Positions 1 through 55,794 of a stretch of 55,794 nt of DNA are shown piece after piece. The DNA comes from Verrucomicrobiota bacterium. Its GTDB lineage: Bacteria > Verrucomicrobiota > Verrucomicrobiia > Limisphaerales > J093. Within the stretch, counting starts at the first letter, position 1. Every line of letters starts with the position of its first letter. The notes under the pieces are model-generated. The model was not told where the DNA came from, did not search any database, and was given only the letters and a program-made list of their open reading frames with translations. A program made the position numbers and the translations under genes. The stretch lies in NCBI GenBank assembly GCA_012517065.1, contig JAAYVR010000283.1:1-55794 (forward strand). The letters are read 5' to 3'.

Positions 1-30
1 GACCAAACTGATCAAGCTATCGACACCTTC

Positions 31-69
31 AACTTGCAACGTACAACGTTCAACTCACAACGTTCAACT
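31..69. repeat. Heptanucleotide repeat array, copy 1
   Basis: A CAACGTN/GTTCAAC motif recurs with a period of 7 bases, about five imperfect units. The same array type occurs at 172-208, 516-549, 30525-30560 and 48789-48829. Nothing indicates coding function. Confidence 0.7.
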
Positions 70-105
70 GGGCCGCGGGTTTGCCAACCGAGTGGCGTTG
101 TCCCC

Positions 106-493
106 CGCGGCCGCTAGAGTCCCGCCTTCAGGCGGCTTTGAAACCAGCATTAATCGAGCAGTAATACCTCTGAACGTTGCACGTTGAGCGTTCTACGTTG
201 AACGTTCTCAAACAATTAACCGTCTGGAAACGTGCATGATGCAGGCTTTCAGCCCTTATTGATACTGATCTGGCGCCTGTCACCTGGGCCGCTGGCCCAG
301 GCTGGTATGGCGCCGGGCCTTCGGCCCTCGAGTTACTGATCCACGAACACCAACGGTCTGGAACACAGTCAGAGGCGTTCAGGCCTGAAACAATCAACTA
401 CGCTGCCATAGACAACGTGGTTGTTTTGGTCGGTCATCGAAGCGCCAACGGCGCGGTCCATACCAGCGTGGGGCGAAGCCCCGCGACAAGGGC
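106..493 (+). repeat. Long hairpin-rich intergenic repeat, copy 1
   Basis: About 390 bp nearly collinear with 48724-49110 and, inverted and split, with 29283-29550 plus 30521-30630. It contains a heptad array (172-208) and a chain of short GC hairpins with 3-4 nt loops: CCGCC-TTCA-GGCGG, GGCT-TTCA-GCC, GGGCC-TTC-GGCCC, GCGCC-AAC-GGCGC and GGGGC-GAA-GCCCC. No real gene is seen in the first 543 bases of the window. The short open frames here are not shared between copies. It may be a structured RNA or a mobile repeat. Confidence 0.75.
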
Positions 494-515
494 TGGGAAA
501 TAGGCGGGCTAACTT

Positions 516-549
516 GGAACGTGGAACGCGCAACGTGCAACGCTCAACG
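516..549. repeat. Heptanucleotide repeat array, copy 2
   Basis: Five imperfect 7-base units of the form GAACGTG / CAACGTG, ending at the 3' edge of the DUF4252 gene that stops at 544. Confidence 0.65.
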
Positions 550-1194
550 GGGCGAATGAAAGGGCGTATGGCTAAAGCGCGGTCCTGCCGCCGCAAAGGG
601 CAAGCCCTGAGGATCTGCGTGTTTCGCAAGCACGCACTTGAGCAGGGGTTCGAGGTTGGCACGGGCGGAGGCGACGATCAGTTCTTCGCCGTTGAATACC
701 ATCGCGCAACATTTCACTTTGCTGAACGATGTTGTCTTGGCCGGCGTGTAAACAGCCACAAGGTCGCCGTGCTCGATCACACTAACAATTCGGTCCCAGC
801 CGCGCGCGGCCATGGCGTCATCCGCCGCCGTGAGCATGGCGGCGCGATCCGGCAAGTCGCCGCGCGATTTCAGGTGGTATATGCCCACTTCGACTCTGCG
901 GACAGCCTGCAAGGTTGCGCGCGCCTCATCATCGAGTTTGGCGAATGAAAGGCCTGTGCGCACTGCACTGGTGGTCAGGCCGCCTACGTTCAACACAATG
1001 ACCGGATCCCACTCGGCCCCAGAGGATCGGACGAGGCTATTGCGCAGAGCCCGGATGTCCGAACTCGGATAGAAATAGCTGGCGACGCCAGCCATGACAA
1101 GTATGGGGACCATGACAACCGCTGCAAACGGCAACCAAGACCATGCGCGTTCCCTGCGGCGTCGCGGTGAAGTGGGTTTGAGAGCGGGATTCAT
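544..1194 (-). CDS. DUF4252-like membrane-anchored protein
   Basis: A 216-residue protein of unknown function. From the ATG at 1194 it has a basic N-terminus (about residues 1-17) followed by one hydrophobic segment (about 20-40, WLPFAAVVMVPILVMAGVAS), so it is probably an inner-membrane or signal-anchored protein. The remaining part follows the DUF4252 pattern: a VEVGIYHL strand, a helix with AAMLTAADDAMAARGW, then strands ending in GEELIVASARANLEPLL. The open frame reaches further upstream to 1257, but residues before 1194 look non-coding. It lies 75 bases downstream of a second DUF4252 gene on the same strand and shares its domain plan, suggesting a tandem paralogue pair. In Bacteroidetes, DUF4252 genes often sit near ECF sigma factors. 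None is present here. The family assignment is by eye. Confidence 0.7.
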   Translation of the reverse strand: MNPALKPTSPRRRRERAWSWLPFAAVVMVPILVMAGVASYFYPSSDIRALRNSLVRSSGAEWDPVIVLNVGGLTTSAVRTGLSFAKLDDEARATLQAVRRVEVGIYHLKSRGDLPDRAAMLTAADDAMAARGWDRIVSVIEHGDLVAVYTPAKTTSFSKVKCCAMVFNGEELIVASARANLEPLLKCVLAKHADPQGLPFAAAGPRFSHTPFHSPR

Positions 1195-1269
1195 GTGAAA
1201 GGAGGGGTGTGAATGAAACCATCGATTTTGCGGCCTGCCCAAATGAGCAGGCCGCACGCTGGTGCATTG

Positions 1270-1836
1270 TTATTTCTCGTGCTTCTTGAGCGCCTCTCCT
1301 GCTTCTTTGAGCTGGTGGATGTGCAAGCTTTCGCCCAGAGCAGCAATTTGGGAGGGTTTGATGTTGCCCACAACGTTGGCAAGCACAAGGTGCTCCTTGT
1401 CAATCACTGTGATGGCAACCCCTGCGATTGCCTCAGCTCCTCTGGTTCGGATGAGAACACCGACGTCCTCGCCATCCTTGCCCTGCACGTTGACATTGCG
1501 CTCCCAGCCCGCAGCTTCGAGGTCAGCGCGGATTTTCTGGAGCCGCTGCATCAATTCATCGCGGTTTTCGTCGGTCAAGCCGATCACATTGACTCGCACG
1601 AATTCCAGGCTACGGATGAGCTTTGCGACCTCCGGCTCCTCCTTCTCGATGAATTGAGCAGCGAGTGAGATGAGGTTGCTTTTGAGCTGAACCTCGACAA
1701 ACTCGCCGCCCTTGCCGGGCGGGGCAAACTTTCCGAAATCCACCTGGCCAAGGGAAGGTTCGGCGGACGAGTTTAAGTTCAAGCTGGCGGCTGCCACAAG
1801 CGCCAGCAACAACGGGCAATGCAGAGAACGTTTCAT
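1270..1836 (-). CDS. DUF4252 family secreted protein
   Basis: 188 residues from the ATG at 1836. An in-frame ATG at 1884 would add 16 charged residues ahead of the signal peptide and is less likely. Residues 1-25 (MKRSLHCPLLLALVAAASLN...) form a Sec signal peptide. The mature part matches the DUF4252 layout: an amphipathic region with LISLAAQFIEKEEPEVAKLIRSL, strand FVRVNVIGL, a helix ending in LEAAGWERNVNVQ, then strands AGVAITVIDKEHLVLANVVGNI. The C-terminus is Lys/Glu-rich. It is probably co-transcribed with the downstream DUF4252-like membrane protein, so one member is secreted and one anchored. Biochemical function is unknown. Confidence 0.75.
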   Translation of the reverse strand: MKRSLHCPLLLALVAAASLNLNSSAEPSLGQVDFGKFAPPGKGGEFVEVQLKSNLISLAAQFIEKEEPEVAKLIRSLEFVRVNVIGLTDENRDELMQRLQKIRADLEAAGWERNVNVQGKDGEDVGVLIRTRGAEAIAGVAITVIDKEHLVLANVVGNIKPSQIAALGESLHIHQLKEAGEALKKHEK

Positions 1837-1941
1837 ATCAGTATCAAGTTGTTGTTTGTTTAGTTCGGGGAACCGGAGTTCCACTACACGAAATACCCGG
1901 CACGACGCGGGAAGTTTCAGGAATGCGATATTGTGCCAGGC

Positions 1942-2397
1942 TCAAAGTTCCTGATGTTCGGTGATGGTCAGAATCTGATTCGCTGCCACGTCATACAGTT
2001 CCTGAACAATGCCCGAGGGCCACTCGATCCGAGCCACTTCAACCTTCGTTGCATCGCCGAGACCGAAGTTGGGACGCAGATCGTTCTGGCACCATTGGCC
2101 ACCGGAGATTTCGCGCAGTTGCCAGAAGGTCTTGCCGCCGATGGTGGCCCGAACCCGCACCTTGGCGCCAATGGCCAAGCGGTTTGATGCCGTCCCATTG
2201 AGCTTGAACTTGATCCAGTGGTTCGTGTTCCCGTTGGCCGACCCGACATTATGGTAGAGCGCGTTCTGACCGGTGGTGTGACCGACAAACAGATCGGGGA
2301 ACCCGTCGTTGTCGTAGTCACCCCATGCCGCAGACCACATATGCAATGTTCTCGTTCGACCAATTGTGTCGGTGCCGCGCCGTGCGGAGTTCCGCAC
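1942..2397 (-). pseudogene. ASPIC/UnbV (FG-GAP/VCBS) protein, C-terminal fragment
   Basis: About 150 codons encode the end of an FG-GAP/VCBS repeat (AWGDYDNDGFPDLFVG, a Ca-binding DxDxDG-type loop) followed by a typical ASPIC/UnbV domain (LAIGAKVRVRATIGGKTFWQLREISGG ... NFGLGDATKVEVARIEWPSG). Family members usually have several hundred residues of repeats and a signal peptide, which are missing here. Recognisable similarity starts at about 2375, within or just past the palindrome CCGTGCGGA-GT-TCCGCACGG (2380-2399). It is therefore a truncated remnant, cut at that hairpin, lying 75 bases downstream of a crtN-like gene on the same strand. The domain call is firm. Whether the stub is expressed is unknown. 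Confidence 0.7.
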
Positions 2398-2399
2398 GG
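2380..2399. repeat. Perfect 9-bp palindromic hairpin
   Basis: CCGTGCGGA and TCCGCACGG separated by two bases. It sits between the carotenoid desaturase stop and the ASPIC fragment, and could act as an mRNA 3' stem for the desaturase transcript. No T-run follows, so an intrinsic terminator is unlikely. Confidence 0.6.
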
Positions 2400-2472
2400 G
2401 TTAATGACGGCAACTGTTCTGTGTCCTGGGTCTTCGGTCTTCGGTCTTTGCTCCTTATCCCTTGGCGTATGG

Positions 2473-3948
2473 TCAGTGGTTTGCCACGATTTGTCTGGCA
2501 ACGTTTTGGCCGCACAAGATGACCATTGGCATGCCGCCACCCGGGTTTACCGACCCGCCAACGAAAAAGAGGTTCGAGTATTTGGTGCTCTGTTTTGGGG
2601 CTTTGAAGGCGAGGTTTTTCCAGCGGTCGCTGACCACACCATAGATTGAACCTCTGTTCGAGTAATAGTGTGCGCGGATGTCAATGGGGGTCCAAACATG
2701 CTCGAAGGCGATGTGCTTGCGAAGGTCTCTGAGCCCCATTCGCTCGAGTTTTTCAAGGACAAGCTCTTTGTATTTCAGGTAATCGTCACGTGCGAAGGGG
2801 TGTTGGTCATCGATATACGGAATATGAGGCAGTATTTTCAAACAATCGCAGCCGGCGGGTGCAACGGTTGGATCGGTCCGGGACGCTGCGACGAGGTAGA
2901 TTGTCGGATCGTGTGGCAGACGGTATTCTTCGAACACGGCGCGGAAATGGTCGCGTTGGTTGCCGCTGAAGAAGAAGTTGTGATGAGCGAGCTGGGGATA
3001 CTGGCAGTCAAGGCCGAGGTCGATCACCAATCCCGAGCAGGCTGGCTCGAATCGTTTTTGCAGTGCATCGACAAACGGTTTGCCTTCTTTCAGAAGCTTC
3101 TCGTAAGCGGGTATTACCTCCATATTTGAAACGACGATGTCCGCCGGGTGGAAGCTTCCGTTTGCGATGATCCCTGTGACCTTGCCGCCATCATGGCGGA
3201 TTTCGGTCACTTCAGAGTTGAGGTGAACGGTTACCCCGAGTTCATCCATGAAGCGTTGTAGGCCGAGGGCGATGTTGTACAATCCGCCGTCAACGTACCA
3301 GAGGTCATAGCGGAACTGGATTGTGGGCATGCAGTTCATGAATGCGGGCGCGCGATAAGCCGACGAGCCGACGTACTTGATAAAGTAATCAAATATGTCG
3401 CGGAAATATCGGGTCTTGAAGTGTGCAGCCACGGCCTGATGCATGCTGCGGAACAGGTCGAACTTGAAGAACTGCCACAGCCCGTAATGGCGTGCGAACT
3501 GGCGCCAGTTGTCGAGTCCCTGCTGGAAATAACCACTGTTGACGAGGTCAAACAACTTTCCGGAGTACTCGAGAAACCGCCGGACATTCTCCGGGGGTTC
3601 ACCGACCTTCCGCGCCTCGGCGGCCATCCGGTCCTGCTCCGGGTAGAGGTCAACCACGGTCCCGTCCTCGAAAAAGTTCCGCCAGTGCGGTCGCAACGGT
3701 CTGGTGCGAATGTAATCGGCGATTTGTTTGCCGCTGCGTTGAAACAGCCGGTCAAAGAATTCGGGGAGGGTCAGGATTGAGGGGCCGAGGTCAAACGAAT
3801 AACCGCGTTCTTTGAGAACGTTGAGTTTGCCCCCGATTTTCGGGTTCTTTTCGAACACTTCGACTTCATAGCCGGATTGGCGGAGTGAAATGGCTGCGGA
3901 CAGCCCGCCGAGTCCGGCGCCGACCACGATCACTTTTTGAATGCTCAT
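2473..3948 (-). CDS. Phytoene/squalene desaturase family (CrtN/CrtI-like) FAD enzyme
   Basis: 491 residues, the normal length for CrtI/CrtN. The N-terminus has the dinucleotide-binding motif VIVVGAGLGGLSAA (residues 6-19) followed by VEVFEKN and GGK, and the C-terminus has the family signature FFVGGSVNPGGGMPMVILCGQ. Such enzymes dehydrogenate or oxidise linear isoprenoids (phytoene, squalene/dehydrosqualene) at the membrane. Together with the second desaturase (6201) and the ALDH (4781), it fits a C30 carotenoid-acid route like that of staphylococci and, by the squalene route, Planctomycetes. The start is 4 bases after the TPR gene stop, so the two form an operon. Whether it is the CrtN-type desaturase or the CrtP-type oxygenase cannot be decided by eye. 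Confidence 0.9.
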   Translation of the reverse strand: MSIQKVIVVGAGLGGLSAAISLRQSGYEVEVFEKNPKIGGKLNVLKERGYSFDLGPSILTLPEFFDRLFQRSGKQIADYIRTRPLRPHWRNFFEDGTVVDLYPEQDRMAAEARKVGEPPENVRRFLEYSGKLFDLVNSGYFQQGLDNWRQFARHYGLWQFFKFDLFRSMHQAVAAHFKTRYFRDIFDYFIKYVGSSAYRAPAFMNCMPTIQFRYDLWYVDGGLYNIALGLQRFMDELGVTVHLNSEVTEIRHDGGKVTGIIANGSFHPADIVVSNMEVIPAYEKLLKEGKPFVDALQKRFEPACSGLVIDLGLDCQYPQLAHHNFFFSGNQRDHFRAVFEEYRLPHDPTIYLVAASRTDPTVAPAGCDCLKILPHIPYIDDQHPFARDDYLKYKELVLEKLERMGLRDLRKHIAFEHVWTPIDIRAHYYSNRGSIYGVVSDRWKNLAFKAPKQSTKYSNLFFVGGSVNPGGGMPMVILCGQNVARQIVANH

Positions 3949-3952
3949 GGAG

Positions 3953-4738
3953 CTATTGGTTGTTTGTGGTTACTCGTTTGAGGCCTTCTTCGGCCAGATG
4001 ATCAGCCGGGTGAGCAGCCAAGGCCTTGCGATAGAACTGTTCTGCGTCGCGCAACTGGCCCAGTAGTTCGTAGCAGCGCCCCGTGAAAGTCAGGCAGGTT
4101 GCATAGCCCCATCGGGGGTCCAATGTTCCCGCAGTGGTCTGAGCTTCGGCTTCGAAGAGTCTTAGTGCTTCGAGGAGTGTATCGAGCGCGCTGCGGAGTG
4201 CGTTTTGGTTTTTGGCGGTGTGGAGTTTGCAAACGCCAAGCAGATACTGGACACGCGGGTTTTTTGAGCCGAGAGCAATTGCAGCCTTGCGGTGTTTTTC
4301 GACAGTAGGGCCATACCGGATAGCCTTCAGAATGTTGCCGCCGATTTTCATTCCGTAGAGCGTGCCGATGAGCGCATGGCTTTCGGCGTGGTAACTGTCG
4401 ATCTTGAGGGCAATGGTGAGAGCGTCTATTGCGGCGTCGCGTGCTTGATCTGCGGCGCGCTTGTCAACTGTGCGATCGGGCCTGTTTTCAATCTGAAGCA
4501 AACGATGGAACTCTGCGACTCCGAGCCAATAATAATTGGTGAGCGCGGGCGGGGAATTGGTGGCAGCACGGCGCAAAGTGTCACAGGCGTTGGCGAAACG
4601 GCCGCCGTCCCATGTCTGGTATGCGGCATTGAATTCGGCGATGCCCGCTTCGAGCAGGTCTTGGGCGGCCGATTCGGCGCGGGCAGCCAAAGTGAGCAAG
4701 AGCAGGATTGCGCATATTCTGTTCAGCCGAAACATCAC
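3953..4738 (-). CDS. Secreted TPR-repeat protein
   Basis: 261 residues starting at GTG 4738, immediately followed by an in-frame ATG at 4735. Residues 1-22 are a signal peptide (LNRICAILLLLTLAARAESA). Helical repeats follow: GIAEFNAAYQTWDGGRFANACDTLRRA, a long acidic insert, and a last clear TPR with GRCYELLGQLRDAEQFYRKALAAHPADHLAEEGL. TPR proteins act as protein-binding scaffolds. The gene precedes the crtN-like gene by 4 bases, so it may serve the carotenoid enzymes as a periplasmic partner, but this is only context. It is divergent from the ALDH gene with 42 bases between starts. Confidence 0.75.
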   Translation of the reverse strand: MMFRLNRICAILLLLTLAARAESAAQDLLEAGIAEFNAAYQTWDGGRFANACDTLRRAATNSPPALTNYYWLGVAEFHRLLQIENRPDRTVDKRAADQARDAAIDALTIALKIDSYHAESHALIGTLYGMKIGGNILKAIRYGPTVEKHRKAAIALGSKNPRVQYLLGVCKLHTAKNQNALRSALDTLLEALRLFEAEAQTTAGTLDPRWGYATCLTFTGRCYELLGQLRDAEQFYRKALAAHPADHLAEEGLKRVTTNNQ

Positions 4739-4780
4739 TTGACGGAGTATTGCCCATGACGAGACTCAGGCAAGTAGATT
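4739..4780. promoter_or_regulatory. Short divergent promoter region between TPR-crtN operon and ALDH
   Basis: Only 42 bases separate the divergent starts, so promoter elements must overlap each other or the coding ends. On the minus strand TTGCCT, 16 bases and AATACT would place transcription near the GTG start. On the plus strand TTGACG is visible at 4739. Both matches are partial. Confidence 0.35.
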
Positions 4781-6163
4781 ATGGAAATCCCTGCCATGGT
4801 GCGTCAGCAGCGTCGGTTCTTTCAAACCGGCGCAACTCGGACGCTCGAGTTTCGGCTGTCCCAACTCGACAAACTCTCCGCAGTGCTCCACAAGTTCGAG
4901 CCGAGGCTGTTGAATGCGCTGCAACTTGATCTGCGAAAGTCACCGTTTCAGGGCTATGCGACCGAGCTTGGGCTTGTTCACGCTGAACTGCGACATGCGC
5001 GCAAGCACCTGTGCCGTTGGGCAGCTCCGAGCCGCCGGAAGACGCCGTGGTTTGCTGCGCCGTCGAGCGGCTGTGTGCAGTGCGAACCTCTCGGGGTTGC
5101 GCTGATTATGGGGCCATGGAACTACCCGGTGTCACTGGTGCTGACGCCGCTTGTGAGCGCGATCGCCGCCGGGAATTGCGTCGTACTGAAGCCGTCCGAA
5201 CTGGCGCCACACACCGCCGAGACAATCGCTGCCATGGCGGCAGATGCATTCCCGAATGATTATATCTCGGTCGTGACCGGCGGACCGGACGTGGCCGAGC
5301 TGTTGTTGCGCGAGCGGTTTGACAAGATTTTCTTCACCGGGAGCACGAGGATCGGACGGTTGGCCATGGCCGCAGCGGCACGGCATCTGACGCCGGTGAC
5401 ATTGGAACTTGGCGGGAAATGCCCGGCAATTGTTTGCGCTGATGCTGCGATTGAACTTGCTGCGCGGCGGATTGCATGGGGGAAATTCATGAACGCGGGC
5501 CAGACCTGCGTGGCGCCCGATTTTGTCCTCGTCGAGCGCGGCGTTGCTCGGGCTTTTCTTGGAGCGCTTGAGCGTTCACTGCGCGAGTTCTACGGCGAGA
5601 ATCCGGCCATGAGCCCGGATTATGGGCGGATAGTCAACAAACATCACTTTGAAAGGCTGGTGGGCTATTTGCGCGACGGCAAAGTTGCATGCGGAGGAGT
5701 GCATGCGGCTTCGGAGCTGTACATCGCACCGACGGTTCTGACGGATGTGAGTCCGGATTCAGCGGTGATGCAGGAGGAGATTTTTGGTCCGATTTTGCCC
5801 GTGCTCGAGTTCGGAGAGCTGGACGAGGCAATTGCTGCGGTGAAGGATCGGCCCACGCCGCTGGCTTTGTACGTCTTTACGCGCAGCCGCCAGACCGAAA
5901 CCCGCGTGATAGATGAGATCCGTTCAGGAGGCGTGTGTGTGAATGATGTGGTGATGCATATCGTGGGGTTCGACCTTCCATTTGGCGGGCTTGGGGATAG
6001 CGGCATGGGCGCCTACCACGGACGCGCGGGGTTCGATGCGTTTTCACATCAACGATCGATCATGCGGCGTGGGACATGGTTTGATGCGCCGGTGCGGTAT
6101 CCGCCGGCGCGAATGTCTCTCGACTGGTTAAAGCGGGCGATGAGGTTTTTACTAATCGACTGA
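4781..6163 (+). CDS. Aldehyde dehydrogenase, ALDH3-like (probable carotenoid aldehyde dehydrogenase)
   Basis: 460 residues, the length of short class-3 ALDHs. Visible family motifs are PWNYPVSL, the cofactor-binding segment NCVVLKPSE, FTGST, the general-base motif LELGGKCP, the nucleophile motif NAGQTCVAPD and EEIFGPILPV. It oxidises aldehydes to acids with NAD(P). In staphyloxanthin-type pathways an ALDH3-like AldH converts diaponeurosporen-al to the acid, and flanking by two CrtN/CrtP-like genes supports that role here. The ATG at 4796 is an alternative start. It is followed after 37 bases by the second desaturase on the same strand. Confidence 0.9.
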   Translation: MEIPAMVRQQRRFFQTGATRTLEFRLSQLDKLSAVLHKFEPRLLNALQLDLRKSPFQGYATELGLVHAELRHARKHLCRWAAPSRRKTPWFAAPSSGCVQCEPLGVALIMGPWNYPVSLVLTPLVSAIAAGNCVVLKPSELAPHTAETIAAMAADAFPNDYISVVTGGPDVAELLLRERFDKIFFTGSTRIGRLAMAAAARHLTPVTLELGGKCPAIVCADAAIELAARRIAWGKFMNAGQTCVAPDFVLVERGVARAFLGALERSLREFYGENPAMSPDYGRIVNKHHFERLVGYLRDGKVACGGVHAASELYIAPTVLTDVSPDSAVMQEEIFGPILPVLEFGELDEAIAAVKDRPTPLALYVFTRSRQTETRVIDEIRSGGVCVNDVVMHIVGFDLPFGGLGDSGMGAYHGRAGFDAFSHQRSIMRRGTWFDAPVRYPPARMSLDWLKRAMRFLLID

Positions 6164-6165
6164 GC

Positions 6166-6194
6166 TTGCCACAGATTGCTCCATGCTTTAGAAC
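6166..6194 (+). promoter_or_regulatory. Possible sigma70 promoter ahead of second desaturase
   Basis: TTGCCA (6166-6171), a 17-base spacer, TAGAAC (6189-6194). The expected transcription start coincides with the ATG at 6201, which would give a leaderless mRNA. The match is moderate (4 of 6 in each box). Confidence 0.3.
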
Positions 6195-6200
6195 TTCGAC

Positions 6201-7694
6201 ATGTCCGAGCGCGTCATCATCATAGGAGCGGGACCGGGCGGATTGGCAGCGGCGATCTTGTTGGCAAAGGCGGGGTTGGAAGTCACGGTCCTCGAAAAGC
6301 AATCAAGGGTTGGCGGGCGCACATCCACCATTGAAGGCGACGGCTACAGTTTTGATTTGGGGCCGACATTCTTTCTTTATCCACAAATCCTTGCTGACAT
6401 TTTTGCCGAGGCTGGGCGAGATCTTTACAAGGAATTGCCAATGACAAAGCTGGACCCGCAGTACCGCCTTGTTTTCGGTGCGGGCAGCGAATTGGCCGCC
6501 ACTCCAGACGTGGAACGGATGGTCAAGGAAATCGAAAAGTTATCGCCAACCGACGCGCCCAAGTTCCGTGAGTTCATCGATTATAATAGACGGAAGTTTG
6601 TGAAGTTTGCGCCTTGTCTGCAAATGCCGTTCCTCGGCTGGGGAAGCCTCCTGAGCCTGCGGCTGCTCATGGTTTTGCCATATCTCAAACCGTGGAAATC
6701 GCTGCATGCGGAACTGTCCGAGTTTTTCCACGATCCGCGTCTTCAACTGGCGTTTACGTTTCAGTCAAAGTATCTGGGAATGTCGCCGTTCCAATGTCCG
6801 AGCTTGTTCTCGATTCTTTCATTCCTTGAATACGAACACGGCGTTTGGCATCCGACAGGCGGGTGCAACAAGATCACCCAGGTCATGGCACGCGTTGCCC
6901 AAGAACTGGGAGCGACAATCCGTCTTAATACGCCAGTCGAACAAATCCTGTTCCGTGGACGGCGCGCGGTTGGGGTTCGAACGGCCGAAGGCGACCTGCA
7001 GGCTGAAGCTGTGGTTGTGAACGCGGACTTTGCACACGCGATGACGACTCTTGTGCCCAACAACCTGCGGCGGCGTTGGACCAATGAGAACATCGCGCAA
7101 AAGAGATTCTCCTGCTCGACGTTCATGATGTATCTGGGTGTGGAAGGGCGGTTCGACCAGCTTGCGCACCACAACATTTATATCGCCAGAGATTATCGAC
7201 GGAATCTCCTCGAGATAGAAGAACAGCATGTGCTCTCAGAGGACCCGTCGTTCTACGTCGAGAATCCTGTCCGGACCGATCCGACTATGGCGCCGCCCGG
7301 ACACAGCGCTTTGTATGTGCTGGTTCCTGTGACACATCAGCACCCGAACGTGGACTGGTCGAAAGAGAAAGCGCGGTTTCGCGAACTTGTGTTCAGGCAG
7401 CTCCCGAAAATTGGCTTGCCATCGGACCTTGCCGACCGGGTTCGCTTTGAACGTGTTGTGACACCAGTGGATTGGGAGAGCAAACTAAACATTTACCTCG
7501 GCGCAACATTCAACCTCGCGCACAGTTTCAGTCAAATGCTCCATTTCCGGCCGCGAAACAGGTTCGAAGATTTGGAGCGAGTGTACCTCGCCGGAGGCGG
7601 GACGCATCCCGGCAGCGGTCTGCCGGTGATCTTCGAATCCGCCCGCATCAGCTCGAAGTTGCTGATCAAGGACCTGCTTACTTCAACTTCCTGA
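6201..7694 (+). CDS. Phytoene/diapophytoene desaturase family (CrtN/CrtP-like) FAD enzyme
   Basis: 497 residues with FAD motif VIIIGAGPGGLAAAILLAKAG near the N-terminus, GGRTSTIEGDGYSFDLGPTFF (family diagnostic), the WHPTGGCNKI segment, and the C-terminal signature VYLAGGGTHPGSGLPVIFESA. It is clearly paralogous to the gene at 2473-3948 but divergent. C30 pathways use separate paralogues for desaturation (CrtN) and terminal methyl oxidation (CrtP), and this pair flanking an ALDH suits such a division. A squalene or dehydrosqualene synthase is not in the window. The 3' end overlaps the convergent pilT-like gene by 17 bases. Confidence 0.9.
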   Translation: MSERVIIIGAGPGGLAAAILLAKAGLEVTVLEKQSRVGGRTSTIEGDGYSFDLGPTFFLYPQILADIFAEAGRDLYKELPMTKLDPQYRLVFGAGSELAATPDVERMVKEIEKLSPTDAPKFREFIDYNRRKFVKFAPCLQMPFLGWGSLLSLRLLMVLPYLKPWKSLHAELSEFFHDPRLQLAFTFQSKYLGMSPFQCPSLFSILSFLEYEHGVWHPTGGCNKITQVMARVAQELGATIRLNTPVEQILFRGRRAVGVRTAEGDLQAEAVVVNADFAHAMTTLVPNNLRRRWTNENIAQKRFSCSTFMMYLGVEGRFDQLAHHNIYIARDYRRNLLEIEEQHVLSEDPSFYVENPVRTDPTMAPPGHSALYVLVPVTHQHPNVDWSKEKARFRELVFRQLPKIGLPSDLADRVRFERVVTPVDWESKLNIYLGATFNLAHSFSQMLHFRPRNRFEDLERVYLAGGGTHPGSGLPVIFESARISSKLLIKDLLTSTS

Positions 7695-8889
7695 GCACTT
7701 CCTGAAGGCCGCCTTCGACAGGCTCGATTTCTATCGGTTCCTTTGGTGTTTTCGGAGTATCTGGAACAGTTGGAGCCGGGCTCGCGGGCGTGCTCTTGGG
7801 CGCAACAGGAGCAATTGCCTGGCTTGGGGATTGGCTGGCGGGAATTGATTCGACGGGCTCCGTGTCAGGACTTTCGTCCGCCTGGCTCGGGATATGCCAA
7901 TGCTTTTGCTTGGCCATCCACTTCTGGTAGCGGTCGAACGTCCACATGTCATGCTCCGCGCCAGTTTCGAGTGCCTGCGGAATCCGGAAAAACTCGCGGT
8001 TCCGGACAAAGGCTTTGACAGGCATTGTCGGGCGCAGGATTTCGCACTCAGGTAGGCGAATTCCCAAATCCGCACGGAAACGCAACCGCTGGCAGACAAC
8101 TGCCACAAGACAATCGGCAAGCTGAGCGCAGATGTTGTTTTGGATTTCGGCGGGGAAAGCCAGCACTATGCGTTGCAGTGCCTCGGCACAACTACCCGAA
8201 TGCACAGTTGCGAAAACAAGGTGGCCTGTCTCCGCCACATTCAGCGTCAACCGCATCGTCTCCGGGTCACGCATCTCGCCCACCATCAGAACGTCCGGGT
8301 CCTCCCGCATGGCGTCCAGCAGAGCTTGCTCGAAGCTGGGCGTGTCGCGACCCACCTCGCGTTGCCGGATAAACGCGCGCCTTGGCCGGAAGGTGTACTC
8401 GATGGGGCTTTCAATTGTGACGACGTGCCTTGCCTCGGTCACATTGATTTCGTGAATCAGGGCCGCGAGCGTCGAGGATTTGCCGGATCCGGTCGGGCCG
8501 CTGATCAGAACCAAGCCGTGCGTGGGAACGACGAGTTTCTTGAGGTCCGGGTGAAGATTGAGCCGTTCGATTGTTGCTTGAAACGAGGCGAGCAATCGGA
8601 TTGCCAGCCCCACGCCCCGAGCGCTGTGCAATATGTTGAGCCTGCACCTGACACCGCCAATCGTCCGCGAGCAATCAAACGAACGCTTTTGCTCGAAAAC
8701 ATGCCAGTGTTCGGTCCCGACGATTTCCAGCGCCATCGCTTCCAGGGCTGCCGCAGGAAGCGGCTCTCCCGCAACCCGCAGTGCTCCGCGCACACGAAAT
8801 GCAGGCGGCAAACCGGGTTCCAAATGCAGATCACTGGCCCCCTGTTGGCGGGCAGTCGTGACCAATGATTCAAGGCTTTCCGTGTTCAT
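7678..8889 (-). CDS. PilT-like type IV pilus retraction ATPase
   Basis: 403 residues. Order seen: N-terminal PAS-like domain with the family motif ASDLHLEPG (residues 18-26), Walker A GPTGSGKSST (131-140), Asp box with ESPIEYTF, Walker B region DPDVLMVGEMRD typical of PilT, and His box GHLVFATVHS. PilT hexamers depolymerise pilin at the inner membrane, powering twitching. The C-terminal 65 or so residues are rich in Pro/Ala/Thr (PVAPKSTPASPAPTVP) and absent from standard PilT (about 345-370 residues). No other pilus genes are nearby, so a PilU-like or accessory role is possible. Confidence 0.88.
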   Translation of the reverse strand: MNTESLESLVTTARQQGASDLHLEPGLPPAFRVRGALRVAGEPLPAAALEAMALEIVGTEHWHVFEQKRSFDCSRTIGGVRCRLNILHSARGVGLAIRLLASFQATIERLNLHPDLKKLVVPTHGLVLISGPTGSGKSSTLAALIHEINVTEARHVVTIESPIEYTFRPRRAFIRQREVGRDTPSFEQALLDAMREDPDVLMVGEMRDPETMRLTLNVAETGHLVFATVHSGSCAEALQRIVLAFPAEIQNNICAQLADCLVAVVCQRLRFRADLGIRLPECEILRPTMPVKAFVRNREFFRIPQALETGAEHDMWTFDRYQKWMAKQKHWHIPSQADESPDTEPVESIPASQSPSQAIAPVAPKSTPASPAPTVPDTPKTPKEPIEIEPVEGGLQEVLRKLK

Positions 8890-8932
8890 GGTTCAAACCA
8901 CGGGGCCGCGTTTGCCAGCCGAATAAACCGAT

Positions 8933-9322
8933 TCACCGATGCCACTCAAACGCGCCCTGTTTGACGGCATACACATACGCAGCGGAAAGAACAACCAAGA
9001 AACCTATCATCCCAAAAACCGCAAATGCGGCCGTCTCGGGATTCGCCACCATCTTCCGGTACACAACAGCCCACGGGTACAGGAAAACCACAGCCACATC
9101 AAACAACAGAAACAGCACCGCAACAATGTGAAACCGAATTGATGTTCGAGGCGTGCCTGCGCCGACAGGGATCATGCCGCATTCGTACGCAAGGTCCTTG
9201 GTTTTTGAACGCCGCCCTGCCTGCCCCAAAATAGCCGAACTGACAAGCATCCCCGCGGTAAACAACACCGCGGCTGCAAGAAGTATCAGAACAGCAAGGT
9301 ACTGGTGCAATTGTGCGTCCAC
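8933..9322 (-). CDS. nuoA: NADH-quinone oxidoreductase subunit A
   Basis: 129 residues with a GTG start at 9322, three hydrophobic helices, the YECG motif (46-49) and the FDVxxxFLYPWA signature (74-85), all diagnostic of NuoA/ND3. It is a proton-pumping complex I membrane subunit near the quinone channel. The third position of FDVE, normally the acidic residue corresponding to E. coli NuoA E81, is alanine (A77, codon GCT). No other nuo gene is in the window. The gene is separated from pilT by 43 bases on the same strand. Confidence 0.93.
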   Translation of the reverse strand: MDAQLHQYLAVLILLAAAVLFTAGMLVSSAILGQAGRRSKTKDLAYECGMIPVGAGTPRTSIRFHIVAVLFLLFDVAVVFLYPWAVVYRKMVANPETAAFAVFGMIGFLVVLSAAYVYAVKQGAFEWHR

Positions 9323-9407
9323 ACACGCAAACTAGAAACCGATCCGCCCATTTACAAGCGCAAACATTTGGCCCGGACCAGCCTTAGCCTGCATCTCTTC
9401 TGCCTAA

Positions 9408-9455
9408 CCCGGAAATCTCACCGCTTGACCAGCCCAAGACACCCAGCGCTTTACG
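9408..9455. repeat. REPIN-like palindrome, half copy (type alpha core)
   Basis: Left arm CCCGGAAATCTCACCG followed by the CTTGACCAGCCCAAGACACC core shared with the copies at 25075, 29150, 47043 and 49223. The right arm is absent. Confidence 0.65.
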
Positions 9456-9483
9456 CCTGCGCCAATGGGCGATCCGCTGCGCT

Positions 9484-9813
9484 CCGACCCAACAACGTGT
9501 CTGTCCCCATATGGCCTCATTCGACCTCGCCGCTGATCCCAATGGTATCTCACGCGCTGCCGCGGATGCACTCCGCGTTGGTAGGCGCGAAGCGCTTGGA
9601 GTGCGGCAGCTTGCTGCCGCTTTGTTTTTATGCGCAAAAAACGTGCCTGGAACCATATCGGCATGAGGCCGCAAACAACGTGTCTGTCCCCATATCGGCA
9701 TCCGAAGGGTTCCTCGAGAGACTTCGGGAACCGCCGATTGGAACAAGGGACAATCGGCTCGCCACGCCACGATCCGGGGGAAAACACAAACAACGAGCCT
9801 GTCACCCTATTTG
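9484..9813 (+). repeat. Composite GTGTCTGTCCCC element, copy 1
   Basis: About 330 bp. The motif AACAACGTGTCTGTCCCCATAT or a variant recurs inside it at about 9485, 9648, 9674 and 9790. It contains the hairpin GCGGCAGC-TT-GCTGCCGC (9603-9620). Related copies: 13831-14007, 15311-15590, 19173-19308, 24752-24897 (inverted), 30640-30841, 48219-48580 (inverted). The 640-base gap between nuoA and the thioesterase holds only this and the preceding palindrome. The open frame running through it is an artefact. Confidence 0.75.
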
Positions 9814-9961
9814 CTTCACAAGCTCTCGCCAGCCGAGGCGCCTCGCCCGCCTTGGCATAATGTGTCTGTCCCGTTCAAGCCGTCCCCTTCTCGCGGCTTT
9901 TGTTGCCACATGGACCCACTTCGCTCTGGCATTTGGGCGGACCGCGCGACAGAATCCGGTC

Positions 9962-10426
9962 ATGGCGTTGATGTTACCGCGTACAAGGTCTTGCTTTGTT
10001 TGTGGCGTCAACAACCCGCTCGGGTTGAACCTCGGTTTCGAGGTCGAAGGCGACACTGTTGTTTCACGATTCAGATTCTTGCCCCAACACGCCGGGTTCC
10101 GAACCGCGGTGCACGGCGGATTGATTGCGACAGTGCTGGATGAAGCAATGGTTTGGGCCTGCGGCGTCCGCATCAGAAAGTTTACCTATTCTGCGGAAAT
10201 GACGATCAGATATCGACACACAATCGCGCCGGGCCAGGAAGTCAAAGTGGTCGGGGCCATGACAGCAAACCGCAAGAACAAGTTGTTCGAAGCGAAAGCG
10301 GAAATCGTCAGTGCCAATGGCGAAATCCTTGCCTCCGGGACCGGGAAATACCTGCCTGTCCCGCGAAATCTCGTGGGTGAAATGCTCAGCGATTTCGTTG
10401 GCGATATCGGCAAGTTTATTGACTAA
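9962..10426 (+). CDS. PaaI-type hotdog-fold thioesterase
   Basis: 154 residues from the ATG at 9962 (alternative ATG 9971). The reading frame is open upstream to 9305, but that part is repeat sequence. The protein begins with the CFVCGxxNPxGLNL motif, typical of a PaaI/4HBT subgroup, followed by the hotdog core with HGGLIATVLDEAMVWACG, carrying the usual HGG turn and an acidic residue on the central helix. Such enzymes hydrolyse acyl-CoA thioesters. The substrate is not predictable. It converges on the adenosine-specific kinase gene with 8 bases between stops. Confidence 0.85.
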   Translation: MALMLPRTRSCFVCGVNNPLGLNLGFEVEGDTVVSRFRFLPQHAGFRTAVHGGLIATVLDEAMVWACGVRIRKFTYSAEMTIRYRHTIAPGQEVKVVGAMTANRKNKLFEAKAEIVSANGEILASGTGKYLPVPRNLVGEMLSDFVGDIGKFID

Positions 10427-10434
10427 AGCAAACC

Positions 10435-10926
10435 TCAAAGCTTGTACCCAATGTCGCGCAGGAATTTCTTGCGCCATTGACAGTCGCTTTCCTCTTCGAC
10501 CCCTTTTGGCGAAGCGCCATCCACCACGCCAAGGATGCCTCTGCCCTGATCCGTTTGGGCCAAAACAACCTCGACCGGGTTTGCAGTTGCGCAGAAGACA
10601 CGACAAACTTCGGGCACAGCCTTGATGGCGTTGAGGACATTGACCGGATAGAACCCCGCTCCAAGGAAAATCACGAAACTGTGGCCCGCCCCAATCGCGA
10701 GCGCGTTCTTGCGCGCGAGTTCGATCATGGCAGGGTCCGTTCCGCTCAGCCGCACAAGGCATTTTCCCGAAGCCTCGCAAAACCCAAGGCCAAACTTGAT
10801 CCCCGGAACCGCTCCAACCAACGCTTCGTGGATATCCTCGACGGACTTAATGAAGTGCGTTTGGCCAAGGATCACGTTTGTCGGGTCAGGCTTTTCGATC
10901 TTCACTATGAGGATTCTGGCGTCCAT
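10435..10926 (-). CDS. Adenosine-specific kinase family protein
   Basis: 163 residues matching over the whole length the small adenosine-specific kinase family (Pfam Adenosine_kin) first known from archaea: NVILGQTHFIKSVEDIHEAL, PGIKFGLGFCEASGKCLVR, KNALAIGAGHSFVIFL and CRVFCATANPVEVVLAQT. The archaeal prototype was reported to bind adenosine and phosphate. The physiological role in bacteria is unsettled. It is monocistronic by spacing. Confidence 0.88.
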   Translation of the reverse strand: MDARILIVKIEKPDPTNVILGQTHFIKSVEDIHEALVGAVPGIKFGLGFCEASGKCLVRLSGTDPAMIELARKNALAIGAGHSFVIFLGAGFYPVNVLNAIKAVPEVCRVFCATANPVEVVLAQTDQGRGILGVVDGASPKGVEEESDCQWRKKFLRDIGYKL

Positions 10927-11015
10927 ATGACAGTCATGTTGCCGTCACGCCCGCCGAATGTCAAATTGCACTCCGTCCGTGCTCCCGTCAAACCTGAGAT
11001 GCGCCTGCGGCGCAA

Positions 11016-13748
11016 TCAAGGGCGGTTCTCAATAACCAGATTGTCGATGTAAAAAACGGCCGTGTTCGTTGCGTAGCTCAGGAACCCAAGCCACTGCAAA
11101 TCGCGCCAATTCGGTGAGCGCGGAGGAAGATTGGAGAAAACCATGGGCGTTTTGCCGGGCATCGTGATTGCGAGATTCCATGCGTTCGTCCCCCGCTCAC
11201 GCAATGGGCTCTGCATTGCGACGTGCACCCACACATTGGTTGGCAAGACAACCAAATCACGCCCGGCCGCCTGCAGTCGGCCGTCCTTAATGGTAAAGCT
11301 CGGCCCTGCCAGGTACGGTGTTGCCCCATCCCGCCATTCGTGCGAGAAGAATGCTCCGGCACCAAGTCTTAGATCGAATTCCACTCGCGTGGTTCCAGAG
11401 CGATGGTTCGGGGTGTAGAAGAACACCGGGTAATACGCCTTTTCGAGTCCCGGCGCGTCCGTGACTTTCAGACATTGAGTGCCTGTCGCGGCCAACTCGT
11501 TGGTAACAGCAACAGATTCACCCCTGAACTCCATAAAGACCGTTGCGTCTTCGGGACGCGATCCAACGGGCGTGTCTTCGAATCCGTCTTTCAGGTCCAA
11601 TGGCGGCGGTGGCGGCGGAATCGGAGCTACAGGAGGCGGTTGAGCAGCACGCATGGAGAGCCGGCGCCACGATCTTGTGCCTTGCACTCCGGCGAGCGAC
11701 GGATCAAACGGAACAAATCCGATTTGTCGGGCGGGTGAATCTGGCCGCAAACGAAAATCGTCTCGGTCTGGCGCCAAAAACCCCGGGTCTGCAATGAGCG
11801 AGTTGCGGTCGCGGCCGCGCTTTTGCCACTCCTTCAGATTCATCCCGGCAAAAAAGGTGACCTCAGCGCCGCTGGCGTTCCAATAAAGGTTTTCGTCCTG
11901 GTCGATTTTGCCGTCTTTCCATGCGCCCTGGATTAGCCTGCCCTCGCGCCAGTAAACAATGTTACGCTTGAAAGTGAGCGAGTGCTGATGATCGACAACG
12001 GATAACCGGATTTGATCCTGCTCAGCGAGAGCGAATATGTTGTTAACAGCGACGTTGTCGCGGCCGAAGTTAAGGTGAAACCCACTGTGTTTGGTTCGGT
12101 ACGTGAGATTGTTTTCGACGCGGATACCGCTGCTGGCGGCGTCGAGGTAAATCCCAAACCCACCCGCTCCGTACAGATCGTAAGGCTCGATATCGTGTAT
12201 GACGTTGTTCCGAATGACCGTGCCGGTGCACACACCAAGCGTGTAAATACCGCCGAGGTCGCTTAACACCCGCTTGCCAAGGTGATGAATGTGGTTGAAC
12301 TCGACCCGATTGCTCACTGCCAAGCTTCTGCCGTAATCCCACATCCAACCGACCGAAACACCCGAGTAGAAAAGGTCGCTGATTTCATTGTGTGAAACGG
12401 TGTTGCCGCCCGATTGTCCAACCCACACGCCCACAGCCCCAGCATGCACAAGACCGCCGTCGCGAATGATGTTGTTTTCGACCGTAATGTGCGTGCTGTG
12501 TCCCGTGGGATCTCTGCGGGCAAACTGCTCGCCAATCTTCACGCCACCGGCGCCAAGGTCGCTCATCAGCATTTGACTCACCTGACAATCAAGGCACCCT
12601 TCCCGGAACCAAACCGCGTAAGTGCCGACGTGCTTTATGGTGCCGTTCTTGATCGACACGTTGCGGGCACCATCAAGCATGATCGCAGCCGGCACCCAAA
12701 GCGCCGCCTGTGGATCGGAATTGCCCGTTTGCGGCAGCACGTATTGGTTGTGCCAAAACGAGAGTCCGTCCAACACAATGTTCTCGACAAACCGGCCTTT
12801 CGACGGTTCACCCTTGAAACGCACGAGGTCAAACAACACCGGCGCGATCACCTGCGCCTTCTGCATTTGTTCGCCCGGCAGGGGGCGGTAATAAACGGTT
12901 CCGTCCAGGTCAAGATACCATTCACCGGGCGAATCAAGCGCTTCAGGAAAACCTTCGATGTAGTACCTCTGCCCGTTCCCCCATCTGGCAAAAGGCCAAT
13001 ACGCAGGCCCGGTAAAGTAAATCGTTGCCGTGTCCGCATCCACACGGGCGACGCGGTGCCTCGAAATCTCCCATGAATGGTACACGACAACCGTCACATT
13101 CGACAGTTGACGCGGACTCAGGCGCAAAAGAGGCTCGATATCTTCTTTTCTTGCCTTGAACGCCTGTTTTCGCCAGTCAATCCGCTGGCCCGAACCGGTT
13201 TCCGATCGCTCTTTTACCCGGCCCTGAACGTAGTAGTAGAACTTGTTCGGCGACCGCGCCAGTTGTGCGCGGCGGCCGTTGACCCAAAGTTGCTCGAAAT
13301 ACCAGTTCGTGCCCCCATCCAAAGGCAGCGTTGCTTTCCAAACACCGTCCCCTGCAGGCTGCCAACCAGTAATAAGCCGTCCGCCGCTGAAAACCGGCTT
13401 CGCCCCTGGCGCAGCCTCATAAATAATCGGGCTGTCAGCACCGCCGCTGTCTTCCGGCGTGAGTTCAAATGTCTCCTTCATCCAATATTCTCCCGGGGCG
13501 ACGGTAACCCTCACAGGAACCGTAAGCGCCCCTCGCGCTTTCAATCGCCGAACGGCATCGCGCGCTCCCGTCAACGAAGCCAGCGGCCCGTCTGTGCCCG
13601 ACCTGTTTGGTTTCGGCAAACGGCCCGACCATGCGTCGTTCCCATTGGGCGCCACGTAGAGCCGCGTGTCAGAAACTTGCGGCCTTGCAAATGCAACCGA
13701 TGCCACCAAGACAGCAACCGCAATCACAACCGAGATTCGCGTCGGCAT
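11016..13748 (-). CDS. Secreted GH141-like right-handed beta-helix protein with C-terminal lectin-like domain
   Basis: 910 residues from the ATG at 13748. An in-frame start at 13976 would prefix 76 residues encoded by repeat DNA. A signal peptide (about 1-22, VVIAVAVLVASVAFA) precedes LYVAPNGNDAWSG and GPLASLTGARDAVRRLK, then IIYEAAPGAKPVFSGG, the entry region of GH141-type parallel beta-helix enzymes. Many short turns with N-x-I follow (ENNIIRDGG, VSHNEISDL, IRNNVIHDI). A Pro-rich linker with PIPPPPPPLDL leads to a C-terminal jelly-roll/LamG-like domain of about 210 residues ending in FYIDNLVIEN. GH141 contains fucosidases and xylanases, so a polysaccharide-degrading extracellular role is likely. 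The exact substrate is unknown. Confidence 0.8.
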   Translation of the reverse strand: MPTRISVVIAVAVLVASVAFARPQVSDTRLYVAPNGNDAWSGRLPKPNRSGTDGPLASLTGARDAVRRLKARGALTVPVRVTVAPGEYWMKETFELTPEDSGGADSPIIYEAAPGAKPVFSGGRLITGWQPAGDGVWKATLPLDGGTNWYFEQLWVNGRRAQLARSPNKFYYYVQGRVKERSETGSGQRIDWRKQAFKARKEDIEPLLRLSPRQLSNVTVVVYHSWEISRHRVARVDADTATIYFTGPAYWPFARWGNGQRYYIEGFPEALDSPGEWYLDLDGTVYYRPLPGEQMQKAQVIAPVLFDLVRFKGEPSKGRFVENIVLDGLSFWHNQYVLPQTGNSDPQAALWVPAAIMLDGARNVSIKNGTIKHVGTYAVWFREGCLDCQVSQMLMSDLGAGGVKIGEQFARRDPTGHSTHITVENNIIRDGGLVHAGAVGVWVGQSGGNTVSHNEISDLFYSGVSVGWMWDYGRSLAVSNRVEFNHIHHLGKRVLSDLGGIYTLGVCTGTVIRNNVIHDIEPYDLYGAGGFGIYLDAASSGIRVENNLTYRTKHSGFHLNFGRDNVAVNNIFALAEQDQIRLSVVDHQHSLTFKRNIVYWREGRLIQGAWKDGKIDQDENLYWNASGAEVTFFAGMNLKEWQKRGRDRNSLIADPGFLAPDRDDFRLRPDSPARQIGFVPFDPSLAGVQGTRSWRRLSMRAAQPPPVAPIPPPPPPLDLKDGFEDTPVGSRPEDATVFMEFRGESVAVTNELAATGTQCLKVTDAPGLEKAYYPVFFYTPNHRSGTTRVEFDLRLGAGAFFSHEWRDGATPYLAGPSFTIKDGRLQAAGRDLVVLPTNVWVHVAMQSPLRERGTNAWNLAITMPGKTPMVFSNLPPRSPNWRDLQWLGFLSYATNTAVFYIDNLVIENRP

Positions 13749-13830
13749 ACGACAGTACCATCGCACGGCCCTGTTCAGACTCAAGCCGATTGTTCGCACC
13801 AGGCAAGTCGGGCACTCCGCCCACACCATA

Positions 13831-14007
13831 AACAATGTGCCTGACACCATATCGCCATGACGCCCAAAACAATGTGTCTGTCCCCATATCGGCATCCGAG
13901 CGGTTCCCCACAGACTTCCGCAACCTCGGATTGGAACAAGGGGCAATTTGCGGACCGCGCCCCAATCAAGGCCCAAAACCCAAACAACGAGCCTGTCACT
14001 CTATTTG
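13831..14007 (+). repeat. Composite GTGTCTGTCCCC element, copy 2
   Basis: Begins AACAATGTGCCTGACACCAT, continues with AACAATGTGTCTGTCCCC at about 13870, and ends in the shared CAAACAACGAGCCTGTCAC terminus. The hairpin module present in copy 1 is missing. It lies between divergent genes (beta-helix protein and asd). Confidence 0.7.
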
Positions 14008-14123
14008 CGTCCTTCTTGGACTGGTGTGGGTGCCAGGCTCGATGTTCAGTCACCGACCTGAAAGCTCGACTCCAGTACTCAAGATTCTGACTTGGAGTTG
14101 GCTCGAACGACAACAGGCGGGAT

Positions 14124-14151
14124 TTGACACCCCGTGCGCATCATGTATAGT
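14124..14151 (+). promoter_or_regulatory. Probable sigma70 promoter of asd
   Basis: TTGACA (14124-14129), 16-base spacer, TATAGT (14146-14151). Transcription would start about 5 bases before the ATG at 14163, giving an almost leaderless message. No Shine-Dalgarno sequence is visible before that ATG. Confidence 0.6.
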
Positions 14152-14162
14152 CCCCGGCTCTC

Positions 14163-15170
14163 ATGAACCGCAATTTGCACGTTGCAGTTGTCGGCGCAAC
14201 AGGCGCCGTTGGTATCGAAATGATCCGGACATTGGAGAGACGCCAGTTCCCGGTGAGCAAGCTCACATTGCTGGCCTCGGCCCGGTCCGTCGGAAAACCT
14301 CTCCAGTTCCGCGGGCAAACCGTCCTCGTCGAAGAGCTGAAAGAAGACTCATTCAAAGGCATCGATCTTGCCCTGTTCAGCGCCGGAAGCGGAATCTCGA
14401 AGCGATTCGCTCCAATCGCAGCAAGGAACGGCTGCGTCGTCGTGGACAATTCGAGCGCATTTCGGATGGACGACAACGTGCCGCTGGTGATTCCGGAAAT
14501 CAACGCGGCAGACGTCAGGCTTCACAAGGGAATCATCGCAAATCCCAACTGCACAACGGCGATTGCACTGATGGCCCTATATCCGTTGCATGCGGCGTTC
14601 GGCTGCACACGTATCTTCGCCTCGAGTTACCAAGCCGTCTCGGGCACCGGCGCCCGCGCCATAGCCGAACTGGAACGACAGGTTAAGCAGATCGTCAGCG
14701 GCCAGGAAGTCACTCGCGAGGTTTACCCACACCAGATTGCATTCAACGTCCTGCCTCACATCGATTCTTTCCTCGACAACGGCTACACCAGAGAGGAAAT
14801 GAAAATGGAAAACGAAGGGCGTAAAATCATGCATCACCCGACCTTCAGGGCAAGCGTCACATGTGTGCGTGTCCCCGTCTATCGTGCCCATTCAGTCGCC
14901 ATCAGCGCCGAGTTCGAGAAACCCGTCACAGTGGCCGCCGCACTTGAAGTGCTGCGCCGTGCCCCCGGCCTGGACGTGATAGACAATCCCGCCAACTGCG
15001 AGTACCCAATGCCGCTTTACCAGGCTGGCAAAGACAACTGCGCCGTAGGCCGGGTAAGAAAAGACTGTGCCCTTGACAACGGCCTCTGTTTTTGGGTGTC
15101 AGGCGACCAGCTCCTAAAAGGCGCCGCCCTGAATGCAGTCCAAATAGCTGAAGAACTGCTCAAGCTCTAG
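14163..15170 (+). CDS. asd: Aspartate-semialdehyde dehydrogenase
   Basis: 335 residues. The NADP-binding motif VVGATGAVGIEM (9-20), active-site segment NPNCTT with catalytic Cys130, SYQAVSGTGARAIAEL, and the C-terminal KDNCAVGRVRKD are all as expected. It reduces aspartyl phosphate to aspartate semialdehyde for Lys/diaminopimelate, Thr and Met synthesis in the cytoplasm. The start is fixed by MNRNLHVAVVGATG and by the promoter just upstream. Single-gene unit. Confidence 0.97.
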   Translation: MNRNLHVAVVGATGAVGIEMIRTLERRQFPVSKLTLLASARSVGKPLQFRGQTVLVEELKEDSFKGIDLALFSAGSGISKRFAPIAARNGCVVVDNSSAFRMDDNVPLVIPEINAADVRLHKGIIANPNCTTAIALMALYPLHAAFGCTRIFASSYQAVSGTGARAIAELERQVKQIVSGQEVTREVYPHQIAFNVLPHIDSFLDNGYTREEMKMENEGRKIMHHPTFRASVTCVRVPVYRAHSVAISAEFEKPVTVAAALEVLRRAPGLDVIDNPANCEYPMPLYQAGKDNCAVGRVRKDCALDNGLCFWVSGDQLLKGAALNAVQIAEELLKL

Positions 15171-15310
15171 CCCGCATATTTCTTAGCCCGGCGCAACCGG
15201 AACCAAAGTCGCCCTGCAGCCAGTGCCCCGCTGCCTGCGCTCCCCGGGCTGCATGCCACGCCGGGCTGCGAAATCTCTGCTGCGACTCAGTCGCAAGGAA
15301 GAGCGCGCTC

Positions 15311-15590
15311 ATCCCAATAGTTTCTCACGCGCTGCCGCTGCTGCACTCGGCGTTGGTAGGCGCGAAGCGCTTGGAGTGCGGCAGCTCGCTGCCGCTTTGT
15401 TTCTTTTCTATGCGCAAACAACGTGCCTGGAACCAGATCGGCATGACGCCGAAAACAACGTGTCTGTCCCCATATCGGCGCCCGACAGCTTCATCCACAG
15501 ACTTCGCCAGCCGCGGATTGGAACAAGGACAATCTACGGGCCACGCCGCAATCACGGGCACAACCCAAATAACGAGCCTGTCACCCTATC
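15311..15590 (+). repeat. Composite GTGTCTGTCCCC element, copy 3
   Basis: Contains the hairpin GCGGCAGC-TC-GCTGCCGC, the AACAACGTGCCTGGAACC and AACAACGTGTCTGTCCCC motifs, and the AACGAGCCTGTCACCCTAT end. It is preceded (about 15253-15305) by a module GCCACGCCGGGCTGCGAAAT also found before copy 4 at about 19129. It fills the convergent gap between asd and the secreted unknown. Confidence 0.7.
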
Positions 15591-15596
15591 CACCGC

Positions 15597-15716
15597 CCCC
15601 AAACATCGTGCTGTTGTGATCGCCTTACTGGCGGCCAGAGAAGCGGATACGGGGAAACTGATGGAACTCGCGGCGTGAAAACCTTCGCAAATATGGCTGA
15701 TTCTTCAATACAACGA
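15597..15716. repeat. 120-bp segment homologous to 30849-30968
   Basis: Directly follows composite element copy 3. Aligned by eye with the segment following copy 6 it shares GGCCAGAGAAG..GATAC, CTTCGC(A/G)AATATG and CTTTTCAATA/TTCTTCAATA blocks. Both copies carry stop codons in the frame that resembles protein. Confidence 0.5.
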
Positions 15717-15788
15717 TCCAGCCCGGCCCAGCCGCAAACAAAGTCGAATGCCCGGCGCTGCCCCGGCTCCTGGGCCCCCCGAACTACT

Positions 15789-16796
15789 TCAATCCGGCAG
15801 CCTCCAGCGCCGCGGCGCACCCCGCATAAAGTCGTCAAAAAGCGGGCCCACAACAGCATTCACGTCTCCGGATACCAACTCAAGGCGTGTGCGCGTCGTT
15901 GCTGAGCGACCAGCCTCCATGTCACGGCCCCACAAACACAGATACATCGAATAATGCCCTTCCGACTCATGGGGAGTCGCTATCGCAAAACAATCCCTCG
16001 GCGTCCCTACCAGAACAAAACTGAGACCGAGGCTCTCGGCACGACGGACACCAACCGGCTTCGCCAACACCGGATAAACTGCCCAGTCCACAGGATTTGG
16101 TGGCAGCTTCCAACGGCCGTCCATTATCACCTCGCGCGCCAGCTCATCCCGTGCGAACATCTGCCAATCTCCAGCCGCTTTTAGAGCGTGTTTCAACACA
16201 GGCACTGCGCCAGCATCACCGCCGTCCTTCGCCCAAACCATTGCGTTGGTGAAAGCCGGCGAACAATAGGAAGCAAGGAAAGCCTCGAACGCTTCAAGCC
16301 GCGCCGTGGGAACCACCGTTGTTCTGAGCTCGATGCGCGTCGGCGACAGCCACTCATACCGTGCGCGCAGCTCGAAGGGCCGTTCCGGCTCCTCGGCTGG
16401 CCAAACGATCTCGACAACAGCGTCGGAAAGCTGCTGGACTTTGCAGGGCCAATCCCATGCGCCCCCACCGTAGCGTTTGCCCCGTGTGAACACACGGTAA
16501 TGACTCAACAGCCCATTGCTGCCGTCCAAACGCGCGCCGGACGGAACATGCACCACATCCGTCAAACCCAGCGGTTTCGCCCCCTTTGCAAGTCTCCCTC
16601 GCAAGACCCCCGTGTCAAACTCGAAACCGCCGTCCGCGGCGGGGCGGAACACTCGCCCCGGCAAGACTGCGTCACCTGCCTGCGCACGCGCGTGACCCGG
16701 CCAAAAAATCGCACACGAGATTATGATTCCGCACAACAGCGCACAGCACGTTTTGTGGGCCCGGCACCCGTTTTGGTCTCTCACGAAGGCGTTCAT
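15789..16796 (-). CDS. Secreted protein of unknown function
   Basis: 335 residues from the ATG at 16796. The frame is open to 16895, but the signal peptide (CCALLCGIIISCAIFWPGHARAQA, ending near residue 40) argues for the shorter form. The mature part is beta-rich, with FEFDTGVLRGRLAKGAKPLGLTDVVHVPSGARL near its start and paired-strand patterns later, resembling the scaffold-like domains that precede sugar-active enzymes, but I do not recognise the family. The C-terminus ends in GPLFDDFMRGAPRRWRLPD. It converges with asd across a repeat-filled gap and is divergent from the bifunctional nuclease gene. Confidence 0.7.
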   Translation of the reverse strand: MNAFVRDQNGCRAHKTCCALLCGIIISCAIFWPGHARAQAGDAVLPGRVFRPAADGGFEFDTGVLRGRLAKGAKPLGLTDVVHVPSGARLDGSNGLLSHYRVFTRGKRYGGGAWDWPCKVQQLSDAVVEIVWPAEEPERPFELRARYEWLSPTRIELRTTVVPTARLEAFEAFLASYCSPAFTNAMVWAKDGGDAGAVPVLKHALKAAGDWQMFARDELAREVIMDGRWKLPPNPVDWAVYPVLAKPVGVRRAESLGLSFVLVGTPRDCFAIATPHESEGHYSMYLCLWGRDMEAGRSATTRTRLELVSGDVNAVVGPLFDDFMRGAPRRWRLPD

Positions 16797-16908
16797 ACTC
16801 TGATCTTGGAGGAATGGCAGCAACATCGCAATGGCCATAGCATGCACTTCATCCTGCGCCCAGCGCAAGCGCTCTTGTATTTTTTGGCCAATCACTTAAA
16901 TTGCTCTC

Positions 16909-17367
16909 ATGAAAAGCGACGTGTTGCCCGTTGAAATTCGCGGTATCATCCCGGCTGCCGGAGGATGTGCGATATTCATCGGGAACGATGAAAAGGTCTT
17001 CGTCATCCAGGTTGAAAACAACATGGGTGCCGTGATCAACATGTTCTTGCGCGACACCCCAAAAGAACGCCCCCTTACACACGACCTAATGAACAACATG
17101 TTCCGCGCTTTTGGCATCACCGTCGAACGTGTGGTAATCACCGAACTGAAAAACTCAACTTATTACGCCCGACTCATCCTCCAACAGGAAAACGAACTCG
17201 GCCGAAAAATTGTCGAGCTGGATGCCCGCCCCAGCGATTGTCTCGCCCTCGCCACCGCCGCAAAAAAACCGGTTTACGTAACAAGAGACCTGTTCGACCA
17301 GGTTGAAGACATGTCCAAGTACCTCACTCAACTCAGTGAAGGTTCCAGCGATTCCGACGAGACCTGA
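16909..17367 (+). CDS. Bifunctional nuclease (BFN/DUF151) family protein
   Basis: 152 residues. The DUF151 core is complete: GCAIFIGNDEKVFVIQVENNMGAVI, RPLTHDLMNNMFRAFGI, VERVVITELKNSTYYARL, and the invariant DARPSDCLALA followed by PVYV. Plant and bacterial BFN proteins have been reported with DNase and RNase activity. The bacterial role is uncertain. The tail (DQVEDMSKYLTQLSEGSSDSDET) is acidic. It lies upstream of holA on the same strand with a 169-base gap. Confidence 0.9.
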   Translation: MKSDVLPVEIRGIIPAAGGCAIFIGNDEKVFVIQVENNMGAVINMFLRDTPKERPLTHDLMNNMFRAFGITVERVVITELKNSTYYARLILQQENELGRKIVELDARPSDCLALATAAKKPVYVTRDLFDQVEDMSKYLTQLSEGSSDSDET

Positions 17368-17536
17368 GCTTCCCAAACGTGCCTCAAGGTCCAGCAAAAC
17401 GGCGTTCACCACAGCGCGGCACGGCTACAACCGAACGATGCCCTCAAACGACTCCCCTTCGTTGCATTGGCACTGCTTTGCCATCCGGCACCATCCAGGG
17501 GAGCTTTCGACCACGGAGAGGAGGAAGGTCCGATAA

Positions 17537-18775
17537 GTGACTGATCCCGTTGAAGGCAGCAGTTCTGAACGACCGGATAATCTGCGCCGATCACGCAAGG
17601 CGGCCAAGCCGGCAGGTGAGCCAGCACCACCCGTGGTCCTCGTCGCCGGCGCGGACGAATTCACCGTCAAACGCCGTGCACGCCAGTTGTTCGACGAATG
17701 GCAAAAGGACACCGGCGGCATCGACAATGAAATCATCGACGCCGACACACGCACGGTCGGCGACGCCCTCAAAGCGATCTCATGCACCACAGAAGCGCTC
17801 CAAACTTTGCCACTCTTCACCAGCGCCAAAGTGGTCTGGATGCGCAATTGCTCGTTCCTTTCCCCCGAAAAGCCCGGCCGGTCAAACGCAGTCTCGCCGC
17901 TCGAACAGCCCCTCGTAAACTTCGCCGCATTCCTCCGGTCCTTCCAATGGACCAACGTCCGCCTGCTCATCAGCGGAGGGCCGATCGATCCAAAAGCGCC
18001 CTTGGCGTCCACCATCAGAGAAATCGGCAAAGTCGAAATCTTCGATGGTCTCTCGGCCGCCGACCGCGATTGGGCCGAACAAGCCGAACAATTCGTGCGC
18101 GCTGAATTGGAAGCGCGCAAACAACAGATAGACGACGATGCACTCGGCGCGCTGGTCGCAGCCGTGGGCCCCAACCTACGCCAGCTCGCCACTGAAGCCG
18201 AAAAGGTCTCACTGCACGCAGGCACCCGATCCAGAATCACCAGCGCCGACGTCGCCGCCGTCGTAAGCCGACAAAAGCAAACCCAGGCGTTCGGCCTCGC
18301 AGAAGCATTGGGTGACCGTGACCTCCCCGCCGCTCTTCGCCACCTCGATGACGAGCTTTGGCAGACCCAAATCAAATCCGATCACAGTTCTCTATCCATC
18401 CTCTACAGTCTCGTTGCCAAACTCCGTGCCATGCTCCTCATGAAGGAGCTACAAAAGGCCGGTTTCATAAGCCCGCGCACCAGTTACCAGCAGTTCAAGG
18501 TCCGTCTCGAGCAAGTGCCAACCGATCTCCTCGCCGAGAACCCGAAGTTCAACCCTCTCAAAGCGCATCCTTACACGCTCTTCAAAGCTTCGCTCCAGAC
18601 TGCAAACTACTCATTCGAAGAACTCGTCAACGGCCTGGAGATCCTGCTCGACTGCAACCGGAAATTGGTCGGAAGCCAGCTAGACGAAGCCGCTGTTCTG
18701 CAAAGTGCGGTTGTGAAGATAATCGGCGTGCAAAAGCGCAGCGGCGGGCACCGGACCGGAGACAGAAACTTCTGA
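17537..18775 (+). CDS. holA: DNA polymerase III subunit delta
   Basis: 412 residues, long for HolA (about 340), with an extended Pro/Arg-rich N-terminus before VVLVAGADEFTVKRRARQLF. AAA+-like fold features follow: LPLFTSAKVVWMRN, VRLLISGG, LSAADRDWAEQAEQFVRAE, LVAAVGPNLRQLATEAEKVSL, and the delta C-terminal helical domain with DLPAALRHLDDELW...LYSLVAKLRAML. Delta opens the beta clamp within the clamp loader. The GTG start at 17537 is chosen because AGGAGG lies about 11 bases upstream. dnaN, its partner, is encoded 4.6 kb downstream. Confidence 0.88.
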   Translation: MTDPVEGSSSERPDNLRRSRKAAKPAGEPAPPVVLVAGADEFTVKRRARQLFDEWQKDTGGIDNEIIDADTRTVGDALKAISCTTEALQTLPLFTSAKVVWMRNCSFLSPEKPGRSNAVSPLEQPLVNFAAFLRSFQWTNVRLLISGGPIDPKAPLASTIREIGKVEIFDGLSAADRDWAEQAEQFVRAELEARKQQIDDDALGALVAAVGPNLRQLATEAEKVSLHAGTRSRITSADVAAVVSRQKQTQAFGLAEALGDRDLPAALRHLDDELWQTQIKSDHSSLSILYSLVAKLRAMLLMKELQKAGFISPRTSYQQFKVRLEQVPTDLLAENPKFNPLKAHPYTLFKASLQTANYSFEELVNGLEILLDCNRKLVGSQLDEAAVLQSAVVKIIGVQKRSGGHRTGDRNF

Positions 18776-18805
18776 CTCGGAAACCTCGCCGGAATGAAGC
18801 CGGAG
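18776..18805. repeat. REPIN-like palindrome, half copy
   Basis: CTCGGAAACCTCGCCGGAATGAAG, a degenerate left arm and start of the alpha core, placed directly after the holA stop. Confidence 0.5.
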
Positions 18806-18855
18806 CTTGGGCTGATACCATTTACCAAAGCCCCGCCTGATTACCAACGGCTTAT

Positions 18856-18903
18856 GCGCTGAGATTTCGGCGTGGTAGGTCAGAAAACGTTCAGCGCTTT
18901 TTT
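18856..18903 (+). terminator. Rho-independent terminator of holA
   Basis: GCGCTGA (18856-18862) pairs with TCAGCGC (18891-18897), inner TTTC/GAAA pairs extend the stem, and six T follow (18898-18903). Confidence 0.65.
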
Positions 18904-19172
18904 CTGCGACGTCACGGGGTCTGATAATACTGACGCATAAAATTAGATGAGCTTATCTCGAAAGCGCATCGCAAAACTCACACTTCTTTCACACGTGAAC
19001 CTTTGCCACGATCAACCCCATGTCGCCTGTCAGCCTTTGCACTTCCATCCCGCAGCCCGGCGTAGCCGGAAGCGGAGGTGCCTGACGGGCAGAGTGCCCC
19101 TGCTCCCCCCTCTTGAGGGTTGTCGGCCACGCCGGGCTGCGAAATATCTGCTGCGACTCGGTCACCAAGAAG

Positions 19173-19308
19173 AAAACAATGTGTCTGTCCCCATGTCGGC
19201 ATCTGAGGGGTTGGTCCACGGATTCTGGGAACCGCGGATTGTAACAAGCGGCAATATGCGGACCACGTGGCAATCAGGGGGCAAAACCCAAACTACGAGC
19301 CTGTCACT
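19173..19308 (+). repeat. Composite GTGTCTGTCCCC element, copy 4
   Basis: AACAATGTGTCTGTCCCCAT to ACTACGAGCCTGTCAC. The last bases overlap the mnmG stop codon (TGA read on the minus strand from 19306-19304). The 500-base convergent gap between holA and mnmG otherwise holds the terminator and the GCCGGGCTGCGAAAT module. Confidence 0.7.
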
Positions 19309-21214
19309 TCCCACCGCGAGCTTTGAGCCAAATCATGATCATCCCAAGATCAGACGGCGAAACACCGGAAATCCGCGATGCCTGCCCCAACGTCTGTGGC
19401 CTGATCCGCTTCAGCTTTTGTCGCGATTCAGTTTTCAAACCAAGAATCGCGTCATAATCCACCCAGTCAGGAATCACCATGCCTTCCATCTGGCGCATGC
19501 GCTCGACTTCGGCCTGTTGCCGTTCAATGTAACCTGCGTACTTGACAATCACCTCGACTTCTGTGGCAACGTCCTCGGGCACAGGCGTTTCTGGCTGGGG
19601 AAGATCGGCGTGTCTGACGTCAGGCCTCTTCAAAACCTGCTCCAATGTCAGCGACCCGTCCTTGGTTGAACGCAAACGTTCAAGCTCTGCATTGATCGCT
19701 GCTTCCTTGGCCAGGAACTTCTCATAACGCCGCTTTGGCAACAGCCCAACTTCATAACCTACCCGGCATAGCCGCAGATCCGCATTGTCCTGTCGGAGCA
19801 AAAGCCTGTATTCCGCCCTCGAGGTGAACATCCGATACGGCTCACTGGTCCCTTTGGTTACCAAGTCGTCGATCAAAACACCCATGTAGGCTTGGTCACG
19901 ACCAAGGACGAGGGGTGGCAGCCCTTTGACACGCAGCGCTGCGTTGATGCCGGCCATGATCCCTTGGCCAGCCGCTTCCTCGTAACCGCTCGTTCCATTG
20001 ATCTGACCAGCCAAGAACAGGTTGCTGCATACTTTGGTTTCCAGCCATGGGGTCAGTTGGGTGGGATCAGCATAGTCGTACTCAACTGCATAAGCAGGCC
20101 GCATGATCTCTGCGTTTTCGCAGCCAACGACCGACTGCACCAAAGCCACTTGGACTTCGTAAGGCATGCTTGTTGAAAGGCCGTTGATGTAGATTTCCTC
20201 GGTGTTTATGCCTTCGGGTTCCAAGAACAACTGATGTCGCTGCTTGTCAGCAAACCGAACGATCTTATCTTCGATTGACGGGCAATACCGCGGGCCGACG
20301 CCCTTGATCACCCCCGCGTAGAGCGGTGACTTGTGGAGATTTGCCCGAACGATGTCAGCGGTCTTGCTGGTGGTGTATGTTATGTGACATGGGACTTGGC
20401 CGCCGGCTTGGGCCAAGACCGAGTTCGGCGGATAAGCTGACACACGCTTCGGCGTGTCATTCCCTGATTCCTCTTGTTCCACGTGGAACAATTCGTCTGT
20501 CCAATGGCTGAAATATGGCACCGGTTCGTCCCCGTCCTGCCGCTCCGTCTTCGAGAAATCGATCGTCCGTCTTAAGAGGCGTGGCGGTGTACCCGTTTTC
20601 AGTCTGCCCAAGGTCAAACCAATTGCCTTCAACGATTCACTCAGCTTAGCCGCGGACGCCTCGCCCGCACGCCCCCCTTCGATCCTCGTCATTCCAAAAT
20701 GCAGTAAACCTCTAAGAAATGTGCCTGTGGTCAGGATCACCGTGCGCCCCGCAAACCGAACCCCGAGCGCAGTCTCAATCCCGGTCACCCTGCCCGCCTC
20801 AGTAGTCACGGCCACGACCTCGCCCTGCGCACACGTAAGTCGCTCTTGCCGTTCGCAGACCTTCTTCATCTGGAATTGGTACGCCTTCTTGTCACATTGC
20901 GCGCGTGGCGCCCACACAGCCGGACCTTTCTTTCGATTCAACACCCTGAATTGCAGTCCGCTCAGGTCAGTTGCCAATCCCATCTCCCCGCCCAAAGCAT
21001 CGATTTCCCGCACTAAATGACCCTTTGCAAGTCCACCTATGGCCGGGTTGCACGACATTTGGCAGATGGTGTCCAAATTCATGGTAACCAACAAGGTCTC
21101 CATTCCCATCCTCGCCGCAGCCAACGCCGCTTCAACACCAGCATGGCCACCGCCCACCACAATGACATCGTACTGCTTCTGTTCCTGACCCACGGCGCGA
21201 TCATACCACAACAT
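19304..21214 (-). CDS. mnmG: tRNA uridine-5-carboxymethylaminomethyl synthesis enzyme MnmG
   Basis: About 636 residues. FAD-binding VIVVGGGHAGVEAALAAARMG, QMSCNPAIGGLAKGHLVREIDALGG, the GPRYCPSIEDKIVRF segment, AGQINGTSGYEEAAGQG and FTSRAEYRLLLRQDNAD are all diagnostic of MnmG/GidA, which with MnmE installs the (carboxymethyl)aminomethyl group on wobble U34. The start is uncertain: the frame is open to 21250, ATG lies at 21214, and a GTG at 21193 (VGQEQKQYDVIVVGG) gives the most family-like N-terminus. The extra upstream codons overlap a remnant of the GGAGTGCGGCAG repeat. The stop codon lies inside repeat copy 4. mnmE is not in the window. Confidence 0.93.
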   Translation of the reverse strand: MLWYDRAVGQEQKQYDVIVVGGGHAGVEAALAAARMGMETLLVTMNLDTICQMSCNPAIGGLAKGHLVREIDALGGEMGLATDLSGLQFRVLNRKKGPAVWAPRAQCDKKAYQFQMKKVCERQERLTCAQGEVVAVTTEAGRVTGIETALGVRFAGRTVILTTGTFLRGLLHFGMTRIEGGRAGEASAAKLSESLKAIGLTLGRLKTGTPPRLLRRTIDFSKTERQDGDEPVPYFSHWTDELFHVEQEESGNDTPKRVSAYPPNSVLAQAGGQVPCHITYTTSKTADIVRANLHKSPLYAGVIKGVGPRYCPSIEDKIVRFADKQRHQLFLEPEGINTEEIYINGLSTSMPYEVQVALVQSVVGCENAEIMRPAYAVEYDYADPTQLTPWLETKVCSNLFLAGQINGTSGYEEAAGQGIMAGINAALRVKGLPPLVLGRDQAYMGVLIDDLVTKGTSEPYRMFTSRAEYRLLLRQDNADLRLCRVGYEVGLLPKRRYEKFLAKEAAINAELERLRSTKDGSLTLEQVLKRPDVRHADLPQPETPVPEDVATEVEVIVKYAGYIERQQAEVERMRQMEGMVIPDWVDYDAILGLKTESRQKLKRIRPQTLGQASRISGVSPSDLGMIMIWLKARGGK

Positions 21215-21407
21215 CACTCCGGCGACAACAAGCAAACTGCCGCACTCCACGCGGCCGACAAGCCTGCTGGGCTCGATTACGCGTCCGCAATAACAGAATC
21301 CCAGAGCCTAATACATTAGGCGTGCTTATGTATGTTATGAGATTCTTTTGGCTTGCTCGATGGTCCTGCCCGTGACATGATCTGGCAGTGTCAAACACGC
21401 AGTTCAC

Positions 21408-22352
21408 ATGACGCCTTTCCAGCGCAACGAACTGGCTTCCCGTCTCGCCAAACTTGCTCGCAACGGCGTGTTCATCGGAACTTCGTCTTGGAAGTACGAA
21501 GGCTGGCTCGGCCAAATCTATACAGCAGAGCGCTATACCCACCAAGGTCAATTCTCGAAAGCAGCGTTCAATCGCACGTGTCTGCATGAGTACGCGGAGA
21601 CTTTCAAGACAGTCTGTGTTGACTCCGCTTACTACCGATTTCCGGAACCGCCTGATCTGCAATTTCTTGCATCACAAGTGCCTGAAGACTTTCTCTTCGC
21701 CTTTAAGGTAACAGACCAAATCACCATCCGGCGTTTCCCGAACCTCGCAAGGTTCGGTCCGCGTGCCGGCCAACTGAACCCCGAGTTCCTCAATTCCGAC
21801 CTCTTCGCTTCAAGGTTCATTGCGCCCTGCGAAACGATCAAGCCCAAGATTGGTCTTTTGATTTTCGAGTTCTCGACGTTTCACAGGTCGGAGTTCGAGC
21901 GCGGGCGCGATTTTGTTGCTGCACTGGATACGTTCCTCGGCCGCATCCCCAACGGCTGGTCCTACGGCGTCGAAATTCGTAATCCAACCTTCCTCGAGCC
22001 CCTCTATTTTGAAGTCCTCCGAAAGCATCGGGTGACACACGTGTTCAATAGCTGGGAACGAATGCCGCCGCTGCCTGAACAACTTAGGCGGCCCGGCGCT
22101 TTCACGAACGACGGCTTGGTTGCCGCGCGCCTTCTTCTTGATCCCGGCCATCCCTATGCCCTTGCAGTCAAAGAGTTTAGCCCGTACAACCAGATCGTCC
22201 GCCCAAGCCCATCCGCGCGCGCGGGAGCCGTCGAGATAATCCGGAACGCGATCGCCTCTAACCCGAAAGGTACGTTTATCTACGTCAACAACCGCTTGGA
22301 AGGCAATGCGCCGCAAACAATTTGGGCAATCCTCGAGCAAGCTGGCGCCTGA
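21408..22352 (+). CDS. DUF72 domain-containing protein
   Basis: 314 residues. It shows the DUF72 (YecE-like) TIM-barrel features: FIGTSSWKYEGWLGQIY near the start, FKTVCVDSAYYRFP, FAFKVTDQITIRRFPN, WSYGVEIRNPTFLEP and FIYVNNRLEGNAPQTI at the end. Function is unknown in this family. The acidic and aromatic pocket residues suggest a hydrolase-like fold. The next gene begins 4 bases after its stop, which implies translational coupling. Confidence 0.88.
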   Translation: MTPFQRNELASRLAKLARNGVFIGTSSWKYEGWLGQIYTAERYTHQGQFSKAAFNRTCLHEYAETFKTVCVDSAYYRFPEPPDLQFLASQVPEDFLFAFKVTDQITIRRFPNLARFGPRAGQLNPEFLNSDLFASRFIAPCETIKPKIGLLIFEFSTFHRSEFERGRDFVAALDTFLGRIPNGWSYGVEIRNPTFLEPLYFEVLRKHRVTHVFNSWERMPPLPEQLRRPGAFTNDGLVAARLLLDPGHPYALAVKEFSPYNQIVRPSPSARAGAVEIIRNAIASNPKGTFIYVNNRLEGNAPQTIWAILEQAGA

Positions 22353-22356
22353 CACC

Positions 22357-23226
22357 GTGCAACCAACTGCCCACGAATTCATTCCGTTAGCGGCCCGCCA
22401 ACGGGCTTTGATCCTCTACGAGGACAGAAACGTGCTGGTGATTGACAAGCCAGCCAATTGGATGCTCGCGCCACGGCACTGGAAACACACGTCCCGAAAT
22501 CTGCAACGCGCTCTCGAGATCGCAATCCAAGAACGCCATGCATGGGTGAAGCGGCGCAACATTCGATTTCTTCGGTATGTCCATCGCCTGGACGCTGAAA
22601 CATCGGGCTTGCTGATTCTGGCACGCAATAGACTTGCACTGACACGGTTTACACGGCTCTTCGAGACCGGCAGTGTGAAGAAACTTTACGTGGCAATCGT
22701 GGCCGGGCTGCCGCCGAAAACCTGGCACTGTTCCAAGCCGATCTCACTTTGCATGGCGCCTCAGCCACAAGTGAAGGTTGGTAGAGCTGACGGCAAACCC
22801 GCTTCGACGACTTTCACTCGTCTCGCCAGTTACACCCTGCCGAGCAGCGCAGACTGCTCGGTGGTTCTGGCCGAGCCACAAACCGGCCGGATGCATCAAA
22901 TCCGCGCGCACCTGTGGGCCACAGGATTCCCCGTGTTAGGCGATCCTTTGTACTGGGACGCGGGCCTAAACAGAGATAAGTTCCGCGCGGGATCAACTGA
23001 TTATCCTCTCGCGCTGCGTGCGGTTGGGCTCGAATACCCAGACCCTTTCACAAGAGCTGAGCGCAGGATTACCGCAGAGGCGTCACATTTCCTTGCTGCA
23101 TTCCGAGCACCAAAGGCGGTCATCGAAACAGTGGAAAACGCTGTGAAAAACTGGCCAACAAGATTTGGTCAGCTACCGAACAAGAGGACTGAACACAGCA
23201 ATCGACAAGATATTCACAATGGTTAA
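22357..23226 (+). CDS. RluA-family rRNA/tRNA pseudouridine synthase
   Basis: 289 residues from the GTG at 22357, 4 bases past the DUF72 stop. An ATG at 22306 inside the preceding gene would add 17 residues. The catalytic motif HRLDAETSGLLILA carries the nucleophilic Asp. VLVIDKPANWMLAPRH, KLYVAIVAG, PQTGRMHQIRAHLWATGFPVLGDPLYW complete the RluA core. There is no N-terminal S4 domain, so it is of the RluA/TruC/RluC-lacking-S4 type. The target uridine cannot be told. The tail is basic and Asn-rich. Confidence 0.88.
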   Translation: MQPTAHEFIPLAARQRALILYEDRNVLVIDKPANWMLAPRHWKHTSRNLQRALEIAIQERHAWVKRRNIRFLRYVHRLDAETSGLLILARNRLALTRFTRLFETGSVKKLYVAIVAGLPPKTWHCSKPISLCMAPQPQVKVGRADGKPASTTFTRLASYTLPSSADCSVVLAEPQTGRMHQIRAHLWATGFPVLGDPLYWDAGLNRDKFRAGSTDYPLALRAVGLEYPDPFTRAERRITAEASHFLAAFRAPKAVIETVENAVKNWPTRFGQLPNKRTEHSNRQDIHNG

Positions 23227-23296
23227 CGATGCACAAATGCTTGAGCCAACCTTGACAACGAATGTTGTTTGACCTATTCACAGCCCTTAATAATAT
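23210..23296 (+). promoter_or_regulatory. dnaN upstream region with promoter and DnaA-box-like sites
   Basis: ATATTCACA (23210-23218) and CTATTCACA (23274-23282) each match 8 of 9 positions of TTATNCACA. A promoter TTGACC (23269-23274), 16 bases, TAATAT (23291-23296) lies 38 bases before the dnaN ATG. TTGACA also occurs at 23252. The region is AT-richer than its surroundings. Suggestive only. Confidence 0.35.
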
Positions 23297-23333
23297 GACT
23301 TTGAGACGTCCAACACTGCCGTCTTAACACCGA

Positions 23334-24443
23334 ATGAAACTGTCCATAGCAAAAGATCAGCTTAGCGATGGCCTGCAAGCGATACACACTATCGTACCTT
23401 CTCGGACAACATTGCCTATTCTCTCGAATGCGCTCGTTCGTACCGTGGAAGGCCAGGTGGAACTGACAGCGACGGATTTGGATGTGACAATATCAGCCAC
23501 CGTCGGAGCCAGAGTTGACGTGCCGGGTGCACTAACGCTGCCAGTGAAGAAGCTCGCCAGCATCGTAAGAGAACTCGCCGTGGGAGAGATCGAAATCGAG
23601 GTTGACGACAAGTTGTGCGCGGCAATTAGTGCGGGCCCGTCCTTCTTTCGCATCAATGGGCTCTCGGCTGATGATTTTCCTCCGATGCCTGACATCGGCG
23701 GCGCACCGCTTGTTACGATGCCACAGGACAGATTCAAGCGCTTGATTCAAAGAACAGCTTTCGCCGCATCAAACGATGAAAGCCGCTATGTGTTGAACGG
23801 TCTGTTCTTTTCGTTCAAGGAACACAAGCTCACAACTGTCGCTACAGATGGCCGTCGGCTTGCGTTGGCGGAGGATGAAGTTGAGCTGAGCTTGGATGGC
23901 GCGTGCGAGTTCATCGTGCCAAGCAAGTCGGTTGCGGAGATTGGCCGACTAGTGAAGGGCACAGGCGAAGTCGAGATTTGGGTCGCGCAAAACCAAGCTG
24001 CGTTCAATTTCAAGCCCGAGCAGGGCGTGCGAGCTCGTCTGGTGACGAAGCTGGTTGAAGGCGTCTATCCGAGTTACCAGCAGGTTATCCCGCGCGAGTC
24101 CAAGGAGCGCGTTACTCTCGTTCGGGAGGAATTCGTGCAAGCCCTCAGGCGCGCCGAGATCATGACGAGCGAGAAGAGCAACTCTGTCAAGTTGAGCTTC
24201 ACTAGGGACAATCTCTTAATCACGTCGAATACTCAGGACGTGGGCGAAGCGCGCGAGTCTTTGGCCGTGAACTACAAGGGGACCGACATGGTGATAGCGT
24301 TCAACCCGCGTTTTCTGCTCGATGCTCTCGAGGCTTTGGATGACGACGAGGTGTATCTCGAGTTGACCGACGAATTGAGTCCGGGCCTGCTCAAGACAAG
24401 CAGCCCGTTCTTGTACGTCATCATGCCGATGCGCGTCAACTAG
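23334..24443 (+). CDS. dnaN: DNA polymerase III beta sliding clamp
   Basis: 369 residues, standard length, with three repeated clamp domains. Motifs: PILSNALVRTVEGQVELTATDLDVTI in domain I, RYVLNGLFFSFKEHKLTTVATDGRRLAL in domain II, and the C-terminal SPGLLKTSSPFLYVIMPMRVN, the usual M-P-M-R-(L/V) ending that forms part of the protein-binding cleft. The clamp tethers polymerase III to DNA. Here it is not adjacent to dnaA or recF, unlike many genomes. It is followed by a REPIN-like palindrome 39 bases after the stop. Confidence 0.97.
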   Translation: MKLSIAKDQLSDGLQAIHTIVPSRTTLPILSNALVRTVEGQVELTATDLDVTISATVGARVDVPGALTLPVKKLASIVRELAVGEIEIEVDDKLCAAISAGPSFFRINGLSADDFPPMPDIGGAPLVTMPQDRFKRLIQRTAFAASNDESRYVLNGLFFSFKEHKLTTVATDGRRLALAEDEVELSLDGACEFIVPSKSVAEIGRLVKGTGEVEIWVAQNQAAFNFKPEQGVRARLVTKLVEGVYPSYQQVIPRESKERVTLVREEFVQALRRAEIMTSEKSNSVKLSFTRDNLLITSNTQDVGEARESLAVNYKGTDMVIAFNPRFLLDALEALDDDEVYLELTDELSPGLLKTSSPFLYVIMPMRVN

Positions 24444-24482
24444 CCCGGCCATCGAACCACCTAACCGCACCAACACGCCCGA

Positions 24483-24548
24483 CCCGGAAATCTCACCGGC
24501 CAACGCCCCATGGTTTCGCCCATGCCCGGGCTCCGGTGAGAGTCCCGG
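24483..24548. repeat. REPIN-like palindrome (type beta core), after dnaN
   Basis: Arms CCCGGAAATCTCACCGG (24483-24499) and CCGGTGAGAGTCCCGG (24533-24548). The core contains CATGGTTTCGCCCATG. Confidence 0.75.
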
Positions 24549-24751
24549 CCGAGCGCGGCTCCGCTTCAGACGGACCAGGCATGCAGTACAATAATGCTGA
24601 GCCGGAGCCCGCCGCTCTTGGCGCATGGCGCGCTTCGCACAAAGCCGCTGTTCCGCCGCCACTTCGCGCTTCGTTGCCGGCCGACCTATTGCAGCGGGAA
24701 ATGAGTTGATCCTGTACATGCCGCTTGCCACCCACGCAGGTCCGGCACGGA

Positions 24752-24897
24752 CCCAAATAGAGGGACAGGCTCGTTGTTTGGGTTTCACGGCCGGATTGCA
24801 GCGGCGCCTGCAAATCGCCCACGTGGCAATCTGCGGCTGCTGAGGTCTGTGGAGGCCTCCCTCGGATGCCGATATGGGGACAGGCACATTGTTTGTG
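24752..24897 (-). repeat. Composite GTGTCTGTCCCC element, copy 5 (inverted)
   Basis: Reads from CCCAAATAGAGGGACAGGCT through GATATGGGGACAGGCACATT. It lies in the 790-base convergent gap between dnaN and the GH2 gene. The rest of the gap (24550-24750) shows nothing recognisable. Confidence 0.7.
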
Positions 24898-25074
24898 GTG
24901 TGCGCGGAGCGGCCGCACTGGCTTACCCACGATTTCATGGAGCGCGTTATCAGCAGCGGCGACCGGCCGGTACACTGAGTCGGAAGGTGCAACGCAACAC
25001 GTCCGACGTACAATGTGCAGATTTCAGCGCCCTAAATTGAAGAGCGTATGGTGAAAAGATGCCGGACTGCTAGA

Positions 25075-25138
25075 CTGGAAATCTCACCGGAATGAAGTTT
25101 TAGGTGCCTTGGTGTGGTCAGGCGGTGAGATTTCCGGG
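25075..25138. repeat. REPIN-like palindrome (type alpha core)
   Basis: CTGGAAATCTCACCGG ... GCGGTGAGATTTCCGG with core AATGAAGTTTTAGGTGCC. A second inverted pair, CCCGCATATTCC (25140-25151) and GGAATATGTGGG (25195-25206), follows before the GH2 stop and may form a 3' stem. Confidence 0.75.
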
Positions 25139-25231
25139 GCCCGCATATTCCTTGATTTCTTGAAGACACCCGTTTCGCAGACTGCTCAGGGTATGGAATA
25201 TGTGGGCTAGCCACCGACGCGGGCCAAGATC

Positions 25232-28159
25232 TCATTCGCTTGGCGCCGCAACGGACCTGACTTGTGAGACAGTTGCCGGAATCTGCGGGGCAAAACGATC
25301 GCTCGCCATGTACTTGAACAGGCTGTACCTGAACTGGCGGGCCACAGGGTTCGTGTCAAGATCGCGTTCGAGGTTGATACTGCAGACGACGATTTTGCCC
25401 CGGCCGACTTTGGCTTCGAACAACAATCCGAGTTTTCGCGCCGTCACCCAATCGTCGATCACCTGCACCGTGGGACGGAGTTCCACCGGCAGTTGGTCGA
25501 GTATCATTGCAGCGGATCGTGTTAGAAGGTACCACCACTGCCAGTTGCTGTGGAATTCGGTTGGGAACTCGGCGAACAACGGATGCTGCGGTTTGCAAAG
25601 TATGCCGAGCGTGTGGGGCGGCTGCCGACCTGTCCACGCAGTGTTCCAAAATATGCTCGAGAATCCCAACTGGACCTTGCCCAATTTTGGGTCGGGGCGG
25701 ACACGCGCAGGTGGCAACAACCAGAGAACGGTGTCGCCGGCTTCCAAGGCCCGGGCAAGCTCGTCGGTCAATTCGTGAGTGACCTTGATCGAGGCGGGTG
25801 GCGTGATGTCCGATTGCGCGGGATACACCCAGATGTCCCAGTCGTTTTCGATTTCCCGCGTAGTTTTCTCGGTGTTTGAGCCGCGTTTGTTGTGAAGGCC
25901 AACCACAAGTTTGTACCGCGCTGGCGCTGGCACGTTCTGCAGGTCAATGCGGATGTGGCCGAGAGGAATGGCGTTGCCGGTCAGAATGATTTGGTCCGGG
26001 AGTGTGCCTGAGCGGGCGATCGAACCGTCTTGGTGGACGAATTGCCAGCGGACTTCGGCGCCGTGGATTGGGACTGGCCCGAAATTCGCAGCTTCGATGT
26101 CAGCTTCGAGCGCTTCATTCTGCGTAAAGACGCGTTTGTCCATGCGCGCGAGGATGACAGTGGGTCCGCAGAACCTGCTGAATTCGCGCGCCGTGATGTA
26201 ACCTTTCTCGTCCCAGAACGGGTCAAGGACGCCCACGAGGGCTGTGCCTTGTCCGGGGAAATCATGCAGGTCGAGCAATTGGAACCCGCCCATGCCGGGC
26301 GTACGCAATGCGGATTCGATGTCTTCCTTGTAACAGAGGGCCTGAAGTTTGCCGGATGCGAGGAGGAAATCGCGGGCTTGGTCGAGCATACCGTGTTCGA
26401 CCAACCTGTCGCGGAAAATCTCGAAATTACGCGGTTTGAGGTAGCCCGTGTACTTGGGCATTTCACCGAAGTTTGGATATACGCACCATTGCCCAATTTC
26501 ATGGCTGATGACCGGCACTTTCCGCGCTGCGACGTAGGCGCGGTAATCGGTCCGGGTTTCGGGCGGCAGTGCGTTTATGCGGCTTTTAAGTCCAGCGCCC
26601 CATGCCTGAATGCGCGGATCGGGCGTGACGTGGAATTGGTCTTCTGGAAGCTGGGGCCAACCAGCGCCGCCGCTGTAGAGCCGGCGCGGATCAAGCTTCT
26701 TGTAGTGAGCGACCCATTTTTTCAAATACGCTTCGTGTTGTCTGCCGCCGGGCTCATTACCGTAAAGCATGAACACAAAAGACGGGTGATTGCCGTACGC
26801 GCGCAAAATGCGATCGGCCTCATCGTAGAGCCATTGGTCAACAGGTTTGCCGTCGCCAAGCGAAGTTGATTGGTTTGCCCATGAAGCGCATTCGACGTGC
26901 AAGTACATCCCGAGCTCGTCTGCCGCGTCAAACGCCGCTTCGGGCGGGCACCACGAATGAAACCTGAGATTGTTCAACCCGTGCGCTTTTGCGATCCCTA
27001 TGAGCCGGCGCCATTCACCAATCTCAGTTGGTGGATGGCCGGTCTTTGGGAAGATGCAGCACTCGAGTGTTCCGCGCACAAATGTCTTGTGCCCGTTGAC
27101 AATGAACTGGGTGCCATCCGTGGCGATGTCGCGGAACCCGAACGTGTCTTTGGCGATGTGGGATTGTCGTTCCGGCTCGGAACGGAGCTCGGTGGTCACC
27201 TCGTAAAGCGCCTGATTGAACTCGCTCCAGCGCTGGGCAGGCCGCTCCAGTCGCAGAACGACGATGTTCGTCTGACGCAGAATGAGATTTGTTTCGGCAA
27301 TTCGAGTTGCGCCAGGGCAGTCGAAAGCAGTTCTTACCCGCCCCAGCCTGGCGCCGGATCGCTTTTCGCGCACTTCTGTGGCCAGTGTGCCTGTGACCTT
27401 GTGGGGCGCTTTGCTGTGAATGCAAACCTCGACCCGGACGGTGTTGTCGCCTTCGGTGAAAATCCTCTGGTGATCAATCCAGACGTTTGGCCTTGGTTCG
27501 AGTCGGATTTGTCCCACGATGCCGTTCCAGTTGCCCTGTGTGTGATCAGAAACGCTATGGGAATTACGGCCAACATCGATAACAAGCCTGTTGTCCACGC
27601 GCACCGTAAGTGTGTGGCGGCCCGGCATCAGCAGGCCGAGGTCATATTCGTGCGGGGTGGAAAGACTGAGGTTTGAACCCTTTGGTTCGCCGTCCACCCA
27701 CACACGGGTTTCCCAATGTGGACGTTCAAGGACGAGGAAGACCGAGTAGCGCGCCCATCCCTCTGGCACGATGATGTCCTTCTGATACCACGCTGGTCCG
27801 GCATAGTATTTCTCGGGTTGAAGCCAGAAGGGGACTTTGACGGTGGGCGGGTGCCGGTATCTCTCATACTCTGGCGCATCGAACCAAGAGCGATCCACGA
27901 TGTCACCTGTCCACGGTGTGTTCGTGGAAATCTCGTCGCCGATGCCCTGTTCCGGGAGGGAACCCGGGAGACGTATTCGGTCTGTGAAAGTTTGCTGATA
28001 CCATCGTTCGTTGAGCCCGAGGTCCTGCGGGTCCAATTTGAACTTCCAAGTCCCGTCCAGGGAGAAGCCTGGTGGTGCTGCGAGGCACAGCGCCGAACAG
28101 GCTGCGGAAGTCGAAATGGAGAGAATCCAGTGCCGGAACGTTCGCACTCTTGAAATCAT
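25232..28159 (-). CDS. Secreted glycoside hydrolase family 2 protein (beta-galactosidase/glucuronidase-like)
   Basis: 975 residues with an N-terminal signal-like segment (ILSISTSAACSALCLAAP). Domains: sugar-binding jelly roll (about 32-220, ending YDLGLLMPGRHTLTVRVDNR ... GNWNGIVGQIRLEP), immunoglobulin-like domain (to about 335), and the TIM barrel with NLRFHSWCPPEAAFDAADELGMYLHVE. The acid/base Glu lies in LYGNEPGG (E469) and the likely nucleophile in VPVISHEIGQW (E554). After the barrel come about 300 further beta-rich residues, longer than classical GH2. It probably removes beta-linked sugars from plant or algal polysaccharides outside the cytoplasm. The exact specificity is open. Confidence 0.88.
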   Translation of the reverse strand: MISRVRTFRHWILSISTSAACSALCLAAPPGFSLDGTWKFKLDPQDLGLNERWYQQTFTDRIRLPGSLPEQGIGDEISTNTPWTGDIVDRSWFDAPEYERYRHPPTVKVPFWLQPEKYYAGPAWYQKDIIVPEGWARYSVFLVLERPHWETRVWVDGEPKGSNLSLSTPHEYDLGLLMPGRHTLTVRVDNRLVIDVGRNSHSVSDHTQGNWNGIVGQIRLEPRPNVWIDHQRIFTEGDNTVRVEVCIHSKAPHKVTGTLATEVREKRSGARLGRVRTAFDCPGATRIAETNLILRQTNIVVLRLERPAQRWSEFNQALYEVTTELRSEPERQSHIAKDTFGFRDIATDGTQFIVNGHKTFVRGTLECCIFPKTGHPPTEIGEWRRLIGIAKAHGLNNLRFHSWCPPEAAFDAADELGMYLHVECASWANQSTSLGDGKPVDQWLYDEADRILRAYGNHPSFVFMLYGNEPGGRQHEAYLKKWVAHYKKLDPRRLYSGGAGWPQLPEDQFHVTPDPRIQAWGAGLKSRINALPPETRTDYRAYVAARKVPVISHEIGQWCVYPNFGEMPKYTGYLKPRNFEIFRDRLVEHGMLDQARDFLLASGKLQALCYKEDIESALRTPGMGGFQLLDLHDFPGQGTALVGVLDPFWDEKGYITAREFSRFCGPTVILARMDKRVFTQNEALEADIEAANFGPVPIHGAEVRWQFVHQDGSIARSGTLPDQIILTGNAIPLGHIRIDLQNVPAPARYKLVVGLHNKRGSNTEKTTREIENDWDIWVYPAQSDITPPASIKVTHELTDELARALEAGDTVLWLLPPARVRPDPKLGKVQLGFSSIFWNTAWTGRQPPHTLGILCKPQHPLFAEFPTEFHSNWQWWYLLTRSAAMILDQLPVELRPTVQVIDDWVTARKLGLLFEAKVGRGKIVVCSINLERDLDTNPVARQFRYSLFKYMASDRFAPQIPATVSQVRSVAAPSE

Positions 28160-28283
28160 GGGTGAAGGTTAAACCGCAGCCACTCCATTTTCAAACCCAG
28201 ACCAACATCGTGGTGGTTCTGAGAATTGGCTTCGAATTGTTTGCATCCCCCGGGCGCACTGCTATTCTTCCTTATGCTGCTAG

Positions 28284-29111
28284 ATGCAGATACGTATGGA
28301 ACCAGAGTCACAATCGCCCGTGAAACACTTGACCGCCGGGAAACTCGAAGACAAACAAAGCGAGCCTGACCACCGCAAACTGCGGATTGACAAGGTCGGC
28401 GTGCGCGGCTTGCGTTTCCCAATCCAGCTTCGAGACAAAGCGCATTCGGTCCAAAACACAATCGCCACAATAGGGATGTATGTGGACCTGCCAAAGGAGT
28501 TCAAGGGAACCCACATGAGCCGGTTCCTCGAAGTGCTCAATGCCCACGGGAACCTGATCCACGTCGAAAACATCCCCGATATTCTTCGAGCGATGCAACG
28601 CAAGCTGAAGGCCAAGACAGCACACATCGAACTGGAGTTTCCATATTTCCTCGAAAAACGAGCCCCGGCCAGCGGGTTGGTAGGGTTGATGGATTACACA
28701 GCACGGTTCACCGCGACCGCATCCGGGAATGAGATGGACTTTGTTTTGACGGTGATTGCCAATGTTACGACCGTGTGCCCTTGTTCGAAGGCAATCAGCA
28801 GGCACGGCGCCCATAACCAACGCAGCACTGTCACCCTGCAAATCCGGTCAACCAAATCGGTCTGGATCGAAGACGCCATTAGCATCATCGAAGACTCTGC
28901 CAGCGGCGAATTGTTCTCGCTTCTGAAACGCGAGGACGAAAAGTTCGTGACCGAACGCGCGTACGAGAATCCTGTGTTTGTCGAAGACCTGGTTCGGAAC
29001 ATTGCACTCCGACTCAACGCGCACCCGGATGTGACATGGTACAAAGTGGAGGCGGAAAACTTCGAGAGCATACACAATCACAACGCCTACGCTTGCATCG
29101 AAAAAGGTTAG
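28284..29111 (+). CDS. folE2: GTP cyclohydrolase FolE2 (type IB)
   Basis: 275 residues (alternative ATG at 28296). FolE2 signatures: KVGVRGLRFPIQL, TIGMYVDLPKEFKGTHMSRF, VTTVCPCSKAISRHGAHNQRS containing the metal-site Cys, and the C-terminal ESIHNHNAYACI. It converts GTP to dihydroneopterin triphosphate, the first step of folate and queuosine precursor synthesis. Type IB enzymes tolerate metals other than zinc. No Zur-like site was recognised upstream. It is followed by a REPIN-like palindrome. Confidence 0.95.
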   Translation: MQIRMEPESQSPVKHLTAGKLEDKQSEPDHRKLRIDKVGVRGLRFPIQLRDKAHSVQNTIATIGMYVDLPKEFKGTHMSRFLEVLNAHGNLIHVENIPDILRAMQRKLKAKTAHIELEFPYFLEKRAPASGLVGLMDYTARFTATASGNEMDFVLTVIANVTTVCPCSKAISRHGAHNQRSTVTLQIRSTKSVWIEDAISIIEDSASGELFSLLKREDEKFVTERAYENPVFVEDLVRNIALRLNAHPDVTWYKVEAENFESIHNHNAYACIEKG

Positions 29112-29149
29112 CCAGGCCCCTCAGACCCACTGAGCACGCAGCGTCCCAA

Positions 29150-29215
29150 CCCGGAAATCTCGCCGCCTGACCAGACCACGGCACCCGAAAATTCAGTCCG
29201 ATGAGAGTTCAGGCC
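29150..29215. repeat. REPIN-like palindrome (type alpha core), after folE2
   Basis: CCCGGAAATCTCGCCG ... CCGATGAGAGTTC with the CCTGACCAGACCACGGCACC core, 38 bases past the folE2 stop. Confidence 0.65.
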
Positions 29216-29282
29216 GAGTGGGCTGGATGAACATTGCATCAACCACGAAATACACCAAACACACGAAAACGTTGTTGTGATA

Positions 29283-29550
29283 GTCCGGGCTTTCAGCCCT
29301 TGGATTGTGGAAGGTGATGTCGAGATGGTCCTTGTCGTGGGGCTTCACCTCACGCTGGTATAGACTGCGCCGTTGGCGCTTCGATGACCGACCAAGACAA
29401 TGCATGGCGGCGTAGTTCAGCGTAGTTGATTGTTTCAGGCATCAACGCCCTTCACTCTGTTGAAGACCGTTGCCTTTTTTGGACCAAGAACTCAAGGGCC
29501 GAAGGCCCGGCCACATACGAGCTTGGCCCAGTGGCGCAGGTGACAGGCAC
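29283..29550 (-). repeat. Long hairpin-rich repeat, copy 3, first part (inverted)
   Basis: The reverse complement of the distal three quarters of the copies at 106-493 and 48724-49150: GGGCTTTCAGCCC, GCGCCGTTGGCGC, GGGCCGAAGGCCC hairpins are visible. The remaining quarter lies beyond sodA at 30521-30630. Bases 29551-29789 hold nothing recognised except the sodA ribosome-binding site. Confidence 0.7.
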
Positions 29551-29789
29551 GCTGTTTGCCCTGCATGGTTTCCTGAGAGGCAGGCTCACGGTCCGTCGCA
29601 AGCCAACGAATCTGGACAGAAGGTGATCATATGGGGCGTTTGCGAACCGCCCCCTGCCTCGAGTGCCGTTTGCGCCATCAAGAACGCGTGCTACTATCCC
29701 CATTGCTGGTGAATGCGCCGTTGAATCAGCGGACAGCACGAGCGCAAACGCAAAAAGAACAGTTAACATACAAACGACAGTAAGAAGGT

Positions 29790-30419
29790 ATGCCACACGA
29801 ACTAGCACCATTGCCGTACGCGAAGGACGCACTCGAACCCTACATCGACGCTGTTACGATGGAAATCCACCATGGCAAGCACCATGGCGCCTATGTTGCC
29901 AATCTCAACAAAGCCATAACTGGACACTCCGCTCTCGAGTCAATGCCAATCGAGCGTTTGCTGGCCAACCTCGGCTCAGTCCCGGATTCCATCCGCACCA
30001 CAGTTCGCAACAACGGTGGTGGCCATTGGAATCATACGTTCTTCTGGCGCATAATGGGCCCCGGTTGCGGTGGCGCGCCAACCGGCCAGCTCGCGGACGC
30101 AATCGCTTCAACCTTTGGCAGCTTTGACGCTTTCAAGGAGAAGTTTGAAGCGGCCGGCCTTGGCCGGTTCGGAAGCGGTTGGGCATGGTTGCTCTTGAAC
30201 CGCGGCAAACTCGAAATCACCTCCACGCCCAATCAGGACAATCCGCTCATGGGCAAGGACATCGCCGGGTGTGAAGGCATACCCATTCTGGGCGTTGATG
30301 TTTGGGAACATGCCTATTATCTGAAATACCAGAACCGCCGCGGCGATTACTTGAAAGCGTGGTGGAACGTTGTGAACTGGAGCGAGGTGGCCAAACGTTA
30401 CGCAGAATCGCTGCGTTAA
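29790..30419 (+). CDS. sodA: Superoxide dismutase, Mn type
   Basis: 209 residues. The four metal ligands are in [13 protein letters not shown] (His), [11 protein letters not shown] (His) and [14 protein letters not shown] (Asp, His). Gly in NNGGGHWNH and Gln in [10 protein letters not shown] correspond to the pair typical of manganese enzymes rather than iron ones. It detoxifies superoxide in the cytoplasm. AAGAAGG lies just before the ATG. The gene and its flanks (about 970 bp) sit between the two parts of an inverted long repeat, and a REPIN-like palindrome starts 1 base after its stop. Confidence 0.96.
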
Positions 30420-30486
30420 CCCGGAAATCTCACGAGCCAGACACCCCGCAAACGCCCATGCCATAACCCCTGTGGAGTTTCCGGGG
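30420..30486. repeat. REPIN-like palindrome (type beta core), after sodA
   Basis: CCCGGAAATCTCACGAG ... TGTGGAGTTTCCGGGG, starting at the first base after the sodA stop codon. The core carries AACGCCCATGCCATAACC. It may serve as the mRNA 3' hairpin. Confidence 0.7.
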
Positions 30487-30520
30487 CGCCATGTGTAACC
30501 TCAGCAGACATTGCAACTGT

Positions 30521-30630
30521 TTGAGAACGTTGAACGTCCAACGCTCAACGTGCAACGTTCAGAGGTATTACTGCTCGATGAATGCTCGTTTCAAAGCCGC
30601 CTAAAGGCGGAACACCTCTAACGGCCGCGG
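30521..30630 (-). repeat. Long hairpin-rich repeat, copy 3, second part with heptad array
   Basis: The reverse complement of the first quarter of the repeat: heptads GAACGTT GAACGTC CAACGCT CAACGTG CAACGTT (30525-30560), the GAGGTATTACTGCTCGAT segment, the CCGCCTAAAGGCGG hairpin, and the ACGGCCGCGG edge. Confidence 0.7.
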
Positions 30631-30639
30631 GCGCATTGG

Positions 30640-30841
30640 GCGTTGGTAGGCGCGAAGCGTTTGGAGTGCGGCAGCTTGCTGCCGCTTTGTTTTCATGCCC
30701 AAACAACGTGTCTGTCCCCATATCGGCATTCGGGGGGTCCTCCGCAGACTTCGGCAACCGCCGGCTAGAACAAGGGACAATCTGCTCGCCACGCTACGAT
30801 CCGGGGGGAACACACAAACAACGAGCCTGTCCCTTTATTTG
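30640..30841 (+). repeat. Composite GTGTCTGTCCCC element, copy 6
   Basis: Begins in GCGTTGGTAGGCGCGAAGCG, contains GCGGCAGC-TT-GCTGCCGC, AACAACGTGTCTGTCCCC and the AACAACGAGCCTGTCCCTT end. Confidence 0.75.
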
Positions 30842-30848
30842 ACTCACG

Positions 30849-30968
30849 CCCAAGAACCATGGTGTTCTGACCGCCTAGCTTTCGGCCAGAGAAGAAGATA
30901 CACAGTAATTGACCAAAATCGCAGCCTGAACATCTTCGCGAATATGATTGGCTTTTCAATAGAACAGT
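30849..30968. repeat. 120-bp segment homologous to 15597-15716
   Basis: Follows composite element copy 6 in the same order as at 15.6 kb. It carries several stop codons in all frames. The remaining bases up to the hydrolase start show nothing else. Confidence 0.5.
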
Positions 30969-31209
30969 ATCGAAGCACAGCATGTGATCAGGTGTTCTGT
31001 CAGCGTTGATTGCAAGTGGCCGACGGCTTGAAGTGGGGGTCGGTCAACTGTAGCGTTGACGTTCGTGCGACGCGACTTGCTAATGAGTCCGTTGCTGGTG
31101 CACGCGCCGCTTGTCGATGATGCAGAGCTTCCGATGCAGCTACGCGGACGATTTGCGCAAGGTATTGAGAATGCCTTGGGTCTGTCGTGCAAACGGCGGA
31201 GGTGTTGGC

Positions 31210-32613
31210 ATGCTGGTGGTTGCAGGTGTATTGCTATGGATTGTTGGCGCGCTTGCTGCAGACGGCGGCGCATTGCCATGGGACATTCAGTCGCTTGAGC
31301 AAACGCCTGACGTTACTTGGGGGACTGTCACGAACGGGGTGCAGCAGGTTTTTTATGGCAGTGTGCCCTACCAAGGCCATCCGACACGGGTGTTTGCTTA
31401 CTACGCCGAGCCAACTAACGTTTCTGCTCCGTTCCCCGCCGTGGTCTTGGTACATGGCGCAGGAAGAGGTGCAAACGCCGACTGGGCATTGTATTGGGCC
31501 GATCGTGGCTATGTGGCGCTTTCGATGGACCTGAATGGGGACGGGCCCGAAGGCAGGCTGCCCGATGGTGGTCCGGCGCTGCTCGATCGGTTCCGCTCGT
31601 TCACTGCGGACACAATTGACCAACAGTGGATGTACCACGCGGTGGCGGCTGTGGTGCGCGGTTGTTCATTGCTCGCGACACGTCCGCGGGTCGATGCGGC
31701 GCGCATCGGTGTTCATGGATTGAGCCTGGGTGGTTGTGTGGCGGCCATTGCAGCGAGCATTGATAATCGGCCGCGGGCCGCGGCTTTGGTCTTCGGCGCC
31801 GGCTATCTTCAAGAAGGCTCTTTTGTGGCGGGCCTGATCCAGTCGCTGGATTGCGAATCTCGTCGGCTTTGGGCGCGTTACTTCGACGCCTCGAGCTATC
31901 TGAGTGGCTCGACTTGCCGCTGGCTCTTCGCCAGTGGAGCTTTGGACCCGTTCTTTCCTCCGACGGGTTTCATCCGATCGGCTGCGCTAGTTCCCGGTGG
32001 CGCGGAACTGTCTGTGCCGCCTTTTCGCTTGCACGGCTATGTCCACGCGATACCTGGCGCCGACACTGAAATCAATCGGTTCATGGATCACTGGCTCAAA
32101 GGGGGGGTGCCTTTGCCCAAGCTGGGCCCAATCGTCCGCCAAGGGACTTCTGTTTCTGCATGGTTCACTTCTCCACTCTCGGTTGAGCAAGCGGCGCTCA
32201 ACTACACAACCAACCTGGGACCGTGGAACCAGCGCACATGGCAAAGTGTCCCCGCTCAGATCGCTGAGGGAAACATTCGCGCCTTCCTGCCGCCAGACCG
32301 TCCGCTCAGTTTTTTCCTGAGCCTTGCCGATTCAGGTGGTGCGGTTGTGACGACGCCGATCGTGGCAGATTGGGGCGAAGAGCAGGAGTTGGTGCTGCGC
32401 ATCACAGCGCATATCTCGCAATCGACGGGCCAACTGGAGATGGAAGGCCCGAAGCCTTGGGGCCACCGCATTGTCCTGTCGAGCACGACGGACCTGTGTC
32501 GATGGTCTGATTGGGGCACGAACGACACCAGCGACACGCGGTTTGGTTTCATCTTGGAAGCGCCCGCGGCGACCGGCGTTACGTTCTATCGTGTCCGCGA
32601 CATCGACTGGTAA
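31210..32613 (+). CDS. Secreted alpha/beta hydrolase (acetyl xylan esterase/dienelactone hydrolase-like)
   Basis: 467 residues from the ATG at 31210. The frame is open to 31111 and another ATG is at 31171. Residues 1-20 (LVVAGVLLWIVGALAADG) are a signal peptide. The esterase core shows the oxyanion strand PFPAVVLVHGAGRG, the nucleophile elbow GVHGLSLGG, a possible acid Asp in ASGALDPFFP and a late His in RLHGYVHAIPGAD. The C-terminal 150 residues are beta-rich, perhaps a carbohydrate-binding or Ig-like domain. Together with the GH2 and GH141-like proteins it suits degradation of acylated polysaccharides. The substrate is not known. Confidence 0.82.
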   Translation: MLVVAGVLLWIVGALAADGGALPWDIQSLEQTPDVTWGTVTNGVQQVFYGSVPYQGHPTRVFAYYAEPTNVSAPFPAVVLVHGAGRGANADWALYWADRGYVALSMDLNGDGPEGRLPDGGPALLDRFRSFTADTIDQQWMYHAVAAVVRGCSLLATRPRVDAARIGVHGLSLGGCVAAIAASIDNRPRAAALVFGAGYLQEGSFVAGLIQSLDCESRRLWARYFDASSYLSGSTCRWLFASGALDPFFPPTGFIRSAALVPGGAELSVPPFRLHGYVHAIPGADTEINRFMDHWLKGGVPLPKLGPIVRQGTSVSAWFTSPLSVEQAALNYTTNLGPWNQRTWQSVPAQIAEGNIRAFLPPDRPLSFFLSLADSGGAVVTTPIVADWGEEQELVLRITAHISQSTGQLEMEGPKPWGHRIVLSSTTDLCRWSDWGTNDTSDTRFGFILEAPAATGVTFYRVRDIDW

Positions 32614-32707
32614 CTCAGCAAGACGTTTCTGAGGTTGCGTGGGCGGTACTGTTTTATTGGTCGATTGATCGCATCAGGAGGGGGACGGGGTGGGACGCAG
32701 CAAAAGC

Positions 32708-32754
32708 GACACAATGACACACACGTGCGCCAAGTATTAGAGACACAGTGACTC
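32708..32754 (+). promoter_or_regulatory. Direct GACAC repeats, candidate activator sites
   Basis: GACAC-AAT-GACAC (32708-32720) and GACAC-AGT-GACTC (32742-32754), 34 bases apart and about 77-123 bases upstream of the sigma54 -24 element, the normal position for enhancer-binding proteins. Confidence 0.4.
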
Positions 32755-32829
32755 ACTTTTTGGCTTTATTAGAGCTGGGTGTAGATTATAAATGCCTGAT
32801 TTACAATGCTTTGTGTTTCATGAGCAGTT

Positions 32830-32845
32830 CGGCATAATTATTGCG
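32830..32845 (+). promoter_or_regulatory. Sigma54 (-24/-12) promoter of hsp20
   Basis: CGGCATAATTATTGCG: invariant GG (32831-32832) and GC (32843-32844) with exactly 10 bases between, plus the consensus CA after GG and TT before GC. Transcription would start near 32856, 124 bases before the hsp20 ATG. The 366-base gap before hsp20 holds this, the direct repeats, and a CTCAGCTCGGGTGAG-type dyad in the leader. Confidence 0.6.
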
Positions 32846-32979
32846 TGTAGATGAGTTGAAATGCGGGTCGGCTCAGCTCGGGTGAGTTGAGCGAGATGTA
32901 CCTGCTCGCCGCAAATGGAGAATGCGGACCCTTTTGCGGCGCCTGAGGTTGAACAAGTCCGCGACTAGGAAGGTCAGAT

Positions 32980-33441
32980 ATGAACGCATTGACTCGTTGG
33001 AATCCATTCAGAGAGATTGAAGAGATGCAGCGGCGGATGGCCTCTCTGTTCGATTGGAATCCTTTCCGTCGCGGCAGCCTTACCACGGAGGACGAGAACA
33101 TAACGGTACCTGAATGGGCACCGTTGGTTGACATCTCCGAAGACGACGCGGAGTACCTGATCAAGGTTGAACTCCCTGAAGTCAAGAAGGAGGATGTCAA
33201 GGTCACTGTGGAAGGTGGCACTCTGACGATCTCTGGTGAACGCAAAGCTGAGAAAGAGGAAAAGGGTCGGAAGTTCCACCGCGTCGAGCGGTACTACGGG
33301 CGGTTTGAGCGCAGCTTCGCTGTGCCTGACAATGCCGACGCGGACAACGTGAAGGCTGAGTTCAAGGACGGCGTGCTGCGGGTGCATCTGCCCAAGAACG
33401 AGAAGGCCCGACCGAAACAAATTGAAGTGAAAGTTTCTTAA
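32980..33441 (+). CDS. Small heat-shock protein, Hsp20/alpha-crystallin family
   Basis: 153 residues. N-terminal RWNPFREIEEMQRRMASLFDW, then the alpha-crystallin domain from about 44 with PLVDISEDDAEYLIKVELPEVKKEDVKV, LTISGERK and the conserved AEFKDGVLRVHLPK, and an ending with the I-x-V motif IEVKV. It binds unfolding proteins without ATP and passes them to ClpB/DnaK systems. AGGAAGG 7 bases upstream fixes the start. It is first in a stress gene run (htrA, clpB and membrane proteases) and is preceded by a sigma54-type promoter. Confidence 0.96.
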   Translation: MNALTRWNPFREIEEMQRRMASLFDWNPFRRGSLTTEDENITVPEWAPLVDISEDDAEYLIKVELPEVKKEDVKVTVEGGTLTISGERKAEKEEKGRKFHRVERYYGRFERSFAVPDNADADNVKAEFKDGVLRVHLPKNEKARPKQIEVKVS

Positions 33442-33458
33442 CAAGGTTAAGGACAGTG

Positions 33459-33490
33459 CCGGGTGGCGAGGTGCGCTCGCCGCCCGGTTT
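33459..33490 (+). terminator. Hairpin after hsp20
   Basis: CCGGGTGGCGAG (33459-33470) pairs with CTCGCCGCCCGG (33476-33487), 12 bp with one G-T, loop of 5, followed by TTT only. It may be a partial terminator or RNA-stabilising stem separating hsp20 from htrA levels. Confidence 0.55.
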
Positions 33491-33645
33491 GGTCTGTACA
33501 AGCGTAAAGGGGGAGGGCTTTGGGTTGCCAATTGCGATTGCAGCGGGTTGCGAGGACGGGTGTGGACATTGCATGAAGTGTCAAGATGGATTCAGAAAGC
33601 AGATTATTGAAGAGAAGCGAACTTGGTTTAACTTGGAACAGTTTT

Positions 33646-35136
33646 ATGAGAACTCAACATTCCCGTTTGCGAGGGGTTAATTTTGGCGGTTGGCTGGCGA
33701 TTGCATCAGCGGTACTGTGGTTTTCGGGTGTTGAAGCTGCGGCGCCGCCCAAGCTCAAGGTTGATGATTCGGCGTTGCCGGCAGAGTCGCGGCCGACATT
33801 GTCGTTCAGTCACGTGGTCAAGAAGGTCGCGCCGAGCGTTGTGAATATTTACAGCACCAAAACGGTTCGCCAGAATCCTGCGATCTCACCTTTCTTCGAT
33901 GACCCGTTTTTCCGCAGGTTTTTTGGCGTGCCGTTCGAGAGCATCCCGCGCGAGCGGCGTGAGCAGAGCCTTGGCTCGGGTGTGATTGTGACTGAAGACG
34001 GCTACATTTTGACGAACAACCACGTGGTTGAAGGGGCTGACGAGGTCAAGGTGGCGCTTCAAGACGACAAGACGACATACGAGGCCAAGGTTGTGGGCAC
34101 GGACCCTCAGACCGACATTGCGGTTCTCAAGATTGATGGGAAAAAATTTCCGGCGATTACAGTTACTGACAGCGACAAGCTGGAAGTTGGGGATATTGTT
34201 CTTGCGATAGGGAATCCGTTTGGGGTTGGCCAGACAGTGACCATGGGGATAGTGAGTGCCACTGGGCGGGGCGGCATGGGGATAGTTGATTATGAGGATT
34301 TCATTCAGACGGACGCTTCGATTAATCCGGGCAATTCCGGTGGTGCGCTGGTCGATGCAATGGGCCGGCTTGTGGGGATAAACCAATCGATCATCAGCCG
34401 GAGTGGCGGGAATCAGGGCATCGGGTTTTCCGTGCCAATCAACCTTGCGCGGTATGTCATGGAGCGGCTTGTGACCGATGGCAAGGTTACGCGCGGTTAT
34501 CTTGGGGTGATTATACAACCGGTGACGCCGGATTTGGCCAAGGAGTTCAAGTTGCCGGAAAACACCGGCGCGCTTGTGGGTGAAGTGACGCCCGATTCGC
34601 CAGCGCAAGAGGCTGGGCTCAAAGAAGGCGACGTCATCGTCGAGTTCAACGGCAAGAAGGTTACTGACAGCAGACATTTGCGTCTGATGGCTTCACAAAC
34701 GCCTCCGGGGACAAAAGTTCCGGTCAAGGTGCTGCGTGAGGGCAAGGAGCAGACTTTCACGGTGAAACTGGGCGAGCTGGAACCGGAGAAATTGGCGAAA
34801 GCGGGCCGGTCGTCTGGTGGGTTGCGGCGTGAGTCGGCAGCGGACCCGTTGGATGGGGTGACTGTTGATGACCTTGATTCGCGGTCGCGATCGCGGCTGG
34901 GCATTCCGTCCAATGTCAGGGGGGCATTGGTTGTGGAAGTTGATCCAGATTGTCCTGCTGCAGAAGCGGGGCTGCGCCCTGGCGACGTGATCATCGAAAT
35001 CAACCGTCAACGCATCACCAACGCTGACGAAGCCATTGCAGCAAGCGAGAAGGTAAAGGGCGATCGTGTGCTGTTGCGTGTGTACAGTGGCGGTGGAAGC
35101 CGGTACATCGTTATCAACGCCGCCAAACGTCGTTGA
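33646..35136 (+). CDS. HtrA/DegP (Do-like) periplasmic serine protease
   Basis: 496 residues from the ATG at 33646 (alternative 33586, 20 residues longer). Signal peptide about 1-32 (FGGWLAIASAVLWFSGVEAAA). The trypsin-like triad is in TNNHVVEG (H126), TDIAVLKI (D157) and NPGNSGGAL (S231). Two PDZ domains follow (GYLGVIIQ... from about 275 and LGIPSNVRGALVVEV... from about 405). It degrades or refolds misfolded envelope proteins. The gene lies 204 bases after hsp20 and 103 before clpB, all on the plus strand. Confidence 0.95.
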   Translation: MRTQHSRLRGVNFGGWLAIASAVLWFSGVEAAAPPKLKVDDSALPAESRPTLSFSHVVKKVAPSVVNIYSTKTVRQNPAISPFFDDPFFRRFFGVPFESIPRERREQSLGSGVIVTEDGYILTNNHVVEGADEVKVALQDDKTTYEAKVVGTDPQTDIAVLKIDGKKFPAITVTDSDKLEVGDIVLAIGNPFGVGQTVTMGIVSATGRGGMGIVDYEDFIQTDASINPGNSGGALVDAMGRLVGINQSIISRSGGNQGIGFSVPINLARYVMERLVTDGKVTRGYLGVIIQPVTPDLAKEFKLPENTGALVGEVTPDSPAQEAGLKEGDVIVEFNGKKVTDSRHLRLMASQTPPGTKVPVKVLREGKEQTFTVKLGELEPEKLAKAGRSSGGLRRESAADPLDGVTVDDLDSRSRSRLGIPSNVRGALVVEVDPDCPAAEAGLRPGDVIIEINRQRITNADEAIAASEKVKGDRVLLRVYSGGGSRYIVINAAKRR

Positions 35137-35166
35137 TCAATTATCGGTCATATCTCAACACGATCA

Positions 35167-35200
35167 CCGGCCGGGTTGCCATGGCGGTGCGCCCGGCCGG
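35167..35200 (+). other. GC hairpin between htrA and clpB
   Basis: CCGGCCGGG and CCCGGCCGG, 9 bp perfect stem with a 16-base loop, no T-run. It could stabilise the htrA message end or lie in the clpB leader. Confidence 0.5.
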
Positions 35201-35239
35201 CCGCGGCCTGACTGCCACTCCCTTTGAAAAGATTCCGGC

Positions 35240-37876
35240 ATGGACCTGAACAAGTTCACAGAAAAATCCCAGGAAGCACTGGTTGAAGCCCAAAACATCG
35301 CAAGCAGAAACCAGCATCAGGCTGCTGATGTCGAGCACCTGTTGATGGCTCTGTTGGAGCAAGAGGGCGGGTTGATCCCGCGCCTGTTCGAGAAAGCCAG
35401 AGTTTCGCCAGAGCTACTCAAGACCAAGATCGAGGAGGAACTGGCCCGAATACCGCGTGTGTCGGGCGGCGACACGACAGCGCAAGGAGTTTACGTAACG
35501 CAGCGGCTCAACAAGCTGCTGGTTCACGCCCTTGACCATGCCAAGAAACTCAAAGACGAGTATGTCTCTGTGGAACACCTCGTGCTGGCCATGTTCGACG
35601 AGTCCCACACGACAGGCGTGGGAAAGGTGTTTGGCAAGCTCGGGGTGCGCAAGGAGGATTTCCTCAAGGCGCTCACTGAAGTGCGCGGCAACCAGCGCGT
35701 CACCAGTGCGAACCCCGAGGCAACGTACGAGGCTCTCGAGAAATACGGGCGCGACCTGACACGGCTGGCGAGCCAGAACAAGCTCGATCCCGTGATAGGG
35801 CGCGACATGGAAATTCGCAGGTGCATCCAGGTACTTTCGCGTCGCACAAAGAACAATCCTGTCCTGATTGGCGAGCCTGGCGTTGGGAAAACAGCGATCG
35901 TGGAAGGTTTGGCAAGGCGCATTGTGGCGGGGGATGTGCCGGACAGTTTGCGTGACAAGCGGATTGTTGCGCTTGATCTTGGCGCGCTTATCGCGGGCGC
36001 CAAATACAGGGGCGAGTTTGAAGAGCGGCTGAAGGCTGTTTTGCAGGAAGTGACCAAGGCCCAGGGCCGCATCGTCCTGTTCATAGACGAAATCCATACC
36101 GTGGTTGGCGCTGGCAAGGCGGAAGGCGCGATGGACGCGGGCAACATGCTGAAACCAATGCTAGCTCGCGGTGAACTACATTGCATCGGCGCCACAACGC
36201 TCGATGAGTACAGAAAGTACATCGAAAAAGATGCTGCCCTCGAGCGCCGTTTCCAGCCGGTCATGGTCAACGAGCCGAGTGTTGAGGACACAATCTCGAT
36301 CTTGCGCGGGTTGCGCGAACGCTACGAGCTTCATCACAAGGTCCGAATCCAGGATGCGGCGCTTGTCGCTGCGGCTCAGCTTTCGCACAGGTACATTTCG
36401 GATCGGTTCCTTCCCGACAAGGCAATAGACCTTGTCGATGAAGCAGCGGCCAAGCTCCGAACCGAGATGGAATCGATGCCGGAAGAACTCGAACAACTCG
36501 AACGCCGCGTCACGCAGTTCGAGATCGAACGGGAAGCGCTCAAGAAAGAAAAAGATCAGGCCAGCAAAGAACGTCTTGCTGCCCTCGAAAAAGAGCTTGC
36601 CAACCTCAAGAACGAGCGCGATGCGCTCAAAGCTCAGTGGGAATCCGAGAAAAGCGCTGTCGAGGAAATCCAGAAACTTCGCGAGGCAATCGAGTTGGCG
36701 CGGACCGAGATGGAAAAAGCGCGGCGACAAAACGATCTTTCGCGCGTGGCGGAGTATCAATACGGCAGAATTCCCGCCCTCGAAAAGCAGCTCAAAGAAC
36801 TCGAAGCCAAAGCAGCCAATGCCGCCAAGAACGGCCGCAGGCTTTTGCAGGAAGAGGTCACTGCCGAGGAAATCGCCGAGGTGATTTCGCGCTGGACCGG
36901 AATCCCGGTCGCGCGGCTTATGGAGGGCGAAAAAGAAAAGCTGCTTCGCCTTGACGAGATACTTCACCAGCGTGTGATTGGGCAGGACGAAGCTGTGAAG
37001 GCTGTTGCTGACGCTGTTATTCGGGCGCGCAGCGGGCTAAAGGACCCGAAACGTCCGATTGGCTCATTCATTTTCCTTGGGCCTACGGGCGTTGGCAAAA
37101 CGGAGCTGGCGCGTGCGCTGGCGGAAGCTCTGTTCGACACCGAGGACAACATTGTCCGGATCGACATGAGCGAATACATGGAAAAGCACGCGGTAGCGCG
37201 GCTGATAGGCGCGCCCCCGGGCTACGTCGGATACGAAGAGGGCGGCCAGCTCACCGAGGCTGTCAGGCGCAAGCCATATACTGTCATTCTCTTCGACGAA
37301 ATCGAGAAGGCGCATCACGACGTTTTCAATGTTCTTCTGCAGATTCTCGACGATGGCCGGCTTACTGACAGCCACGGGCGGACCGTGGATTTCAAGAACA
37401 CGCTGATCATCATGACCAGCAACATTGGCAGTCCGCACCTTATCGAGAATGCCAGCCAATCGGGCCAGATCGCCGACAATATCCGCACCAAGGTGTTGTC
37501 CGAGCTCAGAGCGCATTTCCGGCCCGAGTTCCTGAATCGCGTGGACGAGATCGTGCTTTTCAAGCCGCTGACACTTTCGGAGATAGAGCAGATTGTCGAA
37601 CTCCAGTTGAAACTCTTGCGGGCGCGGCTTGCGGACCGGCACATTGAGCTGGTTCTGACAGAAGCCGCGAAGGAACATATCGCGCGTGAAGGGTACGATC
37701 CGGTTTACGGCGCCCGGCCGCTCAAGCGGTTCATTCAACGCAACCTCGAAACCAGTCTGTCAAGGAAACTGCTTGCGGGCGAGATTACCGACAACAGCCG
37801 CGTGACGGTTGACGTGCGCAGAGGAGAGCTTGTTTTCACCACCGAAAGAATCGGAAAGCAACCAGGTGCAAAGTAA
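35240..37876 (+). CDS. clpB: ATP-dependent disaggregase ClpB
   Basis: 878 residues, standard for ClpB. Double Clp-N domain (1-145), NBD1 with Walker A GEPGVGKT (211-218) and FIDEIH, the coiled-coil M domain (about 408-535, full length with [12 protein letters not shown]), and NBD2 with GPTGVGKT (614-621), the pore loop [12 protein letters not shown] and the D2 C-terminal domain. There is no IGL/F loop for ClpP, so it is a disaggregase rather than a ClpA/C unfoldase, and the full M domain argues against ClpG/ClpK. It works with DnaK and small heat-shock proteins. It probably starts a transcription unit running to the MgtE gene. Confidence 0.97.
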
Positions 37877-37938
37877 CGCTCATCCTCAAAGACACATGAT
37901 GCTGTTTCTCAGAAAGCCAAACATTCTTAGCAAAGCAT

Positions 37939-38430
37939 ATGAAAACTCCAAAGTTACTGATCGTTACTGACCTCGGTCTGTTGCGTGCCTACCGCCGCGA
38001 GCTCACTCCCATGGGCACACCAAGGCTCGAGCTGCTTGAAGAAACCCGTTTCGAAGATGCCCACGTGCGCGTGAAAGACAAGGTCACCGATTTTGCAGGC
38101 AGGCGCGGAGCCAGCGCCGGCAGCCATGTTGGCACTACGCTCGCAGATTCACACAACCTGGAACTTGAAATCCGGCGCCGACTTATCAGGAAGATCGCCG
38201 CCCAGATCAAATCCCTGATTCAGCGCACAAATGACCTCGGAGTTTGGCTCGCCGCTCCAAAAGAGATCAATCATCTCATTCTGGATGAATTGCCGCAGAG
38301 CCTGCGTCCGCGCATCGAGGTTAATCTCGCGCGCGATCTTGCAAAGGCCGACAAGTGCGAGTTGCTCAAGAGTTTCCCGCGCCCGGAGGTCGAGCTCAAG
38401 GAATTCCAAATATCAGGCTCACGCGCCTGA
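37939..38430 (+). CDS. Host-attachment-protein family (baeRF-like) protein
   Basis: 163 residues. It opens with a beta strand LLIVTDLGLLRAYR, has a basic/acidic middle with DFAGRRGASAGSHVGTTLADSHNLELEIRRR, and ends with WLAAPKEINHLILDELPQSLRPRIEVNLARDLAKADKCELLKSF, the signature of the Host_attach family. These proteins are related to archaeal peptide release factor-like domains. The name comes from a plant-associated Agrobacterium protein and the molecular role is unknown. It is repeatedly found next to Hsp20 and stress genes, as here. Located 62 bases after clpB and 36 before the site-2 protease. Confidence 0.75.
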   Translation: MKTPKLLIVTDLGLLRAYRRELTPMGTPRLELLEETRFEDAHVRVKDKVTDFAGRRGASAGSHVGTTLADSHNLELEIRRRLIRKIAAQIKSLIQRTNDLGVWLAAPKEINHLILDELPQSLRPRIEVNLARDLAKADKCELLKSFPRPEVELKEFQISGSRA

Positions 38431-38466
38431 AGACAGGGTCAGCTCACACAACAGAGTGCTTTCACC

Positions 38467-39582
38467 ATGCGCTGGTCAATCAGAATTGCACGTGTCGCAG
38501 GCATCGACGTCAAACTTCACCTGACGTTTCTCCTGTTTCTTGCCTGGATAGGGTTCAGCTACTACCAACGGGGTGGAAGCGCTGCCGCCGTTGAAGGGAC
38601 TGTTTTTATACTGGCGATATTCGGCTGTGTGCTGCTCCACGAATTCGGCCATGCGATGGCAGCCCGGCATTTTGGGATCAAAACTCCGGACATAACTCTG
38701 CTGCCGATCGGCGGTGTGGCAAGGCTGCAGCGCATGCCTGACAAACCCCACCAAGAATTGATTGTCGCGATCGCCGGTCCTCTGGTCAACGCCGTCATTG
38801 CAGCAGTCCTGATTCTGTTCCTTGGACAGCAGATGAGCTTTGGCAGCCTGCAATATCTGAATCAACCTGGCGTTGGGTTGCTCGCGAAACTGGTCCCGAT
38901 CAACCTTACCTTGCTATTCTTCAACCTGATTCCGGCCTTTCCGATGGACGGTGGTCGAATGCTGCGGGCGATACTGGCAATGCGGCTGCCGTATTCGCGC
39001 GCCACTCACATCGCAGCATCGGTGGGCCAGGCGCTTGCTTTTGTCTTCGGATTTCTCGGTCTGCTCTACAACCCGATGCTGATCTTCATAGCCTTCTTTG
39101 TGTTCCTTGGGGCTCAACAGGAGGCTGCTGTCGCTCAAATGAAGGACATCAGCACGGGGTTGCCGGTCTCGGAAGCCATGATGACACATTTGATGAGGCT
39201 TACGCCTGGCGCGCGACTCGACGATGCGGTCGAGGCTCTTCTGCGCACGGCGCAGCATGAATTCCCGGTCGTGGATGCCGATGACCGGGTGGTTGGGGTG
39301 CTCACGCGCGATGACATGATAGCTGCGCTCAAACGGTTTGGGCCGCAAGCACCTGTTGCTGATTTCATGCGACGTGATCTGCCGGTGGTTTCGGCGTTCG
39401 ATCCGTTCGAGCAGGCGTTCCGGCAGATGCAGGATTGCGCGTGTCCTGCATTGCCGGTTGTGGATTCCAACGGCAGGTTCGTTGGCTTGATCACGCCGGA
39501 GAACGTTGGCGAAATGCTTTTGGTTCGGTCGCTGCAGCCCAAATTTGATGTTCCTGTTTGGAAACGCGCGGCTGCGGCCTGA
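38467..39582 (+). CDS. Site-2 protease (M50) with C-terminal CBS pair
   Basis: 371 residues. The zinc site HEFGH (58-62) lies in the first core helix, the second motif NLIPAFPMDGGRML (D161) in a later helix, and about six membrane segments are seen to residue 215. Two CBS domains follow (about 233-290 and 297-355: VVDADDRVVGVLTRDDMIAAL, VVDSNGRFVGLITPENVGEML). Such S2P-CBS proteases cleave within the membrane, often releasing anti-sigma factors or pro-proteins. CBS pairs bind adenine nucleotides and could gate activity by energy charge. Its substrate is unknown. It is followed after 41 bases by a rhomboid protease. Confidence 0.92.
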   Translation: MRWSIRIARVAGIDVKLHLTFLLFLAWIGFSYYQRGGSAAAVEGTVFILAIFGCVLLHEFGHAMAARHFGIKTPDITLLPIGGVARLQRMPDKPHQELIVAIAGPLVNAVIAAVLILFLGQQMSFGSLQYLNQPGVGLLAKLVPINLTLLFFNLIPAFPMDGGRMLRAILAMRLPYSRATHIAASVGQALAFVFGFLGLLYNPMLIFIAFFVFLGAQQEAAVAQMKDISTGLPVSEAMMTHLMRLTPGARLDDAVEALLRTAQHEFPVVDADDRVVGVLTRDDMIAALKRFGPQAPVADFMRRDLPVVSAFDPFEQAFRQMQDCACPALPVVDSNGRFVGLITPENVGEMLLVRSLQPKFDVPVWKRAAAA

Positions 39583-39623
39583 CAAAAGGCTCGATCGAGA
39601 CAGACGCATTCTGTTGACACAAA

Positions 39624-40337
39624 ATGCTCCCAATCCGCGATGACATACCAAGTCGGCGTTTCCCGATAATCACAACGGGCATAATCGCACTAAACATCCT
39701 CGTCTTTCTCTGGGAACTGAGCCTCGGCACAAAACTCCAGGACGCGATTTTGATGCTTGGGATCATTCCGGTCCGTTACACCGATGAGCAGGTGGCGGCG
39801 CTTTTTGGCTGGCGCGAGCAGATTACGCCCTTTTTCAGCTCGATGTTTTTGCACGGCGGCTGGACACATTTGCTGGGCAACATGTGGACGCTTTGGATAT
39901 TCGGCGACAATGTCGAAGACCGTCTGGGTCATGCGCGGTACCTGGTTTTTTACCTTGTTGGCGGTGTGGTTGCAGCCCTGCTGCACATCTTCACGAATCT
40001 TGGTTCGACCATTCCGACTATTGGTGCAAGCGGTGCGATTGCCGCTGTGATGGGCGCCTACTTTCGCCTCTATCCGCACGCGCGAATAGAAATGATTGTT
40101 CCACCCTTTATCTTTGGGCCGCTTTTTGTTGTGCCAGCCGTGGTTTTTCTTGGTTGGTGGTTTATTTTGCAGTTTTTCAATGGCACGCTGAGTCTGGTGG
40201 CGGTTCCGAGTTCGGTGGGCGGCATCGCGTGGTGGGCGCACATCGGCGGGTTTGTGTTTGGGGCGATGCTGTGCAGCATAGTCAAGGTCAAGCGATTCTA
40301 TCGTCGCCACTACGAGGACGAAGACATGCCGTGGTGA
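39624..40337 (+). CDS. Rhomboid family intramembrane serine protease
   Basis: 237 residues with about six or seven membrane segments. The HGGWTHLLGNM loop (77-87), catalytic Ser136 in GASGA and catalytic His206 in AHIGGF form a complete active site. Rhomboids cut membrane helices near the periplasmic side. It sits between a CBS-regulated site-2 protease and a CBS-containing MgtE homologue, so the three may form an envelope quality-control unit. Confidence 0.94.
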   Translation: MLPIRDDIPSRRFPIITTGIIALNILVFLWELSLGTKLQDAILMLGIIPVRYTDEQVAALFGWREQITPFFSSMFLHGGWTHLLGNMWTLWIFGDNVEDRLGHARYLVFYLVGGVVAALLHIFTNLGSTIPTIGASGAIAAVMGAYFRLYPHARIEMIVPPFIFGPLFVVPAVVFLGWWFILQFFNGTLSLVAVPSSVGGIAWWAHIGGFVFGAMLCSIVKVKRFYRRHYEDEDMPW

Positions 40338-40415
40338 CCGGCTTCCAGGCTCGAAGTTTCGAAGTCCGACAGGCTGAACTACCCTTTTTCGAACAGCCTG
40401 TTAGATTTGGCGCCG

Positions 40416-41399
40416 ATGGCGAAGCAACCGGAGCATTTCAAGGAGCCAGTGTTGTCCGTCGTGAGGAAGGATGCGACAACGCTCAGGCACGATCTCACCA
40501 TCCAGCAAGCGCTGGATGTCATCCGTCGCGAAGGCGCCGGTGAAAAGATCGTCTATTTTTACGTGGTTGACGAGGGCGCGCGGTTGGTCGGCGTTTTGCC
40601 GACAAGGCGGCTGTTAACCGCGCCTTTGGACCAGAGAATCTCCGACGTGATGATCAGGCGTGTTGTTGCGATACCGCACACGGCAAGCGTGTTGGAAGCG
40701 TGCGAAGCGTTCATCATGCACCGGTTCCTGGCCTTCCCGGTCGTCGATGAGCAAAAGAGAATCCTCGGCGTTGTGGATGTCAACCTGCTTACTGAAGAGG
40801 CATTTGACCTTGCCGAACGGGAGCAGACCGACGCGCTGTTCGAGTCAATCGGTTTTCGGATTTCCCAGGTTCGAGGTGCCTCGCCTGTTCGGGCTTTCAG
40901 GTTCCGATTCCCATGGCTGTTGGCGACAATCGGCAGCGGCACGATCTGCGCTTTGCTGGCCGGCGCTTACGAGCTGACGTTGGCCAAGAGCTTGGTGCTT
41001 GCGTTCTTTTTGACTCTTGTTTTGGGGTTGGGCGAGAGTGTGAGCATGCAATCGATGACAGTTGCTATTCAAGCGCTTCGGGCAAAGCAGCCGACTCTGC
41101 GCTGGTACTTCGAATCGCTGAAACGTGAATTGGGCACCGGGATTCTTCTTGCGACAGCTTGTGGTGTTGTGGTTGGGGCGGTGGCATGGATTTGGCAGAA
41201 ACACGGCGCTGCCGCGGTGACAGTCGGCGGGGGGATATGGTTGTCCTTGTGCGCGGCGTGTTGTCTTGGCCTGAGCGTGCCAACGCTGTTGCACGCGTTG
41301 AAGCTCGATCCCAAGATTGCAGCCGGTCCGGTTACGCTCGCATTGGCTGACATAATCACATTGCTGGCGTATTTCGGCATCGCGGCGCGCCTCCTGTAA
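40416..41399 (+). CDS. MgtE-like magnesium transporter lacking the N domain
   Basis: 327 residues from the ATG at 40416 (TTG at 40407 is possible). Two CBS domains (about 15-135, with FYVVDEGARLVGVLPTRRLL and FPVVDEQKRILGVVDVNLL) precede a linker helix and five membrane segments ending in DPKIAAGPVTLALADIITLLAYFGIA, which keeps the Asp of the MgtE pore. The superhelical MgtE_N domain (about 120 residues) that senses Mg2+ is absent. It may therefore be constitutively open, or gated only through the CBS pair. ClpB, the ABC ATPase and other neighbours need Mg-ATP, but any link is speculation. Confidence 0.85.
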   Translation: MAKQPEHFKEPVLSVVRKDATTLRHDLTIQQALDVIRREGAGEKIVYFYVVDEGARLVGVLPTRRLLTAPLDQRISDVMIRRVVAIPHTASVLEACEAFIMHRFLAFPVVDEQKRILGVVDVNLLTEEAFDLAEREQTDALFESIGFRISQVRGASPVRAFRFRFPWLLATIGSGTICALLAGAYELTLAKSLVLAFFLTLVLGLGESVSMQSMTVAIQALRAKQPTLRWYFESLKRELGTGILLATACGVVVGAVAWIWQKHGAAAVTVGGGIWLSLCAACCLGLSVPTLLHALKLDPKIAAGPVTLALADIITLLAYFGIAARLL

Positions 41400-41580
41400 A
41401 TTCGCGGTTATGACGAGCTTTGCAGCGCTCCTGCCTTGCCTTGCATTATTCCGACAATGGGGCATCTTTTCCCACGCGGCCAGCAATTGGTTTGCTGATG
41501 CCGTTGTGCGGACACCGCGCATGAGCGAGCATGTGGCCTGAGAAATCATGCAAGATTGATTGCCGCAAGTGTTGGAAACT

Positions 41581-42303
41581 ATGATTGGAATGATGCTGAT
41601 AGACCCGTTCTGGTGGCTGATGGTGCCCGGTCTTTTGCTGGGTATCTACGCACAAATCAGGCTCAGTTCGGCTTACGGCCGCTACATAAGGCAACCGGCC
41701 GAATCAGGCCTTTCAGGTGCCGAGGCTGCCCGCATGCTGTTGGACAGCGCCGGATTACAGGATGTTCCAGTGGCGATGGTGCCGGGCGAACTCACCGACC
41801 ATTACGACCCGGTGAAACGAGCGCTGTTCTTGTCAGAGGCAAACTTTCGCGGACGGTCAATCGCCGCGTTGGGTGTGGCGGCTCATGAAGCCGGACACGC
41901 ATTGCAGCACAAAGCCGCTTATGCGCCGCTGCAGATTCGAATGATGCTTGTGCCGGCCACAAACTTCGCCAGCAAAGCCGCATTCCTGATCCTCGGAGTT
42001 GGGTTCATGCTGACGGCGATCGGTTTTCTCAGTGTTGGCCTGTTCGCAAAGATACTGCCCTTGGCGATTGGGGCGTATGCGGTCGTGACCTTGTTTCAAC
42101 TGGTGACTTTGCCGGTCGAGTACGACGCAAGTCGGCGCGCCCGGGAACACCTTGTCAGGGCCAGGGTGATAAGCGGACGGGAGGTTGGCGCGGTGCAGGA
42201 CGTGTTGAACGCTGCGGCGCTCACGTATGTGGCGGCGCTGGTGACCGCCGTGCTCGAATTGCTTCGGCTTATAATGATCGCCCGCAGCTTGGACGATCGC
42301 TGA
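41581..42303 (+). CDS. YugP-type zinc metallopeptidase
   Basis: 240 residues from the ATG at 41581 (TTG at 41560 possible). One N-terminal membrane segment (DPFWWLMVPGLLLGIYA), the DHYDPVKRALFLSE segment, the zinc motif HEAGHALQH, then two or more hydrophobic helices and a C-terminal ATYVAAL..LLRLI segment: the whole pattern is that of Zn_peptidase_2 (YugP) proteins. Substrates are not established. It is the fourth membrane-associated or envelope protease in this run. Confidence 0.92.
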   Translation: MIGMMLIDPFWWLMVPGLLLGIYAQIRLSSAYGRYIRQPAESGLSGAEAARMLLDSAGLQDVPVAMVPGELTDHYDPVKRALFLSEANFRGRSIAALGVAAHEAGHALQHKAAYAPLQIRMMLVPATNFASKAAFLILGVGFMLTAIGFLSVGLFAKILPLAIGAYAVVTLFQLVTLPVEYDASRRAREHLVRARVISGREVGAVQDVLNAAALTYVAALVTAVLELLRLIMIARSLDDR

Positions 42304-42315
42304 GACCGGGGAACC

Positions 42316-43833
42316 GTGTTTTTGATCAGGACCAGAGTTTTTTTGGTCGGGCTTCTATTTGCGGCAACTCTGACTTGGAAAACCTTGTCGGCGGCGGGGG
42401 ATGTTATCGTCGCGGAACACATTTGGCCTCAAACGGTTCAGTTGGGGATCACATCTATTTCACATCGCGTGGGCGGCGAAGTCGCCCCGGGCATTGTGGC
42501 GCGACAGGTCGGCGAGGAGAACATTGGTTTACAACCGGGTCGTGGGGCGGAGAGAACGGGCAGGGTGGTGGTAATATCGCCGCACAACGCTTCGATCAAG
42601 TTTGAATTCGGCGCCGGTTTTGCTCGCTGGCATCAGGAGGAATTCGGCGAGCCGGCGGCCGTCGAATGGCGCGATTTAGGTGGCACCGCAGACGCGCTGA
42701 AATTTGTTCTTTCGGAGTTCTCGGCAAAACCGGACGGGATCGGCATTGATTGCTTTTTTGGCGGCGGACCTGAACCTTTGCTCGTCCTGACAGGCAGGGG
42801 GTTGACGACGCCGTGCCGGCTGCCCGACAAGGTGTTGGCTGGCATTCCCCAGGAGGCAAACGGCGTTGAAATCTACGATCCAAATCACCACTGGTACGGC
42901 GCGGCACTTTCAAGCTTTGGCATTCTTCAAAACGTTCGGTTGCAGGAGAGGCTTGGCCTTCCGCAGGTGCGCAGGTGGGAAGGATTGGCCAACCCGCGCC
43001 TGTTTGGATGGGTCGGCATAGGCGATCCGCGCAACAGCGGCACAATGAACAACATGTTTGAGGCTTTTCTCCAGGCTTACGGGTGGGAACGCGGATGGCA
43101 AGTGTTGACCGAGATAGCAGCAAACGCGCGCAAGTTCGATCGCCTCTCGTCCACCACCGCGAAGGACGTGACGCTGGGCGAGACCGTGTACGGTTTTGCG
43201 ATTGATTTCTACGCGTTCACCCAGATAGCGGCCGCTGGCAGGACGAACCTGACTTTCATTCTTCCCGAAGATTTCACTGCCATCAGCACTGACGGGTTGT
43301 GCGTGTTGCGGGGCGCGCCTCACCCGGTTCTCGCGAGGCGGTTTGTTGAATTCGTGATGAGTGAGGCCGGTCAGAAACTCTGGTTTCTTCCGCGCGGTCA
43401 TCCCGGAGGCCCGGTGCGGTATTCGATTGACCGTATGTGCGTTCGGCCGGACTTCTATGAAAGGTATCGAGGTGCAAGCCACATCGAGCAGTCGCCCTTC
43501 GAGAGACGCTCGTCGTTCAAATACAACCCGGAGATGGCGCGCGAACGGCGCGAGGTGGTTGCAGCGCTTGCAGGCTCGTTGCTTGTTGATCCTTTGCCCG
43601 AGTTGCGCCGGGCATGGCGACTGGTGATGCACGAACCGCCCGGGTCACCAGCGCGCGCCCAGCTTGGCCGCGTTCCAATCACTGAACCTGAAGCGCTCGC
43701 GCTCGCTCGAGGAAGATGGAAAGAGGCAAAACACCGAAACCAGCTTCGGCTCGAGTGGCAGCGCGAGGCAACGGACAAGTACCGGCGCATCGTAATGGCG
43801 CTTGCGCGCGGCGGCGACGAATCTTCAAACTAG
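42316..43833 (+). CDS. ABC transporter extracellular solute-binding protein, Fe3+-type
   Basis: 505 residues from the GTG at 42316, with signal peptide about 1-26 (VFLVGLLFAATLTWKTLSA). The body resembles Fe3+/2-aminoethylphosphonate-type binding proteins: VVVISPHNASIKFEFGAGFARWH, WYGAALSSFGI, GWVGIGDPRNSGTMNNMFEAFLQAYGWERGW, DVTLGETVYGFAIDFYAFTQIA and LRGAPHPVLARRFVEFVMSEAGQKLW. It is longer than usual (about 340) because of a C-terminal extension of about 100 residues. It overlaps none of its neighbours but is tightly coupled to the ATPase gene (5 bases). No permease gene is present in the window. Confidence 0.88.
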   Translation: MFLIRTRVFLVGLLFAATLTWKTLSAAGDVIVAEHIWPQTVQLGITSISHRVGGEVAPGIVARQVGEENIGLQPGRGAERTGRVVVISPHNASIKFEFGAGFARWHQEEFGEPAAVEWRDLGGTADALKFVLSEFSAKPDGIGIDCFFGGGPEPLLVLTGRGLTTPCRLPDKVLAGIPQEANGVEIYDPNHHWYGAALSSFGILQNVRLQERLGLPQVRRWEGLANPRLFGWVGIGDPRNSGTMNNMFEAFLQAYGWERGWQVLTEIAANARKFDRLSSTTAKDVTLGETVYGFAIDFYAFTQIAAAGRTNLTFILPEDFTAISTDGLCVLRGAPHPVLARRFVEFVMSEAGQKLWFLPRGHPGGPVRYSIDRMCVRPDFYERYRGASHIEQSPFERRSSFKYNPEMARERREVVAALAGSLLVDPLPELRRAWRLVMHEPPGSPARAQLGRVPITEPEALALARGRWKEAKHRNQLRLEWQREATDKYRRIVMALARGGDESSN

Positions 43834-43838
43834 ACCCG

Positions 43839-44897
43839 ATGCGGATATCGCTTCGTGGAATAAGCAAGCGGTTTGGCAACCTCAAGGCGCTCGAGTGCGT
43901 TTCCTTGGATGTTGCGGACCGCGAGCTTTTCTTTTTGCTGGGCCCATCCGGATGCGGAAAGACAACGCTGTTGCGTATTGTGGCCGGGTTTACTCAACCC
44001 GACGCTGGCGAAGTGTGGTTTGGGGACCGATGCCTGAACGGTGTCCCACCGCATAAACGAAACACCGGCATGGTGTTCCAGAATTATGCGCTCTGGCCGC
44101 ACATGACAGTTGCAGAGAATGTCGCCTATGGACTCGAAGTCCGCGGTTTCAAACGCGACGAACGCGATCGGCTCGTTAATGAAGCATTGCAAACTGTGCG
44201 GCTTGAATCAGTGGCCGACCGCCGGCCTTCGGAGCTTTCAGGTGGTCAACAGCAGCGTGTCGCATTGGCACGTGCGCTGGTGATACGGCCGGACGTGTTG
44301 CTTCTGGACGAGCCGCTCTCGAATCTCGATGCACGGCTGAGACTCGAGTTGCGGGAGGAAATCCGCCGCATTCACGATCAGACTCATATCACGACATTGT
44401 ACGTGACCCACGAGCAGAAAGAGTCGCTCTCGATGGCGGACCGGATTGCGGTGATGCGTTCGGGCATGGTTGAACAGGTCGGCGCCCCCCGAGCTGTCTA
44501 TTCCAAGCCTGCGACTCGGTTCGTTGCCGATTTCATTGGCGAGTGCAATTGGCTGCCGGGCACTATCAACGCCAACGCAGCAGGCACCTGCTTGGTCGCC
44601 ACCGATTCAGGACAGTTGGAGGTTCATGACGCCGCCCGTTTCAATGACCGGCAGTCTGTGTGGGTTGGATTCCGCCCGGAAGCAGTGCAATTCGGCGTTT
44701 CACAGGTCAACCAGTTCAGAGCCAGAGTGGCGCAGGTCACCTACCTTGGCGAACTCGAGCAGTATGTCTTGGAACTGCCCGGAGGAATCACAATCAAGGC
44801 ACTGGATGCAAACCCCGTTGAAGTCAGAGCTCGCAACACCGAGTGGCCTGTGTACGTCTTGCCACGTAATGTCTTCTTGTTTCCCCGGTCCGATTGA
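43839..44897 (+). CDS. ABC transporter ATP-binding protein (FbpC/PotA/CysA type)
   Basis: 352 residues from the ATG at 43839. Upstream in-frame codons overlap the binding-protein gene and are not likely used. Walker A GPSGCGKTTLL, Q-loop NYALWPHMTVAENV, signature LSGGQQQR, Walker B VLLLDEPLSNLD, and a C-terminal TOBE domain (about 235-350) with RFVADFIGECNWLPG and FRPEAV. It energises an importer for iron, sulfate or polyamines. Pairing with the Fe3+-type binding protein favours iron. The cognate permease must be encoded elsewhere, if it exists. Confidence 0.92.
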   Translation: MRISLRGISKRFGNLKALECVSLDVADRELFFLLGPSGCGKTTLLRIVAGFTQPDAGEVWFGDRCLNGVPPHKRNTGMVFQNYALWPHMTVAENVAYGLEVRGFKRDERDRLVNEALQTVRLESVADRRPSELSGGQQQRVALARALVIRPDVLLLDEPLSNLDARLRLELREEIRRIHDQTHITTLYVTHEQKESLSMADRIAVMRSGMVEQVGAPRAVYSKPATRFVADFIGECNWLPGTINANAAGTCLVATDSGQLEVHDAARFNDRQSVWVGFRPEAVQFGVSQVNQFRARVAQVTYLGELEQYVLELPGGITIKALDANPVEVRARNTEWPVYVLPRNVFLFPRSD

Positions 44898-44918
44898 CCA
44901 GTCGCGCCGCCCTGCAAC

Positions 44919-44983
44919 CCGGAAAAATCACCGGCCACGCCATCGGATTCATCCATGCCTTCACTCGGGTGAGATTCCCGGGG
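44919..44983. repeat. REPIN-like palindrome (type beta core), after ABC ATPase gene
   Basis: CCCGGAAAAATCACCGG ... CGGGTGAGATTCCCGGG, 21 bases past the stop, in the convergent gap to ribH. Confidence 0.7.
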
Positions 44984-45156
44984 CAAGGAAACCCGCGCCC
45001 AAGCGAGAGAATCTCAATTGCCAGATCGCACACCGTGCCCCGCGCCACAGCCGATTTAGCCAACGTGGCCAGCGACACACCGTGGAACGTGTCGCTTATT
45101 GTTGGGTTTGGCGCGGGTTTCCCACAACGGCTTTGAGTATCTTCCGAGACAACAGC

Positions 45157-45624
45157 TCAGAGGGATTTGATCACTTCCTTCATTTGCAGCGCCGAAGCCG
45201 CGGCTTCGCGCCCGCGATTATGCGTGGGATCAAGACAACGGACTTTTGCCTGGTCACGGTTCTCCAGTAACAAAACCTCGTGAATCATTGGTACACCGGT
45301 TTCCACTTGAAGCCGGACCAGTGCGTCCGTGACCCCGCGGCCAATGAGATCCGCATGGGCAGTTTCGCCACGAATAATCACCCCAAGACAAATCACGGCG
45401 TCCCAACCGGGCTTTTCCTGGCGCGCGAGCCGTGCCGCCACCACGGGTATTTCAAATGCGCCGGGCACGCGTATGACTCGTATCTGAGATGCACCGGCGC
45501 TGCGGAGTTCAGCGGTGGCAGCGCGCACCATCGAATTGACGTAGCGGGCATTGTATCGCGACGCCACAATCGCGAATCGCCCGCCGCTGTTCCTGGCCGA
45601 GGTTGACTTTGTCTTTTGAAGCAT
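45157..45624 (-). CDS. ribH: 6,7-dimethyl-8-ribityllumazine synthase
   Basis: 155 residues. FAIVASRYNARYVNSMV, the VPGAFEIPVVA strand, IRGETAHADLIGRGVTDAL with the catalytic His, and DPTHNRGREAAASALQM are the lumazine synthase core. It joins dihydroxybutanone phosphate with the ribitylamino pyrimidine to give lumazine, the riboflavin precursor, in an icosahedral or pentameric shell. It starts 8 bases after ribBA, so the two genes form an operon. Confidence 0.95.
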   Translation of the reverse strand: MLQKTKSTSARNSGGRFAIVASRYNARYVNSMVRAATAELRSAGASQIRVIRVPGAFEIPVVAARLARQEKPGWDAVICLGVIIRGETAHADLIGRGVTDALVRLQVETGVPMIHEVLLLENRDQAKVRCLDPTHNRGREAAASALQMKEVIKSL

Positions 45625-45632
45625 GCTGTTTG

Positions 45633-46841
45633 TCAGAAAAGATGGCCCATCCGATCCCGTTTTGTCTTCAAGTACCGCGCGTTATGTGGGTTTGGCGGGA
45701 TGCGAATTGGGACCTGCTCGACCACTTCCAGGCCATAGCCTTCCAGGCCGATGATCTTCTTTGGATTATTGGTTAACAGCCTGATCTTGCGCAGGCCAAG
45801 GTCCGCAAGGATTTGAGCGCCAATCCCGTATTCACGGAGGTCCATCGGATATCCCAGTTTAAGGTTGGCATCGACAGTGTCGAGCCCACGCTCCTGAAGT
45901 TTGTAAGCGCGGATTTTTGGACCAAGGCCGATGCCGCGTCCTTCCTGCTTCATGTAAATTATCACTCCGCGCCCGGCTTGAGTGATTTGGCGCATCGCCT
46001 GCCGCAATTGAGGCCCGCAATCACACCGCAGAGAATGAAAAACGTCGCCTGTGAGACACTCGCTGTGAACACGCACCAGAACCGGGTCGTTGCCCGAAAC
46101 GTCCCCGCACACGAGCGCAATGTGATGTTGCCCATCAAGCTGGCTCCGATAAAGATGCAGTTCGAAATCGCCAAACTCGGTAGGCAATTTGACAGTCTCG
46201 ACGCGTTCCACCAGCCGCGTTCGCTGCCGACGGTACTCGATCAGGTCCTGAATGGACCCGAGCTTGAGCCTGTGTTTTTGAGCAAACCGCCGCAATTGTG
46301 GAAGCCTCGCCATGGTCCCGTCGTCGTTCATGATTTCACAAATCACTGCGATCGGCCTGCATCCTGCCAGGACGGCAAGATCGACGGCAGCTTCCGTGTG
46401 CCCGGCTCGTTGAAGCACTCCGCCGGGTTTGCATCGCAACGGGAACACGTGCCCCGGCTGAACAAGATCGGTCCGCGTCGCCCCCGGGTCTGCCATAACC
46501 TGGATTGTCCTTGCGCGGTCCGCTGCACTTATGCCGGTGGTGATTCCGTTTGCCGCATCGACGCTGACCTGAAAGTCGGTTTTGAAGGTCTCGCGGTTCT
46601 CCGCAACCATGCTTTCGATGCCAAGTTGCCGGAGGCGTTCCTCTGTGGTCGGAACGCAAATGAGGCCGCGCCCGTACTTGGCCATGAAATTCACAGCCTG
46701 CGGGGTCACGTGCTGGGCTGCCATGATCAGATCGCCTTCGTTTTCGCGTTCGGCATCATCAACAATGACAACCATCCGCCCCTTCCGTATATCGGCGATC
46801 AAGTCTTCGACTTTCGCAAATGCCTGTGTTCCTTTTTTCAC
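45633..46841 (-). CDS. ribBA: Bifunctional dihydroxybutanone-phosphate synthase / GTP cyclohydrolase II
   Basis: 402 residues from a GTG at 46841. N-terminal RibB half (1-210) with DDAERENEGDLIMAAQHV, GRGLICVP, RPGHVFPLR-like VQPGHVFPLRCKPGGVLQRAGHTEAAVDL. C-terminal RibA half with VRVHSECLTGDVFHSLRCDCG (zinc cysteines), KQEGRGIGL and LLTNNPKKIIGLEGYGL. It supplies both substrates for riboflavin synthesis. The leader carries a terminator-like hairpin (46888-46908) but no FMN riboswitch was recognised. Confidence 0.97.
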   Translation of the reverse strand: MKKGTQAFAKVEDLIADIRKGRMVVIVDDAERENEGDLIMAAQHVTPQAVNFMAKYGRGLICVPTTEERLRQLGIESMVAENRETFKTDFQVSVDAANGITTGISAADRARTIQVMADPGATRTDLVQPGHVFPLRCKPGGVLQRAGHTEAAVDLAVLAGCRPIAVICEIMNDDGTMARLPQLRRFAQKHRLKLGSIQDLIEYRRQRTRLVERVETVKLPTEFGDFELHLYRSQLDGQHHIALVCGDVSGNDPVLVRVHSECLTGDVFHSLRCDCGPQLRQAMRQITQAGRGVIIYMKQEGRGIGLGPKIRAYKLQERGLDTVDANLKLGYPMDLREYGIGAQILADLGLRKIRLLTNNPKKIIGLEGYGLEVVEQVPIRIPPNPHNARYLKTKRDRMGHLF

Positions 46842-46887
46842 TGCTGGCGGATGAAGATACGATTCTGTGGAGGGATTGTCAGGTCAT

Positions 46888-46908
46888 AAAAATGGCCCGG
46901 CTACGGGC
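46888..46908 (-). promoter_or_regulatory. Terminator-like hairpin in the ribBA leader
   Basis: Read on the minus strand: GCCCG-TAGC-CGGGC, then CA and five T, about 50 bases before the GTG start. An AGGAGG precedes the hairpin without an in-frame gene. This could be an attenuator or transcription-stop element. Confidence 0.4.
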
Positions 46909-47042
46909 ACGCCTCCTTTCGTGAACTTTCGATGCAAACGTTGGTCTGCTGACTTCTCATTTCGCTTTCGATGTTCCTCATCGACTCATTTTAGCGCACA
47001 ACGAGCTCCGCGCGGCGCCGCCCCAACCGATTGCTCCGCTAA

Positions 47043-47147
47043 CCCGGAAACCTCACCGGAATGAAGCTTTGGGTGTCTCGGTCGGGTCAGGCGGTGAGAT
47101 TGCCGGGCAAGCCACACTCATGCGTTCAATCCGATGAGATTTCCGGG
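47043..47147. repeat. REPIN-like palindrome (type alpha) plus an extra right arm
   Basis: CCCGGAAACCTCACCGG ... GCGGTGAGATTGCCGGG (47043-47107), with core AATGAAGCTTTGGGTGTC, followed by a second right arm CCGATGAGATTTCCGGG (47131-47147). It lies between divergent ribBA and the usp gene. The rest of the 400-base gap is the ribBA leader. Confidence 0.7.
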
Positions 47148-47242
47148 TTATTGTTCTGTAACCGAAATGTCCCGCTGAGTCTCAGTGATGGTGAGGCCAG
47201 TGCTTGGCCAAAGATAAACAACCAGATTACGCAGGATTTCGC

Positions 47243-48142
47243 ATGGCCGAAGAAAAATCATACAATCCTTCCACGGTGCTGTGCGCCGTGGATTTCAGCG
47301 AAGAGTCAAGATTGGCCCTGAAGTATGCCGGGACAGGTGCGACACTTTACGGCGCAAAACTCGTTGTCCTTCACGCTCAGCGGTTTGAGCTTCCGGCCTA
47401 TTTCACCCCGGACCAAATCGAGACCCTGACAAAGGAATTGGATTCTGCTCGAGCTGGGGCCGAAGATTCGTTGCGTCAATACTCGCGAGCCGCGCTCGGT
47501 CCATTGGCCGATTCACTCTCAATATCATACATGGTTGTGGATCAGCACCCCGTTGATGCAATTCTGGAAACCACAGGCAGGGTAAGCGCAAGTCTGGTCG
47601 TGCTGGGTACGCACGGTCGAGGCGGTGCCAAGCGGCTCTGGCTGGGATCAGTGGCGGAGAATGTGGCCACTCACTCGGAAGTGCCGGTGTTTGTTGTCAG
47701 GCAAAAACAGCATGATTTCATTGACGTTGCGAATCCTGGGTCGTCCTTGCGGTTGCGTACGATCATCGCCCCCGTGGATTTTAGCGAGGCTTCGCGCGCA
47801 GTGCTGCGTGTAAGTGCCTCGATTGCCGAGCGTTTCCAGGCCAAGGTGGTGCCGGTGTGCGTGGTACGACAAGATGCTGCGAGCGATCTCCGCAGCTCCG
47901 AAGCAATGCTTAAGGAATGGCTCGGACAGGTCAACGCAGCGCGTTGCATCGTCGAACCAGTGACCCGCGTCGGACATGCGGCAGAACAGATAATGGCCCT
48001 CATCAACGAAACCAAGGCCGACCTCGCTGTCCTTGGCGCCGAAAACTCACGCAGCGCAGGGCATCCTTTGCTCGGTCGAACGACCAAGCTGGTGTTGCGT
48101 CAGGCGCCCGTCCCCGTGCTGGTAGTGCCGCCGGGCACATGA
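47243..48142 (+). CDS. Tandem universal stress protein
   Basis: 299 residues from the ATG at 47243. TTG at 47204 would add 13 residues. Two UspA domains: residues about 7-155 (TVLCAVDFSEESRLALKYA ... VVLGTHGRGGAKRLWLGSVAENVATHSEVPVFVV) and about 168-298 (TIIAPVDFSEASRAVLRVS ... LAVLGAENSRSAGHPLLGRTTKLVLRQAPVPVLVV). The first has the GxxGRGG...GSVAE ATP-binding pattern. The second has a weaker version (no GRGG), suggesting one nucleotide-binding and one structural domain. General stress role. Confidence 0.93.
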   Translation: MAEEKSYNPSTVLCAVDFSEESRLALKYAGTGATLYGAKLVVLHAQRFELPAYFTPDQIETLTKELDSARAGAEDSLRQYSRAALGPLADSLSISYMVVDQHPVDAILETTGRVSASLVVLGTHGRGGAKRLWLGSVAENVATHSEVPVFVVRQKQHDFIDVANPGSSLRLRTIIAPVDFSEASRAVLRVSASIAERFQAKVVPVCVVRQDAASDLRSSEAMLKEWLGQVNAARCIVEPVTRVGHAAEQIMALINETKADLAVLGAENSRSAGHPLLGRTTKLVLRQAPVPVLVVPPGT

Positions 48143-48218
48143 GCGCAGCACAGCGCAGCCACGATTCAGTTCCAAAGGTTCACATTCGTATTGTGATAGG
48201 CTTGTTGTTTCGGTGTGG

Positions 48219-48580
48219 ACCCAAATAGGGTGACAGGCTCGTTGTTTGGGCTTTGCGCCCTGATTTCGGCGTGGCCCACAAATTGCCCATTGTTCCAATC
48301 CGCGGTTGCCGAGGTCTGTGTGCGAACCGCCCGCATGCAAATATGGGGACAGACACGTTATTTGTGCCGTCATGCCGATCTTGTTCTAGGCACGTTGTTT
48401 CGGCATGGAAACAAAGCGGCAGCAAGCTGCCGCACTCCAAACGCTTCGCGCCTGCCAACGCCCACTGCATCCAAGAGCTTCGCGCCTGCCAACACCCACT
48501 GCATCGGCAGCAGCGCGTTAGGAACCATTGGGATAAGCGGCCAGATGGAATGAGGCCATATGGGGACAGACACGTAGTTG
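48219..48580 (-). repeat. Composite GTGTCTGTCCCC element, copy 7 (inverted, full length)
   Basis: About 360 bp, the inverse of copy 1: CCCAAATAGGGTGACAGGCT, ATATGGGGACAGACACGTT, GCGGCAGC-AA-GCTGCCGC, and ATATGGGGACAGACACGTAG at the far end. A 28-bp stretch with GCGCCTGCCAACGCCCACTGCATC is duplicated at about 48450-48505. An outlying AGGCTTGTTGTTT variant precedes it (about 48198). Confidence 0.75.
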
Positions 48581-48723
48581 GCTCCGAGCGCCGCAGGCCG
48601 CCTTTTGCCGCAGGGGCAAAGCGCTGGGGTACCAAAATCAGGGCCAGAAAGCTTTCGGTTTTCCGGGTAAACGCGGAGCTATGACGGCGATGGGTTGTCC
48701 CGCACATCGGGCGATGCCACGCC

Positions 48724-49160
48724 CGCGGCTGTTAGACTCCCGCCTTTAGGCGGGTTTGAAACCAGCATTCATCGAGCAGTAATACCTCTGAACGTTGTAC
48801 GTTGAGCGTTGGACGTTGAACGTTCTCAAACGATTAACCGTCTGGAAACGTGCATAATCCGGGCTTTCAGCCCTTACTCATACTAATCAGGCGCTTGTCA
48901 CCTGGGCCGCTGGGCCGGGCTGGTATGAGCCGGGCCTTCGGCCCTCGAGTTACTGTCCCACGAACACCAACGGCCTGGAACACAGTCAGGGGCGTTCATG
49001 GCTGAAAAGACTAACTGCGCCGCCATGCACAACGGGGTTGTCATGGTCGGTCATCGAAGCGCCAACGGCGCGGTCCATACCAGCATGGGGCGAAGCCCCA
49101 CGACAAGGGCCATCTCGACATCACTTTCCACAATCCAAGGGTTGAAAGCCCGCCCCATTA
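48724..49160 (+). repeat. Long hairpin-rich intergenic repeat, copy 2
   Basis: Collinear with 106-493 over about 387 bases, then continues with CATCTCGACATCAC and AAGGGTTGAAAGCCC, which are shared with the inverted copy at 29283. The heptad array is at 48789-48829. The gap 48143-49380 holds only repeats. Confidence 0.78.
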
Positions 49161-49222
49161 CATTCTCTTTCGCATCTTTCGCGTTATTTCGCGGTTGAAA
49201 CCTACCTAGGGCGTTGCCCAAG

Positions 49223-49287
49223 CCCGGGAATCGCACCGCCTAACTAGACCAAGACACCCGAAGCTTCATTCCGGTGAGAGTTCCGGG
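49223..49287. repeat. REPIN-like palindrome (type alpha core, inverted)
   Basis: CCCGGGAATCGCACCGCC ... TTCCGGTGAGAGTTCCGGG, core CTAACTAGACCAAGACACCC, at the left edge of the degraded defence locus. Confidence 0.7.
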
Positions 49288-49380
49288 TCAGGCGGCGCGG
49301 AAACGTTTTCCTCCCGGATTTAGGATTGTCGGTGACCGAAGTTCTTGCCAAAATCGAGTATTGTTTACGTTTGAGGTCCG

Positions 49381-49810
49381 ATGATAGCTGCCTCCAGATC
49401 GGCGCTGGATGCGAGCGGCAGCCCAGCCACCCTAGGCAAGCTGGGGACGGAGTTTGGTTTCAAGGCCGGAGCAAGCGGGGCACATGCGGCCCGCACCATG
49501 ATGCTGGCGGACCTCACCACCCTCTTGGCTGCCGTAAAGAACAAGGATGCCAAGCGCGACGATTACAACCGGCTGATTGTCGAGGAGAATGCCTTGGGAA
49601 AGCGCACCACATCGAACCGTTGGCTGACCGCCCGGACAATCCGGTGCTCCAGGTCAGCTTTGCGCCGGAGCACAAACGGGCGCTGGAGAAACTGGTCACC
49701 GACTTGCCGGTCGAGGTCTTCACCGCCGAGGACAGCCTTGGCTGGGTCTATCAGTTCTGGCAGGCGGAGCGCAAAGAGGAGCGTGGAATTCATCCCGCTT
49801 CGGCCTGCGT
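49381..49810 (+). pseudogene. Decayed defence genes: small conserved protein fused out of frame to an Eco57I-type methyltransferase fragment
   Basis: Frame 1 from ATG 49381 encodes about 80 plausible residues with ARTMMLADLTTLLAAVKNKDAKRDDY and LIVEENALGKRTTSNRWLTAR, resembling the start of a conserved protein that precedes PglX-like methyltransferases. From about 49625 the sense sequence moves to frame 3: DNPVLQVSFAPEHKRALEKLVTD, then VEVFTAEDSLGWVYQFWQAERKEE, which I recognise as the N-terminal region of Eco57I-type N6-adenine methyltransferases of BREX/Pgl-like loci. Everything downstream of that (catalytic NPPY domain) is missing. The likely event is a deletion joining two neighbouring genes. 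Family names rest on motif memory. Confidence 0.5.
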
Positions 49811-50012
49811 TGTCAGGGCGGTGAAACGGACTTAAGTCCGCGTTCCGGGAGCGATTTTGACCTTTTTGAGCATTCTTGTGGCCAGTCTGGAATGCTGCAA
49901 CTTGCTGGTATGGCGGTGGATAAACTGCAAACCGACCGTTGGTGAATAGCGGTTTAGATTCTTGCCGCAAAAATGAAGTGAATTTTAGAATAACTATGGT
50001 ACACTGAAGCGC

Positions 50013-51257
50013 ATGTTTGACCGATGGTATGCGGCAGAGTTGAAGGCGAGTCTGGAGCGGCCCTACGTCCAGTTGATCTTCGGGGCACGCCAGACGGGCA
50101 AGACGACCCTGCTTAATGCGCTGTTGCCGCCGGAGACACTGCGGGTGGATTTGTCGGACCCGGAGGTGCGGTCGCGGCATCTGGCTGACCCTGGACTGTT
50201 CCTGAAGCTGTGTCGTGACCTGCCTGCGGATCGGGAGGGACGATTCGTGTTTGTGGACGAGGCGCAGGCGGTGCCGACGGTTTTCGACGGGGTGCAGCAT
50301 CTTTACGACAAGGACAAACGGCGCTGGCGTTTCGTGCTGTGCGGCAGTTCGGCGCGCAAGCTGCGGAAAACCGGAGCGAACTTGCTTCCGGGCCGCTGCT
50401 TCTACCATCGGCTTTACCCGTTGACGATGGCCGAGCACCCACCCGAGCCGAAACGGATAGAATACGCCGTGTCGCCCCTGCCGCTGGAGTGGAACACAGG
50501 AGCGGCGCCAGCGAATCCGTTTCCGGCCTGGGGCCTGGAAGAACGGCTGGCTTACGGGGCGTTGCCGGGGGTGGTGGCGGCCGAGGAAGCGGATCGGGCG
50601 CGAATGCTCACGGGATTCACGCTGGTGCATTTGGAGGAGGAAATCCGGCGAGAGGCACTGGTGAAGGACTGGGGCGCGTTTGTGCGGTTCCTGGAGCTGG
50701 CCGCCGCCGAGTCAGGACAGATTCTCAACTACGCCGGAATCGCCAAGGAGACGGGGCTTTCGCAGCCGACCGTCAAGTCGCATTACCAGTTGTTGGAGGA
50801 CATGTTCATCGGCTTCCGCGTGCCGGTGTATTCGGGCAGCAAACGCAAGAATCTGCTCTCAACACCGAAGTTCCTGCTTTTCGACCTGGGCGTGCGGCAC
50901 GCGGCGGCGGGGCTGAAGGCGTCACGGGAAATTGTGCGGGTCAATCCGGGCGCGTTCTTCGAGCAGTGGGTGGGAATCGAGTTATGGAAGCGGCTGCAAT
51001 ACCTCGGCGAAGGCCGGTTGCACTACCTGCGCACCCGCGACGGAATGGAGATTGACTACATCGTGGAGCACCGTGGCGCTCTGACCCCCATCGAGGTCAA
51101 GTGGACGGAGCGTCCAACGGTTCAAGATGCCCGCCATCTGCTGACTTTCCTCGGGGAGCATCCGAAACAGGCCAAGCATGGCTATGTGATTTGCCGCTGT
51201 TCGGCGCCCTTACGCATTCATGATCAAGTCACGGCGCTCCCGTGGTTCTGCCTATGA
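50013..51257 (+). CDS. AAA-family ATPase with DUF4143 domain
   Basis: 414 residues. Walker A GARQTGKTT (residues 24-32), Walker B FVFVDEAQAVP, sensor-like FVLCGSSARKLRKTGANLLPGR, a helical region with TGLSQPTVKSHYQLLEDMFIGFRVPVYSGSKRKN, then the DUF4143 restriction-endonuclease-like fold with FLLFDLGVRHAA, FEQWVGIELWKR, MEIDYIVEHRGALTPIEVKWTERP (a PD-(D/E)xK pattern: D, then E-x-K). Such ATPases are common and mobile, sometimes acting like toxin-antitoxin or defence accessories. It is intact between remnants of a defence locus. Confidence 0.85.
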   Translation: MFDRWYAAELKASLERPYVQLIFGARQTGKTTLLNALLPPETLRVDLSDPEVRSRHLADPGLFLKLCRDLPADREGRFVFVDEAQAVPTVFDGVQHLYDKDKRRWRFVLCGSSARKLRKTGANLLPGRCFYHRLYPLTMAEHPPEPKRIEYAVSPLPLEWNTGAAPANPFPAWGLEERLAYGALPGVVAAEEADRARMLTGFTLVHLEEEIRREALVKDWGAFVRFLELAAAESGQILNYAGIAKETGLSQPTVKSHYQLLEDMFIGFRVPVYSGSKRKNLLSTPKFLLFDLGVRHAAAGLKASREIVRVNPGAFFEQWVGIELWKRLQYLGEGRLHYLRTRDGMEIDYIVEHRGALTPIEVKWTERPTVQDARHLLTFLGEHPKQAKHGYVICRCSAPLRIHDQVTALPWFCL

Positions 51258-51354
51258 AAACTAATCAGACACAAAGAGGCGCAAAAGGCGCAAAGAGCAG
51301 AATGGAAACTTTGTTTTTGTGTCTTTTGTGTCTTTTTGTGGCCATCCCTCTCTT

Positions 51355-51465
51355 ATGACCGTTCTTGAGGCGCCCATCGAATCGCTCAGCCGAGCCGGTT
51401 AATACAACCGGGACGACCAGGTTGCGCCCTACGCCCACCTGATCTCAGGCGGCAAAACCACCGTG
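51355..51465 (+). pseudogene. Possible PglZ N-terminal remnant with nonsense codon
   Basis: ATG at 51355 gives MTVLEAPIESLSRAG, then TAA (51400-51402), then in the same frame YNRDDQVAPYAHLISGGK. If TAA was GAA, the peptide reads SRAGEYNRDDQVAP, like the start of PglZ-type phosphatases of BREX/Pgl-like systems. Sense is lost after about 51465. A weak but context-supported call. Confidence 0.35.
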
Positions 51466-52026
51466 GCGCGAATGTTCGTCAATATTGTTACGTTGCACGT
51501 TAATTTGAGGGGAAATTCTCATAATAATTTGTCGGATTTGGGTGCATGTGATCATGATAATCAGAGAGGGTGTTGGGATGTTGTTATGGAGGATTGGTGG
51601 TGTGGATGTGTTCAGGATGTTTGATGGCCGAGGCTCGGAGCCCATGACGTCGCGGAAAAAGCGCTGAACCTTTCCTAGCCCACCACGACGAGGTTTCCGC
51701 ACATAAACCGTTGGTAATAAGGCAAAGTTTTGGAGACTTGGTATTAGCCCTAATTCTGGTTCGAGGACCTCTGTGCGGCGGGATCAGGAGGCCTGAGGCG
51801 GCCAAGAAGCGCCAGTGGGCCAGCTCCGGTACCGAAGTGCATTGTGCAGCGATGTCCATTTGGCCATCCCCGCCATCCGCCCCAACCTGCCAATCGACGA
51901 TCTCGACCTCGGCAGCAACGCCATTATGTGGTGAACCACATTGTTGGACATCAGGCGGTGCCGAGAACTCGGTCTTTTCTGCTTGTGCAAGGAAACCAGT
52001 TGTGTTCCACCAAATGTCCGCGCCTC
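51466..52026. other. Degraded intergenic sequence
   Basis: No intact gene is recognised. One short open stretch (about 51798-51932, plus strand) reads RSALCSDVHLAIPAIRPN then LPIDDLDLGSNAIMW and a stop, protein-like in composition but unassigned. A minus-strand frame of 148 codons over 51584-52030 overlaps it and looks like an antisense shadow. Confidence 0.35.
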
Positions 52027-54393
52027 TCACGGCGCCAAAACAGCCCGATAGAAGAGGTACGGTTCTATGATCGCTCCCGCGTAGAAGAGCGTCTGACCCC
52101 TGGCTGGCAATGGCAGGACCGCCGCTTCTTCCCAGTTCACCAAATCCCGGCTCTGCTCCAATCGTACCAATCTCCCGGGTTCACCTTGAATCGTGAACTT
52201 GAACCCCAACTGAACAAACACAAGCCCCACAAACCGGTACGGATTGAACTCGTAAGCACCGATGTCGAACTGGGCAACCCCATCGCCGTTGCCGTCCAAT
52301 GGACGTGGCAGCCCGACAATGTCTGTGGACACGATGTCAGTCAGGTTCATGCCAGCGTCGATACAGGGCGAGTCTGGCAGGAGCCGGAAGTCTCCTGCAG
52401 CCGCATTCACAAACCGGGGATCAGCATCGATGTTGGCCACGCCATCCGTTGGCAAGGGCGTCGTGCAACAATAGTTCATTGCTGCATCGTAGTGGTTTGG
52501 CCCATTTGTGCCTTCATTAAAATAGACGATACAATTGTAAAGCGTGCTTTCGGAGGCTCCCCCGCCGTAATAAGCCGAGTTACCGCTCAAAGTGCAATTG
52601 TAAAGCGTGCAGTTGGCAGCGCCTCCGCCGTACGTCCAAGCCGAGTTGCCAGTCAAAGTGCAGTTGTAAAGCGTGCTCTGCTCGGCACCGCCGCCCGAAC
52701 GAGCCGAGTTGCCGGTCAAAGTGCAGTTGTAAAGCCTGGCCGCGAAGGCGCCACCGCCGGGACCTCCAGCCGAGTTCCCAGCAAGCAAGCAGTTAGTAAT
52801 CACACACGCCCACGGGGTCACGTAAACTCCACCACCGAACCCATAAAGGTATGATCCATTGGTGACAGTGAACCCGGAGAGTATCGCCCCGTTGGCCAGA
52901 TAAACGCACCGCATCTTGCCATTGCCGTCGATAATCGTCGTTTCTGGTCCTTGAACGCTCTTCACGATTAGAGGCTTCTCAATCACAACACGGTTTGTGC
53001 TGCCGTCCGAAGCTTGATATTCACCCGCGGCGTATGTCCCGTTGGCAACCAACACAGTGGCTCCTGGCACAGTCGCCGCGTCTACTGCATCCTGAATGTT
53101 TGTCGCCGCAGTAGCCCACGATGTATATGGAGGTAAAGGATTCAGACTGTTTGCAGAAACATAGTGCACGACTTCGACCACTTTGATGGTCACGTTTGTG
53201 CTGACTCCCTCGGGATGGTCGTTGTTGAAGACCGTGAACGTGACCTTGTAGTCACCGGGCGAAGTCCATGCATGAGTAACGTACACCCGATTGGTTGCTC
53301 GGGTTCCATCCCCAAAATCCCAGGCGTTGCCTGTTACGTTCCCCTCGACAAAGCCCTTGAAGTTCTGTGGATAGCCAACTCCGACAGTGTCAAAAGCCGC
53401 TTGGACTGTTGCTCCCAGAGGCCCTGTGAGCGCCTCAGAGTGAACTTCATCGCAACCAATCGATGGCGGACTTGCCCACGGTTCCCCGTCGATGTCAACG
53501 CCGGTTGCATATGCGGCATTGCCTGCACCACGACACGGAGAAGTCACAGCGATGTGCCCCATACTGACCAATTGTGGATCAGCGTCGATATTGCCCACAC
53601 CGTTGAAAGGCAAAGGAGCTGTACAGCAATAGTTGAGTTTACTCTCAAAGTGGTTCGCCTCAAAGGCCGCCATGTTGTCATAAACAATCGAGTTGTAGGC
53701 AGTGGACCGGGAAAGGCCACCACCTTGCTCGGCCGAGTTGCCGGTAACAGTGCAGTTGTAAAGCGTGCTTTTGTAGGCGGCGCCGCCGCTCGACCCAGCC
53801 GAGTTGCCGGTCAAAATGCAGTTGTAGAGTGTGCCGCCGTATGCACCGCCGCCGCGCTGTGCAGCCGAGTTGCCCATCAAGACGCAATTCGTAACAACGG
53901 CGTCCGTGGACGCACAGTACACACCGCCACCTACGTCAACATCCAGTCCGCTCACAAGGGATTTTGTCGTGGAGCCCTTCGTCAATGTGAAACCTGACAA
54001 TGTGGCCCCAGCGGCAAGATAAACGCATCGGACTGGGCCGAATCCGTACGTCGTTACAGGCAGTTGATAGCCCTCGATCACCGTAAACTTCGGACCGTTG
54101 ACGCTCCTCAGCGTGAGCGCCTTTAAAACCGCCACACGGTTGCTCGTCGCCGAGTACTTATCCGGCTGGCCGCCAGTCGTATAAACCCCGTTGGTCACCA
54201 GGACCTCGTCACCTCTGGATGCATAATTGACAGCCTGCTGGATAACACGCGCCGCAGTGTTCCAGTTAGTGTAGGGCGGTTTCGGGTCAGGACTCTCAGA
54301 CCAGACGTACAACGTCGCCCCCAACGACTTCCACATGAAGCCGCTTAAAACCACCAGAACCGGAATTATACTTGTCACTCTTGGGGTTTTCAT
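52027..54393 (-). CDS. Secreted choice-of-anchor-Q beta-helix protein with central PKD domain
   Basis: 788 residues from the ATG at 54393. Signal peptide about 1-27 (SIIPVLVVLSGFMWKSLGA). Two homologous beta-helix halves start with PPYTNWNTAARVIQQAV and PPYTSWATAATNIQDAVDAA, each with a GG.VYC/VYV..VVTNC segment, repeats of the type TLYNCTLTGNSA-x(4-5)-GGGA, and endings NIDADPQLV / NIDADPRFVN. Between them is a PKD domain (FKGFVEGNVTGNAWDFGDGT ... HAWTSPGDYKVTFTV). Probably a surface or secreted adhesin or polysaccharide-binding protein. The repeats are also visible as DNA tandem repeats of 63-66 bp. Confidence 0.85.
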   Translation of the reverse strand: MKTPRVTSIIPVLVVLSGFMWKSLGATLYVWSESPDPKPPYTNWNTAARVIQQAVNYASRGDEVLVTNGVYTTGGQPDKYSATSNRVAVLKALTLRSVNGPKFTVIEGYQLPVTTYGFGPVRCVYLAAGATLSGFTLTKGSTTKSLVSGLDVDVGGGVYCASTDAVVTNCVLMGNSAAQRGGGAYGGTLYNCILTGNSAGSSGGAAYKSTLYNCTVTGNSAEQGGGLSRSTAYNSIVYDNMAAFEANHFESKLNYCCTAPLPFNGVGNIDADPQLVSMGHIAVTSPCRGAGNAAYATGVDIDGEPWASPPSIGCDEVHSEALTGPLGATVQAAFDTVGVGYPQNFKGFVEGNVTGNAWDFGDGTRATNRVYVTHAWTSPGDYKVTFTVFNNDHPEGVSTNVTIKVVEVVHYVSANSLNPLPPYTSWATAATNIQDAVDAATVPGATVLVANGTYAAGEYQASDGSTNRVVIEKPLIVKSVQGPETTIIDGNGKMRCVYLANGAILSGFTVTNGSYLYGFGGGVYVTPWACVITNCLLAGNSAGGPGGGAFAARLYNCTLTGNSARSGGGAEQSTLYNCTLTGNSAWTYGGGAANCTLYNCTLSGNSAYYGGGASESTLYNCIVYFNEGTNGPNHYDAAMNYCCTTPLPTDGVANIDADPRFVNAAAGDFRLLPDSPCIDAGMNLTDIVSTDIVGLPRPLDGNGDGVAQFDIGAYEFNPYRFVGLVFVQLGFKFTIQGEPGRLVRLEQSRDLVNWEEAAVLPLPARGQTLFYAGAIIEPYLFYRAVLAP
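52537..52800 (-). repeat. Intragenic tandem repeats, 63-66 bp
   Basis: Four units each with AGCCGAGTT(A/G)CC..TCAAAGTGCA(A/G)TTGTAAAGC encode the TLYNC(T)LTGNSA-GGGA coils. Similar units recur at about 53690-53890. Copy number may vary between strains. Confidence 0.75.
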
Positions 54394-54402
54394 AACTCCC
54401 AC

Positions 54403-55278
54403 CCGGCCTTTCGGGCCGGGCCTTTCAGTTCATTGTTGGTTGACACTTTAGCTTGTTCCCACTTCGACACTGTTTTGTCTCTCTTATGCCCGATCCAGCC
54501 ATTGGTGTCTCTGTTCCTATACCTGAAGCTGAACTTGTCTTGCCTGTTTCGGTGTCGGCCACATTCGGCGATTGAACACAGACCGGATGGCGCACCCTCC
54601 TCCGGAACTGCGTGACAAAACGCTGCTTTCGCAGCATACGCGTAACATAAACACAAGAGTCTGCAAGGAAAAAAGTTGGGCCAATCGTGTCTTCAGGGAT
54701 GCCCCGCTGGCATTCCAGTGCATGTTTCTGGTTGTCCACGGACTTGGGCGGAAATGGAGAGCAAATCACAAGGAGGGTTCTTGGGTTTTGATGTGGGCTC
54801 GGTCCGGTTAGGACCGCAGCCCGGAGTGCACGTTGACAGATCAACGCCAATTCGCGCGCTTGTGCGCGGGTTCTCACATGACGCGGCTCACACATATCTG
54901 GGCATGCCAAACCACCCCGTGCGCCCATTAGTTCTGCTCCACCCGCCGTACACTCCAGACCATCGGCGCGCAAATCTTCAACAACTTCCTTCCAGCTCAA
55001 CCCTCTCCTCTTCCCAACCCCGCCACCCAATCAAACCGAAACCACCCGACCGAACCCGCCATTCGCGCCACCGGTCGCCAAAGGCGTGTTTTGCAATCCC
55101 CGCCATCCGACCACTCCAACGCCAATCAACCCAACCCGCCAATCAACTTTCCACTCCCCCCACAGAGAACCGCGTATTGCCACAGCCCCCAACGCGAGCA
55201 CCAGCCGCACAGCTGCACCAAACTGCTTTCCTCAGTCTCTCGCCGGACTGCCGCTTCGCCCGCTCTCTGTTCCGCTCA
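54403..55278. other. Long intergenic gap
   Basis: About 875 bases. Open frames on both strands have no recognisable motif, and the composition of 54950-55250 (strongly C/A-biased plus strand) does not look coding. No repeat family described elsewhere in the window was found in it. Confidence 0.4.
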
Positions 55279-55794
55279 TTACTGACCTGCGGGCAGGACG
55301 GACCGGAACCCGCAGGTGTTGTCGGAGCAAACCGGCAAGATGCTCAGGCGGGACGAGACCCGGCAGTACCAGGCACCGTACTTCCAACAACCCCCGCGGA
55401 ACACCCGGTACGAGCCCTCCGAGGGACCCCGCGGGTCAGACGAAGGCGAAGAAGCATAGTAACTCGAATCATACCAGTCCCAGCACCATTCCCAAACGTT
55501 CCCTGCCATGTCATACAAGCCATACCCGTTGGCCGCAAAGGACCCCACGGGACTCGTGTACGGCCAGCCCGGCACCGCGAAGGTCGGATGATAGCCCTCG
55601 GTCGGACTCACATCGTACGAGTAGTACGGTTTGCCCCCTTCCCAGTAGCTATTGTAGTTCGCCTGACTGTGTGAAATCGTGTCCCCCCACGGAAACCGCC
55701 TCCCGCTCAAGCCACCCCTCGCCGCCTTCTCCCACTCCGCCTCAGTCGGTAACCGATACCCCGCATTCCATTTCACCCAGTCGTTCTGTACATC
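55279..55794 (-). CDS. SUMF1/formylglycine-generating-enzyme-like domain protein, partial
   Basis: The final 171 residues of a protein whose upstream part lies beyond the window. C-type-lectin-like SUMF1 core: GYRLPTEAEWEKAARGG, RFPWGD, PVGSFAANGYGLYDMAGNVWEWCWDWYD, YRVFRGGCW and a terminal CGFRSVLPAGQ. True formylglycine-generating enzymes have two active-site cysteines in the C-terminal strand. The arrangement here is not clearly that, so it may be one of the many non-enzymatic or kinase-linked SUMF1 proteins. The frame is open at the window end. Confidence 0.9.
   Translation of the reverse strand, partial: DVQNDWVKWNAGYRLPTEAEWEKAARGGLSGRRFPWGDTISHSQANYNSYWEGGKPYYSYDVSPTEGYHPTFAVPGWPYTSPVGSFAANGYGLYDMAGNVWEWCWDWYDSSYYASSPSSDPRGPSEGSYRVFRGGCWKYGAWYCRVSSRLSILPVCSDNTCGFRSVLPAGQ

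What the first reader, a model, noticed from the sequence alone, without database searches (positions are those of the whole stretch)
49381..51465. Ruined BREX/Pgl-type defence locus around an intact DUF4143 ATPase
Three broken pieces in the right relative order: a small conserved protein resembling the one upstream of PglX-like methyltransferases, the LGWVYQFWQ segment of an Eco57I-type methyltransferase, and a PglZ-like N-terminus. Only the DUF4143 ATPase between them remains intact, as if it inserted or survived selection. It is flanked by a REPIN-like palindrome and the long repeat.
Basis: partly seen in the sequence, partly recalled or inferred. Interest (0 to 1): 0.55.

Follow-up and report, generated by a model that had tools for sequence, protein, structure and literature searches.

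The report
Dead phage-defence operon, surviving embedded gene
A bacterial anti-phage gene cluster (BREX) has been almost entirely deleted here, but an extra ATPase gene that sat inside it, itself a suspected phage-defence gene, is still intact and looks conserved by selection.

Summary
They flank an intact DUF4143 ATPase (50013-51257). PADLOC gives BrxA 2.4e-20, PglX 2.1e-22 and, for the ATPase, PDC-S01 6.6e-68. Genome searches with PglX, PglZ, BrxC and BrxL found no intact copy. The ATPase did not arrive after the ruin: same-family genome G002 has a 93% identical copy in the same pglX-pglZ slot, with DNA aligned across it. The backbone went by internal deletions with ends in short similar sequences; a dispersed repeat cuts off brxL. 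The ATPase keeps its upstream region, its motifs and low dN/dS (0.05-0.08). It was thus an embedded accessory gene that outlived its operon, which fits, but does not prove, autonomous defence. Passengers in this BREX slot, and PDC-S01 as an embedded candidate, are already described: a new member of a known kind. A lead: where the slot is visible, 5 of 5 related operons with DUF4143 there are broken, against 1 of 15 others (small, clade-confounded).

The parts
49381..49635 (+). BrxA N-terminal fragment (85 codons), out of frame with what follows
   Evidence: PADLOC BrxA PDLC02450 E=2.4e-20, profile 9-70 of 259; tblastn 48% to the G049 BrxA; blastn 70% to the G013 brxA
49630..49781 (+). PglX fragment (model residues about 140-194); the left junction with brxA lies in a 6-nt overlap at 49630-49635
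   Evidence: PADLOC PglX PDLC02528 E=2.1e-22; 88% DNA identity to the G002 pglX
49769..50012 (+). Former pglX-pglZ slot: pglX 3' flank joined to the PglX fragment (junction about 49769-49785), and the upstream region of the ATPase; includes palindrome 49826-49841
   Evidence: Window 49769-51428 aligns in one piece at 82.6% to G002 L042:2456-4115; 49904 or 49939 onward also aligns to G010 and G005, where no BREX was found in the flanks
50013..51257 (+). Intact DUF4143 ATPase (AAA_14 + DUF4143; PADLOC candidate PDC-S01), 414 aa
   Evidence: Pfam DUF4143 5.4e-33, AAA_14 7.1e-23; PADLOC PDC-S01 6.6e-68; 93% to the slot copy in G002; dN/dS 0.05-0.08 against three relatives
51258..51354 (+). Intergenic stretch with a CAAAG-rich imperfect hairpin between the ATPase and pglZ
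   Evidence: A like stretch at the same position in G002 (also matches in reverse orientation); window 51264-51428 is 85% identical to G006 L085, beside a different DUF4143 subfamily
51355..51429 (+). PglZ N-terminal fragment (25 codons, one in-frame stop)
   Evidence: tblastn with the G047 PglZ 81%, E=7e-8; blastn to pglZ starts of G047, G002, G013 and G094, G006, G260
51418..51486 (+). BrxL internal fragment (residues 241-263), overlapping the PglZ fragment end by about 11 nt
   Evidence: tblastn with the G047 BrxL 87%, E=2.8e-9; own-genome search with the G002 BrxL E=2e-6
51486..51803 (.). Two abutting dispersed repeats (about 51486-51635 and 51626-51803) that cut off the BrxL fragment
   Evidence: 36 matches of 51480-52040 listed in the own genome, the window's own copy included; three other copies compared

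Best explanation
This is the wreck of a type 1 BREX anti-phage operon (brxA-brxB-brxC-pglX-[DUF4143]-pglZ-brxL). A PDC-S01-type ATPase (AAA_14 + DUF4143) was embedded as an accessory gene in the pglX-pglZ slot before the operon died. SHOWN: the four core scraps, their order, and the same passenger in the same slot of a related operon. SHOWN by comparison: the backbone is missing in at least three internal blocks (about 5 kb brxA to pglX, about 2.8 kb pglX to its 3' flank, about 3.0 kb pglZ to brxL; sizes read off relatives), with joints in short similar sequences, and the rest of brxL is cut off by dispersed repeats. SHOWN: the passenger is open and has diverged under constraint, and its upstream region is conserved also in copies outside BREX. 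INFERRED: it has its own promoter and an autonomous benefit, so deletions that spared it were kept. INFERRED mechanism: the AAA domain couples sensing of an invader or of a host perturbation to a C-terminal PD-(D/E)XK nuclease that cuts nucleic acid, a single-gene back-up effector comparable in role to the PARIS module embedded in Salmonella BREX. I put about 0.9 on the ruined-BREX and embedded-passenger part, about 0.7 on retention by selection for its own function, and about 0.4 on the nuclease-effector mechanism.
For: HMM hits for BrxA, PglX and PDC-S01; PglZ and BrxL scraps by tblastn. G002 has PglX C-terminus - DUF4143 (93%) - PglZ - BrxL in order, with DNA aligned through the slot. G013 (same family) has a ruined operon with other breakpoints, BrxA part - DUF4143 (62%) - PglZ::BrxL, the ATPase open. 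dN/dS of the ATPase, window against three relatives: 0.062, 0.052, 0.084. On the window branch the scraps show 8 non-synonymous (the PglZ stop counted in) to 12 synonymous changes, against 16.5:81.5 or 14:91 for the ATPase (Fisher 0.029 and 0.008 on rounded counts); the same codons on the G002 and G082 branches show 1:11 and 1:5. Upstream region conserved in G002, G010 and G005. Walker A G24, Q27, T28, G29 and T32, Walker B D82/E83, and E317, D348, E361 and K363 of a PD-(D/E)XK-like motif (assignment mine) are invariant in 21 of 21 aligned sequences, window included; K30 only nearly. PMC12988326 (passages read) describes PDC-S01 as an ATPase fused to a PD-(D/E)XK member and as a guilt-by-embedding candidate. 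PMC9009780 (passages): Salmonella LT2 and E. coli HS BREX differ by a pglX-pglZ indel holding an ATPase and a DUF4435 gene. PMC11341690 (passages): Salmonella D23580 BREX has an embedded PARIS; that the LT2 pair is the same PARIS is recalled.
Against: The AlphaFold model of the ATPase was poor (pLDDT 40.7, 4-row alignment), so the nuclease fold rests on residues and literature. The PDB profile search matched only the AAA part, weakly (best E 0.0011). DUF4143 genes are very common (88 of 320 genomes of the order match one subfamily at 1e-85; 88 of 320 match the window protein at 1e-20), so landing in BREX now and then could be chance. In the PglZ scan 1 of 66 loci with both pglX and pglZ hits in the stretch had DUF4143 between them. 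In G260 only a DUF4143 scrap is left in the wreck, so the passenger does not always survive. Pairwise dN/dS of the scraps is low too (PglX 0.07-0.10, BrxL 0.09-0.13, PglZ 0.13-0.30 against relatives): most divergence predates the operon's death, so constraint after the death is only weakly shown.
Confidence: 0.85

Rival explanations
1. Survival by chance: the operon died recently, deletions happened to fall either side of the slot, and the ATPase has simply not decayed yet.
For: The PglX, PglZ and BrxL scraps are still 80-89% identical in protein to relatives and have low pairwise dN/dS, so the death may be recent. The passenger is only about 1.2 kb of a roughly 15 kb operon (sizes from L089 and L091).
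Against: Window-branch N:S differs between scraps and ATPase, on small counts. In three other wrecks, G013, G094 and G006, the slot ATPase is open too; in a fourth, G260, it is not.
Confidence: 0.25
2. The ATPase is a mobile or selfish passenger that inserted into BREX, and its arrival or its activity helped to kill the operon (incompatibility or addiction).
For: Close orthologues sit in unrelated contexts with only about 75-110 bp of shared upstream DNA. Where the slot is visible, 5 of 5 BREX operons with DUF4143 in it are broken (G002, G013, G094, G006, G260; window left out) against 1 of 15 with other or no slot content (Fisher 0.0004 on my hand count).
Against: Within the one subclade that holds all five, the contrast is 5/5 against 1/3 (p=0.11), so shared ancestry may explain it. 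The breaks differ in kind (an insertion element in G002, deletions elsewhere). I did not find ends or a target duplication around the ATPase in the flanks that I read, without a systematic search.
Confidence: 0.12
3. The ATPase is unrelated to defence (a housekeeping or toxin-antitoxin-like gene) and its place in BREX is accidental.
For: 41 of 43 DUF4143 loci other than the window and 15 of 15 of the second subfamily show no BREX in the flanks held, some of which are short. PDC-S01 is a candidate; [quoted passage not shown]
Against: Two different DUF4143 subfamilies occupy the same slot in several operons. PMC12988326 reports PDC-S01 as a guilt-by-embedding candidate.
Confidence: 0.2
4. The scraps are chance look-alikes, not BREX.
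For: Each piece is short (23-85 codons).
Against: E-values from 2e-22 to 7e-8, collinear order, and a one-piece DNA alignment to a BREX operon of the same family.
Confidence: 0.01

Closest known systems
BREX type 1 (brxA, brxB, brxC, pglX, pglZ, brxL)
   Same: The scraps are brxA, pglX, pglZ and brxL in that order; relatives G077, G097, G204 and G246 carry all six
   Different: No core gene is intact here; brxC was not found in the genome; brxB was not searched there
PDC-S01 (PADLOC single-gene defence candidate, AAA_14 + DUF4143)
   Same: PADLOC E=6.6e-68; ATPase plus PD-(D/E)XK-like residues
   Different: Here it lies inside a dead BREX operon; defence activity untested
PARIS (ariA/ariB) embedded in Salmonella BREX
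   Same: ATPase-based accessory module inside BREX (PMC11341690 passages); in LT2 the pglX-pglZ indel holds an ATPase and a DUF4435 gene (PMC9009780 passages)
   Different: AriA is an OLD-ABC ATPase with a separate TOPRIM nuclease (PMC12839542 section 35 part 1); here a single AAA_14 + DUF4143 protein
Auxiliary/backup nuclease effectors of BREX (PMC12839542)
   Same: PD-(D/E)XK enzymes are given there as the most prevalent auxiliary effectors, some fused to ATPases (section 35 part 1 read)
   Different: AAA_14 does not occur in its main text, and it was not among the papers holding the word DUF4143

Membership tests
BREX type 1 | Core genes brxA-brxB-brxC-pglX-pglZ-brxL in this order (gene order recalled, and seen in relatives) | tested here: inconclusive
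   Four of six as scraps in the right order; brxB and brxC missing at the locus. Four relatives show all six in order. Met for a ruin, not for a complete operon
BREX type 1 | Intact PglX methyltransferase and PglZ (functional system) | tested here: not met
   PglX about 55 codons, PglZ 25 codons with a stop; no second match in the genome with the 77-aa PglX piece or with PglZ at 1e-10
BREX type 1 | N6-adenine methylation of a non-palindromic motif | not testable with these tools
   Needs methylome data
PDC-S01 (PADLOC candidate) | Match to the PDC-S01 profile over the whole protein | tested here: met
   PDLC04790, residues 2-413, profile 12-416 of 422, E=6.6e-68
PDC-S01 (PADLOC candidate) | ATPase motifs and PD-(D/E)XK residues | tested here: met
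   Invariant in 21 of 21 aligned sequences: G29, T32, D82, E83, E317, D348, E361, K363; K30 is only nearly invariant. Motif assignment mine
PDC-S01 (PADLOC candidate) | PD-(D/E)XK fold | tested here: inconclusive
   AlphaFold model too poor, pLDDT 40.7; PDB profile search hit only the AAA part
PDC-S01 (PADLOC candidate) | Embedded within another defence system | tested here: met
   In the pglX-pglZ slot of G002 BREX; here inside its wreck
PDC-S01 (PADLOC candidate) | Anti-phage activity | not testable with these tools
   Needs experiment
REPIN/REP element (49826-49841) | Many dispersed copies in the genome | tested here: not met
   Two places only, at one mismatch or fewer

The most novel reading that the evidence does not exclude
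The ATPase is not merely a survivor but conditional on, or a cause of, BREX loss: DUF4143/PDC-S01 enzymes in the pglX-pglZ slot are incompatible with, or make redundant, the BREX core, so operons that acquire one degenerate while the ATPase takes over as a stand-alone defence. In the sampled order, 5 of 5 such operons with a visible slot are broken (window not counted) against 1 of 15 others.
Probability: 0.1. Interest if true: 0.65.

Novelty: new member of a known kind. Interest (0 to 1): 0.36.

Why it matters
Embedded genes are taken as defence candidates because of where they sit. An embedded gene that stays open and constrained after its host operon has been deleted is independent evidence that it works alone. 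This 'outliving' test could rank guilt-by-embedding candidates, PDC-S01 (given as the fourth most common defence across prokaryotes in PMC12988326, passage seen) first among them. The locus also shows how a defence operon of roughly 15 kb can vanish down to scraps of 23-85 codons while its cargo remains.

Tried and rejected
Rejected: that the ATPase inserted after the operon died (G002 has it in the same slot with aligned flanks). Rejected: that the palindrome is a REPIN. Not supported: that the ATPase is phage-borne (one relative, 32%, confirmed among 32 pattern matches in IMG/VR; the scan is pattern-based). Not supported: DUF4143 as a regular BREX component (1 of 66 loci with both pglX and pglZ hits in the stretch; 2 of 43 DUF4143 flanks; 0 of 15 for the second subfamily).

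Led nowhere: AlphaFold of the ATPase (pLDDT 40.7); PDB profile search (only weak AAA hits). In the same-genus genome G001, DNA matches to the left (44155-48213, 89.7%) and then diverges; no BREX or DUF4143 was found in the 10.4 kb held (two BrxL hits at 0.003-0.004 fall on an ORF that looks like an ABC-transporter ATPase), so no empty site could be defined. Literature: 'DUF4143' with 'defence' found 0 papers, 'DUF4143' alone 1, 'PDC-S01' 3; BREX with remnant/pseudogene terms found 6, judged only from titles and abstract starts. One search was an empty script.

Caveats on the 5/5 against 1/15 count, which I made by hand. It uses places where the slot is visible on the contig. The 15 are G049, G077, G045, G082, G087, G097, G110, G130, G140 (C363 and C139), G204, G238, G246, G307 and, broken, G269. 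In G045 and G110 the best PglX alignment crosses one stop codon, which lies at the end of the open frame; I counted them unbroken. The window is left out because it was the ascertained case. G047 (slot without DUF4143, but pglX start unclear at the contig end) and G006:C432 (contig end) are left out. Places whose slot is off the contig are left out: G265, G072, G302, G140:C295, and G149, whose pglZ is truncated. Several 'unbroken' places show only part of the operon. One search also holds an earlier table of mine, 5/5 against 2/20 (0.0004), which included the places without a visible slot. G002 is called broken because of an insertion element in pglX; I read its matching ends and an 8-nt duplication by eye from the contig ends printed, and the joining of the two contigs is inferred. 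'ISL3-like' would be recalled, not from a call.
Full report
WHAT IS THERE. The window lies in a fragmented genome (G000, 298 contigs, 95% complete) of a Verrucomicrobiota-like lineage (inferred from relatives: the G002 contig is the record of Verrucomicrobia bacterium ADurb.Bin006). Between a universal-stress-protein gene (47204-48142, Pfam Usp) and a large PKD-domain gene on the minus strand (52027-54402) there is a 2.1 kb stretch with one intact gene and four scraps. Scrap 1, 49381-49635, is the N-terminus of BrxA (PADLOC 2.4e-20). Scrap 2, 49630-49781, is a PglX segment (PADLOC 2.1e-22; NCBIfam BREX-1 PglX 4e-4), out of frame with scrap 1. Scrap 3, 51355-51429, is the first 25 codons of PglZ with one stop. 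Scrap 4, 51418-51486, is BrxL residues 241-263. The intact gene, 50013-51257, is an AAA_14 + DUF4143 ATPase, PADLOC candidate PDC-S01.

NOT CHANCE. The pieces are short, but their E-values run from 2e-22 to 7e-8 (the two shortest fall to 3e-6 and 1e-7 in the larger set). They are collinear, and the PglX, PglZ and BrxL scraps lie at DNA identities of 82-91% to BREX genes of G002 and G047; the brxA scrap is 70% identical to that of G013. A search of 58 genomes with the PglX piece found 6 with a match, the window's genome included. A PglZ search of 320 genomes of the order found 26 at 1e-10, G000 not among them. BrxC was not found in G000 and BrxL only as the scrap plus a weak 24% hit elsewhere. 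BrxA and BrxB were not searched in the whole genome.

THE PASSENGER CAME FIRST. In G002, contig C73 carries PglX C-terminus (720-2396), a DUF4143 ATPase 93% identical to the window's (2700-3941), PglZ (4042-6363) and BrxL (6367-8412). Window DNA 49769-51428 aligns in one piece to G002 2456-4115 at 82.6%, covering the pglX 3' flank, the ATPase and the pglZ start. So the ATPase occupied the pglX-pglZ slot before the window's operon was lost. Outside BREX, the next closest orthologues (G010 91%, G005 89%) share only the gene and about 75-110 bp upstream; their flanks show no BREX. The upstream region is conserved among all four, which suggests an own promoter (inferred).

HOW THE OPERON DIED. Junction brxA|pglX lies in a 6-nt overlap (49630-49635). 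Junction pglX|slot lies around 49769-49785, in similar GCGCAA-containing sequences. Junction pglZ|brxL lies in about 11 nt that both parents resemble (51418-51428). This is what deletion between short repeats leaves. The right end of the BrxL scrap coincides with the start of a dispersed repeat of about 150 nt, followed by a second dispersed repeat.

IS THE ATPASE STILL USED? Pairwise dN/dS between the window and G002, G010 and G005 is 0.062, 0.052 and 0.084; among the three relatives it is 0.10-0.14. Against my reading, the scraps also have low pairwise values (PglX 0.07-0.10, BrxL 0.09-0.13, PglZ 0.13-0.30 against relatives), so most of their divergence predates the death. Counting changes on the window branch where two relatives agree, the scraps have 8 non-synonymous (stop included) and 12 synonymous changes and the ATPase 16.5 and 81.5 (or 14 and 91 with another pair); Fisher p=0.029 and 0.008 on rounded counts. 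The same scrap codons on the G002 and G082 branches show 1:11 and 1:5. This supports rather than proves continued selection. Motif residues are invariant in 21 of 21 aligned sequences, except Walker A K30, which is nearly invariant.

OTHER WRECKS. In the same order: G013 has a BrxA part - DUF4143 (62%) - PglZ fused to the BrxL end. G094 has PglX end - another DUF4143 subfamily - PglZ 1-34 followed by 663-774 - BrxL 1-67. G006:C5 has the latter DUF4143 subfamily and PglZ 1-75 in two frames. G260 has a BrxC part - DUF4143 scrap - PglZ scraps. G269 has a BrxA part - PglX end - a region with acetyltransferase-like ORFs (one confirmed by Pfam) - PglZ with stops. PADLOC calls the G094 and G006 ATPases PDC-S01 too. 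In G013 and G094 the ATPase stop overlaps the pglZ start (ATGA). In G002 pglX is split by an insertion element with an 8-nt duplication (read by eye). Slots of operons without a visible break hold other genes, among them AIPR, an AAA_15/AAA_21 ATPase, Schlafen AlbA_2, a DUF4062 protein and an MqsA-like antitoxin, or nothing. Of places with the slot visible, 5 of 5 with DUF4143 (window excluded) and 1 of 15 without are broken (hand count; Fisher 0.0004). Within the subclade that holds all five it is 5/5 against 1/3, p=0.11. I treat this as a lead; exclusions are listed under Tried and rejected.

WIDER SAMPLE. A PglZ-profile scan of one genome per species kept the best 80 of 411 loci; 66 had pglX and pglZ hits in the stretch, and only G002's own record had DUF4143 between them. 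Of 43 DUF4143 loci (31 of the order, 12 of the phylum) 2 lie in BREX; of 15 of the second subfamily, none. Some of these flanks are short because contigs end. DUF4143 is therefore a rare BREX passenger and a common gene elsewhere (88 of 320 genomes at 1e-20).

AGAINST THE LITERATURE. PMC9009780 (passages): Salmonella LT2 and E. coli HS BREX differ by a two-gene indel, ATPase and DUF4435, between pglX and pglZ. [quoted passage not shown] PMC12839542 (section 35 part 1 and passages): PD-(D/E)XK enzymes are the most prevalent auxiliary nucleases of BREX and related systems. PMC12988326 (passages): PDC-S01 is a guilt-by-embedding candidate, an ATPase fused to a PD-(D/E)XK member. PMC13356809 (passages) only counts it in rumen genomes. 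So both the slot and the passenger are known kinds; the retained passenger in a dead operon is a new instance, and I saw no paper on it in the searches.

VERDICT. The finding is confirmed, its interpretation is supported with corrections, and the kind is known. Interest is moderate-low as a locus, higher as a method (embedded genes that outlive their host operon) and as a possible DUF4143-BREX conflict.

Noticed in passing
window 51486-51803: Two abutting dispersed repeats of about 150 and 175 nt; of 36 listed matches 5 further ones fall on the first and 29 on the second, some partial. One copy of the second seems by eye to have short inverted ends (GAGGCTCAGAC-like), so it may be a MITE; a 9-nt inverted-repeat check of the window copy found none.
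   Followed up: partly
window 48191-48590: Repeated motifs of the kind 'GGGGACAGACACGTTATTTG' and two tandem 34-nt copies between the Usp gene and the brxA scrap.
   Followed up: no
window 51272-51342; L042:3955-4025; L085:9332-9423: A CAAAGAGGCGCAAAAGGCGCAAAG...TTTGTGTCTTTTTGTGGCC imperfect hairpin sits between the slot gene and pglZ in the window, G002 and G006, beside different DUF4143 subfamilies, as if slot genes were exchanged upstream of it.
   Followed up: partly
L042:8821-9863 (G002): A second, internally deleted DUF4143 gene of the G094/G006 subfamily (78% over its C-terminal part) lies just behind brxL in the operon of G002.
   Followed up: no
L010/L088 (G002, G082): Second passenger slot between brxC and pglX: a GxxExxY-like ORF in G002, a reverse-transcriptase-like ORF in G082 (names recalled from sequence).
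   Followed up: no
window 48213 onward: Same-genus genome G001 is 89.7% identical to window 44155-48213 and then diverges, so the Usp 3' side is a variable site.
   Followed up: partly
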